DNA of 64,000 bases. Source: Eubacterium sp. Lineage in GTDB: Bacteria; Bacillota; Clostridia; Oscillospirales; Acutalibacteraceae. A program made the translations under genes and the position numbers. Shown piece after piece: positions 1-64,000 of this stretch (positions are counted from its first letter, which is position 1; the number at the start of each line of letters is the position of its first letter). Below the pieces are notes generated by a model that was not told the origin of the DNA, made no database searches, and saw only the letters and a list, made by a program, of their open reading frames with translations. The stretch lies in assembly GCA_022511225.1 (NCBI GenBank), contig JAFLRZ010000004.1, forward strand, positions 1 through 64,000, given 5' to 3'.

Positions 1-327
1 AATAAAAAAGTATGGTGGAAGTGTTGCAAAGGACACGAATGGCAAGCGACGATATCAGATAGAAATAACGGACGCGGATGCCCATATTGCTCGGGCAAGA
101 AATCTTTAAAAGGCTATAATGATTTACAAACGGTTAATCCAACTTTGGCGAACGAATGGAATTATGAAAAAAACAATGGATTAACACCTGTGGATGTAAC
201 ACCTGGTAGCAATAAAAAAGTATGGTGGAAATGTCAAAGAGGGCATGAGTGGCAAGCGATAATATGTAATAGAAACAGGGGGAACAGTTGTCCTGTTTGT
301 AGAAAAATAAAAACCGAAAGCAAATAA
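1..327 (+). CDS. Zinc-ribbon domain protein, 3' part only
   Basis: The reading frame is open from the first base to the stop at 325-327, so the gene begins outside the window. The 108 visible residues contain two copies of a treble-clef-like unit: KVWWKC..GHEW..(12-13 residues)..CPYC, and KVWWKC..GHEWQ..CPVC about 70 residues later, separated by an NEWNYEKNNGLTP linker. This is the repeated zinc-ribbon family found in many copies per protein in Firmicutes and phages, often linked to nucleic-acid binding or to restriction-type nucleases; each unit has paired Cys/His ligands. The function of this protein cannot be read from the tail alone. It is followed by an unrelated gene after 80 bases. Confidence 0.8.
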   Translation, partial: NKKVWWKCCKGHEWQATISDRNNGRGCPYCSGKKSLKGYNDLQTVNPTLANEWNYEKNNGLTPVDVTPGSNKKVWWKCQRGHEWQAIICNRNRGNSCPVCRKIKTESK

Positions 328-407
328 CGGTGGTTTGGTGATTGAATATACACCCGATATTGCAACACTAAATTTAAAGTTGTTTAGAGATAGAAAGGAA
401 ATGAAGT

Positions 408-1094
408 TTGGGCGAATACGATTTTATAAAAAACGGCAAAAAAGAGTTGGAAGCGTTTTATGGCCAATATTTCGATTCTATGGAAGAATTGCAGAATTTC
501 TTGCTTGACGCTTTTGATTACGAGAGCGGATCTTTATCAAGGCGACAGGCATTATTTCAAGTGCAGCGATTTGTTTCGTTGGCAAATGATATTGATAGAA
601 TTCGTCCTGCCCGTGATTCATTAAGGGTGCTATTTTTGAAATTCGGGTTGGATTCTTTATGTTCGCTTTCAAAGCTTAAAAAAGCTGATTTCTATAAAAA
701 GTTTTGTGATTGTTTTAGTTCAGAAGGCACAACTTATATTTTAAACAATTTCAAACTATCATATTTTGAAGATGAGTATAAGGGACATAGTTTTGAAGCA
801 AGTCACAACATTGATTTAAGTGATTTTTTGAATATTATAAAAACTACACGTGATATGGTGGCTCATGATTTCAACTATTGGGAAATGCAATTTTTTGCAT
901 ATGATGAGGATTCCATTTGGCTTACCTCAATAGAAACAAAAGAAGATATACTCCTATCATATCATTATCAACGTGAAAATAAAAAAGCAACCACTTATCA
1001 TTTTCAAACAACGTTACGATATGAGAAGTTTATTCACTATTTTACGGAAGCCTGCGTTAACTTTATAAAACTGTATTTTGTGAAATCAAAGTAA
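408..1094 (+). CDS. Hypothetical protein with a HEPN-like RxxxxH motif
   Basis: A 228-residue soluble protein that I do not recognise. The TTG start at 408 follows AAGGA at a usable spacing; an ATG six bases upstream is in another frame. Residues about 143-155 read TTRDMVAHDFNYW, which contains R-x4-H inside a predicted helix, the signature of HEPN-type helical proteins (some of which are RNases). The rest is helix-rich and aromatic toward the C-terminus. HEPN membership is only a hint because the motif is short. The gene sits in a poorly conserved stretch between a truncated zinc-ribbon gene and a remnant-rich spacer, so it could be cargo of a mobile element or an abortive-infection type gene. 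Confidence 0.55.
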   Translation: MGEYDFIKNGKKELEAFYGQYFDSMEELQNFLLDAFDYESGSLSRRQALFQVQRFVSLANDIDRIRPARDSLRVLFLKFGLDSLCSLSKLKKADFYKKFCDCFSSEGTTYILNNFKLSYFEDEYKGHSFEASHNIDLSDFLNIIKTTRDMVAHDFNYWEMQFFAYDEDSIWLTSIETKEDILLSYHYQRENKKATTYHFQTTLRYEKFIHYFTEACVNFIKLYFVKSK

Positions 1095-1416
1095 GTGTGT
1101 ACAAGTGCTTCTTTATTGGACAATGTAAACACCCTCGAATATTTACGACAATTATTACGACAACTCAAATAAAGTTATGCCGTTTTATGACAGGTTAAAA
1201 CCAACAATGAAAACACTTTGGGTTGACAAAGTCAGGAAAAGACAGTATAAATAAGGGTGTAAGATTTATCCCGCCTAAATACCCACGATGAAGCCGATTG
1301 AATAAAATTAACTAATGTCCATTGGAAGTGCTAAGCATCCGATGGACATTGCTTTTTATATCTGTTTATGATAATATAAAGTCAGTACAAATAATTATTA
1401 TGTGGGGGATTAAGCT
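1095..1416 (+). other. Intergenic spacer with a gene remnant and a hairpin
   Basis: A 322-base stretch without a full gene. An ATG near 1176 opens a 25-codon frame (MPFYDRLKPTMKTLWVDKVRK...) ending at a TAA near 1252 that looks like the tail of a lost gene rather than a functional peptide. The hairpin annotated separately follows. No tRNA-like or repeat structure was seen. Confidence 0.4.
1314..1350 (+). terminator. Probable intrinsic terminator
   Basis: A 12-base stem, AATGTCCATTGG at 1314-1325 and CCGATGGACATT at 1339-1350 (one wobble pair), with a 13-base loop, followed by GCTTTTTA. It would end transcription coming from the accessory genes upstream before the core block starts. Confidence 0.6.
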
Positions 1417-1647
1417 ATGAAAAAACTTATTTTTGGGTGTGCATTGATGATAAGCGGGATTATCGGTTCATCTGCGTGGCTTATCGCTCAGGCAGTCCGT
1501 GTTGAACCGGGAGCATGGTCATCTATGATGAATATGTTTCCTATCATCGGGTTTGGCGGTCCTGACGGAATAATTGTTATTCTGTTCTTTGCATTAGCTG
1601 TTTTAGGTGCAATTATAGCTATACGCTCATTGAAAGATGATAAATAG
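1417..1647 (+). CDS. Small membrane protein with two helices
   Basis: A 76-residue protein preceded by GTGGGGGATTAAGCT, a plausible ribosome site. Residues about 4-26 and 47-69 are hydrophobic and would span the membrane; the short C-terminus (IRSLKDDK) is charged and probably cytoplasmic. The family is unknown to me; small two-helix proteins of this kind are common in Clostridia. It lies 39 bases upstream of the TfoX-like gene on the same strand and may be co-transcribed. Confidence 0.6.
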   Translation: MKKLIFGCALMISGIIGSSAWLIAQAVRVEPGAWSSMMNMFPIIGFGGPDGIIVILFFALAVLGAIIAIRSLKDDK

Positions 1648-1686
1648 AATTATAGTTTTATATAATCAAAATTTGAGGAATAGTAT

Positions 1687-2016
1687 ATGTCAACAAGTAA
1701 GGAATATTTAAGCTTTATATTAGAACAGTTATCTTCGCTTGATGAAATATCGCACCGTATGATGATGGGTGAATACCTAATATATTACCGTGGCAAAGTT
1801 GCCGCATATATTTGTGATGAACGGTTTTTGGTAAGACCTGTTCCATCTGCAATGAAAATGTTGCCTGATGCTGAATATGATTCAATAAGTGAGGGAGGCA
1901 GAAAAAAGCTCCTTCGGGTTGATGATGTTGACAATAGAGAGTTTTTGACAGATTTATTTATTGCAATGTATGAGGAATTGCCTGAACCAAAGCCTAAAAA
2001 GAGAAAAAGCAAATAA
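1687..2016 (+). CDS. TfoX/Sxy N-terminal domain protein
   Basis: A 109-residue protein matching the TfoX N-terminal domain: an N-terminal helix followed by SHRMMMGEYLIYYRGKVAAYICDERFLVRP, which corresponds to the family's R-xMfGeY-lY-gk-xa-i-d-lyvK core. It lacks the C-terminal TfoX domain of proteobacterial competence regulators, and such single-domain versions are widespread in Firmicutes with no settled function. The C-terminus ends in a basic KPKKRKSK tail. GAGGAATAGTAT upstream supplies the ribosome site. Confidence 0.75.
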   Translation: MSTSKEYLSFILEQLSSLDEISHRMMMGEYLIYYRGKVAAYICDERFLVRPVPSAMKMLPDAEYDSISEGGRKKLLRVDDVDNREFLTDLFIAMYEELPEPKPKKRKSK

Positions 2017-2033
2017 CATACACAATACAAAAA

Positions 2034-2062
2034 CCTTTTCGGCAGTGCTTCTGCTGAAAAGG
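2034..2062 (+). terminator. Intrinsic terminator after the TfoX-like gene
   Basis: CCTTTTCGGCAG (2034-2045) pairs with CTGCTGAAAAGG (2051-2062) around a five-base loop, followed by CTTTTGTTTTC. Confidence 0.85.
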
Positions 2063-2100
2063 CTTTTGTTTTCTATATGAATACTTTAACGCTTGACTAT

Positions 2101-2280
2101 TTATAAATCATCTGCATCCTGAACAGGCTCGACAAGCTCGTCGTCGTAAAACGTTTCGGACGGCACACCTGTATAGCTTCCGTTAGGGTCGCTATTGACA
2201 ATATCCGGGCTAAGATACGACGTCAGGTCGATGATTTCCTTTCTATTTTCATTTTTGTTTTTCCTGTTTTTTTCAGACAT
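2101..2280 (-). CDS. Small conserved acidic protein
   Basis: A 59-residue gene read on the minus strand from the ATG at 2280 to the TAA at 2101-2103. It has a strong AGGAGG ribosome site seven bases upstream of the start. The N-terminus is basic (MSEKNRKNKNENRKE) and the C-terminus is acidic and ends PVQDADDL; the middle contains NSDPNGSYTGVP. Small proteins with a GSYTG core and a PVQDADDL end are common in clostridial genomes, which argues that this is a real gene; their function is unknown. Its ribosome site lies in the 3' arm of the hairpin at 2287-2314, so it may be translationally gated. Confidence 0.75.
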   Translation of the reverse strand: MSEKNRKNKNENRKEIIDLTSYLSPDIVNSDPNGSYTGVPSETFYDDELVEPVQDADDL

Positions 2281-2286
2281 AAAAAC

Positions 2287-2314
2287 ACCTCCTGCTATAT
2301 TGTTGGCAGGAGGT
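2287..2314 (-). promoter_or_regulatory. Hairpin that sequesters the downstream ribosome site
   Basis: On the minus strand ACCTCCTGC pairs perfectly with GCAGGAGGT around a ten-base loop, followed by GTTTTTATG. The 3' arm is the Shine-Dalgarno sequence of the 59-residue gene, and the run of T just after it makes the same hairpin a possible terminator for the gene at 2325-2948. One structure could therefore stop transcription or hide the ribosome site. Confidence 0.6.
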
Positions 2315-2324
2315 ATTTGTTTTA

Positions 2325-2948
2325 TTACAGCTTTTCAACGTCAACTGCGGAGATTTTGTCCATAAATTCCTTTGAGGAAATAACTTGTCCAAGCTCAAAG
2401 AAATCGTCCATATCCTTGTTAAAATTATTTACGAATACGGGAATTTCGTTATACTCAATATCAATATGCAAAACATTTATATCGTTTGCTATTTGCTGAG
2501 AATTGCAGTCATTGATATCATAATATTTTTTGACAACCGTTTCATTATTCTTAACATACTCAAGAGTAACGTTTCTCAGTGATTTTGATATTGAAATGTA
2601 TTTGCTGTCATCTTTTGAAAGAGCCAAAGCCATCGGCATCTGCGCCACAGCCTTGCACGCACCTGAATTCACGAAGAATTCATTAATAAATATTGATTCG
2701 AGCCTGCTTGTGTCATCAGGAACAATGATTGCAAGAATGTATTTAGTGAGCTTTTTGCCGTAAAGATTCTTCATAAATTCCTTGAAATAGTGCTGACTCT
2801 CGGCAATTTTTTCTGCATATTCGTGATAAAAGGGGATATTAGGCGAAGGATTTTCAGTAGAAGTTGAAAACGCCTTGAACTTTTTGTCGTTCATATCCCA
2901 CACAAGTATGTTCCTGTTTGTAACAATCATAGGTATTGTTTTTGCCAT
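2325..2948 (-). CDS. Hypothetical protein, possibly a degenerate actin-like fold
   Basis: A 207-residue protein with no family that I can name. Residues about 71-110 read ILAIIVPDDTSRLESIFINEF...GACKAVAQMPMALAL, which lines up with the MreB stretch ISIPSGVTEVERRAVEDAVRSAGAQDVELIESPMAAAL in the elongasome cluster of this same window. The N-terminal phosphate loop DLGT of actin-like proteins is absent (here VTNRNILVWD), so any fold would be non-canonical and ATPase activity is doubtful. The start at 2948 follows GAGGTGATCGT. It is the first gene of a two-gene minus-strand unit with the small acidic protein. Confidence 0.55.
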   Translation of the reverse strand: MAKTIPMIVTNRNILVWDMNDKKFKAFSTSTENPSPNIPFYHEYAEKIAESQHYFKEFMKNLYGKKLTKYILAIIVPDDTSRLESIFINEFFVNSGACKAVAQMPMALALSKDDSKYISISKSLRNVTLEYVKNNETVVKKYYDINDCNSQQIANDINVLHIDIEYNEIPVFVNNFNKDMDDFFELGQVISSKEFMDKISAVDVEKL

Positions 2949-3034
2949 ACGATCACCTCATCTTTATTATTTTACTACAGCATAAATATTAAATCAATAT
3001 TTTTAAAAAAAATAGTGAAATTTGAAAGAATATA

Positions 3035-3043
3035 TGGTATAAT
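3035..3043 (+). promoter_or_regulatory. Extended -10 promoter for the DUF3048 gene
   Basis: TGGTATAAT, an extended -10 element, lies 60 bases upstream of the start at 3103; no good -35 is visible at 17 bases, which fits an extended -10 promoter. Confidence 0.5.
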
Positions 3044-3102
3044 CATTTTATTCAATATACAAAATATTGAATTTTCAAAGTTTTGAATAAGGGGAAGTAA
3101 AA

Positions 3103-4440
3103 ATGAGTGATAATAACGAAATTGATGATATAATTAAGGAAATCAGAAATAAAAACGAAGAGCTTGATACAGAGAAAAAAGCACCTGAGTTTGAGGAAAC
3201 ACCCGTAGAAACGGCACCCGAGCCACAGAGCGAGGAGTTTACAGTCAACACAGATGAATATTCTCCTGAATTTGATGAAGCAGATTATGAGGCGCACAAG
3301 AAAGTGGAAAATAATAAAAAGAAAATAGCAATTATCGCCGTTGCGGCAATCGCTATAGTTGCAATTATAGTTACAGTAGTAGTTTTCGCCGTAAAGAACA
3401 AGTCAAAGGATGAAGAAACTACAACTCAGAAGCCGTCAACAACTGTCTCCACAACAGCTGCACCTGTTGTTATTACAAATCCTTTAACCGGTGAGAAAGG
3501 CTATAACAAGTCGGCAGTTGACGTAAGACCTGTTGCCTGCGTTGTTGAAAATTCATACTACGCAAGACCTCAGTGGGGTATAGACAGTAAATCAAATTCA
3601 CCCGATATTATTCTTGAGGGTGAGGTTGAAGGCGGAGAAAGCCGTATGCTCTGGTTCTATGCAGATTATACTTCTCTTCCTGATCAGATTGGTCCTATGA
3701 GAAGTGCAAGACCTCCGTTTATCAAGTTTTCCGAAATGTTTGATGCGATATTTATCCATTGGGGACAGAGTGCAAGCAAAGGCAATTATGTCGGTGCAAA
3801 AACAGTTTTCAAGCAGGACAATGTTGACCATATTAATGAGATGACAACTCCGGGAGTCGGCTATCTGTATGGCAGAGATAGCTCACGAAACGCATACGGT
3901 GTTGAACATACGGGTATTCTCCATGGTGACAAGGTTGCTCAGGCTATCAAGGATTGTGGCTTCAGAACTGAGGTTGACAGCAGTGCATACACAAAGTTTG
4001 CTTTTAACGACAAAGAAAAGGCAGTTGGCAAAACTGCCTGCAACACTCTCGGACTGACTTTCTCTTCACGCACACAGTCGAGGGATTGGACCTACAATTC
4101 AGATGATAAGATGTATCATACTGAAGATTTTTCAAATTCGAACATTGGCTTTTCAGATGTTAAGAGAAAGAATCTCCTCGTTTTGTTTGACAATACCGCT
4201 TACATAGTTAAGAATAACTACAAAAATTCAGGCAGCTCCGAAACGTATTGTGACTACAAGCTTTCAGGCGGAAACGGCAAGCTTGCGAGCCTCGGAACTG
4301 TAATTGATATTACTTGGTCAGTTGAAAACGGTAAGCTTTCTGTTAAGGATTCAGCAGGCAAAGAGGTTAAGCTTAACGTCGGCACAACGTGGATTGGCTG
4401 GGGCTCATCAAACAATGGCGGCTCAGTTGCAATTGGTTAA
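3103..4440 (+). CDS. DUF3048-family membrane-anchored protein (YerB-like)
   Basis: A 445-residue protein. Residues 1-73 are acidic and cytoplasmic, residues about 74-97 form one transmembrane helix (IAIIAVAAIAIVAIIVTVVVFAV), then comes a Thr-rich linker and an extracellular DUF3048 region starting at NPLTGEKGYNKSAVDVRPVACVVEN. The family hallmarks RPVAVMIEN-like, ADIIYE/SPDIILEGEVEGGESR and QIGPMRSARPP are all present. DUF3048 proteins (Bacillus YerB) are extracytoplasmic and of uncertain role in the cell envelope. The gene stands alone, with its own promoter and terminator. Confidence 0.88.
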   Translation: MSDNNEIDDIIKEIRNKNEELDTEKKAPEFEETPVETAPEPQSEEFTVNTDEYSPEFDEADYEAHKKVENNKKKIAIIAVAAIAIVAIIVTVVVFAVKNKSKDEETTTQKPSTTVSTTAAPVVITNPLTGEKGYNKSAVDVRPVACVVENSYYARPQWGIDSKSNSPDIILEGEVEGGESRMLWFYADYTSLPDQIGPMRSARPPFIKFSEMFDAIFIHWGQSASKGNYVGAKTVFKQDNVDHINEMTTPGVGYLYGRDSSRNAYGVEHTGILHGDKVAQAIKDCGFRTEVDSSAYTKFAFNDKEKAVGKTACNTLGLTFSSRTQSRDWTYNSDDKMYHTEDFSNSNIGFSDVKRKNLLVLFDNTAYIVKNNYKNSGSSETYCDYKLSGGNGKLASLGTVIDITWSVENGKLSVKDSAGKEVKLNVGTTWIGWGSSNNGGSVAIG

Positions 4441-4462
4441 TAAAGTACTCATAAACGTAACA

Positions 4463-4488
4463 AAAGCAGGAACTTCGGTCCCTGCTTT
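4463..4488 (+). terminator. Intrinsic terminator with UUCG loop
   Basis: AAAGCAGG (4463-4470) pairs with CCTGCTTT (4481-4488) closed by a TTCG loop, followed by an AT-rich run. Confidence 0.85.
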
Positions 4489-4522
4489 AATTTATAATTA
4501 GGCTTTTGAGAAAGCTTTTTTG

Positions 4523-4894
4523 TCAGCTTCTCGAACCTCTGTTTTTTATGTGGTCTTTTATTGCTTCAAAGCTTTCATCACTGATATCATGCTCAATCTT
4601 GCAAGCATCCTTAACTGCTGTTTCTTCTTTAACGCCAAGCATTTTCAAAACTTCGGTTAATACGGTGTGGCGCTCATAAATTTTTTCTGCAATCTGTCTG
4701 CCTGAGTCGGTTAAATGCAGGCTGTTATCAGCATATGATTCGATATATCCGTTCTTTTTTAGTATTCCGACCGCTCTTGAAACGCTTGGCTTTGAATAGC
4801 CTAAATGCTCAGCAACATCAAGGGCTCGGACAGAATTGTTTTTCTTAGACAAAACCAGAATGGTTTCGAGATACATTTCGCCTGATTCCTGCAT
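4523..4894 (-). CDS. DtxR/MntR-type metal-dependent repressor
   Basis: A 123-residue protein. Residues about 1-62 are the DtxR winged helix (ESGEMYLETILVL..VRALDVAEHLGYSKPSVSRAV..LKKNGYI) and residues 63-120 are the metal-binding/dimerisation part (LTDSGRQIAEKIYERHTVLTEVL..GV..A..DACKIEHDIS), with the ExxCxxEH-like ligand set written as DACKIEHDIS. There is no C-terminal SH3 domain, as in MntR-type members. It is divergent from feoA and feoB, and three copies of a matching palindrome lie in the feo promoters, so it very likely represses ferrous iron uptake when iron is sufficient. The start at 4894 follows GGAAGTGAGGCT. Confidence 0.88.
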   Translation of the reverse strand: MQESGEMYLETILVLSKKNNSVRALDVAEHLGYSKPSVSRAVGILKKNGYIESYADNSLHLTDSGRQIAEKIYERHTVLTEVLKMLGVKEETAVKDACKIEHDISDESFEAIKDHIKNRGSRS

Positions 4895-4958
4895 AGCCTC
4901 ACTTCCTTTTGTTTGATTATAGCAAATTACATTTTCAAAATCAAGTGAGAAAAAAGTG

Positions 4959-4987
4959 TTGACATTTTAGTTAGCATATGCTAACAT
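4959..4987 (+). promoter_or_regulatory. feoA promoter
   Basis: TTGACA at 4959-4964, a 17-base spacer, and TAACAT at 4982-4987. The first metal-repressor palindrome overlaps the spacer and the -10 element, a placement that would block RNA polymerase directly. Confidence 0.7.
4970..4985 (+). promoter_or_regulatory. DtxR-type operator 1
   Basis: GTTAGCATATGCTAAC, a perfect 16-base palindrome covering the spacer/-10 of the feoA promoter. Confidence 0.75.
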
Positions 4988-4993
4988 ATCTGT

Positions 4994-5009
4994 GTTAGCT
5001 GAGGCTAAC
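4994..5009 (+). promoter_or_regulatory. DtxR-type operator 2
   Basis: GTTAGCTGAGGCTAAC, the same half-sites as operator 1, one and a bit helical turns downstream (24 bases between starts), in the feoA leader near the expected transcription start. Confidence 0.75.
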
Positions 5010-5052
5010 TGAATTTTTCAATTATTCTTAGTAAGTATTTATGGTGGTTTAT

Positions 5053-5265
5053 ATGACGTTATCAGAAGCAAAAGAGGGAACGGAATATGTTATTAAAGAA
5101 ATATCTGCCGATGATGAAGAGCTTGTGTCGTTCTTGTTTTCTCTCGGTTGCTACAGCGGAGAAATAATAACGGTTGTTTCCAAAATTAAGGGTGGTTGTG
5201 TTGTTTCAATAAAGGACAGCAGATATAACATCGACAATGAGCTTGCAGGAGCAATCACAATATAA
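5053..5265 (+). CDS. feoA: Ferrous iron transport protein FeoA
   Basis: A 70-residue SH3-like protein beginning MTLSEAKEGTEYVIKEISADDE. I chose the ATG at 5053 because GGTGG sits five bases upstream and FeoA proteins normally begin at this motif; an in-frame ATG at 5041 would add four residues. The middle carries the usual FLFSLGCYSGEIITVVSK and the end VSIKDSRYNIDNELAGAI. FeoA binds FeoB and supports GTP-dependent Fe(II) uptake at the membrane. It is followed by a hairpin terminator before feoB, so the two genes are not simply one transcript. Confidence 0.88.
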   Translation: MTLSEAKEGTEYVIKEISADDEELVSFLFSLGCYSGEIITVVSKIKGGCVVSIKDSRYNIDNELAGAITI

Positions 5266-5277
5266 TCAGTGTATTAT

Positions 5278-5303
5278 AAATCAGTTTTTTAACTGATTTT
5301 TTT
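5278..5303 (+). terminator. Hairpin terminator between feoA and feoB
   Basis: AAATCAGTT (5278-5286), loop TTTT, AACTGATTT (5291-5299) and further T residues. It should reduce read-through from feoA. Confidence 0.75.
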
Positions 5304-5313
5304 ACAAGTATCA

Positions 5314-5329
5314 GTTAGCCGATGCTAAC
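5314..5329 (+). promoter_or_regulatory. DtxR-type operator 3, upstream of feoB
   Basis: GTTAGCCGATGCTAAC, same half-sites as the feoA operators, 30 bases before the feoB start. Its presence after a terminator implies that feoB has its own iron-responsive promoter, although a clear -35/-10 pair is not obvious. Confidence 0.72.
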
Positions 5330-5359
5330 TATGAATATATAATACAAGGAGGAATCATT

Positions 5360-7354
5360 ATGAGAATAGCCTTAACCGGAAATCCGAATTCGGGCAAAAC
5401 AACAATGTTTAATGCCCTGACAGGCAGAAACGAAAAGGTAGGGAACTGGGCGGGAGTTACCGTCGATAAAAAGGAGCATCAGATTAAAAAATCCTATTAT
5501 TCAGGGGATTTGCAGTTGGTGGCAGTTGACCTGCCGGGAGCTTATTCAATGTCGCCTTTTACAAGCGAGGAGAGTATCACAAGCTCCTACGTTAAAAGAG
5601 AAAACCCAGACGTTATTATCAATATTGTTGATGCAACGAATCTCAGCAGGTCTCTCTTCTTTACAACACAGCTTTTGGAGCTTGGCTTGCCCGTAGTCGT
5701 TGCATTGAACAAGAGCGATATCAATGAGAAAAAACTCACAAAAATCAACACTGAGCTTTTGTCTGAACGACTTGGCTGTCCGGTTGTAAATACCGTTTCA
5801 ACCGTTTCAGACGGCTTGAAAACAGTAGTTGAAAAGGCGGTCGAGCAATATAGAAAAAAGCAGACACCGCCTTATGTCCAAGGCAGTATAGACTTAACCA
5901 ATAAAAAAGCAGTTGAGGCAGAGGACAGGCGGCGTTTTGACTTTGTTAACAAAATCGTTGAAGAGGTTGAAAGCCGCAGAGTACTGACTAAGGACAGAAA
6001 CATAAACGATAAGATTGATGCAATTGTAACAAACAGATGGCTTGGCATTCCTATTTTTGCAGTTGTTATGTTCTTCGTGTTTGAAATATCTCAGGCTTGG
6101 GTAGGGCCTTTTATTGCAGACCGGTTTGTGGAATTGCTGGAATCATTTCAGGAATTTGTTGGTTCGCTTATGGAAAGCTCTGCCCCTATTTTGTCAGCTC
6201 TTGTTGTTGACGGAATTATAGGCGGTGTAATAGCAGTTGTCGGCTTCCTTCCTCTCGTTATGATTATGTATTTCCTGATTGCCTTGCTTGAGGATTGCGG
6301 ATATATGTCAAGAGTTGCAGTGGTTCTTGACCCAATATTCAAAAAGGTCGGACTTTCGGGGAAATCAGTTATCCCGTTTGTAATAGGGATAGGTTGCGGT
6401 GTACCCGGCATTATGGCTTGCCGCACAATCAGAAATGAGAGGGAGCGAAGAGCAACAGCAATGCTCACTCCGTTTATGCCATGTGGCGCAAAAATTCCCG
6501 TTATTGCGCTGATTGCAGGTGCCTTCTTCGAAGAGTCGGGCTGGATCAGCACAATCGCTTACTTTATGGGTATTGTACTGATTTTTGTGGGAGCACTGCT
6601 TGTTAACAGAATCACGGGCTACAGAGTCAAAAAATCTTTCTTCATCATTGAGCTTCCCGAATATAAGCTTCCATCACTCATAGGTGCTTTTAAGTCGATG
6701 TGCAATCGCGGATGGGCTTACATAGTGAAGGCGTCAACTATAATTCTTCTCTGCAACACTGCAGTTCAGATTATGCAGACGTTTAATTGGAGCTTTCAGA
6801 CTGCTCAGACCGCTGATACATCAATTCTTGCATCAATCGCCCGTCCGTTTGCATATGTGCTTCTTCCGATTGTGGGAGTTCTTTCGTGGCAGCTTGCCGC
6901 CGCGGCTGTTACCGGTTTTATTGCCAAGGAGAATGTTGTCGGAACGCTTGCAGTATGCTTCGTAGGACTTGAAAACCTCATAGACACAGAGGAGCTTGCA
7001 CTTATGGAGGGCTCAGGTGTGGAAGCTGCTGGCATTATGGCAATAACAAAGGCGGCGGCTCTTGCATATCTGTTTTTCAATTTGTTCACTCCTCCGTGTT
7101 TTGCCGCGATAGGAGCAATGAACAGTGAAATGAAGAGTAAAAAATGGGTGCTCGGAGGCATAGCCTTACAGCTCAGCACAGGCTATACAATAGCTTATCT
7201 TGTTTACACCATAGGAACAGTAATCACAAATCCATCTCAACTTCCGATTATCCCCGCAGTTTGCGGCGGTGTTGCAGTGCTTGCGATTGGGGGAGTGATA
7301 ACCTTTTTGATAAGAAAATCAAATAAAAGAATTAAGGCGGAGTATAAGTTATGA
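5360..7354 (+). CDS. feoB: Ferrous iron transporter FeoB
   Basis: A 664-residue protein. The N-terminal G domain shows GNPNSGKTT (residues 7-15), switch region NWAGVTVDKKE, DLPGAYS and NKSD; a helical spacer follows to about residue 215. The remaining two thirds is polytopic, with the two Gate motifs around VIPFVIGIGCGVPGIMACRTIRNERERRATAMLTPFMPCGAKIPV and the later FIAKENVVGTLAV and NLFTPPCFAAIGAMNSE. It imports Fe(II) through the cytoplasmic membrane. AAGGAGGAATCATT precedes the ATG. The TGA overlaps the ATG of the next small gene (ATGA), which indicates translational coupling. Confidence 0.96.
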   Translation: MRIALTGNPNSGKTTMFNALTGRNEKVGNWAGVTVDKKEHQIKKSYYSGDLQLVAVDLPGAYSMSPFTSEESITSSYVKRENPDVIINIVDATNLSRSLFFTTQLLELGLPVVVALNKSDINEKKLTKINTELLSERLGCPVVNTVSTVSDGLKTVVEKAVEQYRKKQTPPYVQGSIDLTNKKAVEAEDRRRFDFVNKIVEEVESRRVLTKDRNINDKIDAIVTNRWLGIPIFAVVMFFVFEISQAWVGPFIADRFVELLESFQEFVGSLMESSAPILSALVVDGIIGGVIAVVGFLPLVMIMYFLIALLEDCGYMSRVAVVLDPIFKKVGLSGKSVIPFVIGIGCGVPGIMACRTIRNERERRATAMLTPFMPCGAKIPVIALIAGAFFEESGWISTIAYFMGIVLIFVGALLVNRITGYRVKKSFFIIELPEYKLPSLIGAFKSMCNRGWAYIVKASTIILLCNTAVQIMQTFNWSFQTAQTADTSILASIARPFAYVLLPIVGVLSWQLAAAAVTGFIAKENVVGTLAVCFVGLENLIDTEELALMEGSGVEAAGIMAITKAAALAYLFFNLFTPPCFAAIGAMNSEMKSKKWVLGGIALQLSTGYTIAYLVYTIGTVITNPSQLPIIPAVCGGVAVLAIGGVITFLIRKSNKRIKAEYKL

Positions 7355-7500
7355 ATTCATTTGCAGATATTATCGTTGCCGTAATAATTGCTGCAGTTAT
7401 CTCTACAATAGTGATTTATTTGACCCGTAAAAAGAAGAAGGGAGCAACCTGTATCGGCTGTCCCTATTCTGAGCAGTGCAGCAAGTGCAGTAATAAATAA
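7351..7500 (+). CDS. FeoB-associated Cys-rich membrane peptide
   Basis: A 49-residue peptide starting at the ATG that overlaps the feoB stop. Residues about 5-24 form one transmembrane helix (ADIIVAVIIAAVISTIVIYL), followed by RKKKKG and a cytoplasmic Cys cluster CIGCPYSEQCSKC. This matches the FeoB-associated Cys-rich family that follows feoB in many Firmicutes; a role in iron handling at FeoB is likely by context, perhaps taking the place of FeoC. Translation is coupled to feoB. Confidence 0.85.
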   Translation: MNSFADIIVAVIIAAVISTIVIYLTRKKKKGATCIGCPYSEQCSKCSNK

Positions 7501-7520
7501 TACATTGGATAGAAAAAGAA

Positions 7521-7550
7521 AAAATCACCTTCTCATGGGAAGGTGATTTT
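7521..7550 (+). terminator. Bidirectional terminator between feo and yfbR
   Basis: AAAATCACCTTC (7521-7532) and GAAGGTGATTTT (7539-7550) form a perfect 12-base stem with A and T runs on the two sides, serving the convergent feoB and yfbR units. Confidence 0.9.
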
Positions 7551-7556
7551 TGTATA

Positions 7557-8141
7557 CTATTTAGTATGCTCGTCGAGTGTTAGATAAAACGCCGGAAGGA
7601 AATTTTCCACAAAGTATTTTACCTCGTCAAGCTCGATTTCTGCAATTTTCTGCTCCTGAGCACTCAGGGCAATGTCAAACTCCTTGTTGCCCATTCTGTT
7701 TTCCTCAATGCACTTAATGAGCGCACTGATTTTGTCTGCTGCTTTGACAAGTTTCCACAGTTCCTTGTCTTCATCCTTGTGTTCAAAGAACGGTTCATAA
7801 TCCTGCCTGAACTCCTCAGGAAGCATAGAAAGCAGTCTGCACCCTGCAATATGCTCAATATCCTTGTATACATTCTGTATCTCATCATTATAATACTTAA
7901 CCGGAGTCGGCATATCGCCTGTGATTACCTCTGTAGTATCATGATAAAGCGCAAGCAAGGCGACCTTTTGAGCATCATAGTTTTTATCAAATTTCTTGTT
8001 GCCGATAACAGCAAGAGCGTGGGCAATAACGGCAACGCTGTGACTGTGCTCGGCAATATTTTCTGTTTTATTATTTTGCATTAAAGCCCATCGGTTGATG
8101 TTTTTCATTCGATTGACCATAGCAAAAAAATTACTGCTCAT
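7557..8141 (-). CDS. yfbR: HD-domain 5'-deoxynucleotidase, YfbR family
   Basis: A 194-residue HD phosphohydrolase. The family motifs are present: INRWALM near the N-terminus, ENIAEHSHSVA (first metal His), ALYHDTTEVITGDMPTPVKYYN (HD pair) and AADKISALIKC (distal Asp). YfbR enzymes hydrolyse deoxyribonucleoside 5'-monophosphates and balance nucleotide pools. The ATG lies inside the end of aspS, 11 bases of overlap, so it is translated from the hisS-aspS message by coupling. Confidence 0.88.
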   Translation of the reverse strand: MSSNFFAMVNRMKNINRWALMQNNKTENIAEHSHSVAVIAHALAVIGNKKFDKNYDAQKVALLALYHDTTEVITGDMPTPVKYYNDEIQNVYKDIEHIAGCRLLSMLPEEFRQDYEPFFEHKDEDKELWKLVKAADKISALIKCIEENRMGNKEFDIALSAQEQKIAEIELDEVKYFVENFLPAFYLTLDEHTK

Positions 8142-9927
8142 TATTTTCCTCCAACTGAGAAAGGTTTATTCCAAGCTCTTCAAGCTGAACGTCATCAATT
8201 GTGCTCGGCGCACCGCTCATAGGCTCGCTTGCATTCTGTACCTTCGGGAACGCAGTAACGTCACGCAGACTGTCTGCGCCGCAGATAATCATAGCGAGTC
8301 TGTCAAGACCGATACCCATACCGCCGTGAGGAGGTGAAGCGTAGTGATAAGCTTCAACAAGGAAGCCGAATTTAGCATCAATTTCCTCCTGCTCCATTCC
8401 GAGAAGCTCAAACATCTTATTCTGAAGCTGACAATCGGTAATTCTCATAGAGCCTGATGAAAGCTCCGTGCCGTTGAGCACAAGGTCAAACGCCTTTGCT
8501 CTTACCTTGCCCTTATCAGTGTCAAGATATTCAATACATTCCTCCATAGGCATTGTAAACGGATGGTGCATTGCAACCCATTCACCGCTCTCCTCATCTT
8601 GCTCAAAGAACGGCATTTCAGTAATCCAGAGGTAGTTCCATTTGCCCTCAGGAATAATGCCGAGCTCTTTTGCAACAACAAGACGAAGTGAGCCCATAAT
8701 TGAAAGAGCTGATGAAGTCTTGTCTGAAATAATAAATACACAGTCGCCCTTTTCGACGTTGAGCTTAGCTATAAGCTCTTCAAGCTCGCCGTCCTTTAAG
8801 AATTTACCAAAAGAGCAGTTAGGAGCTTCGTCTGCCCAGCGAATATACGCAAGACCCTTTGCACCGATACCTTTTGCGTGTTCGGTAAGCTTGTCAATCT
8901 TCTTTCTTGTATATACTGAAGAAGCACCTTTGGCAACAATCGCCTTAACACTTCCGCCGTCGGCAATAGCATTCTTGAAAACGACGAAATCAGTGCCGTC
9001 TGCCCATTTTGTAATATCGTTTATGAGCATATCAAAACGAGTGTCAGGCTTGTCCGAGCCGTACTTTTCCATAGCCTCGGCAAACGTCATTCTTGCAAGA
9101 GGCATAGGAACAGAAACACCGACTGTTTCCTCCATAAGCTTTTTAATAAAGCCCTCAGCCATTTCCATAATATCATCTGTATCTACAAATGACATTTCAA
9201 GGTCAATCTGAGTAAATTCAGGCTGTCTGTCTGCTCTTAAATCCTCATCCCTGAAACATCGTGCAAGCTGAATATATCTGTCAAATCCGGCTACCATACA
9301 AAGCTGCTTGTAAATTTGCGGAGATTGAGGGAGTGCATAGAATTTGCCGTTGTGCACACGGGAGGGAACAACGTAATCTCTTGCGCCCTCCGGTGTTGAT
9401 TTAATCATCATAGGTGTTTCAATTTCGATAAAATCGTTTGCATAGAAATATTCTCTCGCAATTTTAGCAATCTTATGGCGCATAAGAATATTCTGTGTAA
9501 GCTTTTGATTGCGAAGATTGAGATAACGGTATTTGAGTGTTACGTCATCACCGACCTTTTCGCTGTTTACAATTTCAAAAGGCGGGGTTTCAGCCTTTGA
9601 AACGATGCGAAAATCCTTGACGATAATTTCTATATCACCCGTAGGAAGCTCCTTGTTTTTGTTTTCTCTTTCGCAGACAGTACCCACTGCGGCAACAACG
9701 TATTCGCTTCTTACGCTTTGTGCCTTGGCAAAAATCTCTCTGTCCGTAGTATCGTTAAAAGAAAGCTGAATAAGACCTGTCCTGTCTCTTAAATCAATAA
9801 AAATAAGATTTCCCAAATCGCGCTGCTTCTGGCACCAGCCAAAGAGAGTTACCTCCTTGCCTGCATCTTCTATTCTTAATTCGTTGCAATAATTAGTCCT
9901 TTTAAGACCCTTGATTGAATCTGCCAA
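8131..9927 (-). CDS. aspS: Aspartyl-tRNA synthetase
   Basis: A 598-residue bacterial-type class II synthetase. It has the N-terminal anticodon-binding OB fold (EVTLFGWCQKQRDLGNLIFIDLRDRTGLIQ), class II motif 2 (ARCFRDEDLRADRQPEFTQ), the bacterial GAD insertion (about residues 280-420) and motif 3 (GMGIGLDRLAMI). Length is normal for the family. It charges tRNA-Asp (or tRNA-Asn too in organisms with a GatCAB route; not decidable here). It starts two bases after the hisS stop and overlaps yfbR at its 3' end. Confidence 0.96.
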   Translation of the reverse strand: MADSIKGLKRTNYCNELRIEDAGKEVTLFGWCQKQRDLGNLIFIDLRDRTGLIQLSFNDTTDREIFAKAQSVRSEYVVAAVGTVCERENKNKELPTGDIEIIVKDFRIVSKAETPPFEIVNSEKVGDDVTLKYRYLNLRNQKLTQNILMRHKIAKIAREYFYANDFIEIETPMMIKSTPEGARDYVVPSRVHNGKFYALPQSPQIYKQLCMVAGFDRYIQLARCFRDEDLRADRQPEFTQIDLEMSFVDTDDIMEMAEGFIKKLMEETVGVSVPMPLARMTFAEAMEKYGSDKPDTRFDMLINDITKWADGTDFVVFKNAIADGGSVKAIVAKGASSVYTRKKIDKLTEHAKGIGAKGLAYIRWADEAPNCSFGKFLKDGELEELIAKLNVEKGDCVFIISDKTSSALSIMGSLRLVVAKELGIIPEGKWNYLWITEMPFFEQDEESGEWVAMHHPFTMPMEECIEYLDTDKGKVRAKAFDLVLNGTELSSGSMRITDCQLQNKMFELLGMEQEEIDAKFGFLVEAYHYASPPHGGMGIGLDRLAMIICGADSLRDVTAFPKVQNASEPMSGAPSTIDDVQLEELGINLSQLEENNEQ

Positions 9928-9929
9928 CT

Positions 9930-11288
9930 TTATTCCTCCTCACCATTGTCATTGTTAAGTCCGAAAAGTGATTTGAAGTCAAATTCCTCGCCGTTAATTT
10001 CGAGCTCTTCAAGCTGTGATGACAGCGAGATATTGTAAAAACCGCTTACAAAGGTTTCAAGCGCAATTTCTGTTTCTTCGCCTGTAGCCATATTTTTAAG
10101 CTTTGCAATGCCGTCATCTACCTCGTTATCACCGATAACAAGGTTGTACTTTGCACCAAGCTTGTCTGCATATTTCATCTGAGCACGAAGTGAACGCTGA
10201 TTAAGGTCCATAAGTGCCGTAAAGCCTTCTGCTCTCATATCCTTTGCAATTTCAACAGCCTTGAGTGTAGCCTTTTCACCAAGCGCAACTATAAATAAAT
10301 CCGGAACAGACGGCTCAGGGAACGGAGCATTCTGCGCTTCCAAAAGCATCATAAGTCTTTCAAGTCCCATTGCAAAGCCTAATGACGGAGTTTTCTGTCC
10401 GCCAAGCTCATCAACGAGTCCGTCATATCTTCCGCCGCCGCAAACAGTGCCTTGTGCACCGATTGAATTTGAAACGAATTCGAACACTGTTTTTGTATAG
10501 TAATCAAGACCGCGGACAATTTTAGGATTGATTGTAAATTCTATATTCTGCGCCTTAAGATATTTCTGCACCATATCAAAATGCTCTCTGCACTCATCGC
10601 AAAGATAGTCGATAACGACAGGAGCATCCTTTGCTATATCGGAGCAAATCGGACTTTTGCAGTCAAGAATACGCATAGGATTTCTTTCAAGCCTTCCATT
10701 GCAGGTTTCACAAAGATCATCCTTTCTTGATGCAAAGTATTCCTTAAGCGCCTTGTGGTATTCTGCCCTGCAAGTCGGACAGCCGATTGAGTTAATCTCT
10801 AAGCTGAGCTCCTTAACCTCAAGACTGTCAAACACTGCCTTTGCAAGAGCGATAAGCTCAGCATCAGCAAGAGGGGACTGAGTGCCGAAGCACTCAACAC
10901 CAAACTGATGAAATTCTCTTAACCTGCCAGCCTGAGGCTTTTCGTATCTGTAGCAGGAGGTGAGGTAGCATACCTTTTGAGGTAAAGCCTCGTTACACAG
11001 TCCGTTTTCAAGATAAGAGCGAACTGCTCCTGCAGTGCCTTCAGGACGAAGAGTGATTGAGCGTCCACCCTTATCATCAAAGGTGTACATCTCTTTTTGA
11101 ACAACGTCTGTAGTATCTCCGACACCTCTTTGAAAAAGCTCTGTATGCTCAAAAACAGGTGTTCTTATTTCCTTATAGCCGAATTTTTCTGCTATATCAA
11201 GGCAGGTAGCTTCAATGTATTGATTTTTGTGTACTTCCTTAGGCAGCACATCCTTTGTGCCTTTAATCGCTTTTGTTACGAGTGCCAT
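9930..11288 (-). CDS. hisS: Histidyl-tRNA synthetase
   Basis: A 452-residue class II synthetase. Motifs: TLRPEGTAGAVRSYLENG, RYEKPQAGRLREFHQFGVECFG (motif 2 region), histidine-A loop IVRGLDYYTKTVFEF, GGGRYDGLVDELGG, and motif 3 GFAMGLERLMMLL. The anticodon-binding domain follows from about residue 330. The C-terminus carries an acidic extension (NNDNGEEE) a little longer than usual. GAGGATAAT precedes the ATG. It forms the hisS-aspS-yfbR unit read leftward. Confidence 0.96.
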   Translation of the reverse strand: MALVTKAIKGTKDVLPKEVHKNQYIEATCLDIAEKFGYKEIRTPVFEHTELFQRGVGDTTDVVQKEMYTFDDKGGRSITLRPEGTAGAVRSYLENGLCNEALPQKVCYLTSCYRYEKPQAGRLREFHQFGVECFGTQSPLADAELIALAKAVFDSLEVKELSLEINSIGCPTCRAEYHKALKEYFASRKDDLCETCNGRLERNPMRILDCKSPICSDIAKDAPVVIDYLCDECREHFDMVQKYLKAQNIEFTINPKIVRGLDYYTKTVFEFVSNSIGAQGTVCGGGRYDGLVDELGGQKTPSLGFAMGLERLMMLLEAQNAPFPEPSVPDLFIVALGEKATLKAVEIAKDMRAEGFTALMDLNQRSLRAQMKYADKLGAKYNLVIGDNEVDDGIAKLKNMATGEETEIALETFVSGFYNISLSSQLEELEINGEEFDFKSLFGLNNDNGEEE

Positions 11289-11588
11289 ATTATCCTCCTA
11301 TAATACAAGTACAAGGGCGACCATTGGTCGCCCACGGGCTATCGATAAACGGTCTGAAACACGCCAAAGTATTTGCAGTATTTCCGTTATGAATGCAGGG
11401 GCGAGCATTGCTCGTCATCCCTAATTTCAATAAGAAAAATGGCAGGAACATCGAGTTTCTGCCATTTTTGGCGTTTTTTGTCTTTTGCTCGGGGGAGCAG
11501 TACCATCGTACAGCTCCCACTCTCAAAATACAAAATTCAGTCCCATTTCTCAAAGCCTGTTTTGTGTAAAAATCTATAATTCACGTTT
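11289..11588. repeat. Palindromic-repeat spacer between mgsA and hisS
   Basis: A 300-base gene-free spacer with several inverted repeats: GGGCGACC/GGTCGCCC at 11315-11333, a related imperfect GGCGAGC/GCTCGTC at about 11400-11416, and GGGAGC..GTAC..GTAC..GCTCCC at 11493-11518. The first two share the layout GGGCGA(C/G)C-ATT-G(G/C)TCG and are much richer in GC than the surroundings, typical of dispersed REP-like palindromes. No gene was found in it. Confidence 0.6.
11435..11469 (-). terminator. Terminator after mgsA
   Basis: AAAAATGGCAG (11435-11445) pairs with CTGCCATTTTT (11459-11469); the A and T flanks allow it to act on either strand, and mgsA reads into it. Confidence 0.75.
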
Positions 11589-12005
11589 TTACTTTGCAGG
11601 GTTATATCTTGGATTAACTATTTCTCTCCACTCAAAGTCGCCTCTCTCAACACCTCTGATAAGTGCCTCTGCAGTGGCAATATTTGTTGCGTACGGAATA
11701 TTGTGAACGTCGCAAAGTCTGAGCAAATCATTGTCATTAGGCTCGTGAGGCTTTGGAGTAAGAGGGTCACGGAAGAAGACAAGTAAATCGATTTCATTAC
11801 AAGCTATTCTGCTTGCAACCTGCTGTCCTCCGCCCTGATTTCCTGCAAGAAAGCAGTTGATATTAAGGCCTGTTGCTTCCGATACCAGCTTACCGGTTGT
11901 GCCTGTAGCACAAATGTCGTGTCTGCTTATTATTCCGCAATATGCAATACAAAACTGAACAAGAAGTTCCTTTTTGGCGTCGTGGGCAATAAGTGCTATG
12001 TTCAT
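11589..12005 (-). CDS. mgsA: Methylglyoxal synthase
   Basis: A 138-residue protein with the family hallmarks: MNIALIAHDAKKE at the start, ATGTTGKLV (phosphate-binding), GNQGGGQQVASRI and LLVFFRDPLTPKPHEPND, which contains the catalytic Asp. The enzyme converts dihydroxyacetone phosphate to methylglyoxal plus phosphate and acts as an overflow valve when phosphate is short. It reads leftward after the elongasome cluster; 122 bases separate it from mrdA. GGAGGTTGTCCA precedes the ATG. Confidence 0.93.
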   Translation of the reverse strand: MNIALIAHDAKKELLVQFCIAYCGIISRHDICATGTTGKLVSEATGLNINCFLAGNQGGGQQVASRIACNEIDLLVFFRDPLTPKPHEPNDNDLLRLCDVHNIPYATNIATAEALIRGVERGDFEWREIVNPRYNPAK

Positions 12006-12127
12006 TGGACAACCTCCGTTATTTATTAAATAAACAATTTATTATATGGTAGTAGTTATATTATCATATAAAAAGCACTGTAGTCAACAAATAATTTATA
12101 ATTATTTAATAATTTACAGTTAAATAT

Positions 12128-14146
12128 TTACGGCAAAAGAGTTCCAAACTGCTGATTAGTCTTTGCATCAGTATTATTCTGATACCAGTATTTGATTATA
12201 CGAGAAGTCATTTCTGCCGTTTCAGAGCCTGAGCCGGCAAGCTCAACAACTGATGATACGGCAATTTCAGGATTTTTGTACGGAGCATATGTAATCAGGA
12301 AACCGTTGTTTCTCTTAATGCCATTTACTACAACCTCCGAAGTACCTGTTTTGCAGGCAACAGGTGTGTTGATTGCATCAAAAATAAGTGCAGGGCCGCC
12401 GCTCTGCGCAACCATACGCATACCTGTATGAACGTTGTCAAGCGTATTTGCATTAAGATTAAGCGATTCTTCAATAATACTTGACTTTTCTTCAACTATA
12501 CCTGTTGATGATTTGATTACGGATTTTACAAAGTGCATCTCGTATCTTGTACCGCCGTTTGCGATAGTTGAGCAGTAGTTTGCAAGCTGAAGAGGAGTAA
12601 AAAGATTGTCACACATACCGATTGCAGTTGTCATCGTATCACCGATTCTCCACTCGCCGCCCATTGCACGTCTGTTGTCAGGGGAGGAGAGTGTACCTGT
12701 TGATTCGGCAATCTCAACGCCTGTTTTTTGCCCAAGACCGTACGCAGATGCGTATTCATCTATCTTGTCAATACCGGTGTCGAGTGCACAGTGATAAAAG
12801 AACATATTACACGAATCTCTGAGAGCAGTTCTTACGTTTTCCGAGCCGTGAGCATTACCGTGAAGACACTTGAACGGTTGACCGAAAAATTCCTTTCTAC
12901 CCTCACAGACGTATATCTTGCTGTCTGTTATAGCTCCTGTTTCAAGCGAAGCAGTTGCAGTTACCGGCTTAAAAGTTGAGCCCGGTGCATATGTAGCCAT
13001 AGCAAATCTGCTCCAAAGAGGATTCCTTGAATTACCTGAAAGCTGTTTGTATTTTTTGTAGTAATCATTGAGATCGAAGGTTGGATATGACGCCGCCGCA
13101 AGCACCTCACCGCTGTTGCAGTCCTCAACCACCACTGCACCGGCAGAGGAATATGCATCAACCTTGTCGCAAACCCTTTTGAGCTGATTTTGTGCAAGCA
13201 CCTGCAAATCTCTGTCGATAGTAAGTACAACCGTGTTGCCCTGAACAGGCTTCTTTGTTACCTTTTCCGTAACGCTTCCGTCCTTGTGAATTGTGACTGT
13301 AAGCTCGCCTGCAGTGCCTTTAAGCTCAGTCTCCATAGCCCTTTCTATACCTGATTCACCAATCTGGTCTGTAATTTTATAGCCGTTATCCTTGTTTTGT
13401 TCGTATTCCTCGGCATTAATTTTTCTTACCGTGCCGAGAATGTGAGGTGCAATAGTGGAGTCAGCATATTCTCTGTATGCAACAACCTTTACGTCTGCAC
13501 CGAGATAGCTTTCCTGATCCTCCTTTATTTGAGCAACAGTCTTGTCGCTTACCTCGTCTGCAATAGTAACAGGGTTTTCATACGAAAAAAGAAGCCTTGT
13601 AAGCTCATATCTTACGTTGGCAATTTTGAGCGACATTTCCTGACTGTATCCCTCAATGCCGTACTTTTCAATCACTGCATCATAGCAATTCTGTGCAGTT
13701 GCATAGTGCTGAAGATTAAGCATATCGGCACTCTTCATCGTTTCAATAGCCTGCTCGTCGTCAGTGAATTTTATTTTTCCGTTTTTGCCGAATTCAAGAG
13801 GAAGATTACTTACAAATTCCTCCTTGTTTGCCTCAAAAAGCATAATGAGGTTATATATGATTTTATTTCTCTGCTCGTTTTCAGAGGATGACGGAAAGTA
13901 TATAGCATTAAGAATTATAGAATTTCCCTGCCTGTTTGTAACGAGTGAATTACCGTTTCGATCAACTATTTCTCCTCTTGCCGCTTCAATAGGAATGACG
14001 TAGCTTTCATCGTTATTATTGATTGATTCATAGTATTCATTGTCACGAATCTGTATCGTATAGAGGTTATATGCAAAGCCTATGACTACTGCAAAAATCA
14101 GTATCAGCGTAATAACACTTCTGCTGCTTTTGTATTTGCTTTTCAT
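12128..14146 (-). CDS. mrdA: Penicillin-binding protein 2, elongasome transpeptidase
   Basis: A 672-residue class B PBP. One N-terminal transmembrane helix (about residues 11-30), a dimerisation domain containing ARGEIVDRNGNSLVTN, then the transpeptidase with SxxK in PGSTFKP (Ser about 390), SxN in DSCNMFF and KTG in CKTGTSE. It cross-links peptidoglycan side-wall strands as partner of RodA. Context mreB-mreC-mreD-mrdA is the classical shape operon. rodA is not in the window. AAGGAGG at about 14153-14159 gives the start. Confidence 0.94.
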   Translation of the reverse strand: MKSKYKSSRSVITLILIFAVVIGFAYNLYTIQIRDNEYYESINNNDESYVIPIEAARGEIVDRNGNSLVTNRQGNSIILNAIYFPSSSENEQRNKIIYNLIMLFEANKEEFVSNLPLEFGKNGKIKFTDDEQAIETMKSADMLNLQHYATAQNCYDAVIEKYGIEGYSQEMSLKIANVRYELTRLLFSYENPVTIADEVSDKTVAQIKEDQESYLGADVKVVAYREYADSTIAPHILGTVRKINAEEYEQNKDNGYKITDQIGESGIERAMETELKGTAGELTVTIHKDGSVTEKVTKKPVQGNTVVLTIDRDLQVLAQNQLKRVCDKVDAYSSAGAVVVEDCNSGEVLAAASYPTFDLNDYYKKYKQLSGNSRNPLWSRFAMATYAPGSTFKPVTATASLETGAITDSKIYVCEGRKEFFGQPFKCLHGNAHGSENVRTALRDSCNMFFYHCALDTGIDKIDEYASAYGLGQKTGVEIAESTGTLSSPDNRRAMGGEWRIGDTMTTAIGMCDNLFTPLQLANYCSTIANGGTRYEMHFVKSVIKSSTGIVEEKSSIIEESLNLNANTLDNVHTGMRMVAQSGGPALIFDAINTPVACKTGTSEVVVNGIKRNNGFLITYAPYKNPEIAVSSVVELAGSGSETAEMTSRIIKYWYQNNTDAKTNQQFGTLLP

Positions 14147-14178
14147 ACTATAACCTCCTTTGCGAAATTTATTATCAG

Positions 14179-14700
14179 TTAAACTTCTGATTTATTAAGA
14201 TGTTTCTTTATCGGTTTAAGCACCGCCCAAATTAAGAGCGACACAACAGCAGTATAAACTGCACTTGGAATGTAGAAATAAAATAACGTGTCATATCCGC
14301 CGTCAATGCCCTTAATGATGATAAAGAAAAGCCAGTAAAAAATTACGTATATTACAGTGGACAATGTCGATGCAATAAGGTTTGTGACAAAAATATTTCT
14401 TGCGATATACGTTATCAGTACAGACGTTATGAAGCAAAAAAGTGCTATCATAATGCAGTTGAATCCCATATGAACAGGGGATGTCAGATCCCAGAGCAGT
14501 CCTGCAAAAAAACCAAGCAGACTGCCTGCAAGAAAATCCTCACCGCTTGCGAGAAATACTGCAAGAGGTATCAGTAAAAAGCATCTTGCACCTGCAATTT
14601 CGGGGAACAGACCTGATACGTTTTGCAGTAAATCGGCAACGATAATCATAACACAGTAGCAGACGTATTTAATTGTAAGCTGCTTTTTTGTCAGTTCCAT
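14179..14700 (-). CDS. mreD: Rod shape-determining protein MreD
   Basis: A 173-residue membrane protein with about five hydrophobic helices. The sequence is poorly conserved as in all MreD, but the FFAGLLWDLTSPVHMGFNCI stretch and position between mreC and mrdA make the call firm. It is a membrane component of the elongasome. Its ATG overlaps the mreC stop region by one base, which suggests coupled translation. Confidence 0.88.
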   Translation of the reverse strand: MELTKKQLTIKYVCYCVMIIVADLLQNVSGLFPEIAGARCFLLIPLAVFLASGEDFLAGSLLGFFAGLLWDLTSPVHMGFNCIMIALFCFITSVLITYIARNIFVTNLIASTLSTVIYVIFYWLFFIIIKGIDGGYDTLFYFYIPSAVYTAVVSLLIWAVLKPIKKHLNKSEV

Positions 14701-15551
14701 TACTCTGCCTCTTTTTGCCCATCAAATCCCGTAAGTACAAAACAACTGTCTATATCCGAAATATCAGTTCCGGGTTCGAGTACCCCGTAGGTGGAAATAT
14801 TTGTTTCCTCATCATTAATTTCTTTTACAGTGCCTATAACAATGCCCTTTGGCATAGTTGACGTTACACCTGCAGTTGCAATAATCGAGCCGTATGAAAT
14901 CTTTGTCGCGGAATCGAGATTTTCAAATTTGCAAAGTCCCTCCTTAGCAAGCTCTGCATCACCCGTAACGAAGCTGATTTCCTTTGACGTGATGTCATAC
15001 GCAGAAACTCCGCTGAAGGACGGGTCAATAATCGTGCATACGACGCTGTACGTTGGGTAAGTTTTTTCAACCTTACCTACAAGGTATTTACCGTAGAGAA
15101 CGGCATCACCGTCCTTCACGCCGTTTAATGCACCCTTGCTGATTGTAAATGAGCAGTATGGGTTTGCACTATCTCTTCCGATAACGCTTGCCTCAAGATA
15201 CTCAAATTCCTCGTTTTCGTCCTTTAGCTCAAGCGCTTCCCTGTATAGCTCATTCTGGGTTTTAAGATTGTTATAGTCAGTAAGCTGGCTTTGAAGATCA
15301 CCGATTTGCATTTGCAGTTCTTTAATTTTTTCGTTATACTCTTTGTTTCCCTTTGCACTGTCTGTAATTTTTTCTATGCCGTCTGCAAGCTTTGTTGCCG
15401 CCCAGTGAACAGGAGTAAATACAGTGCCTATAATGCCTGACTGCACCGATTCACTCACACCGCTTGCGGCGCATATAAGCATACCCACAAGAAGCAGGGA
15501 AATTATCGAAACGATTATTTTAAATCGAGTGCTTTTGAAAATGTCTTTCAT
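14700..15551 (-). CDS. mreC: Rod shape-determining protein MreC
   Basis: A 283-residue protein: transmembrane helix at residues about 10-28, a coiled coil at about 60-115 (KEYNEKIKELQMQIGDLQSQLTDYN...), then the two-barrel extracytoplasmic domain with VIGRDSANPYCSFTISKG and GDAVLYGKYLVGKVEKTYPTYSVVCTI. It organises PBP2 and RodA outside the membrane. Length and layout are typical of Firmicutes. Confidence 0.92.
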   Translation of the reverse strand: MKDIFKSTRFKIIVSIISLLLVGMLICAASGVSESVQSGIIGTVFTPVHWAATKLADGIEKITDSAKGNKEYNEKIKELQMQIGDLQSQLTDYNNLKTQNELYREALELKDENEEFEYLEASVIGRDSANPYCSFTISKGALNGVKDGDAVLYGKYLVGKVEKTYPTYSVVCTIIDPSFSGVSAYDITSKEISFVTGDAELAKEGLCKFENLDSATKISYGSIIATAGVTSTMPKGIVIGTVKEINDEETNISTYGVLEPGTDISDIDSCFVLTGFDGQKEAE

Positions 15552-15587
15552 TTTCCGTACCTTTCAATTTTATTCTTGTCTTGCTCT

Positions 15588-16568
15588 CTATCTTGCTCTT
15601 CTGAGCTTGACCGCTGTGCCGAGTGCGACACATTCTACAGGCTTTTCAGGAATATGTACTTCAATTTTTATAGATTCTGAAATAAGCTTTGCAAGTCCTC
15701 TTAAATTGCTTGTCCCGCCTGTAAGGTATACACCGCTGTAAATTATATCGGCGGCAAGCTCGGGTAGAGTTACTTCGAGCGTTTCCTTTATTGCGTCAAC
15801 AATCTGCGAAATCGGAGCTAAAAGCACTTCTCTGATATCCTTTGATGATACCTCAACACTCTTTGGAAGTCCGTCAATCAGATTTCTTCCTCTTACTTCC
15901 ATAGCTGCCTCGCCGTCATATTCCGATGCAGAGCCGATTTTAAGTTTGATTTCCTCAGCTGTGTTGCTTCCGATAAGCATATCGTGTTCTCTTTTCATAT
16001 AATCGATAATAGCTTCGTCAAGTGCATCACCGCCGACCTTAATGCTTTTGCACGCAGCTACTCCGCCAAGACTTACAACGGCAATATCACAAGTTCCTCC
16101 GCCGATGTCTACAACCATTGAGCCCTTTGCCTCGTAAACCGGAAGTCCTGCGCCGAGAGCGGCAGCCATAGGTGATTCGATAAGCTCAACATCCTGAGCA
16201 CCTGCCGAACGAACGGCATCCTCAACTGCTCTTCTTTCAACCTCGGTTACACCGCTCGGAATTGAAATAACAACTCTCGTTCTTGTAAAAAGACTTCTCT
16301 TACTTGAACGGTAAATAAAGCTTCTGAGCATATCGGACGTCATATCGAAGTCTGCGATTACACCGTCCTGAAGAGGCTTTACTGCCACGATAGAGCCGGG
16401 AGTTCTGCCTATCATGGACTTTGCTTCATCGCCTGTTGCAAGAACTCTTTTTGTCTTGACGTCAACTGCAACAACGCTCGGCTCGTTTATAACAACTCGT
16501 CCTCTTTTGTCGCAGACAATCGTGCTCGACGTGCCTAAATCAATACCCAAATCTCTTGAAAATAACAT
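15588..16568 (-). CDS. mreB: Rod shape-determining actin MreB
   Basis: A 326-residue bacterial actin. Phosphate 1 loop LGIDLGTSSTIV, connect 1 region, VVISIPSGVTEVERRAVEDA, phosphate 2 loop VVDIGGGTCDIAVVSLGG and the adenosine motif VYLTGGTSNLRGL are all present. It forms membrane-attached filaments that steer lateral wall synthesis. It is the first gene of the leftward mreBCD-mrdA cluster and is divergent from the MerR operon. Confidence 0.95.
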   Translation of the reverse strand: MLFSRDLGIDLGTSSTIVCDKRGRVVINEPSVVAVDVKTKRVLATGDEAKSMIGRTPGSIVAVKPLQDGVIADFDMTSDMLRSFIYRSSKRSLFTRTRVVISIPSGVTEVERRAVEDAVRSAGAQDVELIESPMAAALGAGLPVYEAKGSMVVDIGGGTCDIAVVSLGGVAACKSIKVGGDALDEAIIDYMKREHDMLIGSNTAEEIKLKIGSASEYDGEAAMEVRGRNLIDGLPKSVEVSSKDIREVLLAPISQIVDAIKETLEVTLPELAADIIYSGVYLTGGTSNLRGLAKLISESIKIEVHIPEKPVECVALGTAVKLRRAR

Positions 16569-16703
16569 AATCTTTTCCTACCTCTATATATAAATCTGCA
16601 TAATAATCCATTATATGTTTTATATTATATATTATCGCTTTAATTATAACAATAGCTAAATTGTAAATTTAAAATTTTTATGGTATACTTTTTTACAAAA
16701 TTA

Positions 16704-16734
16704 TTGACTTTTACCTTAGGTAAAAGTGTAAAAT
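16704..16734 (+). promoter_or_regulatory. MerR-type promoter with 19-base spacer and operator
   Basis: TTGACT (16704-16709), a 19-base spacer and TAAAAT (16729-16734). The spacer holds the perfect palindrome CTTTTACCTTAGGTAAAAG (16708-16726). A 19-base spacer with a centred dyad is the signature of MerR-family controlled promoters, where the regulator untwists DNA to align the hexamers. It directs the MerR gene itself. Confidence 0.82.
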
Positions 16735-16753
16735 TGCAGCAGGCGGTGAGATT

Positions 16754-17314
16754 ATGAAAATTAAAGAAGTGTCAAAGCTAACAAATCTTACTGATAAAGC
16801 GATAAGATTTTACATAAATAACGGCTTGCTTAATCCTTCTTATACCGAAAACTATGCAGGAAGAAAAAATTATTCTTTTAATGAAAACGACGTTGAGGTG
16901 CTCAAAAAAATTGCACTTTTGCGAAGCTACAGTTTTTCTGTTAGTGATATTAAGCGAATGCTTGATGATGACTCTGAAATATGTGATGTGCTTGAAAATC
17001 ATATATGTGAGATGAGAATTAACGCAGCTCAAAACTCATTTATTCTACACAATCTGCTTAATGCTTCAATAACCGCAAGTGTATCACTTGACGACTTATG
17101 TTTAGCTCTTGAGGAGGGAAAAGAGGTTGAAAGTAAGAAAGAAGAGCCTATTGATTTTAGAAGCACAGCGAAAAATTATTTAAGAAATATAAAACCGAAA
17201 ATTTCTAAAATTCTGTTAATTTCATTTTCGGCGGTCTTAACGGGAATCGCTCTTATTACAGTAATCATAATCACTCTAACACACCTGTTTATGAATATGG
17301 GAGGAGCAATATGA
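16754..17314 (+). CDS. MerR-family regulator with a C-terminal membrane helix
   Basis: A 186-residue protein. Residues 1-70 are the MerR winged helix (MKIKEVSKLTNLTDKAIRFYINNGLLNPS...YSFNENDVEVLKKIALLRSYSFSVSDIKRML). After a helical linker, residues about 150-180 are a hydrophobic helix (ILLISFSAVLTGIALITVIIITLTHLFMNM), which would tether the regulator to the membrane; ordinary MerR proteins have no such segment. The signal is unknown. It overlaps the next gene (ATGA) and probably forms a three-gene operon controlled by the dyad promoter upstream. Confidence 0.85.
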   Translation: MKIKEVSKLTNLTDKAIRFYINNGLLNPSYTENYAGRKNYSFNENDVEVLKKIALLRSYSFSVSDIKRMLDDDSEICDVLENHICEMRINAAQNSFILHNLLNASITASVSLDDLCLALEEGKEVESKKEEPIDFRSTAKNYLRNIKPKISKILLISFSAVLTGIALITVIIITLTHLFMNMGGAI

Positions 17315-18012
17315 GAGTTAAAATAACTGCAGATAACGTGTTTTTTAAAAGCTTATCTGTTGTGTATAAAAATAAAGAATATTCATTTAAGAATGACGAC
17401 TGCATATTTATCGATATTGATGACAGCGATAGAAAAATATATGTAAAAAATCACTCAAAATCAAGTATAACTATAAATTTTTTTGACCTTATTGTCGGAA
17501 TACTCGCGGGTGACAGGACAGTAACAACAGTATGCTGTGACTATGTATTTGAAATTATGAGCAGCGATAATTGTGAAATATCAATAGTTGAAAATAAATT
17601 AAATAACAAGCATAACATTTATTATGAATCATATTGCGCAGTATCAAAAACAGCTGTACTTGACAATGACCGCTTTATTCCGAATAATATTAACAGGCTT
17701 AACAAAAAGAGCAAAAAGCTCAGTTTTTTCTTAATGTCAGGTCTGCCTATATATGTCTTGTTAGCTTTTCTTTTGATAATTATAAAACCCGAGCAGTTGA
17801 TTATTCCTTTAATTGCCGTATTTTTATTTTTTACAATACCCTGTATAATACAGCACAGGCGAATAAAAAAATACGTCAGAGAAGAAAGTATCAGCAGAAA
17901 ATTGCTTGAAAACGTCAATGGTTTCAGGACAGATGAAAACTATGCAGAAAAACTAAAAACGAAATCCGATAAATTTATAGAGAAAATTGTCAGTAAAATG
18001 GTAGGTGAATAA
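17311..18012 (+). CDS. Membrane protein of the MerR operon
   Basis: A 233-residue protein not recognised by family. The first 120 residues are a beta-rich soluble part; residues about 143-163 and 166-185 are two adjacent hydrophobic helices (FFLMSGLPIYVLLAFLLIII, LIIPLIAVFLFFTIPCII), followed by a basic helical tail. Its start overlaps the stop of the MerR-like gene. By context it could be a membrane partner of the tethered regulator, or a target gene in an envelope-stress response. Confidence 0.65.
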   Translation: MRVKITADNVFFKSLSVVYKNKEYSFKNDDCIFIDIDDSDRKIYVKNHSKSSITINFFDLIVGILAGDRTVTTVCCDYVFEIMSSDNCEISIVENKLNNKHNIYYESYCAVSKTAVLDNDRFIPNNINRLNKKSKKLSFFLMSGLPIYVLLAFLLIIIKPEQLIIPLIAVFLFFTIPCIIQHRRIKKYVREESISRKLLENVNGFRTDENYAEKLKTKSDKFIEKIVSKMVGE

Positions 18013-18014
18013 TA

Positions 18015-18431
18015 ATGAATACTGTTGAATCAATACTTGCATCAGGCTATGTTGGATGGGAAATATTAGTGCCCGTTTTACGCCTTCTTTCATCAGTGCT
18101 TTTTGCAATTGCAGTGTCAAAGGACTGCAAATCAAGAAATAATGCAAGTGCAGCATTATGGGGGCTTATGGTTTTGCTTGCTCCTGTGCTTTTCGGTATA
18201 CTATATTTCGTGTTCAGCCGTTTTTTATGGGAAAAACCGCAGGAAGATGATAGGGATAAGAAAAAAGCCAAGCAGTCGAAAATACTGTTCATAACAGCAG
18301 GATTTATATATGTAGTTATGCTTGTGGTCTTGATTGTTTCAATTATAGTTACTGTTTCCTCAGCCGCCGCTTCAATACTTACAGACGAATTGAATAATTT
18401 ATTGATTGAAAGCGTTTATCTTAGTATTTAA
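18015..18431 (+). CDS. PLDc_N-like membrane protein
   Basis: A 138-residue protein with three hydrophobic segments (about residues 10-33, 45-65 and 92-118). The stretch VSKDCKSRNNASAALWGLMVLLAPVLFGILYFVFSR resembles the PLDc_N motif DxKxRgn-aLWgl-vLltPilggilY seen in the N-terminus of cardiolipin synthases and in stand-alone membrane proteins. It is the third gene of the MerR operon, two bases after the previous stop plus an ATA spacer, and ends before a strong terminator. Confidence 0.68.
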   Translation: MNTVESILASGYVGWEILVPVLRLLSSVLFAIAVSKDCKSRNNASAALWGLMVLLAPVLFGILYFVFSRFLWEKPQEDDRDKKKAKQSKILFITAGFIYVVMLVVLIVSIIVTVSSAAASILTDELNNLLIESVYLSI

Positions 18432-18448
18432 ATAGTCATAAAACATCG

Positions 18449-18479
18449 AAGCTGTCTCAAAATCAAATTGAGACAGCTT
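18449..18479 (+). terminator. Bidirectional terminator
   Basis: AAGCTGTCTCAA (18449-18460) and TTGAGACAGCTT (18468-18479), perfect 12-base stem followed by TTTT, between convergent operons. Confidence 0.9.
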
Positions 18480-18488
18480 TTTCGCTAT

Positions 18489-19349
18489 TTACACCTCTGT
18501 TGTGAACTCGTATCCCTGATTTCTTACTTCATCTATAACGTCGCCGAGAATTTTTGCATTAGTCTGACTGACTGCGTGAAGAAGCATTATTTCGCCGTTA
18601 TGCGTGTGCTCGGTTATTTCCTTGAAGGCTTCATCAGGATTTCCGGGGTTTTCGGTATCCCAGTCAGCGTATGCAAACGACCAAAAAATACTTTTGTATC
18701 CGAGCTCGTTAGCAAGCTTAAGCGTTTTTTCGCTGAATTCGCCCTTAGGAAAGCGGAATAAGGTCATCCTGTATCTGAAATTTTCTTTCATATATTTATC
18801 AAGAAATTCGATTTCTTCAGCCGCCGTCTGCTCGTCAACCTCATCAAGAGTATAGTGCCTGTAGGTGTGATTTCCGATTACGTGCCCTTCATCAATCATT
18901 CGCTCAATAAGCTTCTTGTTGTCCTTTGCAAAATCGTATGTCACAAAGAAAATCGCTTTAACATTCTTCTCCTTCAGCGTGTCCAAAATCGTCGGAGTAT
19001 AGCCGTTTTCATACCCCTCATCAAACGTCAGGCATACGAATTTTTCATCACTCATAATAAACTGTCCGTCAAGCTCGCCGTACTTTTCCTGCAGACTTAC
19101 AGGGTCGGCAGGTCTTTGGTGATTGTCAGCTCTTCCCGGTCCCCATATAATTTTCTCATTACTGAAATTTTCGAGTGCCACCTGAGTAACGTCTAACGTG
19201 GTTTCGGCAACGTTTGTTTTGCTTTCAGCCGATGTGCCGTCAGTGTTATTTTCAGTAGTAGTTGCACCTTTTTTATCTGCCGGTGCACAGCCTGTCAAAA
19301 GTGTGATTGTCAGCAATGCAGACAGTATCAGTGCAGTTAATTTCTTCAT
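18489..19349 (-). CDS. PdaA-like polysaccharide deacetylase lipoprotein
   Basis: A 286-residue protein with a lipoprotein signal (LLTITLLTGC, lipobox Cys at about residue 21), a Thr/Asn-rich linker and a NodB domain. Motif 1 reads LTFDEGYENGYTP, motif 2 is GHVIGNHTYRH with the two metal His, and FRFPKGEFS is motif 3. The PdaA-type YENGYTP pattern suggests action on N-acetylmuramic acid during muramic-lactam formation (spore cortex), rather than on chitin. The first motif has E where canonical NodB has the second Asp and PdaA often has N. Its ribosome site sits in a hairpin arm (19357-19383). Confidence 0.82.
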   Translation of the reverse strand: MKKLTALILSALLTITLLTGCAPADKKGATTTENNTDGTSAESKTNVAETTLDVTQVALENFSNEKIIWGPGRADNHQRPADPVSLQEKYGELDGQFIMSDEKFVCLTFDEGYENGYTPTILDTLKEKNVKAIFFVTYDFAKDNKKLIERMIDEGHVIGNHTYRHYTLDEVDEQTAAEEIEFLDKYMKENFRYRMTLFRFPKGEFSEKTLKLANELGYKSIFWSFAYADWDTENPGNPDEAFKEITEHTHNGEIMLLHAVSQTNAKILGDVIDEVRNQGYEFTTEV

Positions 19350-19356
19350 AAAAAAT

Positions 19357-19383
19357 CCCTCCGAATATAGTCTGTTCGGAGGG
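19357..19383 (-). promoter_or_regulatory. Hairpin covering the deacetylase ribosome site
   Basis: On the minus strand CCCTCCGAA pairs with TTCGGAGGG around a nine-base loop, followed by ATTTTTTATG. The 3' arm GGAGGG is the Shine-Dalgarno of the deacetylase gene, and the T run makes it a terminator for prfB. It is the same architecture as the hairpin at 2287-2314. Confidence 0.62.
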
Positions 19384-19448
19384 TTTTCTTTTATTTGTGG
19401 TAATTAATTGTGCGACTTCCAAAATTAAAAATTACGATAAAATTACAA

Positions 19449-20567
19449 TTAATTTGAGGCGTCTTCAACCGATTTCATCTTAAGATATGCATTGATAAAT
19501 CCGTCAATATCGCCGTCCATTACAGCGTTGATATTTCCCATTTCAAAGCCTGTTCTGTGGTCCTTCGCCATTGTGTACGGCATAAATACGTAAGAACGAA
19601 TCTGGCTTCCCCACGCAATTTCCTTCTGGTCGCCCTTGATGTCCTCAATTCTTTCAAGGTTTTCTCTCTCCTTGATTTCCACAAGCTTTGATTTGAGCAT
19701 TCTCATTGCAACCTCTCGGTTTTGATGCTGGCTTCTTTCAATCTGGCAGGATACTACAATTCCTGTTGGAATATGAGTAAGACGGACTGCAGAGGAGGTT
19801 TTGTTAACCTTTTGTCCGCCCGCACCTGATGCACGGTAAACGTCCATTTTAATATCCTCGTCCCTGATTTCAACGTTAACGTCATCGTCAATTTCAGGCA
19901 TAACTTCGAGTGAAGCGAAGGAGGTGTGACGTCTGCCTGACGAGTCAAACGGAGATACTCTTACAAGCCTGTGAATACCCATTTCACCCTTCAGATATCC
20001 GTATGCATTTTCGCCCTCAACGAGTATTGTTGCGCTCTTTACTCCTGCAACATCGCCGTCAAGATAGTCGAGTGTAGATACCTTGTAGCCGTGCCTTTCA
20101 CCCCATCTGTTATACATTCTAAAGAGCATTTCAGCCCAGTCCTGAGCCTCTGTTCCGCCTGCACCTGCATGGAAGGTCAGCAGTGCATTGTTGTTGTCAA
20201 ACTCACCGCTAAGAAGAGTAGAGAGCGTTAATGCCTCAAGTCTGCTTTCTATTTCCTTGACTGATGAGGTGCAGTCCTCAAGCAGATCTGCATCCTCCTC
20301 TTCATTAGCAAGCTCAATCATAACAAGCGTATCTTCATAATCATTTTTGACACTTTCGTATGACGATATTTTTGCTTTTAAAGATCCGATTTTCTGCATC
20401 GTTTTCTGACTTTCCGTCATATCATCCCAAAAATCGGGAGCACTGCTCTTTTCCTCAAGCTCGCTGACCTCTTTTTTGAGAGTGTCAATAGCAAGGGCTT
20501 CTTTTAAGTTTTCTATCGTTTTTTCCGATTCAAGAAGCCGGAATCTTAATTCTTCATACTCTATCAT
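19449..20567 (-). CDS. prfB: Peptide chain release factor 2
   Basis: A 372-residue RF2 when started at the ATG at 20567, which follows GGAGC at six bases; an in-frame ATG at 20585 would add six residues. Features: APDFWDD near the N-terminus, the GGQ loop in SGAGGQKVNKTSSAVRLTHIPTG, and the SPFDSSGRRHTSFAS stop-codon recognition segment. RF2 reads UAA and UGA. The reading frame runs through without the +1 programmed frameshift found in many bacterial prfB genes, so autoregulation by UGA is absent here. Confidence 0.94.
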   Translation of the reverse strand: MIEYEELRFRLLESEKTIENLKEALAIDTLKKEVSELEEKSSAPDFWDDMTESQKTMQKIGSLKAKISSYESVKNDYEDTLVMIELANEEEDADLLEDCTSSVKEIESRLEALTLSTLLSGEFDNNNALLTFHAGAGGTEAQDWAEMLFRMYNRWGERHGYKVSTLDYLDGDVAGVKSATILVEGENAYGYLKGEMGIHRLVRVSPFDSSGRRHTSFASLEVMPEIDDDVNVEIRDEDIKMDVYRASGAGGQKVNKTSSAVRLTHIPTGIVVSCQIERSQHQNREVAMRMLKSKLVEIKERENLERIEDIKGDQKEIAWGSQIRSYVFMPYTMAKDHRTGFEMGNINAVMDGDIDGFINAYLKMKSVEDASN

Positions 20568-20666
20568 AGTATTGCTCCAATACATAAAAATACATTTTCA
20601 ATATTATATACAAAAGTGTAATATATTTCAAGTTCAAAATAGATTTACAATATTTTAATTAAAATG

Positions 20667-20696
20667 TTGATTTATTGCAGTATAATAATGTATAAT
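20667..20696 (+). promoter_or_regulatory. Promoter of the zinc-ribbon membrane protein
   Basis: TTGATT (20667-20672), 18-base spacer, TATAAT (20691-20696); start codon 45 bases downstream with GAAAGGAACC as ribosome site. Confidence 0.65.
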
Positions 20697-20740
20697 ATAT
20701 ACCAATTTAATATTTAACGTTTAATGAAAGGAACCTACAA

Positions 20741-21778
20741 ATGATTTTTAAAAATGGTGAAAAATGTATCGTTTGCGACAAAGCTTTCACCGAAGATGAT
20801 GATATAGTTATTTGTCCGTATTGCGGAACACCCCATCACAGAGGATGTTATAATCAGCTCGGTCACTGTGCAAATCAAAGCAGACACGGTGAAAATTATG
20901 AGTATAAGTACGAAAATATCGGCAGTGATGAATCAGCAGAGCCTGAGCAGGAAAATCAAAACAGTGCTTACTTCTATTCACCTGACGGCAAGTCTGATAC
21001 TGTTACTTGCCAAAACTGCGGTGCCGAAAATAATAACGATACGGCATTTTGCATTGAGTGCGGTGAGAGAATCGGCAACAGCTTCTCTTCCTCAAAAAAG
21101 GCAACACCCTTTAACGAACCGTATAATCAGTTTGCAGAAAGCAGCGAGACTATAGACGGTAAAAGAGTTTCTGATATTTCAGCAGTTGTAGGTTCTAATT
21201 CAAAGCGTTTTGTTGATAAGTTTAAAAGCGGTAAAAAAACCTCGTGGAACTGGGGAGCATTCTTCTTCACCGGATATTATTTTATGTTTCGCAAGATGTA
21301 TAAAGAGGGTGCGATGATAATTGCATTAAATCTTGCAGTTAGTTTTTTCGCACACGGTACTTATGCAGAAAAAACTGCGAATTTCCAAAATATGGTTTCA
21401 AGTGTTATGGCATCAGCTTCAAACGGCAATATTATTTCCGATGAGCTTATAAGTCAGCTCTGGAATTCATATTATGCTATGCTTCCGATGCTGCTCATAA
21501 TCATAGTTTATTCACTTGTTGTATCTATAGTATGCGGACTTATTACAGATAATATCTACAAGAAAAAGGTTTTTTCAATTCTTGATAAGGTTGATACAAA
21601 CCTTGAAAACGGCGGCAGCTTCAGCATCAATCCTATGATGAGCGAAGAAGAGGATTTTACTCAGGAGCAGATGAAAAGATTTTATCTCAGAAAGCGCGGC
21701 GGTATAACTATTTTTGCACCGATACTTGTATATTTGGTGCTGGATATATTAACAAATTTTGTTATTCCAAAATTATAA
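20741..21778 (+). CDS. RING-like/zinc-ribbon DUF2628 membrane protein
   Basis: A 345-residue protein. Residues 8-45 are a RING-like treble clef (CIVCDKAFTEDDDIVICPYCGTPHHRGCYNQLGHC), residues about 88-110 a zinc ribbon (CQNCGAENNNDTAFCIECGERIG), and residues about 160-345 a DUF2628-type membrane region beginning KKTSWNWGAFFFTGYYFMFRKMYKEG with three or four helices. Prokaryotic RING-family proteins of this build may recruit partners to the membrane, but the function is not known. It lies upstream of galU with 24 bases between, probably co-transcribed. Confidence 0.78.
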   Translation: MIFKNGEKCIVCDKAFTEDDDIVICPYCGTPHHRGCYNQLGHCANQSRHGENYEYKYENIGSDESAEPEQENQNSAYFYSPDGKSDTVTCQNCGAENNNDTAFCIECGERIGNSFSSSKKATPFNEPYNQFAESSETIDGKRVSDISAVVGSNSKRFVDKFKSGKKTSWNWGAFFFTGYYFMFRKMYKEGAMIIALNLAVSFFAHGTYAEKTANFQNMVSSVMASASNGNIISDELISQLWNSYYAMLPMLLIIIVYSLVVSIVCGLITDNIYKKKVFSILDKVDTNLENGGSFSINPMMSEEEDFTQEQMKRFYLRKRGGITIFAPILVYLVLDILTNFVIPKL

Positions 21779-21802
21779 ACTATTCTTAAGGAGGAAGTAA
21801 AT

Positions 21803-22678
21803 ATGAAAGTAAGAAAGGCAATAATTCCGGCAGCAGGTATGGGAACGAGAGTTCTCCCTGCATCAAAGGCAGTTCCGAAGGAAATGCTTAATATCGTAGA
21901 TAAGCCTGCTATTCAGTACATTGTTGAAGAGGCTTTTGCTTCAGGTATTGAGGACGTTCTTATCATTACAAACAGGGGCAAGGGTGCTATTGAGGATCAC
22001 TTTGACCACGCTTTTGAGCTCGAGTCTAAGCTTGAGGGCAATGAGAGCAAGAAGAAGATTTATGATGACGTTATGGCTTGCTCAAATTTCGGTAACATTT
22101 ATTTCATTCGTCAGAAGGAAACAAAAGGACTCGGCCATGCAGTTCTTTGTGCTAAGAGCTTCGTAGGCGACGAGCCGTTTGCAGTGCTTTACGGTGATGA
22201 CGTTATTATTTCCGAAACACCTGTTACAAAGCAGCTTTGCGATGCTTACGAAAAGTACGGAAAGGGCGCAGTAGGAGTTAAAGAAGTACCGGGCAAGGCA
22301 ATCTTAAAGTACTGCTCACTTGCAGTTGATCATATTGAGGATAATTGCTATAACTGCACAGATATGATTGAAAAGCCGTCACCTGAGCAGGTTCTGTCAA
22401 ATTACTCAATCCTCGGCAGAGTAGTTATGCCTCCTGAGATTTTTGATATTCTCGAGGAAACTCCACTCGGTGCAGGTAACGAGCTTCAGCTCACAGACGC
22501 TATGAAAACTCTTGCACAGACAAATGGCGTAGTTGCAGTTGATTACGAGGGTACCCGCTACGATATGGGCAACAAGTTCGGTATTCTTCAGGCTAATATT
22601 GAGGTTGGTTTAAAGCATCCTGAAACACAGGAGGAGCTCAAGGCTTATATAAAGCAAATTGCAAAGGATTTAGATTAA
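21803..22678 (+). CDS. galU: UTP-glucose-1-phosphate uridylyltransferase
   Basis: A 291-residue nucleotidyltransferase. The N-terminus KAIIPAAGMGTRVLPASKAVPKEML is the nucleotide-binding motif, then KPAIQYIVEEA, RQKETKGLGHAVLCA, AVLYGDDVI and MIEKPSPEQ. It makes UDP-glucose for cell-wall polymers and glycolipids. AAGGAGGAAGTAAAT precedes the ATG. It abuts the CPBP gene with no spacer. Confidence 0.95.
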   Translation: MKVRKAIIPAAGMGTRVLPASKAVPKEMLNIVDKPAIQYIVEEAFASGIEDVLIITNRGKGAIEDHFDHAFELESKLEGNESKKKIYDDVMACSNFGNIYFIRQKETKGLGHAVLCAKSFVGDEPFAVLYGDDVIISETPVTKQLCDAYEKYGKGAVGVKEVPGKAILKYCSLAVDHIEDNCYNCTDMIEKPSPEQVLSNYSILGRVVMPPEIFDILEETPLGAGNELQLTDAMKTLAQTNGVVAVDYEGTRYDMGNKFGILQANIEVGLKHPETQEELKAYIKQIAKDLD

Positions 22679-23710
22679 ATGTCACAACAGTACTTTTATG
22701 ATCCGTTTGGAAACAGCAGTGATGTATACGAGGCAAGAAATGCGTATCTTATTTTAGAGAGAAAGAAAAAAGAGCAGAAAAAAGAAATAAAAACAATCAG
22801 TATGACAATGGCATTTGCAATTATTGCTTACCTTGTTATTCAGACAATCTCAAGCTCGGCACTTAAAGCCTTAAATCTCACAGAGCTTTATTACGGCAAT
22901 CCGCTCTTTAAGTATGCCTTTAATATACTTGCAATTTCCATTTGTTCAGTGGCACTTCCGTTTGGATTAATGGCATTAGTTAATAAGAAGAAATACGTCA
23001 GGGCTGTTATTCCTAATCAGCCTGTTAAGAAGTCGGTTTCTTTAGCCTGGGTGCTTTCAGGTGTGTTCTGCTGCGTTTTATCAAATTTTCTTGTAAGCTA
23101 CATTTCAGTAATAGTTCAAACGTTTTTAGGCCTTAAACTGACACAGGGCTCTGTCGTAGAAACACCGCCTGATTCAGTGTTTGCCTGTGTTCTTGAATTG
23201 ATAGCGCTTGCTATTGTACCGGCTATATGCGAGGAATTTGCAATGAGGTGTTGTTCGCTTCAGCTTCTCAGTAAATACGGCAAGGGCTTTTCCATTTTCG
23301 CAGTAAGCATCGTATTCGGACTTCTTCACGGCAATATTGTACAGTTTATTTTTGCTTTTTTCGTAGGACTTGTTTTAGGTTACGTTACAGTTCAGACGAA
23401 TAATATTATGCCTGCAATCTTTATACATTTCATAAACAACGGTGTGTCGGTAGTGCAGGATATAGTCGGAGCTTACGTTAGTGACGATACCGCCTCATCA
23501 GCAGTAGTTATAATATACGGAGTATTTGCCGTACTGGGCATTGCTTCGCTTGTATACCTCGCTATTAAGAAGCAATTTAAAATGATTAAAAATGACAGGG
23601 ACGACGTTCTTTCAAACGGTGCTAAATTCAGCGCATTTTTATTCCCGTGGATGGTAGTTCCGTTTTTAATTCTTATTCTGCTTACTGCAACCACTATTGA
23701 AAAGGCATAG
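22679..23710 (+). CDS. CPBP-family intramembrane protease-like protein
   Basis: A 343-residue polytopic protein starting right after the galU stop. Residues about 180-250 are the CPBP (Abi) domain with motif 1 AICEEFAMRCC (EExxxR type), motif 2 FGLLHGN and motif 3 IFIHFINN, which carry the proposed metal/glutamate catalytic residues of the Rce1-like family. Such proteins act as membrane endopeptidases, some in bacteriocin immunity or envelope stress. Translation is probably coupled to galU. Confidence 0.87.
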   Translation: MSQQYFYDPFGNSSDVYEARNAYLILERKKKEQKKEIKTISMTMAFAIIAYLVIQTISSSALKALNLTELYYGNPLFKYAFNILAISICSVALPFGLMALVNKKKYVRAVIPNQPVKKSVSLAWVLSGVFCCVLSNFLVSYISVIVQTFLGLKLTQGSVVETPPDSVFACVLELIALAIVPAICEEFAMRCCSLQLLSKYGKGFSIFAVSIVFGLLHGNIVQFIFAFFVGLVLGYVTVQTNNIMPAIFIHFINNGVSVVQDIVGAYVSDDTASSAVVIIYGVFAVLGIASLVYLAIKKQFKMIKNDRDDVLSNGAKFSAFLFPWMVVPFLILILLTATTIEKA

Positions 23711-23712
23711 CT

Positions 23713-24174
23713 ATGAACAGTGATTTTATGAAAAGAGCAATCGAGCTTGCAAGGCAGAGTGCTCTTGAGGGCGAAGTGCCTGTAGGAGCAATAGTTGTAA
23801 AGGATAACGAAATAGTAGGCGAGGGCAGAAACAGACGCGAGCTCGGAAAAAACGCTCTCTATCACGCAGAGCTTGAGGCAATTGATAACGCTTGCAAAAG
23901 GCTTGGCGGATGGCGGCTCTGGCAGTGTGATTTGTACGTTACACTTGAGCCTTGTCCTATGTGCGCAGGTGCGATTATAAATGCGAGAATTAAAAGAGTG
24001 TTTTTCGGGGCAAACGACCTGAAGGCAGGTTCGTTCGGCTCTGTAGCAGATTTTAACGACATTGCATACAATCACAAGCCTGAAATAATATCAGGCGTAA
24101 TGGAGGAGGAATGTTCCTCTATGCTTACAGATTTCTTTAAGAATTTAAGACAAAACAAGAAAGGTACAGTCTGA
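23713..24174 (+). CDS. tadA: tRNA-specific adenosine deaminase
   Basis: A 153-residue cytidine-deaminase fold enzyme. Zinc motif HAELEAIDNA and PCPMCAGAI are present, as are GEVPVGAIVVKDNEIVGEGRN and the DLKAGSFGSVADF C-terminal region typical of TadA. It converts the wobble adenosine of tRNA-Arg(ACG) to inosine. The stop codon lies in the loop of its own terminator hairpin. Confidence 0.93.
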   Translation: MNSDFMKRAIELARQSALEGEVPVGAIVVKDNEIVGEGRNRRELGKNALYHAELEAIDNACKRLGGWRLWQCDLYVTLEPCPMCAGAIINARIKRVFFGANDLKAGSFGSVADFNDIAYNHKPEIISGVMEEECSSMLTDFFKNLRQNKKGTV

Positions 24175-24191
24175 TTTTTTGACTGTACCTT
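24161..24191 (+). terminator. Terminator overlapping the tadA stop
   Basis: AAGGTACAGTC (24161-24171) pairs with GACTGTACCTT (24181-24191), followed by TTTT. The tadA stop codon at 24172-24174 is in the loop. Confidence 0.9.
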
Positions 24192-24221
24192 TTTGATGTT
24201 TGGAAGATTTTTTTATTTTCT

Positions 24222-24249
24222 TGCAACACTTTGAAGCATTTTATATACT
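24222..24249 (+). promoter_or_regulatory. Possible ECF-type autoregulatory promoter
   Basis: TGCAAC (24222-24227), 16 bases, then TATACT (24244-24249), 45 bases before the sigma factor start. The AAC core of the -35 is typical for ECF sigma factors, so self-activation is plausible; the -10 is not diagnostic. Confidence 0.4.
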
Positions 24250-24295
24250 TAAGTAATGTAAATCGATTTACGGCAAGTCAAAAGAGGTGAACGGC

Positions 24296-24829
24296 GTGAA
24301 CGAAAATGAGCTTGTAAAAAAAGCAAAATCAGGTGATAAGGAAGCATTTTGCCGGCTTTATTCTTTATATAAGGATAGGCTTTACCGCTATGCTTATTAT
24401 CGACTCGGTAATGTTGATGATGCGCAGGACGCAGTATCGGATTGCGTAGTGCGTGCATATGAGCAGATAAAAAATCTGCGAAAGGCAGAAGCATTTCCCT
24501 CGTGGATTTTTAAAATTCTTCGTGCCGCCTGTTCAGACTACGTAAAGCTGCAAATAAAGCAGAGAGAATCTGAAAGTTTAGACACCGTTAAAAGCAGTTC
24601 TGATTTGTTTGTGACTATTGACGAAAGCAAAACCGAGCTTCGTCAGGCACTCGATACGCTCAGCGGTGACGAAAGAGAGATAGTTCTTTTATCTGTTGTA
24701 GCAGGCTTTACGAGTAAGGAGATTTCCAAGCTTACAGGATTAACTGCCGGCAGCGTCAGGTCAAAGCTGTCACGCAGTATTTCTAAAATGCGGAATTTTT
24801 TTGGAGTGATGACAAATGAAGAAAAATAA
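24296..24829 (+). CDS. ECF-type sigma-70 factor
   Basis: A 177-residue sigma factor. I chose the GTG at 24296 because AGAGGTG lies nine bases upstream; an in-frame GTG at 24287 is possible. Region 2: ENELVKKAKSGDKEAFCRLYSLYKDRLYRYAYYRLGNVDDAQDAVSDCVVRAYEQI; region 4: LRQALDTLSGDEREIVLLSVVAGFTSKEISKLTGLTAGSVRSKLSRSISKM. It is translated with a 14-base overlap into the next gene, whose N-terminus looks like an anti-sigma-type membrane anchor, so that protein may control it. Confidence 0.85.
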   Translation: MNENELVKKAKSGDKEAFCRLYSLYKDRLYRYAYYRLGNVDDAQDAVSDCVVRAYEQIKNLRKAEAFPSWIFKILRAACSDYVKLQIKQRESESLDTVKSSSDLFVTIDESKTELRQALDTLSGDEREIVLLSVVAGFTSKEISKLTGLTAGSVRSKLSRSISKMRNFFGVMTNEEK

Positions 24830-26735
24830 AGATTTTGATTTTATAAAAAATGAATTTGAAAAAGAAAATATAACTGCTCCTGAAGTCCTCAGCGAGGATG
24901 CCGTTATGGATATGCTTGAGGGGAAAAAGCAAAGAAAAATAAGATTTTATCAGTCAAAGGCATTTAAGAGCATCGTCAGTGCAGCAGCGTGCATTGCCAT
25001 TGCCGTGACTGCTTTTACTGTTTCAAAGCCTTATCTTGTTGACAATGAAAATATCACGAATAATAGCTCAATACAGGTTTTGAGTTCCTTTGCAAGTATT
25101 GATGATGTTAAATCTGCCGTTAAAAAAGCAGAAAGAAGAAATAATTATTATAACTTTACAAATGTGTATGGATTAGGAGGAACTAAAGACGAATTAGAAA
25201 TAGCAGAAGCTGTAACAGACTCACTCCCAAAGGCAAACAATGCAAGTTTCGGCAAAACGTACAAGCAGGTTGATGCTGTCGAGGAGGGAGATATTCTAAA
25301 AAATGACGGAAGATATATTTATGCTTTGAGCAGTGAGGAAAATATAATAAAAATATATAACTCAGATGCCGAGCTCGTTTCATCAATAGATGATTTTGTG
25401 TATGATTACAGTGAGAGAACTTATGATGAATATATCGTAGATATGTATGTTTACAAGGATTATTTAATTGTAAATACCGACAAAACCGAATTTGAAGATG
25501 ATTATGTTGAGTACGAGAACACAGCGGTAACTTATATTTACGACATTTCAGATATCAGCAATCCAAAGGTATTTAACTTGTTTTCACAAAGCGGAAGTCA
25601 TACCTCGTCGCGTATGATAGGCAGTCAGCTTTATATTGTATCCATTGATTATATTGACACTAACTGGTGTAAAGATGACAGTGACTATATTCCGTATACG
25701 TGTGACGGCAAAAAAGGCGATAAAGAATCTCTTGCGCTTAATGACATTTGCTACGTTGAAAATCCTGATACCACAAGCTATTTAATAGTCGGCTCAATTG
25801 ATATAGAAACAGGAAAGAGATCCTCTGATACAAAGGCGTTGTTCGGCTCAGGTGCAGACGTTTATTGTAATGAAAATAATATGTACGTCTGTATGAATGA
25901 ATTAGGCGGATATTCGTTCAAAGGTAATGACGAGCATAGGGATAGCAAGGTCAGTATCGTTAAAATCAAATTAGATAAAAACGATATTAAGTTTACTGCT
26001 GCAGGCGAAGTTGCAGGCAATACAAATGACCAGTTTTCTATGGACGAAAAGGACGGCAATCTCCGCATTGCAACAACGTCTTATAATAAGGACGGAGATG
26101 AGATAAACAATCTCTTTGTTCTTGATGAAAACCTGAATAAAATCGGTGAGGTAACCGGATTTGCAAAAACCGAAAGTATTAAGGCTGTCAGATTTATAGG
26201 CGATATGGCGTATGTTATAACTTATGAACAGACAGATCCGCTGTTTGTAATTGATTTGACTGATCCGAAAAATCCTCAGATAAAGGGTGAGGTCAAGATA
26301 ACAGGATTTTCAAGTCTGCTCGTTCCTGTTGACGAGAATACTCTTCTCGGTATAGGTTATTCGACAGAAGACGGAATTGAAATGGAAATTACAAACGGCC
26401 TTAAGCTTGCACTGTTTGACATTTCAAATCCAAAAAAGCCTAAGGTTCTTGACAGTGTTTCACTTAAGGATGTCTATTCGGATGCACAGGACACTCATCA
26501 TGCCTTAGTTGTAAATGATGATAAAGGTTATTACGCAATACCTTATAACCATTATAATAATAACAGAAGAGGTGCACTAACCTTTGAAATTCAGGACGGA
26601 AAAATTGTAATTACAAATGATTTCAAAGTATCTTCGTATGATTATGAAGGAATTACACGCTGCACTTATATTGATGATACTCTGTATGCGTTTTCAAGCC
26701 GAGCTGATATCTACAGCTTTAATGTGAAATCTTAA
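24816..26735 (+). CDS. Secreted/anchored beta-propeller protein, possible anti-sigma factor
   Basis: A 639-residue protein. Residues 1-55 are cytoplasmic with an anti-sigma-like start (KKNKDFDFIKNEFEKENITAPEVLSEDAVMDML), residues about 55-75 are a transmembrane helix, and the rest is an extracytoplasmic beta-propeller domain (PF09826 type) with repeated blades such as DAVEEGDILKNDGRYIYAL, TYIYDISDISNPKV and FVIDLTDPKNPQIKGEV. The pairing sigma factor plus propeller protein occurs in Clostridia and Bacilli; the propeller might sense an envelope polymer and release the sigma factor. The regulatory role is inferred from gene overlap. Confidence 0.83.
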   Translation: MKKNKDFDFIKNEFEKENITAPEVLSEDAVMDMLEGKKQRKIRFYQSKAFKSIVSAAACIAIAVTAFTVSKPYLVDNENITNNSSIQVLSSFASIDDVKSAVKKAERRNNYYNFTNVYGLGGTKDELEIAEAVTDSLPKANNASFGKTYKQVDAVEEGDILKNDGRYIYALSSEENIIKIYNSDAELVSSIDDFVYDYSERTYDEYIVDMYVYKDYLIVNTDKTEFEDDYVEYENTAVTYIYDISDISNPKVFNLFSQSGSHTSSRMIGSQLYIVSIDYIDTNWCKDDSDYIPYTCDGKKGDKESLALNDICYVENPDTTSYLIVGSIDIETGKRSSDTKALFGSGADVYCNENNMYVCMNELGGYSFKGNDEHRDSKVSIVKIKLDKNDIKFTAAGEVAGNTNDQFSMDEKDGNLRIATTSYNKDGDEINNLFVLDENLNKIGEVTGFAKTESIKAVRFIGDMAYVITYEQTDPLFVIDLTDPKNPQIKGEVKITGFSSLLVPVDENTLLGIGYSTEDGIEMEITNGLKLALFDISNPKKPKVLDSVSLKDVYSDAQDTHHALVVNDDKGYYAIPYNHYNNNRRGALTFEIQDGKIVITNDFKVSSYDYEGITRCTYIDDTLYAFSSRADIYSFNVKS

Positions 26736-26752
26736 ATTATGGAGACGAAATC

Positions 26753-27313
26753 TTGAAAAGAATAATAACGTGTGCCGTATGCCTTTTACTCGTTTTAGTC
26801 CTTACTGCATGCACAAAAAATGTAACAAGCAATGGAAATATAGAAAATCTCGCAATAGTAAATATGGCGTTCGATTGTACCAATCCTTATGAATATGCAG
26901 GAATCGTTGACTATATATTTGTCGGTACCGTAGAGGGTATAGAAAGCATAATTATTGATGATAACTATGAGCATACAGACAGCATATATAAAATACATGT
27001 TGATAATAACCTAAAGGGTGAATTAGCAGAAAATATAACGTGTTCAAAGCTGGGTGGCTTGAAAAAAGACGGAACCATGCTTTTAATCGTAGCGGAAACT
27101 CCGAACGGAGATCAAATTGCTGATTCCGGACTTCCGGAGTTAGGTAAGCAATATGTATTTTCAGCCTATGCACAACCGGACGGAAGCTTATCTCTATCAG
27201 AGATTTTTGATAACCGTGAATACAACGAAGCTCTGCTTAAAGAATATATTGAATATATAGATAATGAAATACCATTTGAGCGGGATCGTTTTGTTTCAAA
27301 ATATAGTAAATAA
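26753..27313 (+). CDS. Small lipoprotein
   Basis: A 186-residue protein with a lipoprotein signal peptide (MKRIITCAVCLLLVLVLTAC, lipobox LTAC). The mature part reads like a compact beta-barrel: ADYIFVGTVEGIE.., HTDSIYKIHVDNNLKGELAENITCSKLGG, QYVFSAYAQPDGSL, similar in style to the short OB/cardosin-like lipoproteins of Firmicutes. Function unknown. The TTG/ATG choice: the start TTG at 26753 follows GGAGACGAAATC. It lies 18 bases after the propeller gene in the same unit. Confidence 0.72.
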   Translation: MKRIITCAVCLLLVLVLTACTKNVTSNGNIENLAIVNMAFDCTNPYEYAGIVDYIFVGTVEGIESIIIDDNYEHTDSIYKIHVDNNLKGELAENITCSKLGGLKKDGTMLLIVAETPNGDQIADSGLPELGKQYVFSAYAQPDGSLSLSEIFDNREYNEALLKEYIEYIDNEIPFERDRFVSKYSK

Positions 27314-27352
27314 AAGCTTGTTTGTTGAGATATGTCCGATATAAAATAAATC

Positions 27353-27383
27353 GAAGCTCCGATACTTTTCGTACCGGAGCTTC
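27353..27383 (+). terminator. Terminator at the end of the core block
   Basis: GAAGCTCCGATAC (27353-27365) pairs with GTACCGGAGCTTC (27371-27383), one mismatch, five-base loop, then TTTATT. It closes the sigma/propeller unit just before the mobile region. Confidence 0.85.
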
Positions 27384-27455
27384 TTTATTGCTGTTTTGCA
27401 ATTAATTCGGGCATCAGCCCTGAATAGAAAAAATGAAAATAAAGCTAAGCTTTAC

Positions 27456-29129
27456 TTATTTCATACTTTCCTCGTAAGCCTTGATCATCTTCTTACTTAT
27501 GTGACCTGTACGACCCCTAGTATTTTCAAGGAATTTTTCGACCGTAGTGCCTGCATTTAAGCGGATCTCAAACCTCGTCACGTCATCTTCGGGATAAACT
27601 ATCATTTCCTTTATATATCGGTCAACGAAGGCTTTGTCTATCTCTTCATTGTCAATATGCTTTTCCGCAGCTTTTAGAATTGCTTTAATGTTGGCTAGTT
27701 CTTTTTTCATTTCCTGTTCGGTTTTTGTACTTTGAGTGATTGTATCAATCTGTATTTGCAGTTTTGCAATTTCTTCATCACATTCAGCAGTCATTCTAAA
27801 AAATTCGCTGTCGTTCATATTGCCTTCGGTGTTGAATTTTAATAGCTTAGCTTTCATTTTCTGTTGGGTGACAAGTTCTTTATTCAGTCGATTTATTTCT
27901 GCCGTATTATCATTTGCATAAAGCAGTTCGGAAACAAGCTTTAATACGCAGGCTGAAAGCTCCTCAATATTCTGCTGACCCGATTTGAAAATATCTTCAA
28001 TAATCGGCTTAACTTCACTTTCATATATGGCGTGTGACGGGCAACTGTCTGCGCCGTTTTTGATTTTGCCTGAGCAAACCCATTTAGACATTTTCTCACC
28101 GTTTTTGCCTATCGCGTCTTTGCGGTAATAAGGCTTACCGCAGTGATCACATATCAGTTTGCCGGTCAGCAGATTTTGGTGAACCGTTTTATGCTGAGCA
28201 GTGATAACGTCCTGACTGCGCATATATAAAACTTCGTTTGCTCTTTCCCACAACTCTTCGCTGACTATTGCGGGAACAGTTTCGCCTGTTTCGTCTTTAT
28301 ACATAACCCATTCTTCTTCGGGCAGAAATTTCTGCTTTTTGGTGAACAGGTCTGTTATAACAACCTTGTTGCCTACGAAGTAACCCTTGTATTTCGGATT
28401 GCGGATAATGTTGCCCATCGTTGAGTGGGACAGCTTGTTGCCCTTGCTGTTTCGTATGCCTTTTTGATAGAAATGCTTTTCCATCTGCTTCATACTGAAT
28501 TTGCCCGTGCCATACATCTCAAATAATTCCCGAATGAATTCAGCTTGTTCTTCGTCAATGATAAGCTTGCCGTCTTTCTTCGTGTAGCCGAACATATTGT
28601 TCGTGCCGAGCACGGTACCGTTTTTGATTGCCTGGTGATGACCGAAGCGCACACGGTTTGAAATTTTCCTCGATTCGTCCTGTGCCATTGACGACATAAT
28701 CGTCAGTCGCAGTTCCGAGTCCTCGTCAAGCGTATTGATGTTATCACTTTGGAAAAACACCGCTACACCGCTTGATAACAATTCACGGGTGTATTTGATA
28801 CTATCAAGCGTGTTACGGGCAAATCTTGATACTTCTTTGGTTATTACCAAGTCAAACAGACCAAGCTTTCCGTCCTCAATCATTTCGTTAAACCGCTCAC
28901 GCTTTGCAGTTGACACGCCCGAAATACCCTCGTCAACGTATCCCTCAATGTATTCCCAATTAGGATTATTTTTTATGAAATCAGTGTAGTAGGTTATCTG
29001 ATTATCAAGGGAGTTAAGCTGAACGTTAAACTCCGTACTTACACGGGCGTAAAACGTTACCCGCAAAGGCAGATTCATAAAGCTGATATTTTCTTTTTTT
29101 ATCCTCTCTCTTACAGCGTATATATCCAA
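27456..29129 (-). CDS. Large serine recombinase
   Basis: A 557-residue recombinase. I chose the TTG at 29129 because GAGAGGTG lies six bases upstream; a GTG at 29153 would add eight residues. The resolvase domain starts LRVTFYARVSTEFNVQLNSLDNQI (catalytic Ser about residue 31) with DLVITKEVSRFARNTLDSI; the recombinase domain contains GTNNMFGYTKKDGKLIIDEEQAEFIREL and a zinc ribbon LLTGKLICDHCGKPYYRKD...WVCSGK; a coiled coil and a basic C-terminus follow. It would excise and integrate a mobile element between att sites, which I could not locate. Confidence 0.92.
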   Translation of the reverse strand: MDIYAVRERIKKENISFMNLPLRVTFYARVSTEFNVQLNSLDNQITYYTDFIKNNPNWEYIEGYVDEGISGVSTAKRERFNEMIEDGKLGLFDLVITKEVSRFARNTLDSIKYTRELLSSGVAVFFQSDNINTLDEDSELRLTIMSSMAQDESRKISNRVRFGHHQAIKNGTVLGTNNMFGYTKKDGKLIIDEEQAEFIRELFEMYGTGKFSMKQMEKHFYQKGIRNSKGNKLSHSTMGNIIRNPKYKGYFVGNKVVITDLFTKKQKFLPEEEWVMYKDETGETVPAIVSEELWERANEVLYMRSQDVITAQHKTVHQNLLTGKLICDHCGKPYYRKDAIGKNGEKMSKWVCSGKIKNGADSCPSHAIYESEVKPIIEDIFKSGQQNIEELSACVLKLVSELLYANDNTAEINRLNKELVTQQKMKAKLLKFNTEGNMNDSEFFRMTAECDEEIAKLQIQIDTITQSTKTEQEMKKELANIKAILKAAEKHIDNEEIDKAFVDRYIKEMIVYPEDDVTRFEIRLNAGTTVEKFLENTRGRTGHISKKMIKAYEESMK

Positions 29130-29207
29130 ATTTTTCACCTCTCTTAATGGCACAATATCACAGTTTACCTGTTTAATCCAGTCAATATGATATTGTTTTC
29201 CACTTTT

Positions 29208-29243
29208 ATTTTACAATAGAAGCATTCCCTAAATCATTAGGGG
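29208..29243 (-). promoter_or_regulatory. Inverted repeat and TAAAAT box upstream of the recombinase
   Basis: CCCTAA-ATCA-TTAGGG at 29227-29242 is a perfect inverted repeat; on the minus strand it is followed 20-odd bases later by TGTAAAAT (29208-29215), a possible -10 for the recombinase. This could be an operator for the recombinase promoter. Confidence 0.4.
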
Positions 29244-29488
29244 ATTACTTCCAATTTTTCATGTGTGCTGTATCTACGATTGACTTCGGAGTTGATTTTT
29301 GCTATCAGCTTTTTATAAGTCTTTTCGTCAATGGCGTTTTGACTGACAAGCGCATTAGCAAAATGCTCCATCCAAAGTTCCGTGCTTATCTTGTCATTCG
29401 TGTTTGCAGTATTGATTTTACCTCCACCTTTTGAAGTTTTATCAATACTATTATTACCTCTATTTCCAAGATTTATTTGTCTTGCCAT
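29237..29488 (-). CDS. Small recombinase-associated protein, SHOCT-like end
   Basis: An 83-residue protein. The first 35 residues are Gly/Asn/Lys-rich; the rest (ELWMEHFANALVSQNAIDEKTYKKLIAKINSEVNRRY) resembles a SHOCT-type helical hairpin in which a short motif LV..G.IdEkEye.lk.ki is typical. No ribosome site precedes the ATG at 29488, but a 15-codon frame beginning after GGAGGA overlaps it (ATG near 29524, stop just past the start), so it may be translated by coupling. Genes of this kind sit next to serine recombinases in mobile elements of Clostridia. Confidence 0.55.
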   Translation of the reverse strand: MARQINLGNRGNNSIDKTSKGGGKINTANTNDKISTELWMEHFANALVSQNAIDEKTYKKLIAKINSEVNRRYSTHEKLEVIP

Positions 29489-29596
29489 AAGGCAACACAG
29501 ATTCTAAATGTTTTTGTCATTCCTCCAATCAAATTGTATTTGCGATAATAATTATCGACTTGTTTTTTAGTTTTTGTTTCATAGATTTCCTTTCTA

Positions 29597-29616
29597 CCTG
29601 CCGATTGCTCGGCAGG
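29597..29616 (-). terminator. Hairpin after the relaxase gene
   Basis: CCTGCCGA (29597-29604), loop TTGC, TCGGCAGG (29609-29616). On the plus strand it is followed by ACTTTTGTTTT. On the minus strand it lies 10 bases after the relaxase stop and is followed by a ribosome site AAGGAAAT and a 17-codon frame (MKQKLKNKS...). Confidence 0.55.
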
Positions 29617-29625
29617 ACTTTTGTT

Positions 29626-30983
29626 TTACATAAATAATGTTGGCTCTTGTTCTTGCTCATAGTCATCATAGTAATTACCGTTAGAAGATAAATCCTTGAG
29701 CCCATGAGCAAGACGTTTTTCCTGTTCTTTTGATAATTGTTTTCTGTCAATTTGGTTGCTGAGATTATCAAATCTTTTCTTTGCACTTATGTTGAACATA
29801 TCAGCAAGCAAGCTCACAACAGAAGATAAAATCATTCCGTTGTCAGTGTAATTCCAATAACTGTAGCTATGATTACAATCCATATTGAGTACAGCTTGTA
29901 TGATTTTGTTCTTGATACTCCTGAACTCTTTGTTATCCTCAATCGGAATGATTTTGTTTTTGTTATCATAATAAAGAGATAATTTTCATTATTAATCTCA
30001 TTCCACTTATCATAAAGCGCAGATAGTTTGTCATCTTTCATTAACTCTTTCAGAAGTTCATTGACAATTTCTTTTGCTTTCTTAGGAAGATAACCGTAGA
30101 CTTTTTTGCCTTTGCAGTTGTCCAGTTGTTTTTTCAATTCTAAAATTAGATTAAATAGTTGAGGTGACGGCTCAAAGATATAGTTGCAGTCATCTAACAC
30201 TTCTTCATGCAATTCATCAAAACTGTCTTTTAATTCATCACGATATTTGGTTTGCATTTCAAAAAGCTTGTACTGTTCGTTGCGAAAGATATCGTTTCCG
30301 AATGCACTTCTCATTGATTCAATGCCTTTGTTAGTAAGATAACCTTGTCCGCTTTTTGAATATACAAGCAGATGAATATGCGGATGATGAGTTGTGTTGT
30401 GGAACGCTGCATACCATTGCAAGTCACTTGGTTGAATGTTATGAGCCTTTGCAATCTCAATCATATTTTTTCTGACTTGCTTTTTCCATTTCTCAGCATT
30501 GTTATAGCCGAGCCTTTCAGCATCCTCACGCTTAAGACTTATTACGTGTGTCCATACGATTCCATTGTGGTTTGACACTTCTTCTGCAACGGAATCAATG
30601 TTAATTTTATCATCTGCCTGTGAAAACAATCCGTGCTTGCCTATCTTCTCAACTCCCGGTCGCTCTGCAATATATGATACTAATGCTTTTAGTTCTTCCG
30701 CTCTATCAGCATTTCTTTCAATGAACGTATCAATAAATTCAGTTGCATTTGACCTTGTAGGCTTGCCTTTGTAATCAACAAATTCAATATATTTCTTCGC
30801 TTGAGGATAATTTTTCACTATTGAACTTATCAATCTCTGCTGACTTTTTGTTGCAGGAGAGTTGTCAATTCCATTCGGTAATTTCTCAACACCTTCACGA
30901 GTTCCCATATATTTTATGAGCTTACCTACGTTGGAACGCTTAGGATTTTTGAAATATCTGCTTGTGAAAATTATCTTAGCCAT
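29626..30983 (-). pseudogene. MobP-type relaxase with a frameshift near the C-terminus
   Basis: The start at 30983 (MAKIIFTSRYFKNPKRSN) follows AAAGGAA. The first 330 residues are a MobP3-like relaxase: HGLFSQAD, NHNGIVWTHVISLKREDAERLGY, and the metal triad in WYAAFHNTTHHPHIHLLVYSK (HxH..H). Near 29985 the frame breaks: after NEINNENYL the reading continues in another frame as YYDNKNKIIPIEDNKEF...NMDCNHSYSYWNYTDNGMILSSV to the stop at 29626-29628, which restores a natural end. One missing base explains this. The catalytic part is intact, so nicking activity may survive. It would initiate transfer of the element at oriT. Confidence 0.82.
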
Positions 30984-31392
30984 AGAATTCCTTTGCCAAA
31001 GTAGAATCATATTTTATTGCATCAAAATCAATTATGCCGTTAGTTGATGCAACTTTTTGAGCACAAAGCTTATCAAGCCTTTCTAACAAACTGCTGTCAA
31101 TGTCATATGCCAAGCATAAAATACAATTTTGTTTTGCTGATTCAACTGCTAATTTGAATATCATTTCTGATAAGCAATCCTGCAAAGAGTCAACCTGATT
31201 TTTGATTTCACTGCTTATTAGCGGAGTGATATAGTCAGCACTTCTCTTGTGCATCAGGTAGCCGATATAGAAATTCACGGCTGATCTAATGAATGAACTT
31301 TTGTTATCATCATATGAAAAAGGTAATGCTTTTTCGATTTCTTCAATCATTTCCGGTTGCATCCAGATTGAATACTTCTTCATATTTTCCAT
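30976..31392 (-). CDS. Ribbon-helix-helix mobilisation accessory protein
   Basis: A 138-residue protein. Residues 1-50 are a ribbon-helix-helix (MKKYSIWMQPEMIEEIEKALPF..DDNKSSFIRSAVNFYIGYL), followed by a helical domain. Proteins of this form accompany MobP relaxases, bind oriT and help form the relaxosome. AAGGAGGT lies five bases upstream of the ATG. It overlaps the relaxase start by eight bases, so the two are translated as a pair. Confidence 0.8.
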   Translation of the reverse strand: MENMKKYSIWMQPEMIEEIEKALPFSYDDNKSSFIRSAVNFYIGYLMHKRSADYITPLISSEIKNQVDSLQDCLSEMIFKLAVESAKQNCILCLAYDIDSSLLERLDKLCAQKVASTNGIIDFDAIKYDSTLAKEFYG

Positions 31393-31730
31393 TTTTACCT
31401 CCTTTTGAGCATACGCCTATTTTGGTACCAAGCGATTTACTCCTAAATTCCTTGAAATTCGGTCGGCTCTGCCGTCCGATGTGAGTTGTTGGCCGCAATA
31501 ACATGCGCCTGACTTTAACCTGCTTAAAATATTCAACTGTAATTTTTGAATGAAAAGGCTAATTATTCTTGCCACAAACCTCTTTCAAGTCGATTTATAT
31601 TGATTTCGATTAGTGACTTTTCTTGATATTAAACTCCTCAAATATAGCCAACAGTTTTACGATAAGGCTTTTCATTTTTTCTTAGCAGTGTTTTATCTTG
31701 TTCGTCACTATCTGTTAGAGTAGGGCTACC
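31393..31730. other. Non-coding stretch upstream of mobilisation genes, candidate oriT
   Basis: A gene-free 338-base stretch next to the relaxosome genes, the usual place for oriT. It holds the hairpin CGGTCGGC (31460-31467)/GCCGTCCG (31471-31478) with one T-T mismatch and a three-base loop, preceded by GATTTACTCCTAAATTCC. The rest of the stretch is AT-rich and without clear structure. oriT assignment rests on position and hairpin only. Confidence 0.35.
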
Positions 31731-32003
31731 CTAAATTTTATTGACCGTATAGATGTTTGTCTGCTGTGCGTTATCCAAAAATCTTTTTGAAATATTCACA
31801 TAGCCTTTATCCTGTAGGGCATACAATGTCTTTCTGCAAGTTGCATTGCAAATACCACAATAACGAGCAATGTTAGGTACAGACCAATAACTTTGATTTT
31901 TCTTATCCTTAGCCTTAATTAAGAAACTGTAAACTACAAATTCATTTGGCGTAAGACCTTCGTCAAATATTTTATTTGGTAAAGTGAAAAAGTTTCCGTT
32001 AAT
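31731..32003 (-). CDS. Plasmid-type winged-helix protein without a standard start codon
   Basis: A 90-codon frame on the minus strand, GNFFTLPNKIFDEGLTPNEFVVYSFLIKA, SYWSVPNIARYCGICNATCRKTLYALQDKGYVNISKRF, ending at TAG (31731-31733). This is the helix-turn-helix of plasmid replication or element-control proteins (LS..EF.VY..L.......S..tIa...gis..tv...l..L...G.i). AAAGGAGG lies upstream, but no ATG, GTG or TTG is in frame at a suitable distance; ATT at 32001-32003 fits best. It is either started at ATT or inactivated by loss of the start. Confidence 0.6.
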   Translation of the reverse strand: MNGNFFTLPNKIFDEGLTPNEFVVYSFLIKAKDKKNQSYWSVPNIARYCGICNATCRKTLYALQDKGYVNISKRFLDNAQQTNIYTVNKI

Positions 32004-32131
32004 GTTATCAAACCTCCTTTCTTCTATATTTTGTTGGAGTCATGGCAACAAGGTTTATCGCTCGTGCTAATGCAGTCATGGCGCCCTTGTCGCTCGTCCT
32101 GTTTTGATAGCTGCGTTATTCAATTTTCAAG

Positions 32132-33055
32132 GTGCAATGGAATTTTCAAATCCGATATATAAATGAAATTATTGATTTTGTAAAAGACGTTAAACCTTTC
32201 TGTTATTTCAATATTGAAAGTTCACAAAGTATAGTTAATGATTTATTTTCAAATGCAAATTTAAATTTGTATAATCATATGTTTTTCGGCGGTGTTGAAG
32301 ATATTATTAAAATCAAAGCAAGAGAAAATTTTGATTATGCTAATAACTTAATATCTGTTTACTGATACTTTGGAAATGATGTAGCAAATTTTACAACTGC
32401 TGCCATAAGCTACACGGCAACACTTATGATAATTAATTCAAGAAAGCCTGAAGTTCTTGCAACTGCAGCATTTAATTTCTTTGCAAATGAAGAAATGCTA
32501 AGCAATATGAAAAATAGCAATCCGTTCAAGGATATGGAGGGCGTAAACCTGAAACCTCAAATCCTTCAGTTCCCTACTATAAAGCTTGACGAAAATAACA
32601 AACCGTTTATTACAAGACGATTATACTTTTCAAGATTTATAACCGAATTATTTGAGGCTATGCAGTGTGGACATTATCTTTGGAGATGCGGTGTTTGTGA
32701 AAAATACTTTTTGATGACTACTGCACATAAACAACTATATTGTCACACTGTAAATGAAGAGTATGGTGTACCATGTTCATACGTTGCAATGCATCCTGAA
32801 ATTACAAAAGTGAAACTAAATAAGGAAAGTAAAAAAGATGGTCCGCTTTACAATATTTGGAGAAAGAGAAATAACTCAATCAGAAAAAACAAAAGCCTCG
32901 GCAAATACAGTGATGCTGTATCAGCCGAAGCCAAAAGAATTATTGATGAAAGGTATGAGCTTGCACAAATTGATTTTGATTATGCAAAAGAACAGTATGA
33001 AAAGGAAATGGATTTAAAACGAATTTACAAAGAGGCAGAACAGAATGTTGAATGA
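32132..33055 (+). pseudogene. DUF6076-like protein interrupted by an in-frame TGA
   Basis: Two parts in the same frame: residues 1-77 (32132-32362), then TGA at 32363-32365, then YFGNDVANFTTAAISYTATLMIINSRKPE continuing to 33055 without another break. The C-terminal part has the zinc-knuckle CGVCEKYFLMTTAHKQLYC and a helical end (RKRNNSIRKNKS...), as in DUF6076-type proteins of Clostridia mobile elements. No convincing ribosome site precedes the GTG at 32132, so the N-terminus is also uncertain. Either a pseudogene, an internal start at 32426, or recoding. Confidence 0.6.
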
Positions 33056-33854
33056 TGAATACATTTACAGAATAGAAAATCCACCTGATAAGCTTGATAA
33101 TTGGAACGATTACTTTATCAAATATCTGACAGAAAACAATCAAGAATACTTGCAATGCTTTTTGCATCATTATGAGAGCACTCTCAATAAAAAGGCTTTT
33201 GCATTCATTAATCAATATAATCTTGAAGAAGACCGTATTGATGATTTAAAGCAGATATTCGTAATGGTGCTGATTGAAGAACTAACAAGATATGATGTCA
33301 ACGATAAAATCGCACTGCTTCAAAAGATTAAATACCCTCTTTGGAACAAATGGCATGAGTATGTAAGAGAAAACTGCGGCACTGTTACAATTGATAAAGC
33401 AGGTACATACAACAATACTCGCAAAGTTGCAAGACTTTATTTTGAATTAGAAAACACAATGCCTTATGATGATATTGTATCTGAAATTGCAAAGCAAACC
33501 AAACTGACAGAAAAGACTGTCAGGGAATTAGTTGACGCGGCAATATTGTTCAAATATCATGACGATGTAACAAGCACTATTGTTCAAGAAGATTATACTG
33601 AGAAAATAGAGTCAGCAAAAGAGCAAAGAGAACTAATTCAAGAAGCAATGAAGGTATTAACGCCAATTGAACGAAAAATCCTTGAATTAACATCAGGGAT
33701 TGTTTTAGAAAGCTTTGAGCAAATAGATAAGAAAACTTACAATCAGATTTCACTGCTTATCGGCATGTCTGGTTCCAGTGGGGTTGAGAAAAAACTTAAG
33801 AGAATTAAACAAAAATATCAGGATGAATTAACGAGACTTGGTATTGGTCAATGA
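33045..33854 (+). CDS. Sigma-70-like factor of the mobile element
   Basis: A 269-residue protein overlapping the previous gene by 11 bases. Residues about 30-110 look like sigma region 2 (CFLHHYESTLNKKAFAFINQYNLEEDRIDDLKQIFVMVLIEELTRYD) and residues about 200-265 like region 4 (IQEAMKVLTPIERKILELTSG..KTYNQISLLIGMSGSSGVEKKLKRIKQKYQDEL). A central part (VARLYFELENTMPYDDIVSEIAKQTKLTEKTVRELVD) is region 3-like with a helix-turn-helix. It may read promoters of the element, of which the repeated leader motif described below is a candidate. Confidence 0.7.
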   Translation: MLNDEYIYRIENPPDKLDNWNDYFIKYLTENNQEYLQCFLHHYESTLNKKAFAFINQYNLEEDRIDDLKQIFVMVLIEELTRYDVNDKIALLQKIKYPLWNKWHEYVRENCGTVTIDKAGTYNNTRKVARLYFELENTMPYDDIVSEIAKQTKLTEKTVRELVDAAILFKYHDDVTSTIVQEDYTEKIESAKEQRELIQEAMKVLTPIERKILELTSGIVLESFEQIDKKTYNQISLLIGMSGSSGVEKKLKRIKQKYQDELTRLGIGQ

Positions 33855-33948
33855 TAGCCTGTTTTAGCATTAAGCTTTTTCTATTTATGGTCAAATATTT
33901 GTATTCATTTTAGAATATATCTGTGCGTGTACAGAAAGGATGATGAAT

Positions 33949-34119
33949 ATGCCAAGAAGAGGAGAAAATATTTACAAGTGAAAATATGGTAGATGAGAGA
34001 CAAGATACGAAAAAGAGATAACCGCTGACGGCAAGAAGAAGTATGGTTCCGTTTATGCTGATAATTACAGAGAAGTAAAAGCAAAACGGCACAATGTCTT
34101 TTGCATCCTAGTAATGTAG
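33949..34119 (+). pseudogene. Tyrosine integrase N-terminal remnant
   Basis: ATG at 33949 gives MPRRGENIYK, TGA, KYGR, TGA, ETRYEKEITADGKKKYGSVYADNYREVKAK, then unrelated sequence and a stop at 34117-34119. This is the start of the Tn916-type integrase arm-binding domain (MPRRGENIYKRKDGRWEGRY...YGSVYA..YREVKEK). Only about 50 codons remain and two stops interrupt it, so it is a scar of a lost or rearranged element end. Confidence 0.75.
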
Positions 34120-34183
34120 TTTGTAATTCAACGAATTTAACTTTCAGCGTTTTAATTGCTGAATGGTTAGTTTTTTTATTTTT

Positions 34184-34262
34184 AACCCCAAAAATCAAAA
34201 GGCGAATGTTTTATAATACAATATACTCATCAAAGGAATTTGAAACTTTTGATGAGTTTTTG
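34184..34262 (+). terminator. Repeated leader/terminator element, copy a
   Basis: AACCCC at 34184-34189, ATACAATATACTCATC at about 34216-34231, then a hairpin ACTCATCAAA (34225-34234)/TTTGATGAGT (34248-34257) and T run. The same order of parts recurs at 39302-39383 and 43792-43872. Confidence 0.65.
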
Positions 34263-34369
34263 TTTTGCAAAATTTTATGTTGATTTAAATGTTTGTTTTA
34301 TTATTGAACAGTAGCTTTTTGATGAATAATGCAAATCAAATGATTTTATTGTAACAGGAGGATTTAATT

Positions 34370-34471
34370 ATGTAGGAAACTAAAAGATTCAAAAAAGAGA
34401 GAATTGCAGAAGGCTTTTCATATCAAATGTGCGCAGATATGGAAAAAAACCGTTTTAAATTACAGATATAA
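34370..34471 (+). pseudogene. Small gene with stop at codon 2
   Basis: CAGGAGGATTTAATT precedes ATG TAG GAA ACT; after the TAG the frame reads ETKRFKKERIAEGFSYQMCADMEKNRFKLQI and stops at 34469-34471. The strong ribosome site and coherent frame suggest a former small gene inactivated by a nonsense change, or a two-codon leader. Function unknown. Confidence 0.4.
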
Positions 34472-34576
34472 AATATGATAAGCTTATTAAAAGTGAGACT
34501 GAAAAAACCGTGCAGTATATATAATCAACTCAGACTTACCGGTATTAAAAAATTTTATTTAAGGGAGGAAACAAGT

Positions 34577-34870
34577 ATGAATGATGAAAAAATAATTAAA
34601 AGAATAAAGGAGCAATATCCTTATTACAGCAAAGAAAAGCAAAAGGAATATGCAAAACTGCTTATGAGCGTTGATGAAAGATTGTATCAAAATGTTGAGG
34701 AATGGGTTAATGATAATTCGCTTTCCGAAATATGGATTCGCGGCAAGTACTGTGTTCGAGCAGTAATGCAGATAAGGCAGGATGATGATTTTGTTGATGC
34801 AGTTTTAGCACTTAATGAATACGCGAAGAAAGCGTCAAATGAATATATGATTTGGCGACAGAGGGCATAA
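34577..34870 (+). CDS. Small helical protein, first gene of the JAMM-E1 cluster
   Basis: A 97-residue protein, unknown family. GGGAGGAAACAAGT precedes the ATG; an in-frame ATG at 34475 lacks a ribosome site. The sequence is helical and charged (MNDEKIIKRIKEQYPYYSKEKQKEYAKLLMSVDERLYQNVEEWVNDNSLSEIWI split into helices), ending NEYAKKASNEYMIWRQRA. It sits two bases upstream of the metallopeptidase gene and reads in the same direction as the whole cluster. Confidence 0.6.
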   Translation: MNDEKIIKRIKEQYPYYSKEKQKEYAKLLMSVDERLYQNVEEWVNDNSLSEIWIRGKYCVRAVMQIRQDDDFVDAVLALNEYAKKASNEYMIWRQRA

Positions 34871-34872
34871 CT

Positions 34873-35898
34873 ATGAGTGACTGTAAATCATTAGCCCCTG
34901 TTAAGACAAGATATTCAAATTTATCTGATAGTGCCTTGAGGTCAATGTTTACCGAATCATCGTGGATGAAACTCAGTAAGTATGAAAAACTGGACGTTTT
35001 ACAGGAAACTGTTAACAGAGAAGCACTGAACAATGGAGCAATGCCTTGCAAAGTATCTTTTGAAAATATGGCAAGTAATATGCAAGGCTGTCAGTTCGAT
35101 GATAAAATTATGCTTAACCGTGAAATGTTTGTTGATAATCAGATTACATATAAATACGGTGACACAAGTTTTAAATTTGATATGGAAGCGCCGAATTATT
35201 CAGCCTACGAGGTGGTTTTGCATGAATATCGTCACAGTTTGCAGCAACAAATCAGTGACGGAAAAATAAATGCCGATTCTGACACAAAGGCGAGGTTTGA
35301 ATCGAATAATTTCACAGTTTCTGAAATTGACGGGCAGAGGGCATCTCAATATATGCTTGGTAAAACGGGGAACGGTTATGATATGTATTATCTTAATCCT
35401 ACAGAGCTTGATGCTCATAAATTTTCACAGGAACAGGCAATGGCATTAGTTAATGAACACAGAGCGCAAAACGGTGATGATAATTCAATTTTGTCATATA
35501 CCGAAAAAATCAGTGCAACAGGCTACGAAGCAAAGCTTGCTGAGCTGAAAGAGAAATATGGCGAGAATATTGATAAAGACGTTGAGCAGGTTTTAATAAA
35601 TAAATTCAATAACACTAACGTGCCGGTTGATAAAAATGTTGAGAAAATGGTGGCGTCAGAAATGATTGCTTCACAGCAGGCTATCGACAATGCAAACAAA
35701 AATGAAATAAATAATATCAGCAGCACAAATGCAGTGTCCGAAAATTATTCAAGTACTGTAGATGAGTTTGATGCGGCACAGGCTAATGCAGTTGATATGG
35801 ATGCTACAGTATCAATCAGTACAGATACTTCTGCGGATTCAAGTGTCAGCGCAGATGCGGGTTCAGGTATTGATGGTGGATACTCATCAAGTGTGTAA
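34873..35898 (+). CDS. Putative HExxH zinc metallopeptidase with low-complexity tail
   Basis: A 341-residue protein from the ATG at 34873 (the frame opens earlier at a TTG). Residues about 105-125 contain YEVVLHEYRHSLQQQ, an HExxH zinc motif (HEYRH), and about 65 residues later NPTELDAHKFSQEQ supplies a Glu that fits a gluzincin third ligand. The last 60 residues are Ser/Ala/Asp-rich (TVSISTDTSADSSVSADAG...). Just before the tail is SSTVDEFDAAQANA, a motif shared with the next small protein. Substrate and export are unknown; a protease for element-specific substrates is the simplest reading. Confidence 0.65.
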   Translation: MSDCKSLAPVKTRYSNLSDSALRSMFTESSWMKLSKYEKLDVLQETVNREALNNGAMPCKVSFENMASNMQGCQFDDKIMLNREMFVDNQITYKYGDTSFKFDMEAPNYSAYEVVLHEYRHSLQQQISDGKINADSDTKARFESNNFTVSEIDGQRASQYMLGKTGNGYDMYYLNPTELDAHKFSQEQAMALVNEHRAQNGDDNSILSYTEKISATGYEAKLAELKEKYGENIDKDVEQVLINKFNNTNVPVDKNVEKMVASEMIASQQAIDNANKNEINNISSTNAVSENYSSTVDEFDAAQANAVDMDATVSISTDTSADSSVSADAGSGIDGGYSSSV

Positions 35899-35912
35899 CG
35901 GGAGGGTTAAAA

Positions 35913-36161
35913 ATGATTCCAAATTATGATGATTTACATTATGGTAAATTCCAATATCAAAGCCAAAGCACGATAGAAGAATTTGATGCCGCACAGAAGG
36001 CGGATAATGTAAATGAGTGTCAGAACGTCAGTGAAAGCTCAATTTCGGCGGAATCAGCCGTAAATGAGGGAACAGCTAATTCTTCCAGTGCAGGCACAAG
36101 CTCTTCAGCAGGTGTCGGAGCTGAGGGCGGTTGCTCGGCAGGTTGTTCAGCAGGGGCATAG
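35913..36161 (+). CDS. Small protein with EFDAAQ motif and Cys/Gly-rich tail
   Basis: An 82-residue protein, ATG after GGGAGGGTTAAAA. Residues about 18-30 read QSTIEEFDAAQKA, nearly the same as SSTVDEFDAAQANA in the peptidase upstream. The C-terminus is Ser/Gly/Ala-rich and ends GVGAEGGCSAGCSAGA with two Cys in a CSAG repeat. No known family. The shared motif may be a signal read by a common partner, such as the ATPase encoded next; the Cys-rich tail could also be modified, as in some ribosomal peptides. Both ideas are inference. Confidence 0.55.
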   Translation: MIPNYDDLHYGKFQYQSQSTIEEFDAAQKADNVNECQNVSESSISAESAVNEGTANSSSAGTSSSAGVGAEGGCSAGCSAGA

Positions 36162-36172
36162 GAGGAGATTTT

Positions 36173-37516
36173 ATGAATTATGACAGTTTAAATTTAAGAG
36201 TGCGAAAAGATCAGTTAGGGGTCGACAGAACGATTTTAGTAGGGCATAAAATGAGTGATTGCCTGCCGGTTCAATATACAAGTCCGCCGCTTCTTCAGAT
36301 GTCAGGCGATAAGGGAAACTTTAATATTTCGGCAGATCAGCTTTCAAAGGGGTGTATGCTCATCGGCAGCACGGGCAGTGGAAAGACTAATGCATTTTTT
36401 ATGATGCTCGATCAGCTTCTTCCTAAAATTAAAAGTAGTGATGTTGTGCTGATATTTGACAGTAAAGGTGATTTTATGAACCGTTATTACGAGCCTGATA
36501 ATCCTGATCATATTGTAATTTCTGCAAATGAAAATCACAGGTCAATTACAAAGGGCTGGAACATATACGGTGAGCTGTTTGATAAAAACGGTGAATTCGG
36601 TGAAAGTGCAGATATAATGGCAAAGGAGATATCAAAAGCACTTTTTAAAAATATTGAATCGTCAAATCAGCCGTTTTTCCATATAGCGCCTACAGATTTG
36701 TTTTCTGTTATTATGTCATGCTTTGTTAAAGAAGCTACAGAGCAGAAAAGCTATCATAAGCTTAATAATGAAACGCTTGTAAATTTCATTAACAGTTCAA
36801 CAGTTCAGGATTTTTACAATATGATACAAAAATATCCGCAGTTTAAATACGTTCAATCTTATTTAGGCGAAGCTAAATTGCAAACACCTCAATCGCTTGG
36901 CGTTTTAGGTCATCTGTATTCTATGATCAGCAGTCAGTTCATAGGCCCGTTTAAGCATAAAATGCCGTCAGGTCATTTTTCAATGCGCCGTCTGATAAGA
37001 GAAAGAGGTGCTAAAGTAATCTTTCTTGAATACGACATTAATCTCGGAGATACGTTATCGCCTATATACTCGCTGTTTTTTGATTTAGCGATTAAGGAAG
37101 CACTGACGTCGGATACAGGAAATACGTATTTAATTTGTGATGAAATGAATTTGCTGCCATATTGTCAAAGATTTCAGGATGCCGTGAATTACGGCAGGAG
37201 CAAGGGCGTGAAAACCGTTGTAGGCCTGCAAAGTATCAATCAGCTTTATAACAATTACGGTGAGGACGAGGGTAAAGCAATAGCGGCAGGCTTTGTTAAT
37301 GCAATTTGCTTTAATGCCGTTGATTACGATACCCGTAAATTTGTGTCGGAGCGATTTGGTACAACCTTTGAAAGTATTAATTGGAGTGGCTCAAATATAA
37401 CGAGGAACGGTTATACCGTAGAAGATTCGGACATACACAATCTTAAAACGGGAGAGGCATTTATTGACTTGGCAGGATTGACACCGTTCAAATTCAGATT
37501 CGATAAACTGGTATAA
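36173..37516 (+). CDS. VirD4/FtsK-like P-loop translocation ATPase
   Basis: A 447-residue protein from the ATG at 36173 (GGAGGAGATTTT upstream). Walker A is GSTGSGKTNAF (about residues 64-74), followed by VVLIFDSKGDFMNRYY, a TraD/VirD4-style stretch, and Walker B TYLICDEMNLLP with TVVGLQSINQL as sensor region. No transmembrane helices are seen, unlike classical VirD4, so membrane attachment would need the small helix proteins nearby. It probably pumps protein or DNA; the shared EFDAAQ motif upstream offers possible substrates. Confidence 0.75.
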   Translation: MNYDSLNLRVRKDQLGVDRTILVGHKMSDCLPVQYTSPPLLQMSGDKGNFNISADQLSKGCMLIGSTGSGKTNAFFMMLDQLLPKIKSSDVVLIFDSKGDFMNRYYEPDNPDHIVISANENHRSITKGWNIYGELFDKNGEFGESADIMAKEISKALFKNIESSNQPFFHIAPTDLFSVIMSCFVKEATEQKSYHKLNNETLVNFINSSTVQDFYNMIQKYPQFKYVQSYLGEAKLQTPQSLGVLGHLYSMISSQFIGPFKHKMPSGHFSMRRLIRERGAKVIFLEYDINLGDTLSPIYSLFFDLAIKEALTSDTGNTYLICDEMNLLPYCQRFQDAVNYGRSKGVKTVVGLQSINQLYNNYGEDEGKAIAAGFVNAICFNAVDYDTRKFVSERFGTTFESINWSGSNITRNGYTVEDSDIHNLKTGEAFIDLAGLTPFKFRFDKLV

Positions 37517-37537
37517 CTAAGCTAAGGAGGTGTCCTT

Positions 37538-38719
37538 TTGAATAAGCGTAGAATAAAAAACGAATGTGACAATCACAACAGGGCTTTAAGTGCCGTAAGG
37601 CACAGAGGCTTTTTTTCGGTAGAGAGATTTTTGAATTTCTCCGCCGGTAATCTGTTAATCAATGGCGGTAGCGTTCAGGATAGAATTTTCGTTATAAAAA
37701 AGGAAATAGTCCGCACTAAAAGCACAAGCCGTGAGCCTGTTATAGTTTTCAGTAATAACAGTTTTTTACAGGATGGGCTGATTGAATTGGTAAATATAGG
37801 AGATATCGGCAGGCTTTTTGTGTGCTCTCAGGATTATAAATTCTATGACTTTTTCCGTAATATGCAGCCTAATCTTATATCTGATTACTTTTCTATGCTT
37901 GCACAGGAAAAGGGTTACCGCGATACAAGTGAGCTTCACGATTATATAGGTGCATTTTTAAACACCCTAAAATCACAGGCTGATATAAATTTAAGCTCCA
38001 TAAAGGCATTCCTCCAGAATTCAGATGCAGATATTGCAAACGCTGCAAGATCAAACGGCAATGATGCAGATTGTGAAATTATTCTTGCTTCAGGCAGAGG
38101 CGGAGTCAATTTCAGAAGACTTGTTTCTATGGTTGGCAATGCTTTTGAAACGCTTACCGTTGACAACTGCTCAACAGGTTTTAATATTAACTCAATTACT
38201 GATAAGAACTGCGTTTTGTATATAAATACAAATACGTGCGGTTATGAATTCCTCGGTCTGTACTTTTTGCAGGAGCTCAAACAGTGCATAGGAAAAAGCT
38301 TTACGTTGGTATTTGATGATTGCTTGCTTCTAAATAATAATGAACTGATGAGCTTTTTAAACGTTCTCAAGCAAAGGGGCAACGTAAAGGTTTTGTTATC
38401 TACAGAAAATATAATGTCACTCCCTTCAGAAAAGAAATTGTCCGATTTTTCAGGAGAAATTGTCTTTCTTAACGGCACTGCTCCTGCACATGATATTCAG
38501 GCGGTGCTATCGGATATGGGAGAGTATTCACATTTTGAAGTGACAAGCTCATCAGGAACACCGCCAAAATTATTTTTTTCTTTTTTAAGAACTGAAAACA
38601 GAGGCATTACGCCTTATTCAAGAGCCAAGGTCCTGCTTGAAGAGGAGTATGGCAATGCTGCCGTTTTGAGAGGTCATAGAGGGGCAGAAATACTCGTTGT
38701 GAAAAAATTAGTGTTTTAG
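37538..38719 (+). CDS. Degenerate ATPase-like partner
   Basis: A 393-residue protein directly after the VirD4-like ATPase; TTG start at 37538 with AAGGAGG six bases upstream. The place of Walker A holds INGGSVQDRIFVIKKE (no GKT), but a Walker B-like TLVFDDCLLLNNNELMSFLNVLKQRGNVKVLLSTENI and TFN region resemble the ATPase before it. This is likely an inactive relative that completes a hexamer or serves as adaptor. Unknown outside the cluster; I would not assign a function. Confidence 0.5.
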   Translation: MNKRRIKNECDNHNRALSAVRHRGFFSVERFLNFSAGNLLINGGSVQDRIFVIKKEIVRTKSTSREPVIVFSNNSFLQDGLIELVNIGDIGRLFVCSQDYKFYDFFRNMQPNLISDYFSMLAQEKGYRDTSELHDYIGAFLNTLKSQADINLSSIKAFLQNSDADIANAARSNGNDADCEIILASGRGGVNFRRLVSMVGNAFETLTVDNCSTGFNINSITDKNCVLYINTNTCGYEFLGLYFLQELKQCIGKSFTLVFDDCLLLNNNELMSFLNVLKQRGNVKVLLSTENIMSLPSEKKLSDFSGEIVFLNGTAPAHDIQAVLSDMGEYSHFEVTSSSGTPPKLFFSFLRTENRGITPYSRAKVLLEEEYGNAAVLRGHRGAEILVVKKLVF

Positions 38720-38729
38720 GAGAAGCTTT

Positions 38730-39068
38730 ATGGATTTTGATAATTTGTCAGGCTCATTTGAAGCAGACGTCTCACAGGTTAATAACAATAGAAGAAGGAA
38801 CAGGCACAGGCTTATAAGCCAATCTAAAGATAAGCTAAAAGGCCTTAGCGCTGAAAACTGGGTTGATATTGTGTGCTGCACAATAATTGCGGTTGTGCTG
38901 ATAGTTGTTTTCTGTAATTGGGAATCGGTAATGAGCACCCTGTTCACGTCTTTTTTATTCCCAATCATTAAGGTCTTGTCAAAAATAATTGCAGTTGCAG
39001 CAGTTGTTTTATGTATAGGGGGAGTGATTGGTGCAAAAATCCGCCGCCGCAGAAGATGGCATTATTAG
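38730..39068 (+). CDS. Two-helix membrane protein
   Basis: A 112-residue protein with a charged, Asn/Arg-rich N-terminus (residues 1-45) and two hydrophobic helices (about 48-65 and 80-102), ending RRRRWHY. GGAGAAGCTTT precedes the ATG. The family is unknown. In the cluster it could anchor the ATPase at the membrane. Confidence 0.6.
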   Translation: MDFDNLSGSFEADVSQVNNNRRRNRHRLISQSKDKLKGLSAENWVDIVCCTIIAVVLIVVFCNWESVMSTLFTSFLFPIIKVLSKIIAVAAVVLCIGGVIGAKIRRRRRWHY

Positions 39069-39077
39069 GGGGTAATT

Positions 39078-39275
39078 ATGGTTCAGAGAATATTCAGATA
39101 CGTCGTTGCAGCCGGAATAATATTTTTAGTATTGTCGGTTATTTCAATTTATAAAAACTGGGATTCCTTGACCGATTATTTTTCTAATTCGTTGTATTAT
39201 GTCGGCGGCGTGGTGCTTTATTTGCTTATATATGCGATTGGATTTTTTCTCATTTTCCGTGCAATATTCAGATAA
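39078..39275 (+). CDS. Small two-helix membrane protein
   Basis: A 65-residue protein: helix about 5-22, loop YKNWDSLTDYFSNS, helix about 40-60. It shares the loop pattern NW(D/E)S with the preceding membrane protein (CNWESVMSTLFTS versus KNWDSLTDYFSNS), so the two are probably distant copies. GGGGGTAATT precedes the ATG. Confidence 0.58.
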   Translation: MVQRIFRYVVAAGIIFLVLSVISIYKNWDSLTDYFSNSLYYVGGVVLYLLIYAIGFFLIFRAIFR

Positions 39276-39301
39276 TACCTTGTTGCCGTGAAGTTGATTT
39301 T

Positions 39302-39383
39302 AACCCCCAAAAAATTATCATGTAAAATATTATTGTACAATATACTCATCGAAAGGAAAAACTTTTGATGAGTATATTTTTTT
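39302..39383 (+). terminator. Repeated leader/terminator element, copy b
   Basis: AACCCCC (39302-39308), TGTACAAT (39334-39341), hairpin ATACTCATC (39342-39350)/GATGAGTAT (39367-39375) with an inner AAAG/CTTT stem, then TATTTTTTT. A ribosome-site-like AAAGGAGG follows at about 39411 without an ATG. Confidence 0.7.
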
Positions 39384-39493
39384 ATATCCCAAACGGAAGT
39401 TAATGAAGAAAGGAGGATAAATATAAATAATCAAATTTACTCGTCACTTTCGGTAAATCAATATTAAAATTAAATTAAAAGGAGATTAAATTT

Positions 39494-39709
39494 ATGTTTA
39501 ACAATTTTGGAAATTATCAGTCATTCAATAATACAGTTACATTCTTTGGCGGCAGACAGGGTGACCTCGACGGCGGCACATGGCACGGCGGCAGACAGGG
39601 TGATCTCGACGGCGGTACATGGCACGGCGGCAGACAAGGTGATCTCGACGGCGGTACATGGCACGGCGGCAGACAAGGTGATCTCGATGGAGGAACTTGG
39701 CACGCTTAG
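39494..39709 (+). CDS. Tandem-repeat peptide, four 13-residue units
   Basis: A 71-residue peptide with AAAAGGAGATTAAATTT before the ATG. Residues 1-18 are MFNNFGNYQSFNNTVTFF; residues 19-70 are four copies of GGRQGDLDGGTWH with no amino acid difference; the last residue is Ala. The four DNA units differ only at synonymous third positions, which shows selection on the peptide. Its GGxxGDLD part recalls calcium-binding GG repeats but does not match the RTX consensus. The gene lies 85 bases upstream of membrane protein, JAMM-E1 and AAA+ genes. A precursor or modifier peptide processed or activated by that enzyme is the leading idea. Confidence 0.75.
   Translation: MFNNFGNYQSFNNTVTFFGGRQGDLDGGTWHGGRQGDLDGGTWHGGRQGDLDGGTWHGGRQGDLDGGTWHA
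39548..39703 (+). repeat. Four tandem 39-base units
   Basis: Units at 39548-39586, 39587-39625, 39626-39664 and 39665-39703, each coding for GGRQGDLDGGTWH. Differences are cag/caa, gac/gat, ggc/ggt/gga, aca/act only. GC content is well above that of the flanks. Confidence 0.95.
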
Positions 39710-39793
39710 TCTGTTTTGTTAAAAGCAATAAAAAGCCAAGAGGTGGTAGGAAAATATATTTAATGTTATAAACTGATTTTTAAGGAGTACGCT

Positions 39794-40180
39794 ATGATAT
39801 TTTTATTGATTATTCCAATTATCGTTATCGCAATTTCTGTTGCCGTAATGATTCCGAGATGGAGAGATCCGTCTGAATTTAATTATAATTATTACGCCGT
39901 TACCAATGCGGCCGCACTTGATCATCAATACAAATTCTTTGTAAAAAAGGTTGGTAACGGATACCGCTGCTATATCAGGCGTACTCCTTCATACAGAGGT
40001 CGAGACACCTCGAATTATTTACCGCACTATTGGGTAGAAAATAAGACGGATAAGCACTATATTTGCTGGACAGGAGAGATAAAGTATCCTGAACAGGCAA
40101 AAACACTTTGCAGAAACTGGGCGGATGCAACTCAAAAATTTATTGATACAGGCGTTCCGGCACCCGGATTTAAAAGGTAG
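39794..40180 (+). CDS. Membrane-anchored YICW-domain protein
   Basis: A 128-residue protein with one N-terminal helix (residues 2-20, IFLLIIPIIVIAISVAVMI), then a globular domain: GNGYRCYIRRTPSYRG, HYWVENKTDKHYICWTGEIKY, QAKTLCRNWADATQKFIDTG. The same order GxR.YI ... YICW ... W...T..(F/Y)I..G is found in the protein at 40435, so these are paralogues. The invariant YICW holds a Cys that could be catalytic or a partner site for the E1 enzyme. Domain family unknown to me. Confidence 0.6.
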   Translation: MIFLLIIPIIVIAISVAVMIPRWRDPSEFNYNYYAVTNAAALDHQYKFFVKKVGNGYRCYIRRTPSYRGRDTSNYLPHYWVENKTDKHYICWTGEIKYPEQAKTLCRNWADATQKFIDTGVPAPGFKR

Positions 40181-40189
40181 GTAATAAAT

Positions 40190-40432
40190 ATGGAAACTTT
40201 TAAAATAATTGTACTTGTTATTTGTTTAATAGCTTATACAGGCTTTGCAGTCTGGGCTGTGACTAAATTCAATAAGGTATCAACAGGTATCGCAGGCTCT
40301 TTGTGTTTGGCCGGCGGAAGCGTTGGTGTATATTTCGCCGCACCCTTTATAGCAGTAGCCTTAGTCTGGCTGTTAAAGGCTGCCTTGATAATAGGTCTGA
40401 TTATTTTGGTTTTGTCTATTCTTGGAGGATAA
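40190..40432 (+). CDS. Two-helix membrane protein
   Basis: An 80-residue hydrophobic protein with helices at about residues 4-24 and 37-75 (the second perhaps two). GTAGGTAATAAAT precedes the ATG. Unknown family; stands between the two YICW-domain genes. Confidence 0.55.
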   Translation: METFKIIVLVICLIAYTGFAVWAVTKFNKVSTGIAGSLCLAGGSVGVYFAAPFIAVALVWLLKAALIIGLIILVLSILGG

Positions 40433-40434
40433 AT

Positions 40435-40842
40435 ATGAGATGTGAATACAATTTTTACCTGACATCAGACAGGCTTCTTGACATCGAGTTCTTGTTTGTT
40501 GATATGGGAGAGAATATCGGCTGGAGGGCATATATTATTTCAGATATCAACTATAGGCAATTCGGCGAAAGATCAATCATCTATACAGTCACACACAGGC
40601 TTGAAGACAGTGATGCCGACAGAGTAAGCAAAATCAATCGCTTTCTTAAATCAATAGACAGCTCTAAGCCTGATAAAAGCATCTACGGTTATATCTGTTG
40701 GTCAAAGCCGATATACGATCTTGATGATATGCACGAGGTGGCTAAGACGTGGTCGGAAATTACGGCGTACTATATCAGACACGGCGGAAGCTTTGGCAGT
40801 ATTCAACCAATCCTTAAGTCAAGGGGAATAATAAACTTATGA
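40435..40842 (+). CDS. Soluble YICW-domain protein
   Basis: A 135-residue protein starting at 40435 (GGAGGATAA upstream). It lacks the N-terminal helix of its paralogue at 39794 and shares GWRAYIISDINYRQFG, YGYICWSKPIYD, and KTWSEITAYYIRHGG with it. The stop overlaps the first possible start of the JAMM-E1 gene (ATGA at 40839), which argues for co-translation with it. A carrier or E2-like role is possible by context, but no E2 fold motif (HPN) is seen. Confidence 0.6.
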   Translation: MRCEYNFYLTSDRLLDIEFLFVDMGENIGWRAYIISDINYRQFGERSIIYTVTHRLEDSDADRVSKINRFLKSIDSSKPDKSIYGYICWSKPIYDLDDMHEVAKTWSEITAYYIRHGGSFGSIQPILKSRGIINL

Positions 40843-40862
40843 AGATAAAGGAGATTTTTAAT

Positions 40863-42308
40863 ATGAAAAAGAACGGTAATTCAGATTCAAAGTGGATTAT
40901 TACTGCGCAGGTCTATGAAGAAATAAGGCAGACCATAGGCTGCAGGAAGCCTGAGCAGGGCGGTATCCTTGGCTCAAGCGACGGTGTACATATTGATTAC
41001 TATTATTTTGACAAGACTGCAGATCGTTCATCAGCATCATATACGATGGATCACAAGACGCTTAATAAGGTGATTCATAAGTGGAATGATAACGGCATTC
41101 AGCTTGTAGGTATTATTCATTCCCATCCCTACGGCTTTAACAGTCCGTCAATCGGCGATAGAGAAACCGCAAGTCATATCATCAAGAGCTTAGACGTTAA
41201 GGGCAGGTTTTTCACTCCGATAGTTCAGGTTTCACCTAAGCTTAACGGTGATATTACAATTTATCCTTATTCCTTTGAGGAAACCATTGAGATGAAGAAG
41301 CAGCCTATGATTGTTGAGCAGGCTGACGTAAGCGAGCTCAAAAGGAAGAAGCAGCTCGAGCTGGACAGGCTGGCGCCAAACAGATTCAAGCGCATTGAGT
41401 CAGTATTCCCCGATAACCTTATGAGCAAAAAGACTGTTATTTGTATTGGTTGCGGCGGTTCAAGAACGTTTCTTGAAACACTTGCAAGATGCGGAGTCGG
41501 CAATTTTGTCCTGTTTGATGCCGACGTTATAGAGGATACAAATATAGCAACGCAGGGTGCATATATCTCCGAAATAGGCAAGCTCAAAACTGAGGTTATT
41601 AAGGAGCGCATACTCGATATCAATCCGCTTGCTGAGGTCAAGTGTATCAACCGTTTCCTTGACAATGAGATAACTGATGATGAATTCGATTTTATTACCA
41701 ACCTTAACGCTCTCAGGAAGGGAGACGTACTGCTTTGCGGCTGTACTGATGATTTTTATGCACAGGACAGATGTGCACAGTTGTCCGTTAAATTCAGCAT
41801 TCCGTATCTTGCTGCACAGATTTTTAAAGAGGGCAAGGGCCACGAGGTTATATTTTACTATCCCGGTGTTACTGCCTCCTGTCCAAGATGTATGCTTGCA
41901 TCAAGATACAAGAAAATGTTCGAAACAAACGAAAAAGCAGTCGGCTCATCGGCAGGTGCAGCAGTTTGTGTGACAGATTATCTCAATGCAATTAAATCAT
42001 ATACAGCGTTGTATATTCTCTGCTACAGAGAGCCGCAGACACCGCTTTATCACTTGCTTGACAGAATGGCAGACAGGAATTACCTGATGACAAAATGCTC
42101 TTTTGATTTTACCGCTCCGGCATTTGTTCCTCTTGAAGAACTTGCTGAAAAGGAAAGTGATTTGTCATTTCCCTTTGTAACTATTGCAATAGGACAGACG
42201 CCTGAAGCCGATTGCCCTTTATGTAAAGGTTACGGCATTATAACGAAGGATAAGGTCAATATTGCAGATACAAGAAATATTCCCGACAATCAGGGCAAAA
42301 AGCAGTAA
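40863..42308 (+). CDS. JAMM metallopeptidase fused to an E1/ThiF-like adenylating domain
   Basis: A 481-residue protein. The ATG at 40863 follows AAAGGAG; an in-frame ATG at 40839 overlaps the previous stop. Residues about 10-125 are a JAMM domain: EQGGILGS (upstream Glu), then HSHPYGFNSPSIGD, a perfect HxHx7Sx2D zinc motif. Residues about 180-450 are an E1/ThiF fold: GCGGSRTFLETLARCGVGNFVLFDADVIEDTNIATQ, with Gly loop and Asp pair, but with IATQ where E1 enzymes usually have an Arg (NLNRQ). Two CPxC pairs (CPRC and CPLC) form the structural zinc. The fusion combines removal and activation of a ubiquitin-like or peptide tag in one chain. Confidence 0.88.
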   Translation: MKKNGNSDSKWIITAQVYEEIRQTIGCRKPEQGGILGSSDGVHIDYYYFDKTADRSSASYTMDHKTLNKVIHKWNDNGIQLVGIIHSHPYGFNSPSIGDRETASHIIKSLDVKGRFFTPIVQVSPKLNGDITIYPYSFEETIEMKKQPMIVEQADVSELKRKKQLELDRLAPNRFKRIESVFPDNLMSKKTVICIGCGGSRTFLETLARCGVGNFVLFDADVIEDTNIATQGAYISEIGKLKTEVIKERILDINPLAEVKCINRFLDNEITDDEFDFITNLNALRKGDVLLCGCTDDFYAQDRCAQLSVKFSIPYLAAQIFKEGKGHEVIFYYPGVTASCPRCMLASRYKKMFETNEKAVGSSAGAAVCVTDYLNAIKSYTALYILCYREPQTPLYHLLDRMADRNYLMTKCSFDFTAPAFVPLEELAEKESDLSFPFVTIAIGQTPEADCPLCKGYGIITKDKVNIADTRNIPDNQGKKQ

Positions 42309-42333
42309 ATTCTATTAAAGAAAGGATGTTAAT

Positions 42334-43785
42334 ATGTTAAATTGGTTAAGTATGGTTAGTTGTAGTGACAGGGAGTTTGAGGGACTCCATAATGAGCTGA
42401 TGAATTGCTCGGGAAGCTACATATTTGACGATGTTAAGATGCCTCAGACCTGCCACAATAAGGTGTGTACAATACAGTTTAATTATTACTCACCAAGCCG
42501 TATATCTCTTATCTGTGCTCAGGCACCGATTAATTACGTCGGTTCAGATGAGCACATAGAGAGATGGCTGACTAACGGAAGTGAGGAATTCAATAGCTTT
42601 GATTCGTTAAAGGAATTTCTTAAGAGCTTCAGAAATGACAGAGTAAGTACACCGCCTATTGACAATTATCCTGAGTGTTTGGACGAGCCTGTTGTCAATA
42701 TACCCGAAAGGCCTCAGGTAAGATACGACTTTGATGCCATTACCGTGCCCGATTCAAACAAAAGGTATCTTGAGATTGATAAAGACAAGCTGGTGCTTGA
42801 TCTCAGCAATGAGATTTTCGGTCAGGACGAGAGCATAAAGAAGATATCACATTTAGTATGTAATCATCTTGGCACAAAAAACAGGACAAGGCCGCTTTCA
42901 ATATTCCTTTACGGCCCCACAGGTGTCGGCAAAACTCAGACGATAAAGAAGCTTACCGCTATGATAAACAAGCAAATCCCTGCAGATAAAAGCTTTGCTC
43001 TTAAGATTGTAGACTGTTCACAATTTCAGGAAAACCACGATATATCAAAGCTTATCGGCGCGCCTCCGGGTTACATTGGCTATGACGAGCCGGGTGCATT
43101 TGCGATATTAGAGGATAATCCTCACGTAATATTTGTGTTTGATGAAATAGAAAAGGCGGCCAATAACGTCACAGAAACGATTATGCAGGCATTGGATACC
43201 GGTGTGCAGGACACTAACGGCAAAACGCTTAGTGACGGCAGAACCTACTATGATCTTTCCCAGAGCATCATATTCTTTACAAGCAATATTGTGTTGGAAG
43301 AAAAGAAGAAGCCGCTTGGCTTTGGTAACGTCGATACGGCTCCTCCTGTGAGCAGTGTTATCGGCTCAGATGATTACAGTATTGCAAGACTGATTCAGGA
43401 GGAAACAAGAAAGGCAAAGCCTCTTCTTGTTGAAACAGGCAGGTTCAGGAAAGAGGTTATCGGCCGTATGAAGGCCATATTTAAATTCAACACAATCAGC
43501 GATGAGGCCGTAAAGCGTATTGCTCCTAAGTGTATCAGTGACCTTGCGGCAGAGAATCACTCGCTTTACGTAACCGATATTGAAACACCTATTCTTCAGG
43601 AGTTTATTAATGCGACGGCAAAAGACGTAAAGGAGTTTGGCGTCCGCGTTTTCAGAAATGAAGCAGAAAACTTTTTTGCCGATGCATTTATTCAATTTGC
43701 CAAGATTCATAATGACTATGAGTTTGTAACCGTTTCGGGAACACTTGATAACGTCATAATCAAGGAAACTCAGGACTGCACTTGA
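42334..43785 (+). CDS. ClpC/ClpB-type AAA+ unfoldase with LGF loop
   Basis: A 483-residue protein. Residues 1-150 are an unassigned N-terminal domain. The AAA+ core has Walker A GPTGVGKT (194-201), pore loop GAPPGYIGYDEPG, Walker B VIFVFDEIEK, sensor IIFFTSN, and a C-terminal D2-small domain. After the sensor comes KKKPLGF (Leu328-Gly329-Phe330), at the position where ClpC and ClpX carry the ClpP-docking (V/I/L)GF loop and ClpB has none. It should unfold proteins for a ClpP-type chamber, for example the ClpP-like protein at 60013 or the host ClpP. AGAAAGGATGTTAAT precedes the ATG. Confidence 0.85.
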   Translation: MLNWLSMVSCSDREFEGLHNELMNCSGSYIFDDVKMPQTCHNKVCTIQFNYYSPSRISLICAQAPINYVGSDEHIERWLTNGSEEFNSFDSLKEFLKSFRNDRVSTPPIDNYPECLDEPVVNIPERPQVRYDFDAITVPDSNKRYLEIDKDKLVLDLSNEIFGQDESIKKISHLVCNHLGTKNRTRPLSIFLYGPTGVGKTQTIKKLTAMINKQIPADKSFALKIVDCSQFQENHDISKLIGAPPGYIGYDEPGAFAILEDNPHVIFVFDEIEKAANNVTETIMQALDTGVQDTNGKTLSDGRTYYDLSQSIIFFTSNIVLEEKKKPLGFGNVDTAPPVSSVIGSDDYSIARLIQEETRKAKPLLVETGRFRKEVIGRMKAIFKFNTISDEAVKRIAPKCISDLAAENHSLYVTDIETPILQEFINATAKDVKEFGVRVFRNEAENFFADAFIQFAKIHNDYEFVTVSGTLDNVIIKETQDCT

Positions 43786-43791
43786 ATTTTC

Positions 43792-43872
43792 ACCCCTCAA
43801 GATGACGAACTGAAATATTACGTGTAAAATATACTCACCGAAAGATTTTCATTCGGTGAGTATACTTTTTTT
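43792..43872 (+). terminator. Repeated leader/terminator element, copy c
   Basis: ACCCCT (43792-43797), TGTAAAAT (43823-43830), hairpin ATACTCACCGAA (43831-43842)/TTCGGTGAGTAT (43852-43863), T run. It starts six bases after the AAA+ stop. Confidence 0.75.
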
Positions 43873-43887
43873 ATGGAGGATAGATTT

Positions 43888-43947
43888 ATGCTTACACGAT
43901 GCAGAGGACGGCCTTTAGAGTGGCAGAATGTTTTAAAAATCGAGTGA
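43888..43947 (+). CDS. Short peptide or truncated gene after the terminator
   Basis: GGAGGATAGATTT precedes an ATG giving MLTRCRGRPLEWQNVLKIE and TGA; the frame then continues KGTLAVVDDP, TGA, NALKI, TAG. The continuation after TGA still looks like protein, so this may be the start of a decayed gene. The spacer 43948-44116 has no other gene. Confidence 0.35.
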   Translation: MLTRCRGRPLEWQNVLKIE

Positions 43948-44116
43948 AAAGGAACATTGGCAGTAGTTGATGATCCTTGAAATGCGTTAAAAATATAGTT
44001 GGTTTATTGAAATGAATAATTTTATGTGATATAATTATTTTGTATATTTTTAAGTTAATATGTAGAAATATAAATGATATACACAAATTGTGTTTTTTGT
44101 GAAAGGGTGAAACAAT

Positions 44117-45772
44117 ATGGGGAATAATGATATAACTCTTAACATGAAAAAACTGACCAAAGATTTAACAAATCAGGGTAATATATTTTTGGGAGCAAGG
44201 TATACGAAGACTGCATTATTAGAGCAGGTAACAAAGGTTGAACGGGCAATTGGAATTCAGGGTGCTTATGAGCCTGAATTAAAAACGTTAAGAAGAATGA
44301 TAAAAGAGGCCTTTATAAGTGCCGAATTGAGAGAGTCAATCAATAGTATTGACTATCTAAAGCTTGATGGACTGAAGACCTTAATTAATGATTCCAATTT
44401 ACCTGTAAAGTTTGATGCAGCTACATTAGTAAAGACGTTGAATGATAAGTATACCCAATACCCAAGGCGAGAGGCATATACCAAAAGGATTGTTGAAAGT
44501 TGTGCAGATGACGAATTTAAGGATGAAAACGGAGAATTAACATGCTCCGTATTTTCTGCTATTGTTAAGCAGTTTATAAAATACGATATAAAAGATGAAA
44601 AGAAAAAAACCGATGCGACAAAAAAATTAGTATGTAAAAAATTTCACATAGAAGAAAAAAATGCAGCGAAAAGAACCCGACTTGTTTTGCAGCATACTGA
44701 TGATTTTCTGATTGACGATTATAAAGAAATCAAGGAATTGTATGGGAATGATGATGATAAAAGAGAACAGTATTATCCTCTGTACGTAGCATACAATATG
44801 TCTACAGGCGGTGTAAGTCGCTCTAACCAAAAGCAGATAACAAAAGAGGAATTATATTATTTCGCCTTTGCTTTTAATATGACGTATTATACTAAAGACG
44901 AAATGAATTCAGAAAAATACGACGTTGACCGTGATATAAGAAAGCAGCTTTTTGAGGATTATTACACTGCAAGTGTTTTTGATTTCGAAGCTGACGAAAA
45001 GCAGGGTCAGGAAAATCTCGGTGATGGCATTGACCTTAAAAATTTTGCCGAGGTTATATATCTGTATTACCTGAGAAAGGGCAGAGATGAAAAAGCCGCA
45101 AAGGATGACAGGGTAAAAAAGGCATATTCTATGATTAAAGCCTGCCGTACATATTTCGAAAATATGGATTACTCACAGATAAGTGAAAAGTCCGATGATT
45201 ATTATGACGATACCAATAATTATTCCGACATTCCGTTTTATCTTAATGAAGCTGAATTTGAGAAATACATAAAAGGCAGGTACGCTGACAAAAGGTTTAC
45301 AGACTCTAATATCAGTATCTGGGAAAAGCCTGAGCAGATTACGGCTACGCAGGAGTATGTTAAGTTAATAAGCAAATTACAAGGCAAGGATGTTAATGAG
45401 TTTTTAGATTGCACTGTTTTTGACGGTCAGTCAGATCCTTTTACAAAAATAGTTGGTGTGGTTTATGATTACATAAAAGAGGCATTAGATGATGTGGTGG
45501 AAAACAGAATCGACATTGCCGGCGATTACGTCAGCAGAGAAAAGCTTATATCTTTATATTGTCTTGCTTATTTGAGAAAGTATAAAGACGACAGAAGAGA
45601 AAAAGACGATAGAAGAAAAATAAAATTTGAAAGGTTATTTAAAGATTTTTGCGGTGACAAAATTCGCGGATTAAATAAGCTTTTAGAAGAATGCAGGTAT
45701 CAGGAATTCACGGAGAAGAATTTATTTGACGTGATTATACTCTGTATAATCTATATAAATGTAACAAAATAA
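44117..45772 (+). CDS. Hypothetical 551-residue protein
   Basis: A large soluble protein that I do not recognise. It is charged and helix-rich, with an Asn/Asp/Lys bias and no transmembrane segment. The N-terminal 190 residues are a helical domain (YTKTALLEQVTKVERAIGIQ...), the middle has a tandem of QITKEELYYFAFAFNMTYYTKDEMNSEKYDVDRDIRKQLFEDYYTAS and AEVIYLYYLRKGRDEKAAKDDR, and the C-terminus repeats the YCLAYLRKYKDDRREKDDR pattern. The repeated LYYLRKGRDE/CLAYLRKYKDD segments suggest internal duplication. AAAGGGTGAAACAAT precedes the ATG. It heads the phosphatase-kinase group, so a scaffold or substrate role is likely by context only. Confidence 0.55.
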   Translation: MGNNDITLNMKKLTKDLTNQGNIFLGARYTKTALLEQVTKVERAIGIQGAYEPELKTLRRMIKEAFISAELRESINSIDYLKLDGLKTLINDSNLPVKFDAATLVKTLNDKYTQYPRREAYTKRIVESCADDEFKDENGELTCSVFSAIVKQFIKYDIKDEKKKTDATKKLVCKKFHIEEKNAAKRTRLVLQHTDDFLIDDYKEIKELYGNDDDKREQYYPLYVAYNMSTGGVSRSNQKQITKEELYYFAFAFNMTYYTKDEMNSEKYDVDRDIRKQLFEDYYTASVFDFEADEKQGQENLGDGIDLKNFAEVIYLYYLRKGRDEKAAKDDRVKKAYSMIKACRTYFENMDYSQISEKSDDYYDDTNNYSDIPFYLNEAEFEKYIKGRYADKRFTDSNISIWEKPEQITATQEYVKLISKLQGKDVNEFLDCTVFDGQSDPFTKIVGVVYDYIKEALDDVVENRIDIAGDYVSREKLISLYCLAYLRKYKDDRREKDDRRKIKFERLFKDFCGDKIRGLNKLLEECRYQEFTEKNLFDVIILCIIYINVTK

Positions 45773-45809
45773 CCCCCGATTTAATATGTTTTCATAATTC
45801 CTGTAAAAT
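45771..45809 (+). promoter_or_regulatory. Repeated leader motif, copy d, without terminator
   Basis: AACCCCC at 45771-45777 and TGTAAAAT at 45802-45809, the same spacing as in copies b and c (about 25 bases), just after the stop of the 551-residue gene and before the PP2C gene. No hairpin terminator follows, which suggests that the motif itself is the functional part. Confidence 0.5.
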
Positions 45810-45846
45810 TACAATTGTGAAAAAATTAATTTTAAAGGAGAGATTT

Positions 45847-46533
45847 ATGAAAATTATTAAGTACACAAAGGTGGGGGAATTTCACAAAAGAAACAGTAAA
45901 AAAAATGAGGACGTAATTAAATACAGGGAGAATGACAGGTTTGTAATCATAACCTTATCTGATGGTGTAACCAGCTGTGGAAAAAGCAGGGAAGGTGCCG
46001 CAATTAACTGTGCTGAAGCAATAAAGTTTCTGATGAAAAATGCGCAGGGACTTTATCCGTTATCAGATGAAAAAAAGGCATATCTGATTTTAGAGCAATT
46101 GATTTACAAATTGCAATTGGCTGCAATTAAAGAAAATGCACCATTGTCAGATTATGCGGCAACACTTTCTTTTTGCTGCTTTGACAAAAAGTATAACAAA
46201 TTATTGTTGTTCAATTCAGGTGACGGAGCAATATTTGAGCATAATTGCGACTCAAAAAAAACACAGCTTGTTTTAAAACCGCAAAGATATGATGAGGTAT
46301 ATACTCCTCTCGTAACAACTGAGAATGCCTACAAGGCTGCAGAAATAAAAATTTTAGATGCTAAAAAAAATCATATTATTTTTATCTGCTCAGACGGCGT
46401 TTTAAAAGAGTTCAATGAAAAGCTTGATGAAAACGTCAGCATTGATTTGAGTGAGGACTGTTATGAGCTTAAAAACAAGCTGAAAAATGCAAATAATTTT
46501 GACGATTGCAGTTTTATAGCGTTAAAAATTTAA
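45847..46533 (+). CDS. PP2C-family Ser/Thr phosphatase
   Basis: A 228-residue protein. I chose the ATG at 45847 since AAAGGAGAG lies upstream; a GTG at 45817 would add ten residues. Motifs: ITLSDGVTSCGKSREGA (first DG), LLLFNSGDGAIFEHN (GDG), IFICSDGVLKEFNEKL (SDG) and DDCSFIAL at the end (last Asp pair). It is likely manganese-dependent and removes phosphate from the kinase encoded next or its targets. Linked phosphatase-kinase pairs in bacterial defence and stress systems usually act as one module. Confidence 0.88.
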   Translation: MKIIKYTKVGEFHKRNSKKNEDVIKYRENDRFVIITLSDGVTSCGKSREGAAINCAEAIKFLMKNAQGLYPLSDEKKAYLILEQLIYKLQLAAIKENAPLSDYAATLSFCCFDKKYNKLLLFNSGDGAIFEHNCDSKKTQLVLKPQRYDEVYTPLVTTENAYKAAEIKILDAKKNHIIFICSDGVLKEFNEKLDENVSIDLSEDCYELKNKLKNANNFDDCSFIALKI

Positions 46534-46551
46534 TTTTGGAGATTATTTTAT

Positions 46552-49500
46552 ATGGCTGATTTAAAAAGAGAAAAATTAAGCAAAGGTAAAAAAATCACAC
46601 TTAAGGAATTAAATACTAAATATCCTTTTAATTTTGAAATAATTTCATCTTTAACCTCTAAGGAAACAAAAGAGGGCGGTTCTGCAATATGTTATCTTGC
46701 AGAGTGTAACGGTGAGAGGGGAAGGCTTAAAGAGTTTTATCCTTGTGACAATAAATATGAAGGCATTTATTATAATTTAAAGAGGAATAAAAACAATCAG
46801 TTAATCCCCGAGGGTGATGCTCAGGAAATCAAATTTTATTCTGCCTGCGCTGATTTTATTAAAGCCTACGATAAGATAAAGGAAGCAAAAAGCAAGGACA
46901 AAAAGCATAATATTTTAAATAACTATATGCCAAGCGGAGTGTTATACAGAGGCTTTGATGGCGCAAAGGAAGGCTCCGTTTACGTGTGGACCAAGGATGA
47001 TAAAGAGGGTGTAACCTTTGATGAATATATAAGAAGTATTCACCGCTCACCGAGAAAATTATCTGCGCACAAACTGTACAACGTAATTGAAGTGGTAAAA
47101 TCCTTAACGGAATTTTTAATGGCTCTTCACAGTGCCTGCCTTTTGCACCTTGATTTGAAACCGTCAAATTTTCTCATTAATTATAATGCGCAATATGAGA
47201 TTAATCCTAACAGCATTTCCGTTTTTGATATTAATTCAATTTACGACCTCGACGGCAGACCGTTATTTGCAGGGACTGACGGCTTCAGGGCACCGGAGCT
47301 TTATGACATTTCAAGAAATGGTGAAATTTATCTTGGCACGGATATTTATTCAGTAGGCGCAATTTTATATAACGCCTTATTTTCAACAAAAAAAGAAAAC
47401 GTTACGTATAAGAATAACGGCGAACTCAATGATATAGAAAACCGCATTGCCGAATGTGAATTAATAAAGTATTCACAGTGCAATTCAGATGAAAAAATCA
47501 GATACAGGCTTGCAGAAATATTAAAAAAATGTCTGGCAGAGGACATCGAAGACCGTTACAGCTATTGCGCAGAGCTGAGAGAGGCATTGGTGAGTGTTCA
47601 GAACCGTATATTATCCCATGCAAAAAATGAAACACTTCCTATAAATGAAAAATTAAAATACATTGACAGTGACGTAAGAAGCGAAGTTAATCCTACGGCT
47701 GTTATTCAGAATTTATTGTATAACTATCCTATATACACAAAAGAATTGAACAATGTTTCCAAACGGGAAGACGGATTAAAAACAATTAACGTTTTAACAG
47801 TAGGTGCAGGAGAGTATGCAAGACAGTTTATTGATCAATGTCTTCAGTGCGGACAGATGGTAGACACTTATCTGAAAATTACTGCAATATCGAATGAGTG
47901 TGCAGAGGATAAGGCGGTATATTTATCAAACAGAAAGGCTCTTAAGGATTTTGTAAATATAGACAATGAATATGAAAACCCTATTGAGCAGAAAATGTAT
48001 GCTGATTTGAGCTTTAAGCCTTTTGATATAAATGATGAAACTATAAAGCTTTCACCTGAAATTAAGACTAATTCAAAATCTCTTGATTCGGCAATAGACA
48101 GCCTTTGCTTATATAATGAAACGGTAGATTATATTTTTGTTGCACTCGGTGACGATAAATGGAATGTAAGGGTTGCGCAAAAGCTTTATGATTATTATAA
48201 AGATAACGGCACGTTCATCAGCTATACTACCTCGGATAAAAACAAAAAGCCTCAGAAAAATTTAGTTCCCGTTTTTATTGATGAAAAAATCAATCTGGAG
48301 GATATTGCGCCGTCCCTTGAGCAAATGGCGTTCAACGTTCATTTATCTTGGAACAATAATCTGAACGTAAGCATCGCTGATGAAAGGAAGAGATTTAAGG
48401 ACAAGTACAACTATAATTCTTCATTGGCAGCAGCCCTTTCAATAAAATACAAATTGCACAGCATTGGCATTGAATCAGATGATCTGAATTTTGCCGTTAA
48501 GCAATTTAATAAATTTAAAAAGAATTATTTTAACAAGCTGATTGCCTTAGAGCACCGAAGATGGGTGCTTGAAAAGGTTTGTGACGGCTGGACGTGTCTG
48601 GATAATTTAGAGGAATGTCTTGAGCATCCCCATAATGATAAAAAGAGGAAAAAGCACGTTTGCATATTAAAGGGCAATGAAAATTTAGAACTGTCTGAAG
48701 GTGTTTTAAAAAATCATAAGAATTGGGATACGGCTGAGGAAAAAGAATTATCCCCTCTCGACCCGCTTGACAGAATGTCGGTAGAGCTTCATCAGAAGTA
48801 TAAGGAAAAGGCTGACGAAGTAATTCAGGGCAACGTACTCTCAGGCGAATACGCTTCTAAAATTAAAAGCCTGATTTCATCTTCAAAGCAATCAAAGGTT
48901 GCATTTTTAGAGCTGATTTCCTGTATGAAACTGATTAATAACGGCGTTGACAGTAAAACGAAGAACTATCGGGCTTTAATGATTGCTTTTGAAAATACTC
49001 TTAATAATTTTTCAGCTTCAATTGCCGATGAGGTTAAATCTAATCTGAAAATGCTGGACAAACTGTTCCAACCGATTTTAAAAAGCAAGGAATACGTTGA
49101 TTATAAGAAAAAGGATGCAGATATAATAAATCATATACCTTTTATACTGACTTATACTAATAACAAGCATATTGTCGTTCCGTTTTCCTTTGGAAGCTCA
49201 AATAATGATTTTATGAACGTTTCCTCAGCAATTCTTATTAATCCTTCGGATATTACCTATCTTGCCTGTGCGAATACAATTGATGATTTGAAGCAGATAA
49301 ACGTTTCAATTTCAAATACATACAGGCTTTTGGATAAAATGAATATTCACGCTAATATCAGATTCTATTTAGCTTATCAATCAAGCTTATCTAAATTTAA
49401 CAAGGTATTCGGTAAAATTGAATCTGAATTAAATGCCGGAAATGTTAAGCGCTTTCGTACGCTTGAATTTAATATGCCGGAGGATATTACTCAGCTGTTG

Positions 49501-50742
49501 ATTGATGAATTAAATAATTCAATTGATGTTGATGCGATTGAAATTAATGAATCAAAGATATCATATTTGTTTATCGGCGCAGGAATAATAAGGAAATATC
49601 CTTGCTACAAGCTTAACGTTCATCAAAAAAAGCTTGAATCAATAAATGCCTGTGATTTCATTGAGTACATCAATGGAGAACAGTATATCAAGGTTGAAGA
49701 TGTGTTTGCCGTTGACGATTCACGAGATGACAGGAATACACCCCCGGAATTTTATAATGATTATAAAAAGCTTTGGGGAATATACCGTGATGATTCAAAA
49801 GCATGGAAATTAATGTGTTCATTATTGGCAAAGCATTCTGATTTAACAGATTACATTTTTAAAATGCAATTGTCAAAGTCATCAGCTTCCGATTATGAAG
49901 ATATGAGATTGATTTTACCGTATTTTACTTATGACAGCGTTAATAAAATATTGGATTTTTTAATTAACGGTGTAAAAGTAATCAGCAATAAATCATCAGT
50001 AAGTTATTATAACAATGAATCCTGTGAAGTGATAATCAATGCTCCCAAGCAATGTTTGGAAAAAATCAAGGGCATATTTAAAAATCCGCATTTATTAACT
50101 GACCGTAATTCTATATCATGTATTAACAAAAACTATTCAATTTATATCAGTAACGATAATCTGATTACGGGAATAATTGATTTTGGAGATGGAAATTATT
50201 CTGAATTTAAAAATAATTCTAGCAGAATTAAAACAGTGCTGAAAAAATTGAATGATATTAATCTGATTAATATATGGAATAATGAATCAACGAATGAAAA
50301 TACAATCGGTTTTACGTATTCTTCCAGAGCTGTTAAAGATTTATTAACCAATGCCGGCAGAATTTTAGAAATTGCAGTTTACCATAAATGCTTAGATTTT
50401 GGTGCGTTTGATGATATTGCAAACAGTTATGAGGTTTCATGGCAGGGTAGCGAAATAAAAAATGAATTTGACATTGTTGCAACAAAAGGCTTCAGGAGCT
50501 TTTTCATTGAATGTAAAGCAGTTAATGATATCAGTCATGAGTATTATTATAAAATCAAAGCACTTACAGATCAGTTTGGAATTAATGCCGTTCCTGTAAT
50601 TATTGCAGATGCACCGTCAAATCAATCAAATAGTATGCAAAAGCACAGGGGCGAAATGATGGGTGTTATCACTATTGATAAGAAGGAAGATATTGATAAT
50701 ATAGGAAGTGCATTAGCTGAAGCGCTGAGAATCAAATCGTAG
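46552..50742 (+). CDS. Kinase-Rossmann-RyR-nuclease fusion
   Basis: A 1396-residue protein. Residues about 30-340 are a Ser/Thr kinase with HLDLKPSN (about 200-207) and DIN in place of DFG (about 226), GTDGFRAPEL, so catalysis looks intact. About 410-620 is a TrkA-N/Rossmann-like domain starting LTVGAGEYARQF. About 660-760 is a RyR-like domain (LEHRRWVLEKVCDGW...PLDPLDRMSVELHQKY). The C-terminal 450 residues resemble the Card1/DUF1887 layout and end in a PD-(D/E)xK nuclease: NEFDIVATKGFRSFFIECKA (Asp about 1307, Glu 1320, Lys 1322). The whole looks like a phospho-regulated nuclease or nucleotide sensor for defence. I know no exact match to this domain order. Confidence 0.8.
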   Translation: MADLKREKLSKGKKITLKELNTKYPFNFEIISSLTSKETKEGGSAICYLAECNGERGRLKEFYPCDNKYEGIYYNLKRNKNNQLIPEGDAQEIKFYSACADFIKAYDKIKEAKSKDKKHNILNNYMPSGVLYRGFDGAKEGSVYVWTKDDKEGVTFDEYIRSIHRSPRKLSAHKLYNVIEVVKSLTEFLMALHSACLLHLDLKPSNFLINYNAQYEINPNSISVFDINSIYDLDGRPLFAGTDGFRAPELYDISRNGEIYLGTDIYSVGAILYNALFSTKKENVTYKNNGELNDIENRIAECELIKYSQCNSDEKIRYRLAEILKKCLAEDIEDRYSYCAELREALVSVQNRILSHAKNETLPINEKLKYIDSDVRSEVNPTAVIQNLLYNYPIYTKELNNVSKREDGLKTINVLTVGAGEYARQFIDQCLQCGQMVDTYLKITAISNECAEDKAVYLSNRKALKDFVNIDNEYENPIEQKMYADLSFKPFDINDETIKLSPEIKTNSKSLDSAIDSLCLYNETVDYIFVALGDDKWNVRVAQKLYDYYKDNGTFISYTTSDKNKKPQKNLVPVFIDEKINLEDIAPSLEQMAFNVHLSWNNNLNVSIADERKRFKDKYNYNSSLAAALSIKYKLHSIGIESDDLNFAVKQFNKFKKNYFNKLIALEHRRWVLEKVCDGWTCLDNLEECLEHPHNDKKRKKHVCILKGNENLELSEGVLKNHKNWDTAEEKELSPLDPLDRMSVELHQKYKEKADEVIQGNVLSGEYASKIKSLISSSKQSKVAFLELISCMKLINNGVDSKTKNYRALMIAFENTLNNFSASIADEVKSNLKMLDKLFQPILKSKEYVDYKKKDADIINHIPFILTYTNNKHIVVPFSFGSSNNDFMNVSSAILINPSDITYLACANTIDDLKQINVSISNTYRLLDKMNIHANIRFYLAYQSSLSKFNKVFGKIESELNAGNVKRFRTLEFNMPEDITQLLIDELNNSIDVDAIEINESKISYLFIGAGIIRKYPCYKLNVHQKKLESINACDFIEYINGEQYIKVEDVFAVDDSRDDRNTPPEFYNDYKKLWGIYRDDSKAWKLMCSLLAKHSDLTDYIFKMQLSKSSASDYEDMRLILPYFTYDSVNKILDFLINGVKVISNKSSVSYYNNESCEVIINAPKQCLEKIKGIFKNPHLLTDRNSISCINKNYSIYISNDNLITGIIDFGDGNYSEFKNNSSRIKTVLKKLNDINLINIWNNESTNENTIGFTYSSRAVKDLLTNAGRILEIAVYHKCLDFGAFDDIANSYEVSWQGSEIKNEFDIVATKGFRSFFIECKAVNDISHEYYYKIKALTDQFGINAVPVIIADAPSNQSNSMQKHRGEMMGVITIDKKEDIDNIGSALAEALRIKS

Positions 50743-50831
50743 CAATATATAATATGATTGCAAAGCAGCAAAATAAAGATAAATATAATAGAGTGAACAA
50801 TAACTAATTCACTTTGGAAAGGATAATGATT

Positions 50832-51107
50832 ATGTATAACCCAAAGCCGATTGATACAGGCGACGTTGTATTATCAGACGATTTGCTTGAATTAACAGAG
50901 AAAATTGCGCAGAACGTTCATGACGTCTGGGCAGCAGGAAGAATTGAGCAGGGCTGGACTTACGGCGAAGAGCGTAATGATGCAAAAAAAGAAACACCCT
51001 GCCTTGTTCCGTATTCAGAATTGCCCGACAACGAGAAAGAATATGACCGAAATACTGCTCTTGAAACTCTCAAACTTATCATTAAACTCGGGTATAAGAT
51101 AGTATAA
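50832..51107 (+). CDS. Stand-alone RyR-domain protein
   Basis: A 91-residue protein, ATG at 50832 (MYNPKPIDTGDVVLSDDLLELTEKI) after GGAAAGG; a TTG at 50814 and an ATG at 50826 are alternatives. It is the full RyR domain: ENVHDVWAAGRIEQGWTYGEERND, TPCLVPYSELPDNEKEYDRNTALETLKLI. Bacterial RyR proteins are thought to bind nucleotide-type ligands in NAD/ADP-ribose networks and occur next to TIR and related genes. It lies between the kinase-RyR fusion and the TIR genes. The short hairpin GTGAA/TTCAC in its leader may regulate it. Confidence 0.85.
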   Translation: MYNPKPIDTGDVVLSDDLLELTEKIAQNVHDVWAAGRIEQGWTYGEERNDAKKETPCLVPYSELPDNEKEYDRNTALETLKLIIKLGYKIV

Positions 51108-51135
51108 AATGTAAATCTATGGAGAGATAATGGTT

Positions 51136-52500
51136 ATGGAAAATTATGTTGGCAAGAAATTTGTTAATAGATATGACGTTGAAGAAATTATTGCCGTTGG
51201 AAAAAAATCTGTTATTTATAGAGCTTATGATATTACCGAAAAAAGAACAGTCGCTTTAAAATATTTAATAATTACATTATAGAATATAGAAGGAAAGATA
51301 ATATTAGAAAATTTAAACTATAAAATAAAAGATATAATTAAATTTTCGCATCCTAACATAATAAAAATTTATGATATGAATTTTGTAGACAATATTCAGT
51401 ATATTGTCATGGAATATGTTGACGGTATTACTTTGAGGGAATATTTGTTAAAGCAACCTGACGGTTATATTCCTTGGGTTGATACAAAATATCTTTTTAC
51501 ACAAGTTTTTTTAGCAATTGAATATATTCATAACAAAAATTATATTCATGGTGCAATTAACCCCGACCACATAATTTTACTTTCAAATGGGACTGTCAAA
51601 CTTGTTCCGATTTCAATATTTAATTTAAAGGATTTTGGTAAATTTTCACAATTAAGTATTGAAGATGGATATAGTGCCATAGAGCAATATAAATATAATG
51701 ATTTTTGGCTTGACACTGAAACTGATATTTATTCAATTTGTGCATGTATTTACAGGTCGTTAGTTGGACAAAATCCACCTGATGCACAAGCACGAGAAAT
51801 CAATGATAAATTAATAATGCCAAATTCTATTGTTGAAACATTGCCGATAAATGTTCTTAGAGCGCTAGGAGGAGGTCTTCAGGTATATCCTCTAAAAAGG
51901 ATAAAAGATGTTCGAACGTTAGAGCAGATTTTAATGTCATCAATAGAGAGCACCACTCAAAAGACACATTTCTTAAAAAAATATAAACTTAAAAAGGATA
52001 TTAATGCTAACAAGAATGCCAAGTATAAAAATACAAATAAAAATGACAATGCCATTGAAAAATTTAATGATGACAAAACTCCTTTAAAGAAAAATTCTTA
52101 TGCTTTTATCAGCTACAGCTCAAAAAATCAAAATATGGCAGATTCCACAAGGCATTTAATGAAAACAGAAGGAATACCTTGCTGGATGGCTCCGTATGAC
52201 ATCCCGGCAGGAAGTAAATACGCATTTGTAATTAATGACGCTCTTAAGAATTGTGCGTGTCTTGTTTTGTTATTGACAAAGGAATCACAGAATTCCGAAT
52301 TTGTTGAGAAGGAAGTTGAGAGAGCAATTACATATAGAAAACCTATTGTTACAATACAGCTTGAAAATATTAAATTGAATTCAGGATTTGAATTTTATAT
52401 AGGCAATCAACAAATAGTTGCAGTGAAAGAAATTAATGCAAATGACAGTGATATGAGAAGAGCATTAAACGGTATAAGTGCACTTGTAGGAGATAAATGA
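51136..52500 (+). pseudogene. Pseudokinase-TIR protein with amber stop at codon 49
   Basis: From the ATG at 51136 the frame reads MENYVGKKFVNRYDVEEIIAVGKKSV and VALKYLIITL, then TAG at 51280-51282, and continues in the same frame NIEGKIILENLN...IKFSHPNIIKIYDM to a TGA at 52498-52500. The kinase domain is degenerate: HGAINPDH replaces HRDLKPxN, and KLVPI replaces DFG. Residues about 310-450 are a TIR domain: YAFISYSSKNQNMADSTRHLMKTEGIPCWMAP and FVEKEVERAI with the likely catalytic Glu. It could be inactive, read through by a suppressor tRNA, or restart at the ATG at 51376. Confidence 0.78.
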
Positions 52501-52520
52501 TTATAAAGGAAGGACAAGCT

Positions 52521-52825
52521 ATGAGTAACGAAAAATTAAATAACAATATAGATAATGATTGAACAATATTATTGTTTTGAATAATGAAGATGGAAATGAA
52601 GTACACTTTGAGTTTCTGGATTTGATTGAATACAATGATGAAGAATTCGTTATTCTTTTACCATACGACGATTCCGATGAAGCTGATGAAGTAGTAATTC
52701 TTAAAGTGGAGGATGTTGAATCCGAATTGGAATCATATGTAAGTATTGACGATGAAGATACTCTAAATGCCGTATTTGTAATTTTCAAGGACAAGTTTAA
52801 GGACGAGTTTGATTTTATTTGTTAA
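52521..52825 (+). pseudogene. DUF1292-family protein with a frameshift
   Basis: ATG at 52521 (after AAGGAAGGACAAGCT) gives MSNEKLNNNIDND, then TGA; one frame over, from 52559, comes NNIIVLNNEDGNEVHFEFLDLIEYNDEEFVILLP...AVFVIFKDKFKDEF, a complete DUF1292 domain. A one-base loss near 52555 explains the break. The intact part could start at the TTG at 52559. The same small protein family is common in the core genome of Clostridia; its function is unknown. Confidence 0.75.
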
Positions 52826-52889
52826 ATATGAATAATGGCATTTAAATCGTTATCATAAAATGAAAAGATGGAAGGTACATAAAACTATG

Positions 52890-55800
52890 ATTTTTATTAG
52901 TCACTCAAGCAAGGATGACGCATTAACAACATATATTTGCGAAGTGTTTGAACAAAACAATATGAAATGTTGGGTTGACCATAGAGAGAAAAACTTATAT
53001 TATGGTTCAGACTGGGCAGGCGAAATTACAAGAGCAATAAAGCAGTCAGATTTGATGGTTTTAGTATTTACTAAAAATTCAAATATTTCAACTCAATGCC
53101 CTAAGGAAATAGCCATTGCGGATTCTTGTAGAATACCCATCTTAAACCTATATCTTGATAATATTTCGATGAATGATAGTTTTGAATACCATCTTTCCTT
53201 ATTCAACCATCTTTATTGTTTAGATGGGATTGAAAATCACATTAATTCAATTGTTGACGGAGCAGAAAAACTGATTGATGAAAAGAAAAAAGGGAATGAT
53301 TTTATCGCCTATGCGAATAAGGAAAATCTAAGAAGATATTCAAAAAACTTTGCGATAAAAAAACAGAGTAACGAGAAGCTTTTTAACGAAGAAGCCATTG
53401 ACAACGGATTAATTCCACAGTTCAGAGATTCATGCATGAAATATACAATTGACGATATGTTTTCTGTAGTTGAGCAAAATAATATTGTTGTTACAGCGCC
53501 TGAAGGTGGAGCTGGCAAAACGACTTTTATTTTGAAACTATTTCATCATTATATGAATAATGGAATTATGATCCCTATCTATATTGATATGAAAATGCTG
53601 ACGGCTGAAAATTGGCTTATTGAAAGATATATTGATATGGCTCTTGCTGAAAAAGAAACGGCAATGGACATGAAAAACACAGATCAGTTTATTCAGGACC
53701 TTTGTGATGAGTTTTCAAGAGAAACCGAGAAACCGGAATATCTTATTTTGCTTGATGGATTTAATGAGGTTACTACAAATAATAAACAAACTGTAGTGGC
53801 TCAATTGAAAAAATGGACTAAGCGAAGTAATACCCGAATAGTTATATCTAGTAGAAAATTTGATAAAGATATCATCCAAAATACCAATCTTCTTCATTTT
53901 GAAATGGAAAAGCTTTCAAAAAGCACAATTGACAGTTATCTTACAAAAAACGATATACTTGATATTAATGGCCACAAAAACAAAAATCTGATTGATATAT
54001 TATCAATTCCTATGTTTCTTGATATTTATATCAACTCTGGAGGAGGAAGAAATATAAAAACAAAGGGTGATCTTTTGCTTAATTTTATGAGTTGGCAGGA
54101 GAAAAAAGAGCAATTAGCTCAAAGCAACACAACGATAAATCGTTTTTGCTTAAATTATATTCTCCCTGCAATTGCTTTTTATATGACAACAAATGATGAG
54201 TCAAACTCGTATTATATAACGAAAAAAGATTGCCATAATGTTATAAATGACATTTTTTCTTCTAATTCCAAGCTGTTGCACGATAACGATCTTTTTTCAA
54301 ACTGTTATAGACAGGATTATAAAAAAAATAATTATAATACTAAAGAAATAAGAAGCTTTTTTAAAACAGATGACGAATGGGAAGTTTGTGAAAGAAATGA
54401 TGATATTGTTGATTTCTTTTTAAACACATGTGGATTAATGAGGCAAAATGTTCATAACGATTTGGAATTTATTCACCAAAATTACAGGGATTTTCTATGT
54501 GCATATTTTATTTCAAGAGAGATGCAAATGGCAGAAATCCATGATGATTTTGTTCCTCATACACTCTCAAAGGTTATTTTAGAAAATGATGTAATAGTTT
54601 TTATTTCGGATTTGCTGGGAGAACATAATTTAGTGCCGGTATGTAATAACGATAAGAGGCTGTGGGATTATGAATGTAATTCGCAATCAATTTCTTATAA
54701 CTGCCTTAATTATTTTAGAAACAATGATGATTCCATAGCAGTTGGCAATATTGTTAATATTTTGAAATATGCAAGAAAAACAGACTTATCTAACTGTGAT
54801 TTTTCAAATCTTGATTTAACAAAATGCTATTTTAATAATTGTGTTTTATATCGATTTTATGATGAAAAAAACTTTTCATCTACATTTGAAGGTTCAAAAA
54901 TTAATAAGGAAAACATTATTGCAGAAGCATATTCGGGAAGTCTGACAGATGCATGTCTTTATAATGATGTTCTTGCCACTTGTGATAATACTTCGCATAT
55001 CAGGTTGTGGGATATACAATCTAAACATCATATTCCATTTAAATCATTCAAGGCAGAACTTTATCCTATTAAGAAAATTCTTTTTATGAGTAGCAAAAGT
55101 ATTATTGCAATGACAGATTATGATATTGCTAAAATCAATATTGAAAGCAAAGAAACAAGCATTCTACATACTTCTGAAAGTTTATTAAATGAAATTTTTG
55201 TTGAAGAAAATGGTGACATTAGTTTTACTACTGTTACCAATCCACTTAATAAAAAAATAATAGGAAACATTCAATTTGACGCTATAAAATTTTCACCTTT
55301 TACAACTATAAGTGCAATAAATAAACAGCAAAAACTTATTGCATTTAAAAATGTATGTAACGATGGACGCCTTTCATTATATAGTCCTAACGACGGTTAT
55401 ATTTTAGCTGGTCAATATTTAGCTCTTTATAAAATTTTGAAACCTTATGCTGGATATATTCCGATCAAGATTCCAATGAGGTGTTTTCGAACAGCGGTTG
55501 GAAGTGATGCAAAAAATGATAGTATTATTATTTCAAAAATAGAAAGGCTTATTTCTTATATAAGTAAACATAGTAATATTTCCGTAAAAATACAGCATAA
55601 CAGTAATAATATAACATTTATAATTGCTGACAATTCAAAAAAAGAAAGCATTTTTGAAGATTGTCCGGAGTTAGTTTTATCTAAACTTGCATATGATGAG
55701 CTTAAAAGTACAATACCTTCCGACTATTTAGAAGAATTTTTTAACGAACTGAAGTTAATAATCAGCAATGAAAAAATTCATCGTAATTCTTACAAATGGA

Positions 55801-56651
55801 TGGTTAATAAGTTTTTAGATAAACTTAAAAACAGTGATTTTGACATTTTAGATACATTGAATTTGCGTTTTCATTCGATTTATGGCAAAATTTTCGGAAA
55901 CAAGGTTGAAGATTTAATAGTGAAAAATATTTTTGATGATTCGAAAACAAATAATATTCACCCAAATTCAATTAAGTTTGTCGATGACTATAAATTGCTA
56001 TTATCGGAAGATGATACTATATTAATATATGATATAAAAAATGATCAGCTCGAAACGGTATTTTCAATTAATTCTGGTAAATTTCATTACGTTGATTATA
56101 TGAATGGTAGGATAGTTGCAATATACGGGAATACAGTTTGTGTTTTGGATAATGAATATAATGTCATTTTTCATGCGAGTCAATCTATTACTCAAAAAAG
56201 CCGTTTGGCAAAATTATTCGAAAATATATTTGTGTCCTGCGGGTGTATATTATATGAATTTGATTCAAATTTAACTTGCAAAAGAAGCATAAAAACTCCT
56301 TTTGGTTTTGCAGAACCCGTTATAGCCCAAAGTTGGAGAGATACCAAATATTATGTTATAAATACCAAGAAACCGATCGCTGTTAATTCAGGTGATGTTG
56401 GTTGTGAAAATACAAATATAAATGATTATTACAATCCGACAGACGTTGATTATAGAATTCTTGATAAAATTTCATTTAAACGAAACCAAAATATAATAGT
56501 TTCAATTGATACAAAAATCAATAGGGTTATAGCTCAAAATGTAATTCAAAATGGACTCGTTTTGGTTGGCTGTAATTTTAAAAATATTCGCGGAACACTA
56601 TCTGATAATGAAAATTTAGAAATATTAGAGTGCTATGGAGCTGTAGTTTAA
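52890..56651 (+). CDS. TIR-NACHT protein with pentapeptide and propeller C-terminus
   Basis: A 1253-residue protein from the ATG at 52890 (GGAAGG upstream); an in-frame ATG at 52860 lacks a ribosome site. Residues 1-130 are TIR (MIFISHSSKDDALTTYICEVFEQNNMKCWVD, YGSDWAGEITRAIKQSDLMVLVFTK, CPKEIAIA). About 200-400 is a STAND/NACHT ATPase: EGGAGKTTFIL (about 203-213) and LLDGFNEV (about 287). About 640-665 is a pentapeptide stretch DLSNCDFSNLDLTKCYFNNC, then WD-like blades (CDNTSHIRLWDIQSKHH) at the end. Architecture fits an antiphage NLR: the C-terminal part senses, the NACHT oligomerises, the TIR uses NAD. Identity of the trigger is unknown. Confidence 0.85.
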   Translation: MFISHSSKDDALTTYICEVFEQNNMKCWVDHREKNLYYGSDWAGEITRAIKQSDLMVLVFTKNSNISTQCPKEIAIADSCRIPILNLYLDNISMNDSFEYHLSLFNHLYCLDGIENHINSIVDGAEKLIDEKKKGNDFIAYANKENLRRYSKNFAIKKQSNEKLFNEEAIDNGLIPQFRDSCMKYTIDDMFSVVEQNNIVVTAPEGGAGKTTFILKLFHHYMNNGIMIPIYIDMKMLTAENWLIERYIDMALAEKETAMDMKNTDQFIQDLCDEFSRETEKPEYLILLDGFNEVTTNNKQTVVAQLKKWTKRSNTRIVISSRKFDKDIIQNTNLLHFEMEKLSKSTIDSYLTKNDILDINGHKNKNLIDILSIPMFLDIYINSGGGRNIKTKGDLLLNFMSWQEKKEQLAQSNTTINRFCLNYILPAIAFYMTTNDESNSYYITKKDCHNVINDIFSSNSKLLHDNDLFSNCYRQDYKKNNYNTKEIRSFFKTDDEWEVCERNDDIVDFFLNTCGLMRQNVHNDLEFIHQNYRDFLCAYFISREMQMAEIHDDFVPHTLSKVILENDVIVFISDLLGEHNLVPVCNNDKRLWDYECNSQSISYNCLNYFRNNDDSIAVGNIVNILKYARKTDLSNCDFSNLDLTKCYFNNCVLYRFYDEKNFSSTFEGSKINKENIIAEAYSGSLTDACLYNDVLATCDNTSHIRLWDIQSKHHIPFKSFKAELYPIKKILFMSSKSIIAMTDYDIAKINIESKETSILHTSESLLNEIFVEENGDISFTTVTNPLNKKIIGNIQFDAIKFSPFTTISAINKQQKLIAFKNVCNDGRLSLYSPNDGYILAGQYLALYKILKPYAGYIPIKIPMRCFRTAVGSDAKNDSIIISKIERLISYISKHSNISVKIQHNSNNITFIIADNSKKESIFEDCPELVLSKLAYDELKSTIPSDYLEEFFNELKLIISNEKIHRNSYKWMVNKFLDKLKNSDFDILDTLNLRFHSIYGKIFGNKVEDLIVKNIFDDSKTNNIHPNSIKFVDDYKLLLSEDDTILIYDIKNDQLETVFSINSGKFHYVDYMNGRIVAIYGNTVCVLDNEYNVIFHASQSITQKSRLAKLFENIFVSCGCILYEFDSNLTCKRSIKTPFGFAEPVIAQSWRDTKYYVINTKKPIAVNSGDVGCENTNINDYYNPTDVDYRILDKISFKRNQNIIVSIDTKINRVIAQNVIQNGLVLVGCNFKNIRGTLSDNENLEILECYGAVV

Positions 56652-56661
56652 GGAGGATTTT

Positions 56662-58071
56662 ATGTTACTAACACAAATAAAAATAAAAAATATACCGATA
56701 AGTGATAGACTTAGAGGATTTGCAGAAGTTGTTTTCGATAATCAGTTTGCTGTTCATGATATAAAAATAATAAAGAGAGAAAACGACTATTTAATTGCTA
56801 TGCCTAGCAAGAAAATAGGGAATAGTGAAAATTTTAGCGATATTGTTCATCCCATAAATCGCGAAACTAGAGAGGTTTTTGAGAAGATGCTTCTTGTTGC
56901 ATACGAGGAGTGTATTAATAGCAAAAAATATAGTATGTGTTTTGAATTAGTTAATGGTTGCAACAAGGTTAATGTTTTTGAACAGGATATTTCCGACTTT
57001 GTTATTTCTGAGCAATATGAGAATATGTCTAATTCTAAGGATATTGTGTTGGAGAAAGATGAAGATAGTGTCGTAATACCAATATCTCGTAAATATAGCG
57101 ACGATCGTGATGTTCAAGTACTTCCTATATATAATTATATTCCTGGTGTTTCGTTCCATAAGGACAATCGAAATCCAAATTTGAAGGAAAAGGATTTTTG
57201 GAAAAAATTAAATTTTGAGTGGGAAAGTAAGCATTTAACCAATTCAGATATTTTGCTGCTTTCGTGGATAAATAAGCTACAGTATGCAACAAGCAAAAAT
57301 ATATTTGCATTAATGAATGCTGGAATAATAGAAAAATCCGAGAACTATATCTTTTCCAAAAAAAATGTTTCCAATAGATTATCAAATACTTTTTTGAAAA
57401 ATTTAAATCTTATAGACAGCTATATATTTGCTGACACTACTACAAACAGAAGTTTTAAAACAAGTATTTATTTGCTTTCAAATTATGGCTATAAGGTTTT
57501 AAGAACATTAAAATTTGATGTAAATACTACGCCGGTTCTTTCAAAACTAAAAAGTATTTCATATATTAAACGTGATTTAGCTCAAAATGAATGGTTTTGC
57601 AATATAGCAGAACAATATAAAGATTATCTAAACTACTATGATATTAGTACAATTATGGATAATGAAAACTATATCGAAGCAAGAGCAAATGTTTTGGTTT
57701 ATTTAAAAATCAATGAACAACCATTTTTTGCAGAGGCATTTAGAAATGATTTACGTCTTGAAAATGAAATGCACAATGATGTCATTTATAATAAAGTGTA
57801 TCGCTTATCTTTACTAGCGGAAGGTTACAAAGACGTAACGATAAAAATGAAAAACGCCAACATGAAAAAGCAACCTATCATTGTTATTATTGCGGAAAAT
57901 GAAGAACATTGTAAAAAGCTATATAATATTTTTAAAGAAATTAAATTGAATGTTAAAATAATTTATGCCTATGATACTTTAATATCACATGATATAAATA
58001 ATGCTCATTTTGAGTTTGTTGATGATGAAATGATACCATATGACATAAAAAAATGTATAATAGAAGAATAA
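56662..58071 (+). CDS. SpoVG domain fused to winged helix and nuclease-like domain
   Basis: A 469-residue protein, ATG after AAGGAGGATTTT. Residues 1-80 are SpoVG: TQIKIKNIPISDRLRGFAEVVFDNQFAVHDIKIIKRENDYLIAMPSKKIGNSE.F.DIVHPINRETREVFE. About 180-290 is winged-helix-like (LTNSDILLLSWINKLQYATSKNIFALMNAG). About 330-460 has a PD-(D/E)xK-like strand order with EARANVLVYLKINEQPFFAEAFRNDLRLENEMHND and QPIIVIIAENEEHCKKLYNIFKE. SpoVG proteins bind nucleic acids. This fusion could be a nucleic-acid effector that acts with the TIR-NACHT gene 11 bases upstream. Function inferred only. Confidence 0.7.
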   Translation: MLLTQIKIKNIPISDRLRGFAEVVFDNQFAVHDIKIIKRENDYLIAMPSKKIGNSENFSDIVHPINRETREVFEKMLLVAYEECINSKKYSMCFELVNGCNKVNVFEQDISDFVISEQYENMSNSKDIVLEKDEDSVVIPISRKYSDDRDVQVLPIYNYIPGVSFHKDNRNPNLKEKDFWKKLNFEWESKHLTNSDILLLSWINKLQYATSKNIFALMNAGIIEKSENYIFSKKNVSNRLSNTFLKNLNLIDSYIFADTTTNRSFKTSIYLLSNYGYKVLRTLKFDVNTTPVLSKLKSISYIKRDLAQNEWFCNIAEQYKDYLNYYDISTIMDNENYIEARANVLVYLKINEQPFFAEAFRNDLRLENEMHNDVIYNKVYRLSLLAEGYKDVTIKMKNANMKKQPIIVIIAENEEHCKKLYNIFKEIKLNVKIIYAYDTLISHDINNAHFEFVDDEMIPYDIKKCIIEE

Positions 58072-58716
58072 TTGTTTTTAATCACAAATAGCATCTTAAA
58101 AACAATTTTATAAGAGGCCATTTATGAATTCTATCATTGTTCAAATGCTGATAAGCAATATTTGAATAACTCAAAAATGATGCATATACAGCTATGTATA
58201 TAACTACAAAAATCTTTTATTACGAATTTGCCAATGAAAATAAGACAACAGATAGGATTTTTTAGTGAATGGAGAGGTTAAGGTACTGTCTAAATTCAAC
58301 AAAGAATATAAGTATTACGCTGATTTAATCATCGTAAAAATCCACTTTAGTTATTTTTCTTATTGTTGACAATCCTAGAGTATAAAAAGTGTGTAAGTTG
58401 GAAAAACTTGCACACTTTTTTATTGCACAGCAACAGATGATAACTCCCAGTTTAATGATGGGTTTTAAAATTTTATGGGGTTAAAAAAATCACCCCAATT
58501 ATGCAAGGGAAACGCTTTTATAGCATAATATAGGAAAATGATTCTTTAAATGGAAGTATCTAATATGTCTACAAAAACAAAAATTTGTATGGAAGAAGAA
58601 ATTAGAACTGAATTAATCCGATTAGACAAGCTTGAATAAAAAAAGCACACATCTTGAATGTAGAAAACTAGATTTTTAATTCAGAGATTTGCTCAAAAAA
58701 TATGGGAGGTTAAGAT
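58072..58716 (+). other. Remnant-rich spacer
   Basis: No intact gene. Around 58123 an ATG gives MNSIIVQMLISNI while another frame reads EFYHCSNADKQYLNN and a third NDAYTAMYITTKIFYYEFANENKTTDRIF, followed near 58266 by VNGEVKVLSKFNKEYKYYADLIIVK, together a frameshifted small protein. A 24-codon frame at 58567-58641 (MSTKTKICMEEEIRTELIRLDKLE) may be the broken start of an antitoxin. GGGGTTAAAAAAATCACCCC (58477-58496) is an inverted repeat. Confidence 0.5.
58384..58420 (+). terminator. Strong intrinsic terminator
   Basis: AAAAAGTGTG..AAGTT (58384-58399) pairs with AAACTTGCACACTTTTT (58404-58420); closes the SpoVG fusion region. Confidence 0.85.
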
Positions 58717-59103
58717 ATGGATATTTATATGTATAAAAAAGATTATTTCAAGGAATCAAGTAACGTTAAAAAAGCGTTATTACAAGCAGTTGACTGTTTA
58801 TATAAACGGATAAATGCGTATGAACTACAAGGTATAGCGTTTAATAAAATCTATAATGATGATTATATCAAATATGACAAACACGGTCAGTTTTATACAT
58901 TTAAGGCACAAAAGGAAAACATTCAGCTGCGAATACTTTATACATATATGATTATAGACGGTAATCCAATTGTTTTAATTGCAGATTATATTATTAAGAA
59001 GAAAAACAAGAAGGACTACATAAATAGATTCGATACTGTTAATAATGCAAATCCAGTGGATATGTTTGAAAAATCTAAATTTGTAAATAGTATTTCAGTT
59101 TAA
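58717..59103 (+). CDS. RelE/HigB-like toxin
   Basis: A 128-residue protein (GGGAGGTTAAGAT upstream). The core FYTFKAQKENIQLRILYTYMIIDGNPIVLIADYIIKKKNKKDYINR matches the phage Gp49/HigB type, with the conserved R-I-L-Y beta strands and the basic end; such toxins cut mRNA in the ribosome. The cognate antitoxin is not evident: 58567-58641 upstream may be its truncated remains, and no helix-turn-helix gene follows. It may therefore be a solitary toxin or a protein repurposed by the element. Confidence 0.6.
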   Translation: MDIYMYKKDYFKESSNVKKALLQAVDCLYKRINAYELQGIAFNKIYNDDYIKYDKHGQFYTFKAQKENIQLRILYTYMIIDGNPIVLIADYIIKKKNKKDYINRFDTVNNANPVDMFEKSKFVNSISV

Positions 59104-59224
59104 AAAATAAAAACAATATGACGGCTTTTATTTTTTCGAGAGGTAAAGAGCACTTAATGCTTGAAAATTCCTTAATGATGCTTAACAAGCATCTGATACA
59201 AAATGATGTTGGAGGTAATTAATA

Positions 59225-59470
59225 ATTATATTTTATCCTTATGAAGAAAACGGAATCAATTACAAAGATTCTGTATACGGAACAGTTATTGGCAATTGCA
59301 AGAACGGAATATTTATCCGTCTTGAGAATGATAATGTGGCGTGCGCGCCATTCGGCTATCTGCAGAAAGGAACAAGAGTTTTGTGTACTCTCTATAGAAG
59401 AGTTCAGAAAAGCAAGAATGCTTATGTTTGTGTAGATACCGTCTTTTATGATAGCGAATTAGCGGCATAA
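59225..59470 (+). CDS. S1-like small protein lacking a standard start codon
   Basis: An 81-codon frame: IIFYPYEENGINYKDSVYGTVIGNCKNGIFIRLENDNVACAPFGYLQKGTRVLCTLYRRV, then VCVDTVFYDSEL and TAA (59468-59470). It has the strand order of an S1/OB domain (GTVIG..NGIFIRLE.....APF..L.KGTRVLC.L). GGAGG at 59211-59215 is ideally placed, but the next codons are TTA ATA ATT ATA and no ATG/GTG/TTG; an ATA or ATT start is needed. It is either a non-canonical start or a lost start codon. Confidence 0.6.
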   Translation: MIFYPYEENGINYKDSVYGTVIGNCKNGIFIRLENDNVACAPFGYLQKGTRVLCTLYRRVQKSKNAYVCVDTVFYDSELAA

Positions 59471-59485
59471 GTGCAGGAGGCGTGT

Positions 59486-59646
59486 ATGGGTATTTTTATT
59501 GGACTTGGTGATGAGGGCTAGAGCAGGTCGCCAACAAGGTTTTTAAGTATCTAAAAGAAACTCTCATAAATCATATTATGCTTTTTATGAATGAATTGGA
59601 GGAAAGTGATGACCAAACACGAGAGCGTAATAGTGAAACGTTTTGA
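59486..59646 (+). pseudogene. Frameshifted small gene
   Basis: GGAGGCGTGT, then ATG at 59486: MGIFIGLGDEG and TAG (59519-59521). From 59521 another frame reads EQVANKVFKYLKETLINHIMLFMNELEESDDQTRERNSETF to TGA at 59644-59646. Joined, they form a 52-residue helical protein typical of small conjugation-cluster genes. It overlaps the start of the next gene. Confidence 0.55.
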
Positions 59647-59989
59647 GCAGATGCTTCAAAGCGCTAACAGTGTTAACGACTTAATTGAAATTGAAGAATT
59701 CATTAATGACAACAAGGACAAGGTATCCTTAAAAGGACTTGCATATAATCATTTGTTGAGCCTTCTTGGCTCGGAAAAGTCAACTAAATCGCAAATTGCA
59801 TTTGCATATTTTATTGTTGGACAAACATATGATGATCCTGATTTTCGCTTTTTATATTTCACAACTGCAGCAGGTTACTTTCACGATATAGGATCAGACT
59901 TATATGTTTTATCTCTTCGAAAGAAAGAGTATGCTCTCTTTCAAATAGATATTGCTGATGCGTTTAGAAATAAAAAAGAAAATATATGA
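59609..59989 (+). CDS. Hypothetical 126-residue protein
   Basis: ATG at 59609 follows GGAGGAAAGTG; an earlier ATG at 59591 is in frame but lies before the ribosome site. The protein is helical and TPR-like in feel (IEIEEFINDNKDKVSLKGLAYNHLLSLLGSEKSTKSQIAFAYFIVGQTYDDPDFRFLYFTTAAGYF split in helices), with no family I recognise. It precedes the ClpP-like gene by 23 bases in the same direction and may be part of the same transfer module. Confidence 0.55.
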   Translation: MTKHESVIVKRFEQMLQSANSVNDLIEIEEFINDNKDKVSLKGLAYNHLLSLLGSEKSTKSQIAFAYFIVGQTYDDPDFRFLYFTTAAGYFHDIGSDLYVLSLRKKEYALFQIDIADAFRNKKENI

Positions 59990-60012
59990 GATTAACACAA
60001 AGGAGATAAAAA

Positions 60013-60615
60013 ATGGTAGTTTCAGAAAAAAGCTATAACTCAGTAACAACAATTCCTATTGATAGCAAGCTGTTTGAAAGGGGGCACATCTTTATAGAAG
60101 ATGAAATCACATCAATCTCCATAAATGAGATTAAAAAGCAGATAATGTATCTTGTTTGTGAAACTGCGGATAAACCTATTTATATACATATAAACTCTCC
60201 TGGTGGGGATATAAATGCAGGGCTTGTTCTGTATGACATTATACAGGATTATTTAGATAGAATTTATCTTATTTGCACCGGTAAAGCCTGTAGTATGGCG
60301 GCAATTTTGCTTGCCTGCGGAAAGAAAGGTCATAGATTTATGTTACCTGATAGCGAGGCAATGATACATGAGCCATTGATTGCAAATCAGTTTTCAGGAA
60401 ACTGCTCGTCAATTAAAGCGACATCAATGCGACTTGTCAGCATTAAAGAAAAAATGAACAAAATTCTTGCAAATCATACAGGGAAAAGCCTGCAAGAAAT
60501 TGACGAGGCAACAAGCTTTGACAATTACCTGAATGCTCAGGAGGCTGTTGAGCTTGGTCTTGTAGACAGAATAGTATCATTTAAGGACGTTATGGAGGAG
60601 AATATAGATGGGTGA
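60013..60615 (+). CDS. ClpP-like serine protease of the mobile element
   Basis: A 200-residue ClpP-fold protein. Catalytic Ser in GKACSMAAILLACG, catalytic His in SEAMIHEPL, Asp expected in the NYLNAQEAVELGLVDRIV region; the handle INSPGGDINAGLVLYDII is present. Relatives occur in conjugative elements as well as phages. It may form a chamber with the ClpC-like AAA+ protein at 42334, which carries an LGF docking loop, or process element proteins on its own. AAAGGAGATAAAA precedes the ATG. It overlaps the next gene by eight bases. Confidence 0.85.
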   Translation: MVVSEKSYNSVTTIPIDSKLFERGHIFIEDEITSISINEIKKQIMYLVCETADKPIYIHINSPGGDINAGLVLYDIIQDYLDRIYLICTGKACSMAAILLACGKKGHRFMLPDSEAMIHEPLIANQFSGNCSSIKATSMRLVSIKEKMNKILANHTGKSLQEIDEATSFDNYLNAQEAVELGLVDRIVSFKDVMEENIDG

Positions 60616-61987
60616 CAAGTTAATTTTAGCTGATGGAATAGAGTTCAGTACAGATGATAGAGAAACTCATATAAATAATAATATATGTATTGTAGGAACA
60701 ACAGGCAGCGGTAAAACACTGAATCTGATTCAACCGAGATTGCTTTATAATGAAGACACAAACATGGTTATATCAGATCCTAAAAGAGAGTTGATTTTAA
60801 AATATAGATATTTTTATGAGCAATTAGGATTTACTGTTCTGGAACTGAATATATCAAATTCGAAACTGGCAGATGTTTGTTTTGATCCGATGCAATATAT
60901 TGACTGTCATAAAGACGTCAATATGCTTTCAAGAGCAATTGTTGACTTGACTCCACAACGTCCAAATAGTATTGCTGATTGTTTTTGGGAAAACAGCGCT
61001 TGCAACGTTGTGAAATTTGCCATTTATTATAAGCTTGCATTAGGTAGCAGTCCTACTCTTATTGATGTTGTTGATTTTATAGACAATCTTGACATTGATG
61101 AAAGAAATACACTGATGAGTACTAACGTTGACGATGTGGTAGAAGAGATTAAAAAGAATTTCCCGGACCATCCTATGCTGGCACCGTATAATTCTTTTAA
61201 AACTGCACCCATAAGAACCGCAGGCTCTATCTTTACTACTATAAAAACAACATTGTCAAACGTATTTTCAGAAAATATTAAGCGTGTTATCAGCGAAAAA
61301 GATACTCTTGATTTAGACAAGTTCATTAAGGAAAAAAGAGTTTTGTTTATAACTACAGATGGTTCTGATGAATACGAAGATGCTTTTATCAATCTTATCT
61401 TTGATATGATAATTCAGCAACTTACAAAGATTGCAGATACATATCCCGATCAAAGACTTCCTATACCGGTTCACTTTATTTTTGATGACTTTGCTGCAGG
61501 TACTAAAATATCTTCATTTCCTCGTCAGATATCAAAATTTAGGTCAAAGAATATGAGTTCCACTATTGTATTGCAAAGTGAAACTCAGCTTGAAGGCATG
61601 TATGGCGTGGCAGATGCAAAGACAATAATCAATAATAATGACACGCTAATTTATCTTGGCGGTAACGATGTTGAAACTGCAAAGGATATAGCAGTACGTC
61701 TTAATTGTCCTATTGAAAACGTGTTATATATGCCGCTTGATCAAATATGTATTTTCAGAAGAGGTTCAAAACCGATTGTTGCCAAGAAGTACCCAACGCT
61801 TCAGGATAAGATGTTTATTAAACTAAATAATGATTATGAAAATCAGTTAAGCAAAGCTGATAAAGAGCAGAAAAGCAACGAACTTTCTTCTTGTGAAGTG
61901 GATTTAGAAGATAGAGAAATAGATGAAGAAAATTTGCAAGCTGAGCTTGAGGCAAAATTCGACGAGCTATTCGGCACGGCATCATAG
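60608..61987 (+). CDS. VirD4/TraG-type coupling ATPase
   Basis: A 459-residue protein. Walker A VGTTGSGKT (about residues 30-38), MVISDPKRELILKYRYFYEQLGFTVLELN (TraG-type), Walker B HFIFDDFA and TIVLQSETQLEGMYG sensor; also FDPMQYIDCHKD and the DNTLIYLGGNDVETAKDIAVRL region of coupling proteins. The C-terminus is acidic (ELSSCEVDLEDREIDEENLQAELEAKF). It lacks N-terminal membrane helices; the next gene is membrane-bound and may serve as anchor. It would couple the relaxosome to a type IV-like channel. The second such ATPase in the window is at 36173. Confidence 0.85.
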   Translation: MGDKLILADGIEFSTDDRETHINNNICIVGTTGSGKTLNLIQPRLLYNEDTNMVISDPKRELILKYRYFYEQLGFTVLELNISNSKLADVCFDPMQYIDCHKDVNMLSRAIVDLTPQRPNSIADCFWENSACNVVKFAIYYKLALGSSPTLIDVVDFIDNLDIDERNTLMSTNVDDVVEEIKKNFPDHPMLAPYNSFKTAPIRTAGSIFTTIKTTLSNVFSENIKRVISEKDTLDLDKFIKEKRVLFITTDGSDEYEDAFINLIFDMIIQQLTKIADTYPDQRLPIPVHFIFDDFAAGTKISSFPRQISKFRSKNMSSTIVLQSETQLEGMYGVADAKTIINNNDTLIYLGGNDVETAKDIAVRLNCPIENVLYMPLDQICIFRRGSKPIVAKKYPTLQDKMFIKLNNDYENQLSKADKEQKSNELSSCEVDLEDREIDEENLQAELEAKFDELFGTAS

Positions 61988-61999
61988 GAGGGAACTAAA

Positions 62000-63448
62000 A
62001 TGAAAACAAAGCTCAAAAATGAAAAGGAAAGATTTATTTTTCTTACTTTAGCGATTATGTTTTTTATAATCGGCTATGCGAAGACACTGCCATTTTCAAT
62101 AGATTTTACAATCGCATCAGGAGTATTCCTGTTGATGTTTGTTCCGTATATTGTGCTTGCAGTTTCAGCGTTCTTAATTAATGAATTTAACGCCAAAAAA
62201 GTAGTTGTAATAAATTTATTAGCAACTGCACTATTATACATAATTGATTTGGGTTCATCGTTTATGTATCTTCTTCCGTCAGGAAGCCAGTATTTATTGA
62301 AAGATAACTATACTTTAACCGTTTGCATTTTACTGATAATTTGCATATGTACAGCTTTCCTTGTCACACTGTTTTCAAAACGCTGGTTGACTGTTTATTG
62401 TTTCATAATGTGCGCGTTTTCAGTAGCTATATGGTGGTACTTTATTCTGAATGACGTAGAAAGCCTTATTGTTGGCATTGTTCAGCTTGCGCAGATATTC
62501 TTTTATCTGAGCCTTGATACATTTACAAAACACATTGATGCAGAAAATCCAACTGAGAGAGAAAGCAATGATACCAATGAAGATGAAATATTCTGTTTTG
62601 ACGGCATTATGAATTTATTTGCCAATACGGTTGCACTTCAGGACGAGAGCGGAGAGCTACTGAAATATTATCAATTCTATGATAATCTATGCAAACAGGA
62701 GTTTGATAAAATTAAAGAATGCGGTCAATATGGCAAGCAGAATTTCTTAATACCTATGTTTAAATGCTTGCATGAATTCAGTATAAAAATAGGTGTTTTT
62801 AGTGAGGACACACGCCTTTTTTACAACATTACAAAATGCTTGAGTGATGAGTTTACAGATGACGAAACATTTTCAATGCAGCTATGTAATTTTGCTGATG
62901 TTGCTCGTAATTATAAGCTTGCAACAAATAAGGTGGTTAATGAAAGTATTGATATAAAATACCATTCAGACGATACAAAAGCAAAGGCACTGTCTAACTT
63001 TAATCACTATCCTTTTACTTTTTGTAATGAAAAATTTGAAAGTATGGAAGCTTTTTTACAATCATTAAAGGTTAAGAATCAGGTAAAATCACATAAAATT
63101 GCAGGGCTGTATGGCATCAAAGCCAAAAAAGCAGGCTGGAAACACCAGCTTTGGAAGACAACAGGGTCGGTATATTTTGCTGGTGAATATTATAATCGTT
63201 TTGACAATGTCTACGAAGCACTTTTATCAGTTGCATACGAAGCTATGTGCAATCAAAATGAAGATTTCAGGAATACTTTGCTCGATACTATATCTGATGA
63301 TGGAATGTGTATGAGACTGGAGCATTCCGTGGGCAAAGACAGCAAATCAGAAACTATTTTAACGAAAGAGGAGTTTATTAATGCTCTTTATTACGCAAGG
63401 CATGAGCTGATAAAAAAACAGAAAGCGAAGGAAAATAAAAATGGTTAA
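62000..63448 (+). CDS. Membrane-anchored NADAR-domain protein
   Basis: A 482-residue protein. Residues about 10-175 hold five or six transmembrane helices; the middle is an acidic linker, and residues about 325-470 match the NADAR superfamily: ALSNFNHYPFTFCNEKFESMEAFLQSLKVKNQ, KIAGLYGIKAKKAGWKHQLW and LLSVAYEAMCNQNEDFRNTLLDT. NADAR proteins act on ADP-ribosyl groups (for example removing ADP-ribose from guanine) and occur with RyR and TIR genes. An N-terminal membrane anchor on this domain is unusual. GGAGGGAACTAAA precedes the ATG. Confidence 0.75.
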   Translation: MKTKLKNEKERFIFLTLAIMFFIIGYAKTLPFSIDFTIASGVFLLMFVPYIVLAVSAFLINEFNAKKVVVINLLATALLYIIDLGSSFMYLLPSGSQYLLKDNYTLTVCILLIICICTAFLVTLFSKRWLTVYCFIMCAFSVAIWWYFILNDVESLIVGIVQLAQIFFYLSLDTFTKHIDAENPTERESNDTNEDEIFCFDGIMNLFANTVALQDESGELLKYYQFYDNLCKQEFDKIKECGQYGKQNFLIPMFKCLHEFSIKIGVFSEDTRLFYNITKCLSDEFTDDETFSMQLCNFADVARNYKLATNKVVNESIDIKYHSDDTKAKALSNFNHYPFTFCNEKFESMEAFLQSLKVKNQVKSHKIAGLYGIKAKKAGWKHQLWKTTGSVYFAGEYYNRFDNVYEALLSVAYEAMCNQNEDFRNTLLDTISDDGMCMRLEHSVGKDSKSETILTKEEFINALYYARHELIKKQKAKENKNG

Positions 63449-64000
63449 AAATAATTTAGAATTTTTTGACAAAGAATATTCTTTACTTAATCAGTTTACC
63501 GTAGCATTATCGGTTTTATCTTTAGCTGTATATACAGTTGCACTTTGCAGGTATAACGCAGGTGAACTTTTTGCTTATTCATTTTGGAAGTCAATACAGA
63601 TTATACCTTTCATTGTGCTATTACTCTGTACCGTTACAGTGAATTATATAAAAAAGCCAAGGCTTTGCTTATCTGTTTCTCAGTTTTCTAATGTGATAAT
63701 GATGCTGTTTAACTTGATATTTTTTGGTCAGATGACATATACAAATGCGTATTACGAAACGATACGTTTATTGTTTTATGACAGCAGATATATAAAACTG
63801 TCATTGATTATAACCTTTGCTTTTGGGCTTTTCGCTCTGCTTGCTATGATACACGGAAATCAATTTTGGTGTCGTTTATATTATTCATTGAATATTTTGT
63901 TTTACGCTGTGATGTTTATGTATATGTTTTTTGATGATTGTAAAGTAGAGTCTGATATAGCAATGTCAGTTGCATATTTGCTATATAATATTTCTAATTT
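63441..64000 (+). CDS. Polytopic membrane protein, 5' part
   Basis: The ATG at 63441 overlaps the NADAR gene by eight bases; the frame stays open to the window end (186 codons seen). There are about six hydrophobic helices (FTVALSVLSLAVYTVALC, SIQIIPFIVLLLCTVTV, FSNVIMMLFNLIFFG, LSLIITFAFGLFALLAMI and more). The C-terminus is missing, so the family cannot be settled; it could be a channel component of the same module as the coupling ATPase. Confidence 0.6.
   Translation, partial: MVKNNLEFFDKEYSLLNQFTVALSVLSLAVYTVALCRYNAGELFAYSFWKSIQIIPFIVLLLCTVTVNYIKKPRLCLSVSQFSNVIMMLFNLIFFGQMTYTNAYYETIRLLFYDSRYIKLSLIITFAFGLFALLAMIHGNQFWCRLYYSLNILFYAVMFMYMFFDDCKVESDIAMSVAYLLYNISN

What the first reader, a model, noticed from the sequence alone, without database searches (positions are those of the whole stretch)
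34577..43785. Unnamed cluster: repetitive peptide, JAMM-E1 fusion, ClpC-like unfoldase and translocation ATPase
Directly seen: about 12 genes on one strand with short spacers, containing a HExxH peptidase, an EFDAAQ small protein, a VirD4-like ATPase with a degenerate partner, four small membrane proteins, a 4x13-residue peptide, two paralogous YICW proteins, a JAMM-E1 fusion and an AAA+ unfoldase. Known: JAMM and E1/ThiF domains together activate and remove ubiquitin-like or peptide tags in bacterial systems. Inference: the peptide or an EFDAAQ protein is activated by the E1 domain, attached or processed through JAMM, and moved or unfolded by the ATPases. I know no described system with this gene set. 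A secretion-type apparatus is an equal possibility.
Basis: partly seen in the sequence, partly recalled or inferred. Interest (0 to 1): 0.9.

Follow-up and report, generated by a model that had tools for sequence, protein, structure and literature searches.

The report
Peptide-linked bacterial ubiquitin-like E1-protease module
Some gut bacteria, mostly clostridia, carry on mobile islands a small ubiquitin-like gene set in which an activating enzyme fused to a tag-removing protease sits beside a short, often repeated peptide instead of a ubiquitin, together with a protein-unfolding motor, which hints at a new way of tagging or processing proteins in bacteria.

Summary
The genes are real but form two terminator-bounded operons. 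Operon A (34577-39275: HExxH and EFDAAQ proteins, VirD4-like ATPase, partner) is separable: its ATPase occurs in 8 of 397 other genomes of the family, with no JAMM-E1 in the stretches fetched. Operon B (39494-43785) is the finding: a peptide, YICW1, a hydrophobic protein, YICW2, a JAMM-E1 fusion and a ClpC-like AAA+. I found 14 loci (about 10 lineages, mostly Clostridia). YICW2 precedes JAMM-E1 in 13 of 14; AAA+ follows in 11 of 11 that reach it. A short peptide gene lies upstream in 13 and its end shows in the 14th, though in 4 (L031, L032, L034, L035) the likeness is brief. The peptide is under strong synonymous constraint. JAMM residues, the AAA+ ClpP-type loop and a YICW His and Cys are invariant. 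The JAMM-E1 model's best solved match is BubCD, an E1-deubiquitinase fusion, yet no ubiquitin-like gene was recognised. Likely reading: JAMM and E1 process and activate the peptide for attachment, and AAA+ with ClpP acts on tagged proteins. Main rival: a microcin C-like RiPP. The E1 lacks an ATP-site arginine and YICW matches no known fold clearly, so the chemistry is unproven.

The parts
34213..34280 (+). hairpin with U-rich tail, terminator-like, upstream of operon A
   Evidence: z -3.65; shares sequence with the next two hairpins (I2-I3)
34577..34870 (+). 97-aa protein, operon A
   Evidence: 23% relative (78 aa, E 2e-4) beside an HExxH relative and a VirD4-like gene in L020
34873..35898 (+). 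HExxH (HEYRH) protein with EFDAAQ and Ser/Ala-rich tail
   Evidence: sequence; 26% over 242 aa in L020; no Pfam family
35913..36161 (+). 82-aa EFDAAQ protein with Ser/Gly/Ala/Cys-rich tail
   Evidence: no relative in 23 loci at E <= 1e-3
36173..37516 (+). VirD4/TrwB-like ATPase (VirD4a)
   Evidence: TrwB_AAD_bind 5.9e-32; PADLOC mad8 4.3e-10; 8 of 397 other genomes
37538..38719 (+). partner protein, possibly degenerate VirD4-like
   Evidence: hhalign E 0.0014, probability 17%; 27% over 80 aa to the gene next to VirD4a in L015
38730..39068 (+). 112-aa hydrophobic protein
   Evidence: read by eye
39078..39275 (+). 65-aa hydrophobic protein
   Evidence: read by eye
39336..39392 (+). terminator-like hairpin between operons A and B
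   Evidence: z -7.84
39494..39709 (+). repeat peptide, 71 aa, four units GGRQGDLDGGTWH, first gene of operon B, with a ribosome-binding-site-like AAGGAGA
39794..40180 (+). YICW1: hydrophobic N-terminus plus YICW domain
   Evidence: in 5 of 14 loci, always with the 80-aa protein
40190..40432 (+). 80-aa hydrophobic protein (mem80)
   Evidence: 61-65% relatives in L024, L027, L028, L161
40435..40842 (+). YICW2: alpha+beta domain with invariant His54 and Cys88; stop overlaps JAMM-E1 start
   Evidence: alignment A2; AlphaFold2 pLDDT 91.8
40839..42308 (+). JAMM (about residues 20-145) fused to E1/ThiF (about 180-465)
   Evidence: BubCD best structure match E 9.6e-18; MccB best sequence match 8.4e-14
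42334..43785 (+). single-module ClpC-D2-like AAA+ with own N-terminal region and LGF loop
43822..43878 (+). terminator-like hairpin after operon B
   Evidence: z -5.66
60013..60615 (+). second ClpP (Ser, His, Asp motifs kept), 16 kb downstream; its relative adjoins operon B in L024 and lies upstream of it in L028 and L161
   Evidence: CLP_protease 5.8e-51
60608..61987 (+). VirD4b ATPase overlapping the clpP gene
   Evidence: T4SS-DNA_transf 8.5e-35

Best explanation
Operon B is a ubiquitination-like module built around a short peptide. SHOWN by sequence: the gene set, its conservation, an intact JAMM motif, most E1 nucleotide-site motifs, a ClpP-type loop. INFERRED: (1) the small gene product is the substrate of the JAMM-E1 fusion; the JAMM domain cuts it (most likely after the common Gly-Gly, which also separates repeat units, or after the Trp-His end of each unit); (2) the E1 domain activates a freed carboxylate as an adenylate; (3) a YICW protein, through its invariant Cys with an invariant His, accepts or positions the peptide in the role of an E2, YICW1 doing so at the membrane; (4) the peptide is attached to proteins, from which JAMM can also remove it; (5) the AAA+ unfolds tagged proteins and feeds them to ClpP (the host's, or the island's own where present). 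My odds: step 1 about 0.65, step 2 0.55, step 3 0.35, step 4 0.35, step 5 0.4. Carried on islands with mobile and defence-like genes, it is probably a conflict or stress system.
For: 14 loci: YICW2 directly upstream of JAMM-E1 in 13 of 14 (the 14th, L034, is a broken remnant; in L025 a second YICW2 copy is the adjacent one); AAA+ directly downstream in 11 of 11 whose contig reaches that far. Peptide gene upstream in 13, its last residues in the 14th, L035. Pairwise codon differences, one unit from each of 6 loci: 74 synonymous, 14 nonsynonymous; random expectation 22% synonymous. JAMM E39, H94-S95-H96-P97, S104, D107 invariant in 9 of 9 aligned. [LIM]GF loop in 9 of 9 AAA+ examined (8, L161), aligned with the ClpC GF loop. 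H54 and C88 invariant in 14 of 14 YICW rows. BubCD entries fill the top 8 Foldseek rows for the JAMM-E1 model. A second ClpP on the same contig in 4 loci, within a few kb in 3.
Confidence: 0.4

Rival explanations
1. A RiPP pathway of the microcin C / pantocin kind: the E1 domain adenylates the C-terminus of a short ribosomal precursor, JAMM trims or separates units, and the product is a small antibiotic, toxin or signal; YICW and AAA+ serve recognition, maturation or self-protection.
For: MccB is the best solved sequence match of the E1 domain (8.4e-14) and PaaA also matches (1.4e-10). Precursors of about 22-39 aa with single cores, or longer ones with tandem cores, are RiPP-like. ThiF-like enzymes act on such peptides in several pathways (PMC12250964: outline and sections 4 and 5 read).
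Against: The structure match is best to BubCD over both domains. The E1's N-terminal domain is JAMM, not the peptide-recognition domain described for GrcB and EnfB in those sections. Pfam recognised no transporter or tailoring enzyme in the module. A ClpP-loop AAA+ is not part of the RiPP systems in the sections read.
Confidence: 0.3
2. The peptide is a bait, sensor or regulatory element (for example a decoy cleaved by or binding a phage protein), and the JAMM-E1/YICW/AAA+ act on a ubiquitin-like or sulphur-carrier protein encoded elsewhere in the host.
For: The window's island carries defence-like genes (TIR-nSTAND, kinase-nuclease, PP2C). The motif differs between the two clades while the enzymes stay recognisable.
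Against: Linkage of peptide to enzymes in all loci with upstream DNA; strong synonymous constraint; no ubiquitin-like gene was recognised among the neighbours scanned, though not every ORF of every locus was scanned.
Confidence: 0.17
3. Operon B serves a secretion or DNA/protein transfer machine driven by a VirD4/TraG-like ATPase.
For: VirD4a-type genes near the module in window, L028 and L161; VirD4b+ClpP in window, L024, L028, L161; a TraG-like ATPase and a Replic_Relax gene downstream in L030, with like ORFs in L031, L032, L035.
Against: The ATPases belong to different families and places, as expected of mobile elements in general. VirD4a is undetected by tblastn around L024, L025, L030-L034 and, at E <= 1e-10, in 8 of 9 module genomes; no VirD4-like match was seen in L025's 21 kb. 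VirD4a occurs with no module in the stretch read in 8 genomes, one of which seems to carry the module on another contig.
Confidence: 0.1

Closest known systems
Bub operons (BubA/BubB/BubCD), which look like the polyUbl type 6e operons of Iyer et al. 2006 (that equation is mine)
   Same: JAMM at the N-terminus of an E1 in one protein; best structural match BubCD over both domains; a repeated modifier candidate plus a small alpha+beta partner beside it (6e: polyUbl, inactive E2/RWD-like protein, JAB-E1; PMC1779556 passages)
   Different: no ubiquitin-like gene recognised; repeats are 13-15 residues, not 70-75; YICW keeps an invariant Cys and is not recognisably UBC-fold; AAA+ (and sometimes ClpP) added
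MccB/PaaA peptide adenylating enzymes (microcin C, pantocin)
   Same: E1 domain next to a short ribosomal peptide; best sequence match in the PDB is MccB
   Different: JAMM domain instead of a peptide-recognition domain; motif Arg missing; YICW and AAA+ partners
Type II CBASS E1-E2 and JAB proteins
   Same: domain-level PADLOC matches, E1-E2 4.2e-15 and JAB 2.6e-5
   Different: no E2 domain fused to E1; no nucleotidyltransferase among the ten window proteins scanned
ClpC/ClpA/ClpE unfoldases
   Same: D2-type AAA+ with ClpP loop
   Different: one AAA+ module; N-terminal region of about 150 residues without a Clp_N match
MADS defence (mad8, mad6)
   Same: weak matches of VirD4a and the downstream kinase (about 4e-10 each)
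   Different: no other MADS protein matched among the ten proteins scanned

Membership tests
Bub / type 6e polyUbl operon | JAB/JAMM fused N-terminally to E1 | tested here: met
Bub / type 6e polyUbl operon | adjacent ubiquitin-like (beta-grasp) protein, often repeated | tested here: not met
   no Pfam ubiquitin-like match at E <= 1 in the window's module proteins or in the peptide, 288-aa, 249-aa and 360-aa neighbours of L161; peptide units of 13-15 aa are too short
Bub / type 6e polyUbl operon | E2/RWD-like (UBC fold) partner | tested here: inconclusive
Bub / type 6e polyUbl operon | metal-binding protein Y | not tested
   no model at hand
MccB-type RiPP | short precursor peptide next to an E1-like gene | tested here: met
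MccB-type RiPP | N-terminal peptide-recognition domain on the E1 | tested here: not met
   the N-terminal region is JAMM
MccB-type RiPP | ATP-site Arg and Lys (Arg167, Lys180 in EnfB, PMC12250964 section 5) | tested here: not met
   Lys250 invariant but the Arg of NxxRQ is Thr/Asn in 9 of 9; that these are the residues meant is my equation
MccB-type RiPP | adenylates the peptide C-terminus | not testable with these tools
   needs biochemistry
ClpP-partner AAA+ | [LIV]GF-type ClpP loop | tested here: met
   GF in 9 of 9, one of them MGF
ClpC/ClpA proper | two AAA+ modules and Clp N-domain | tested here: not met
   483 aa, one AAA+ stretch, no Clp_N in Pfam at E <= 1
Functional JAMM peptidase | Glu, HxHP, Ser, Asp zinc/catalytic set | tested here: met
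   invariant in 9 of 9; activity untested
Type IV secretion / conjugation | VirD4 with its transport partners | tested here: inconclusive
   VirD4-like and MobL genes present; no VirB4-type gene noticed, but not every ORF was scanned

The most novel reading that the evidence does not exclude
A tag-and-destroy pathway that dispenses with ubiquitin: a peptide of a dozen residues, made as single or head-to-tail units, is matured and activated by one E1-protease fusion, transferred by a new Cys/His family (YICW), and read by a dedicated single-module ClpC-like unfoldase with ClpP, all on a mobile island.
Probability: 0.25. Interest if true: 0.95.

Novelty: new variant of a known kind. Interest (0 to 1): 0.75.

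Why it matters
Ubiquitin-like tagging as known to me uses a folded modifier. A conserved E1-protease fusion wedded to a 13-residue peptide and a ClpP-type unfoldase would show that the E1/protease logic can run on a bare peptide, and would link bacterial ubiquitin-like chemistry to ClpP degradation in one operon. The peptide is so short and well defined that substrate, cleavage site and activated end can be tested directly with synthetic peptides.

Tried and rejected
Single-unit reading of the whole 9 kb: rejected, because terminators split it and VirD4a mostly travels alone.

EFDAAQ protein as modifier: no relative found in 23 loci, and the motif is not near a Gly-Gly end.

YICW as E2: Foldseek against PDB and viral models, VIA, Pfam and PHROGs over 14 members and a PDB profile search gave nothing clear; a search for Prok-E2_B in 20 genomes rang nowhere, not even in controls, so it says nothing.

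Wider searches: IMG/VR scan with one protein found nothing, with the alignment one locus, L035; the AAA+ scan returned 80 AAA+ loci at 27-36% identity, taken as generic and set aside unread. Plasmid and phage tblastn gave only partial ThiF matches for JAMM-E1 and none for YICW2. Peptide DNA pattern in IMG/VR: 0. Peptide in the own genome: only this locus, besides one match at E 0.06.

tblastn missed the HExxH and 97-aa relatives in L020 that blastp had found, so blanks in that matrix are not proof of absence.

Literature: searches (listings; one search returned off-topic papers) showed no paper describing this gene set or peptide. The Bub papers (PMC12885553, PMC12145246) are not held, so Bub details beyond PDB titles, a PMC12687455 passage and PMC13373217 passages are recalled.
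Full report
WHAT IS THERE. Three sequence-related hairpins with U-rich tails bound two operons: A, 34577-39275, and B, 39494-43785.

OPERON A. It holds a 97-aa protein, an HExxH protein, an EFDAAQ protein, a VirD4/TrwB-like ATPase, a partner and two hydrophobic proteins. The ATPase search (its query began four codons before the likely ATG) hit 9 of 398 genomes of the family at E <= 1e-30, the own one included. In the 8 others I read 13.6-19.5 kb each. In L015 the ATPase neighbours a PP2C (2.9e-30) and a kinase (2.5e-13) and two proteins that look vWA-like by eye (the one scanned has no Pfam match at 1e-3); elsewhere zinc-ribbon-like proteins (by eye) and, in L020, relatives of the 97-aa and HExxH proteins. 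None of the 8 stretches holds a JAMM-E1. One of them, G516, shares match coordinates with L028's genome, so that genome seems to carry both, on different contigs. Conversely the ATPase is found at E <= 1e-10 in 1 of 9 module genomes, with more distant versions near the module in L028 and L161 (27%). So A and B are separate cassettes that sometimes meet.

OPERON B: DISTRIBUTION. A pattern scan of 84,980 genomes gave 11 loci, L024-L034; IMG/VR gave L035; a search with L024's VirD4b led to L161. With the window that is 14. L027 and L028 are 99.6% identical in DNA (L027 is labelled Bacteroidales, so perhaps misassigned); L030/L035, L031/L032 and L028/L161 are 87-94% identical, so lineages number about 10. 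The other labels are Clostridia, Ruminococcaceae, Oscillospiraceae, Anaeromassilibacillus, Massiliimalia and Acutalibacter. Direct searches show rarity: 0 of 59 other relatives (E <= 1e-20), 1 of 393 other sampled order members, that one the remnant (E <= 1e-15), 0 of 397 other sampled phylum members (E <= 1e-25). These are samples: in the 398-genome family sample at least 3 carry it (own, G516, G680), seen only because VirD4b led there.

OPERON B: ANATOMY. YICW2 lies directly upstream of JAMM-E1 in 13 of 14 loci, in the window with overlapping stop and start codons. AAA+ lies directly downstream in all 11 loci whose contig reaches it; L029 and L033 end earlier and L034 is broken. YICW1 and the 80-aa protein occur in 5 of 14 (window, L024, L027, L028, L161), all with tandem peptides; L025 has tandem units without them.

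THE PEPTIDE. Units: window 4, L024 4 plus an imperfect first, L025 3 (first imperfect), L027 6, L028 5, L161 5 (last altered). Single copies ending exactly in GGTWH-stop stand in L026, L029 and L033. L026 has a further upstream GGTWH-stop end, and a small protein with the motif fragment and a hydrophobic C-terminus. In the divergent clade I noticed by eye, then checked, short genes with strong ribosome-binding-site-like sequences upstream of YICW2: L030 MRKLSFLPVGIFNGGREGQELPSGVFC, L031/L032 ...SKGGSSESQDTDFTRSLPPGTFRNS (one base differs between the two), remnant L034 ...SLPIGAFCWSWSG, and L035 starting inside ...LPIGVFC. The strict pattern GGR.G.{1,3}L..G[TVS][WF] hits only module peptides in 3.6 million residues of six-frame translation of the 164 records held; it was written after seeing L030, so it is a specificity check, not a blind test, and L027, L028, L161, L031, L032 and L034 do not match it. 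Selection acts on the protein: in the window all 6 variable DNA columns among units are third positions; in pairwise comparison of one unit from each of 6 loci, 74 codon differences are synonymous and 14 not, against 22% synonymous expected at random (pairs are not independent).

AAA+. One ClpC/ClpA-D2-like module (best ClpC, 4.1e-46) with its own N-terminal region; G329 and F330 of the ClpP-type loop are invariant in 8 of 8, and L161 has LGF.

YICW. His54 and Cys88 are invariant in 14 of 14 rows (11 YICW2, 3 YICW1). The fold is predicted confidently (pLDDT 91.8), but no solved fold matches convincingly. An E2-like role is an inference from gene position, the Cys and the His.

ClpP. A second ClpP with Ser, His and Asp in the usual motifs overlaps or adjoins a VirD4b ATPase in the window (60013), L024 (86 bp after AAA+), L028 and L161, and in L162 and L163, where the module is not in the stretch read (my motif patterns did not match in L163). 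Of 37 genomes hit by the VirD4b search I read only the three best new ones. Among 10 module genomes, 3 have an island-type ClpP; 6 of the others show only matches of 44% or less, as expected of housekeeping ClpP, and in one (L029's genome) none was found.

MECHANISM. The simplest story that uses every conserved part is peptide maturation by JAMM, activation by E1, acceptance by YICW, attachment, and AAA+/ClpP action on the product. All of it is inference from sequence. The RiPP rival explains the peptide and E1 as well but leaves AAA+ and JAMM less used. The absence of a Gly-Gly end on single-copy peptides, and of the E1 Arg, are the strongest facts against classic ubiquitin chemistry; JAMM cutting after the internal Gly-Gly would create such an end on the N-terminal part or on array units. 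Frequent VirD4/TraG-like neighbours (window, L024, L028, L161, L030; by ORF likeness L031, L032, L035) keep a transfer-linked role open; on re-check I raised that rival from 0.08 to 0.1.

COMPARISON. Type 6e operons (PMC1779556, passages) pair a JAB-E1 fusion with polyUbl and an inactive E2-like protein. PMC13373217 (passages) speaks of 544 Bub operons and says that Bub has not been demonstrated to protect against phage. Operon B has the same enzyme architecture but no recognised ubiquitin-like protein, so it is not filed as Bub; it may work like one. PADLOC 2023 gave only domain-level matches for the ten window proteins scanned. Within the searches listed under Tried and rejected I found no description in print.

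Noticed in passing
window 60013-61987; L024 13033-14915; L028 5768-7620; L161 10019-11871; L162 9156-11024; L163 4047-6191: A ClpP gene is paired with a VirD4/TraG-like ATPase gene in all six loci read, twice (L162, L163) without the peptide module in the stretch fetched, and in L162 a few kb from a PP2C gene: a possible ClpP partner outside the AAA+ class.
   Followed up: partly
window 44117-58071: Defence-like island: PP2C (45844), kinase with Card1-like nuclease domain (46552), RyR-domain protein (50829), TIR-nSTAND protein (52860), SpoVG-domain protein (56662). A 72% relative of the RyR protein stands upstream of the peptide in L024.
   Followed up: partly
window 27456-31392: Serine recombinase and MobL relaxase at the island's left side, suggesting a mobilisable element.
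   Followed up: no
window 34213-34280, 39336-39392, 43822-43878: Three terminator-like hairpins share arm sequence, as if a terminator were copied along with each cassette.
   Followed up: no
L015 3379-10963: VirD4a-type ATPase and partner next to kinase, PP2C and two vWA-like (by eye) genes, a signalling-ATPase cluster; VirD4a and the window kinase match MADS mad8 and mad6 weakly.
   Followed up: partly
L004 (MT836827.1) 584-6308: Faecal phage-labelled, unannotated contig with a ThiF-like gene followed by a 1423-aa FtsK/SpoIIIE ATPase gene (2.5e-24); looks like another E1-linked cluster.
   Followed up: partly
L025 9311-11446: JAMM-E1 with an N-terminal extension of roughly 230 Ser/Tyr/Gly/Ala-rich, low-complexity residues.
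   Followed up: no
window 62000-63448: Protein carrying a Phage_30_3 (GP30.3-like) domain (6.2e-29) right after VirD4b.
   Followed up: no
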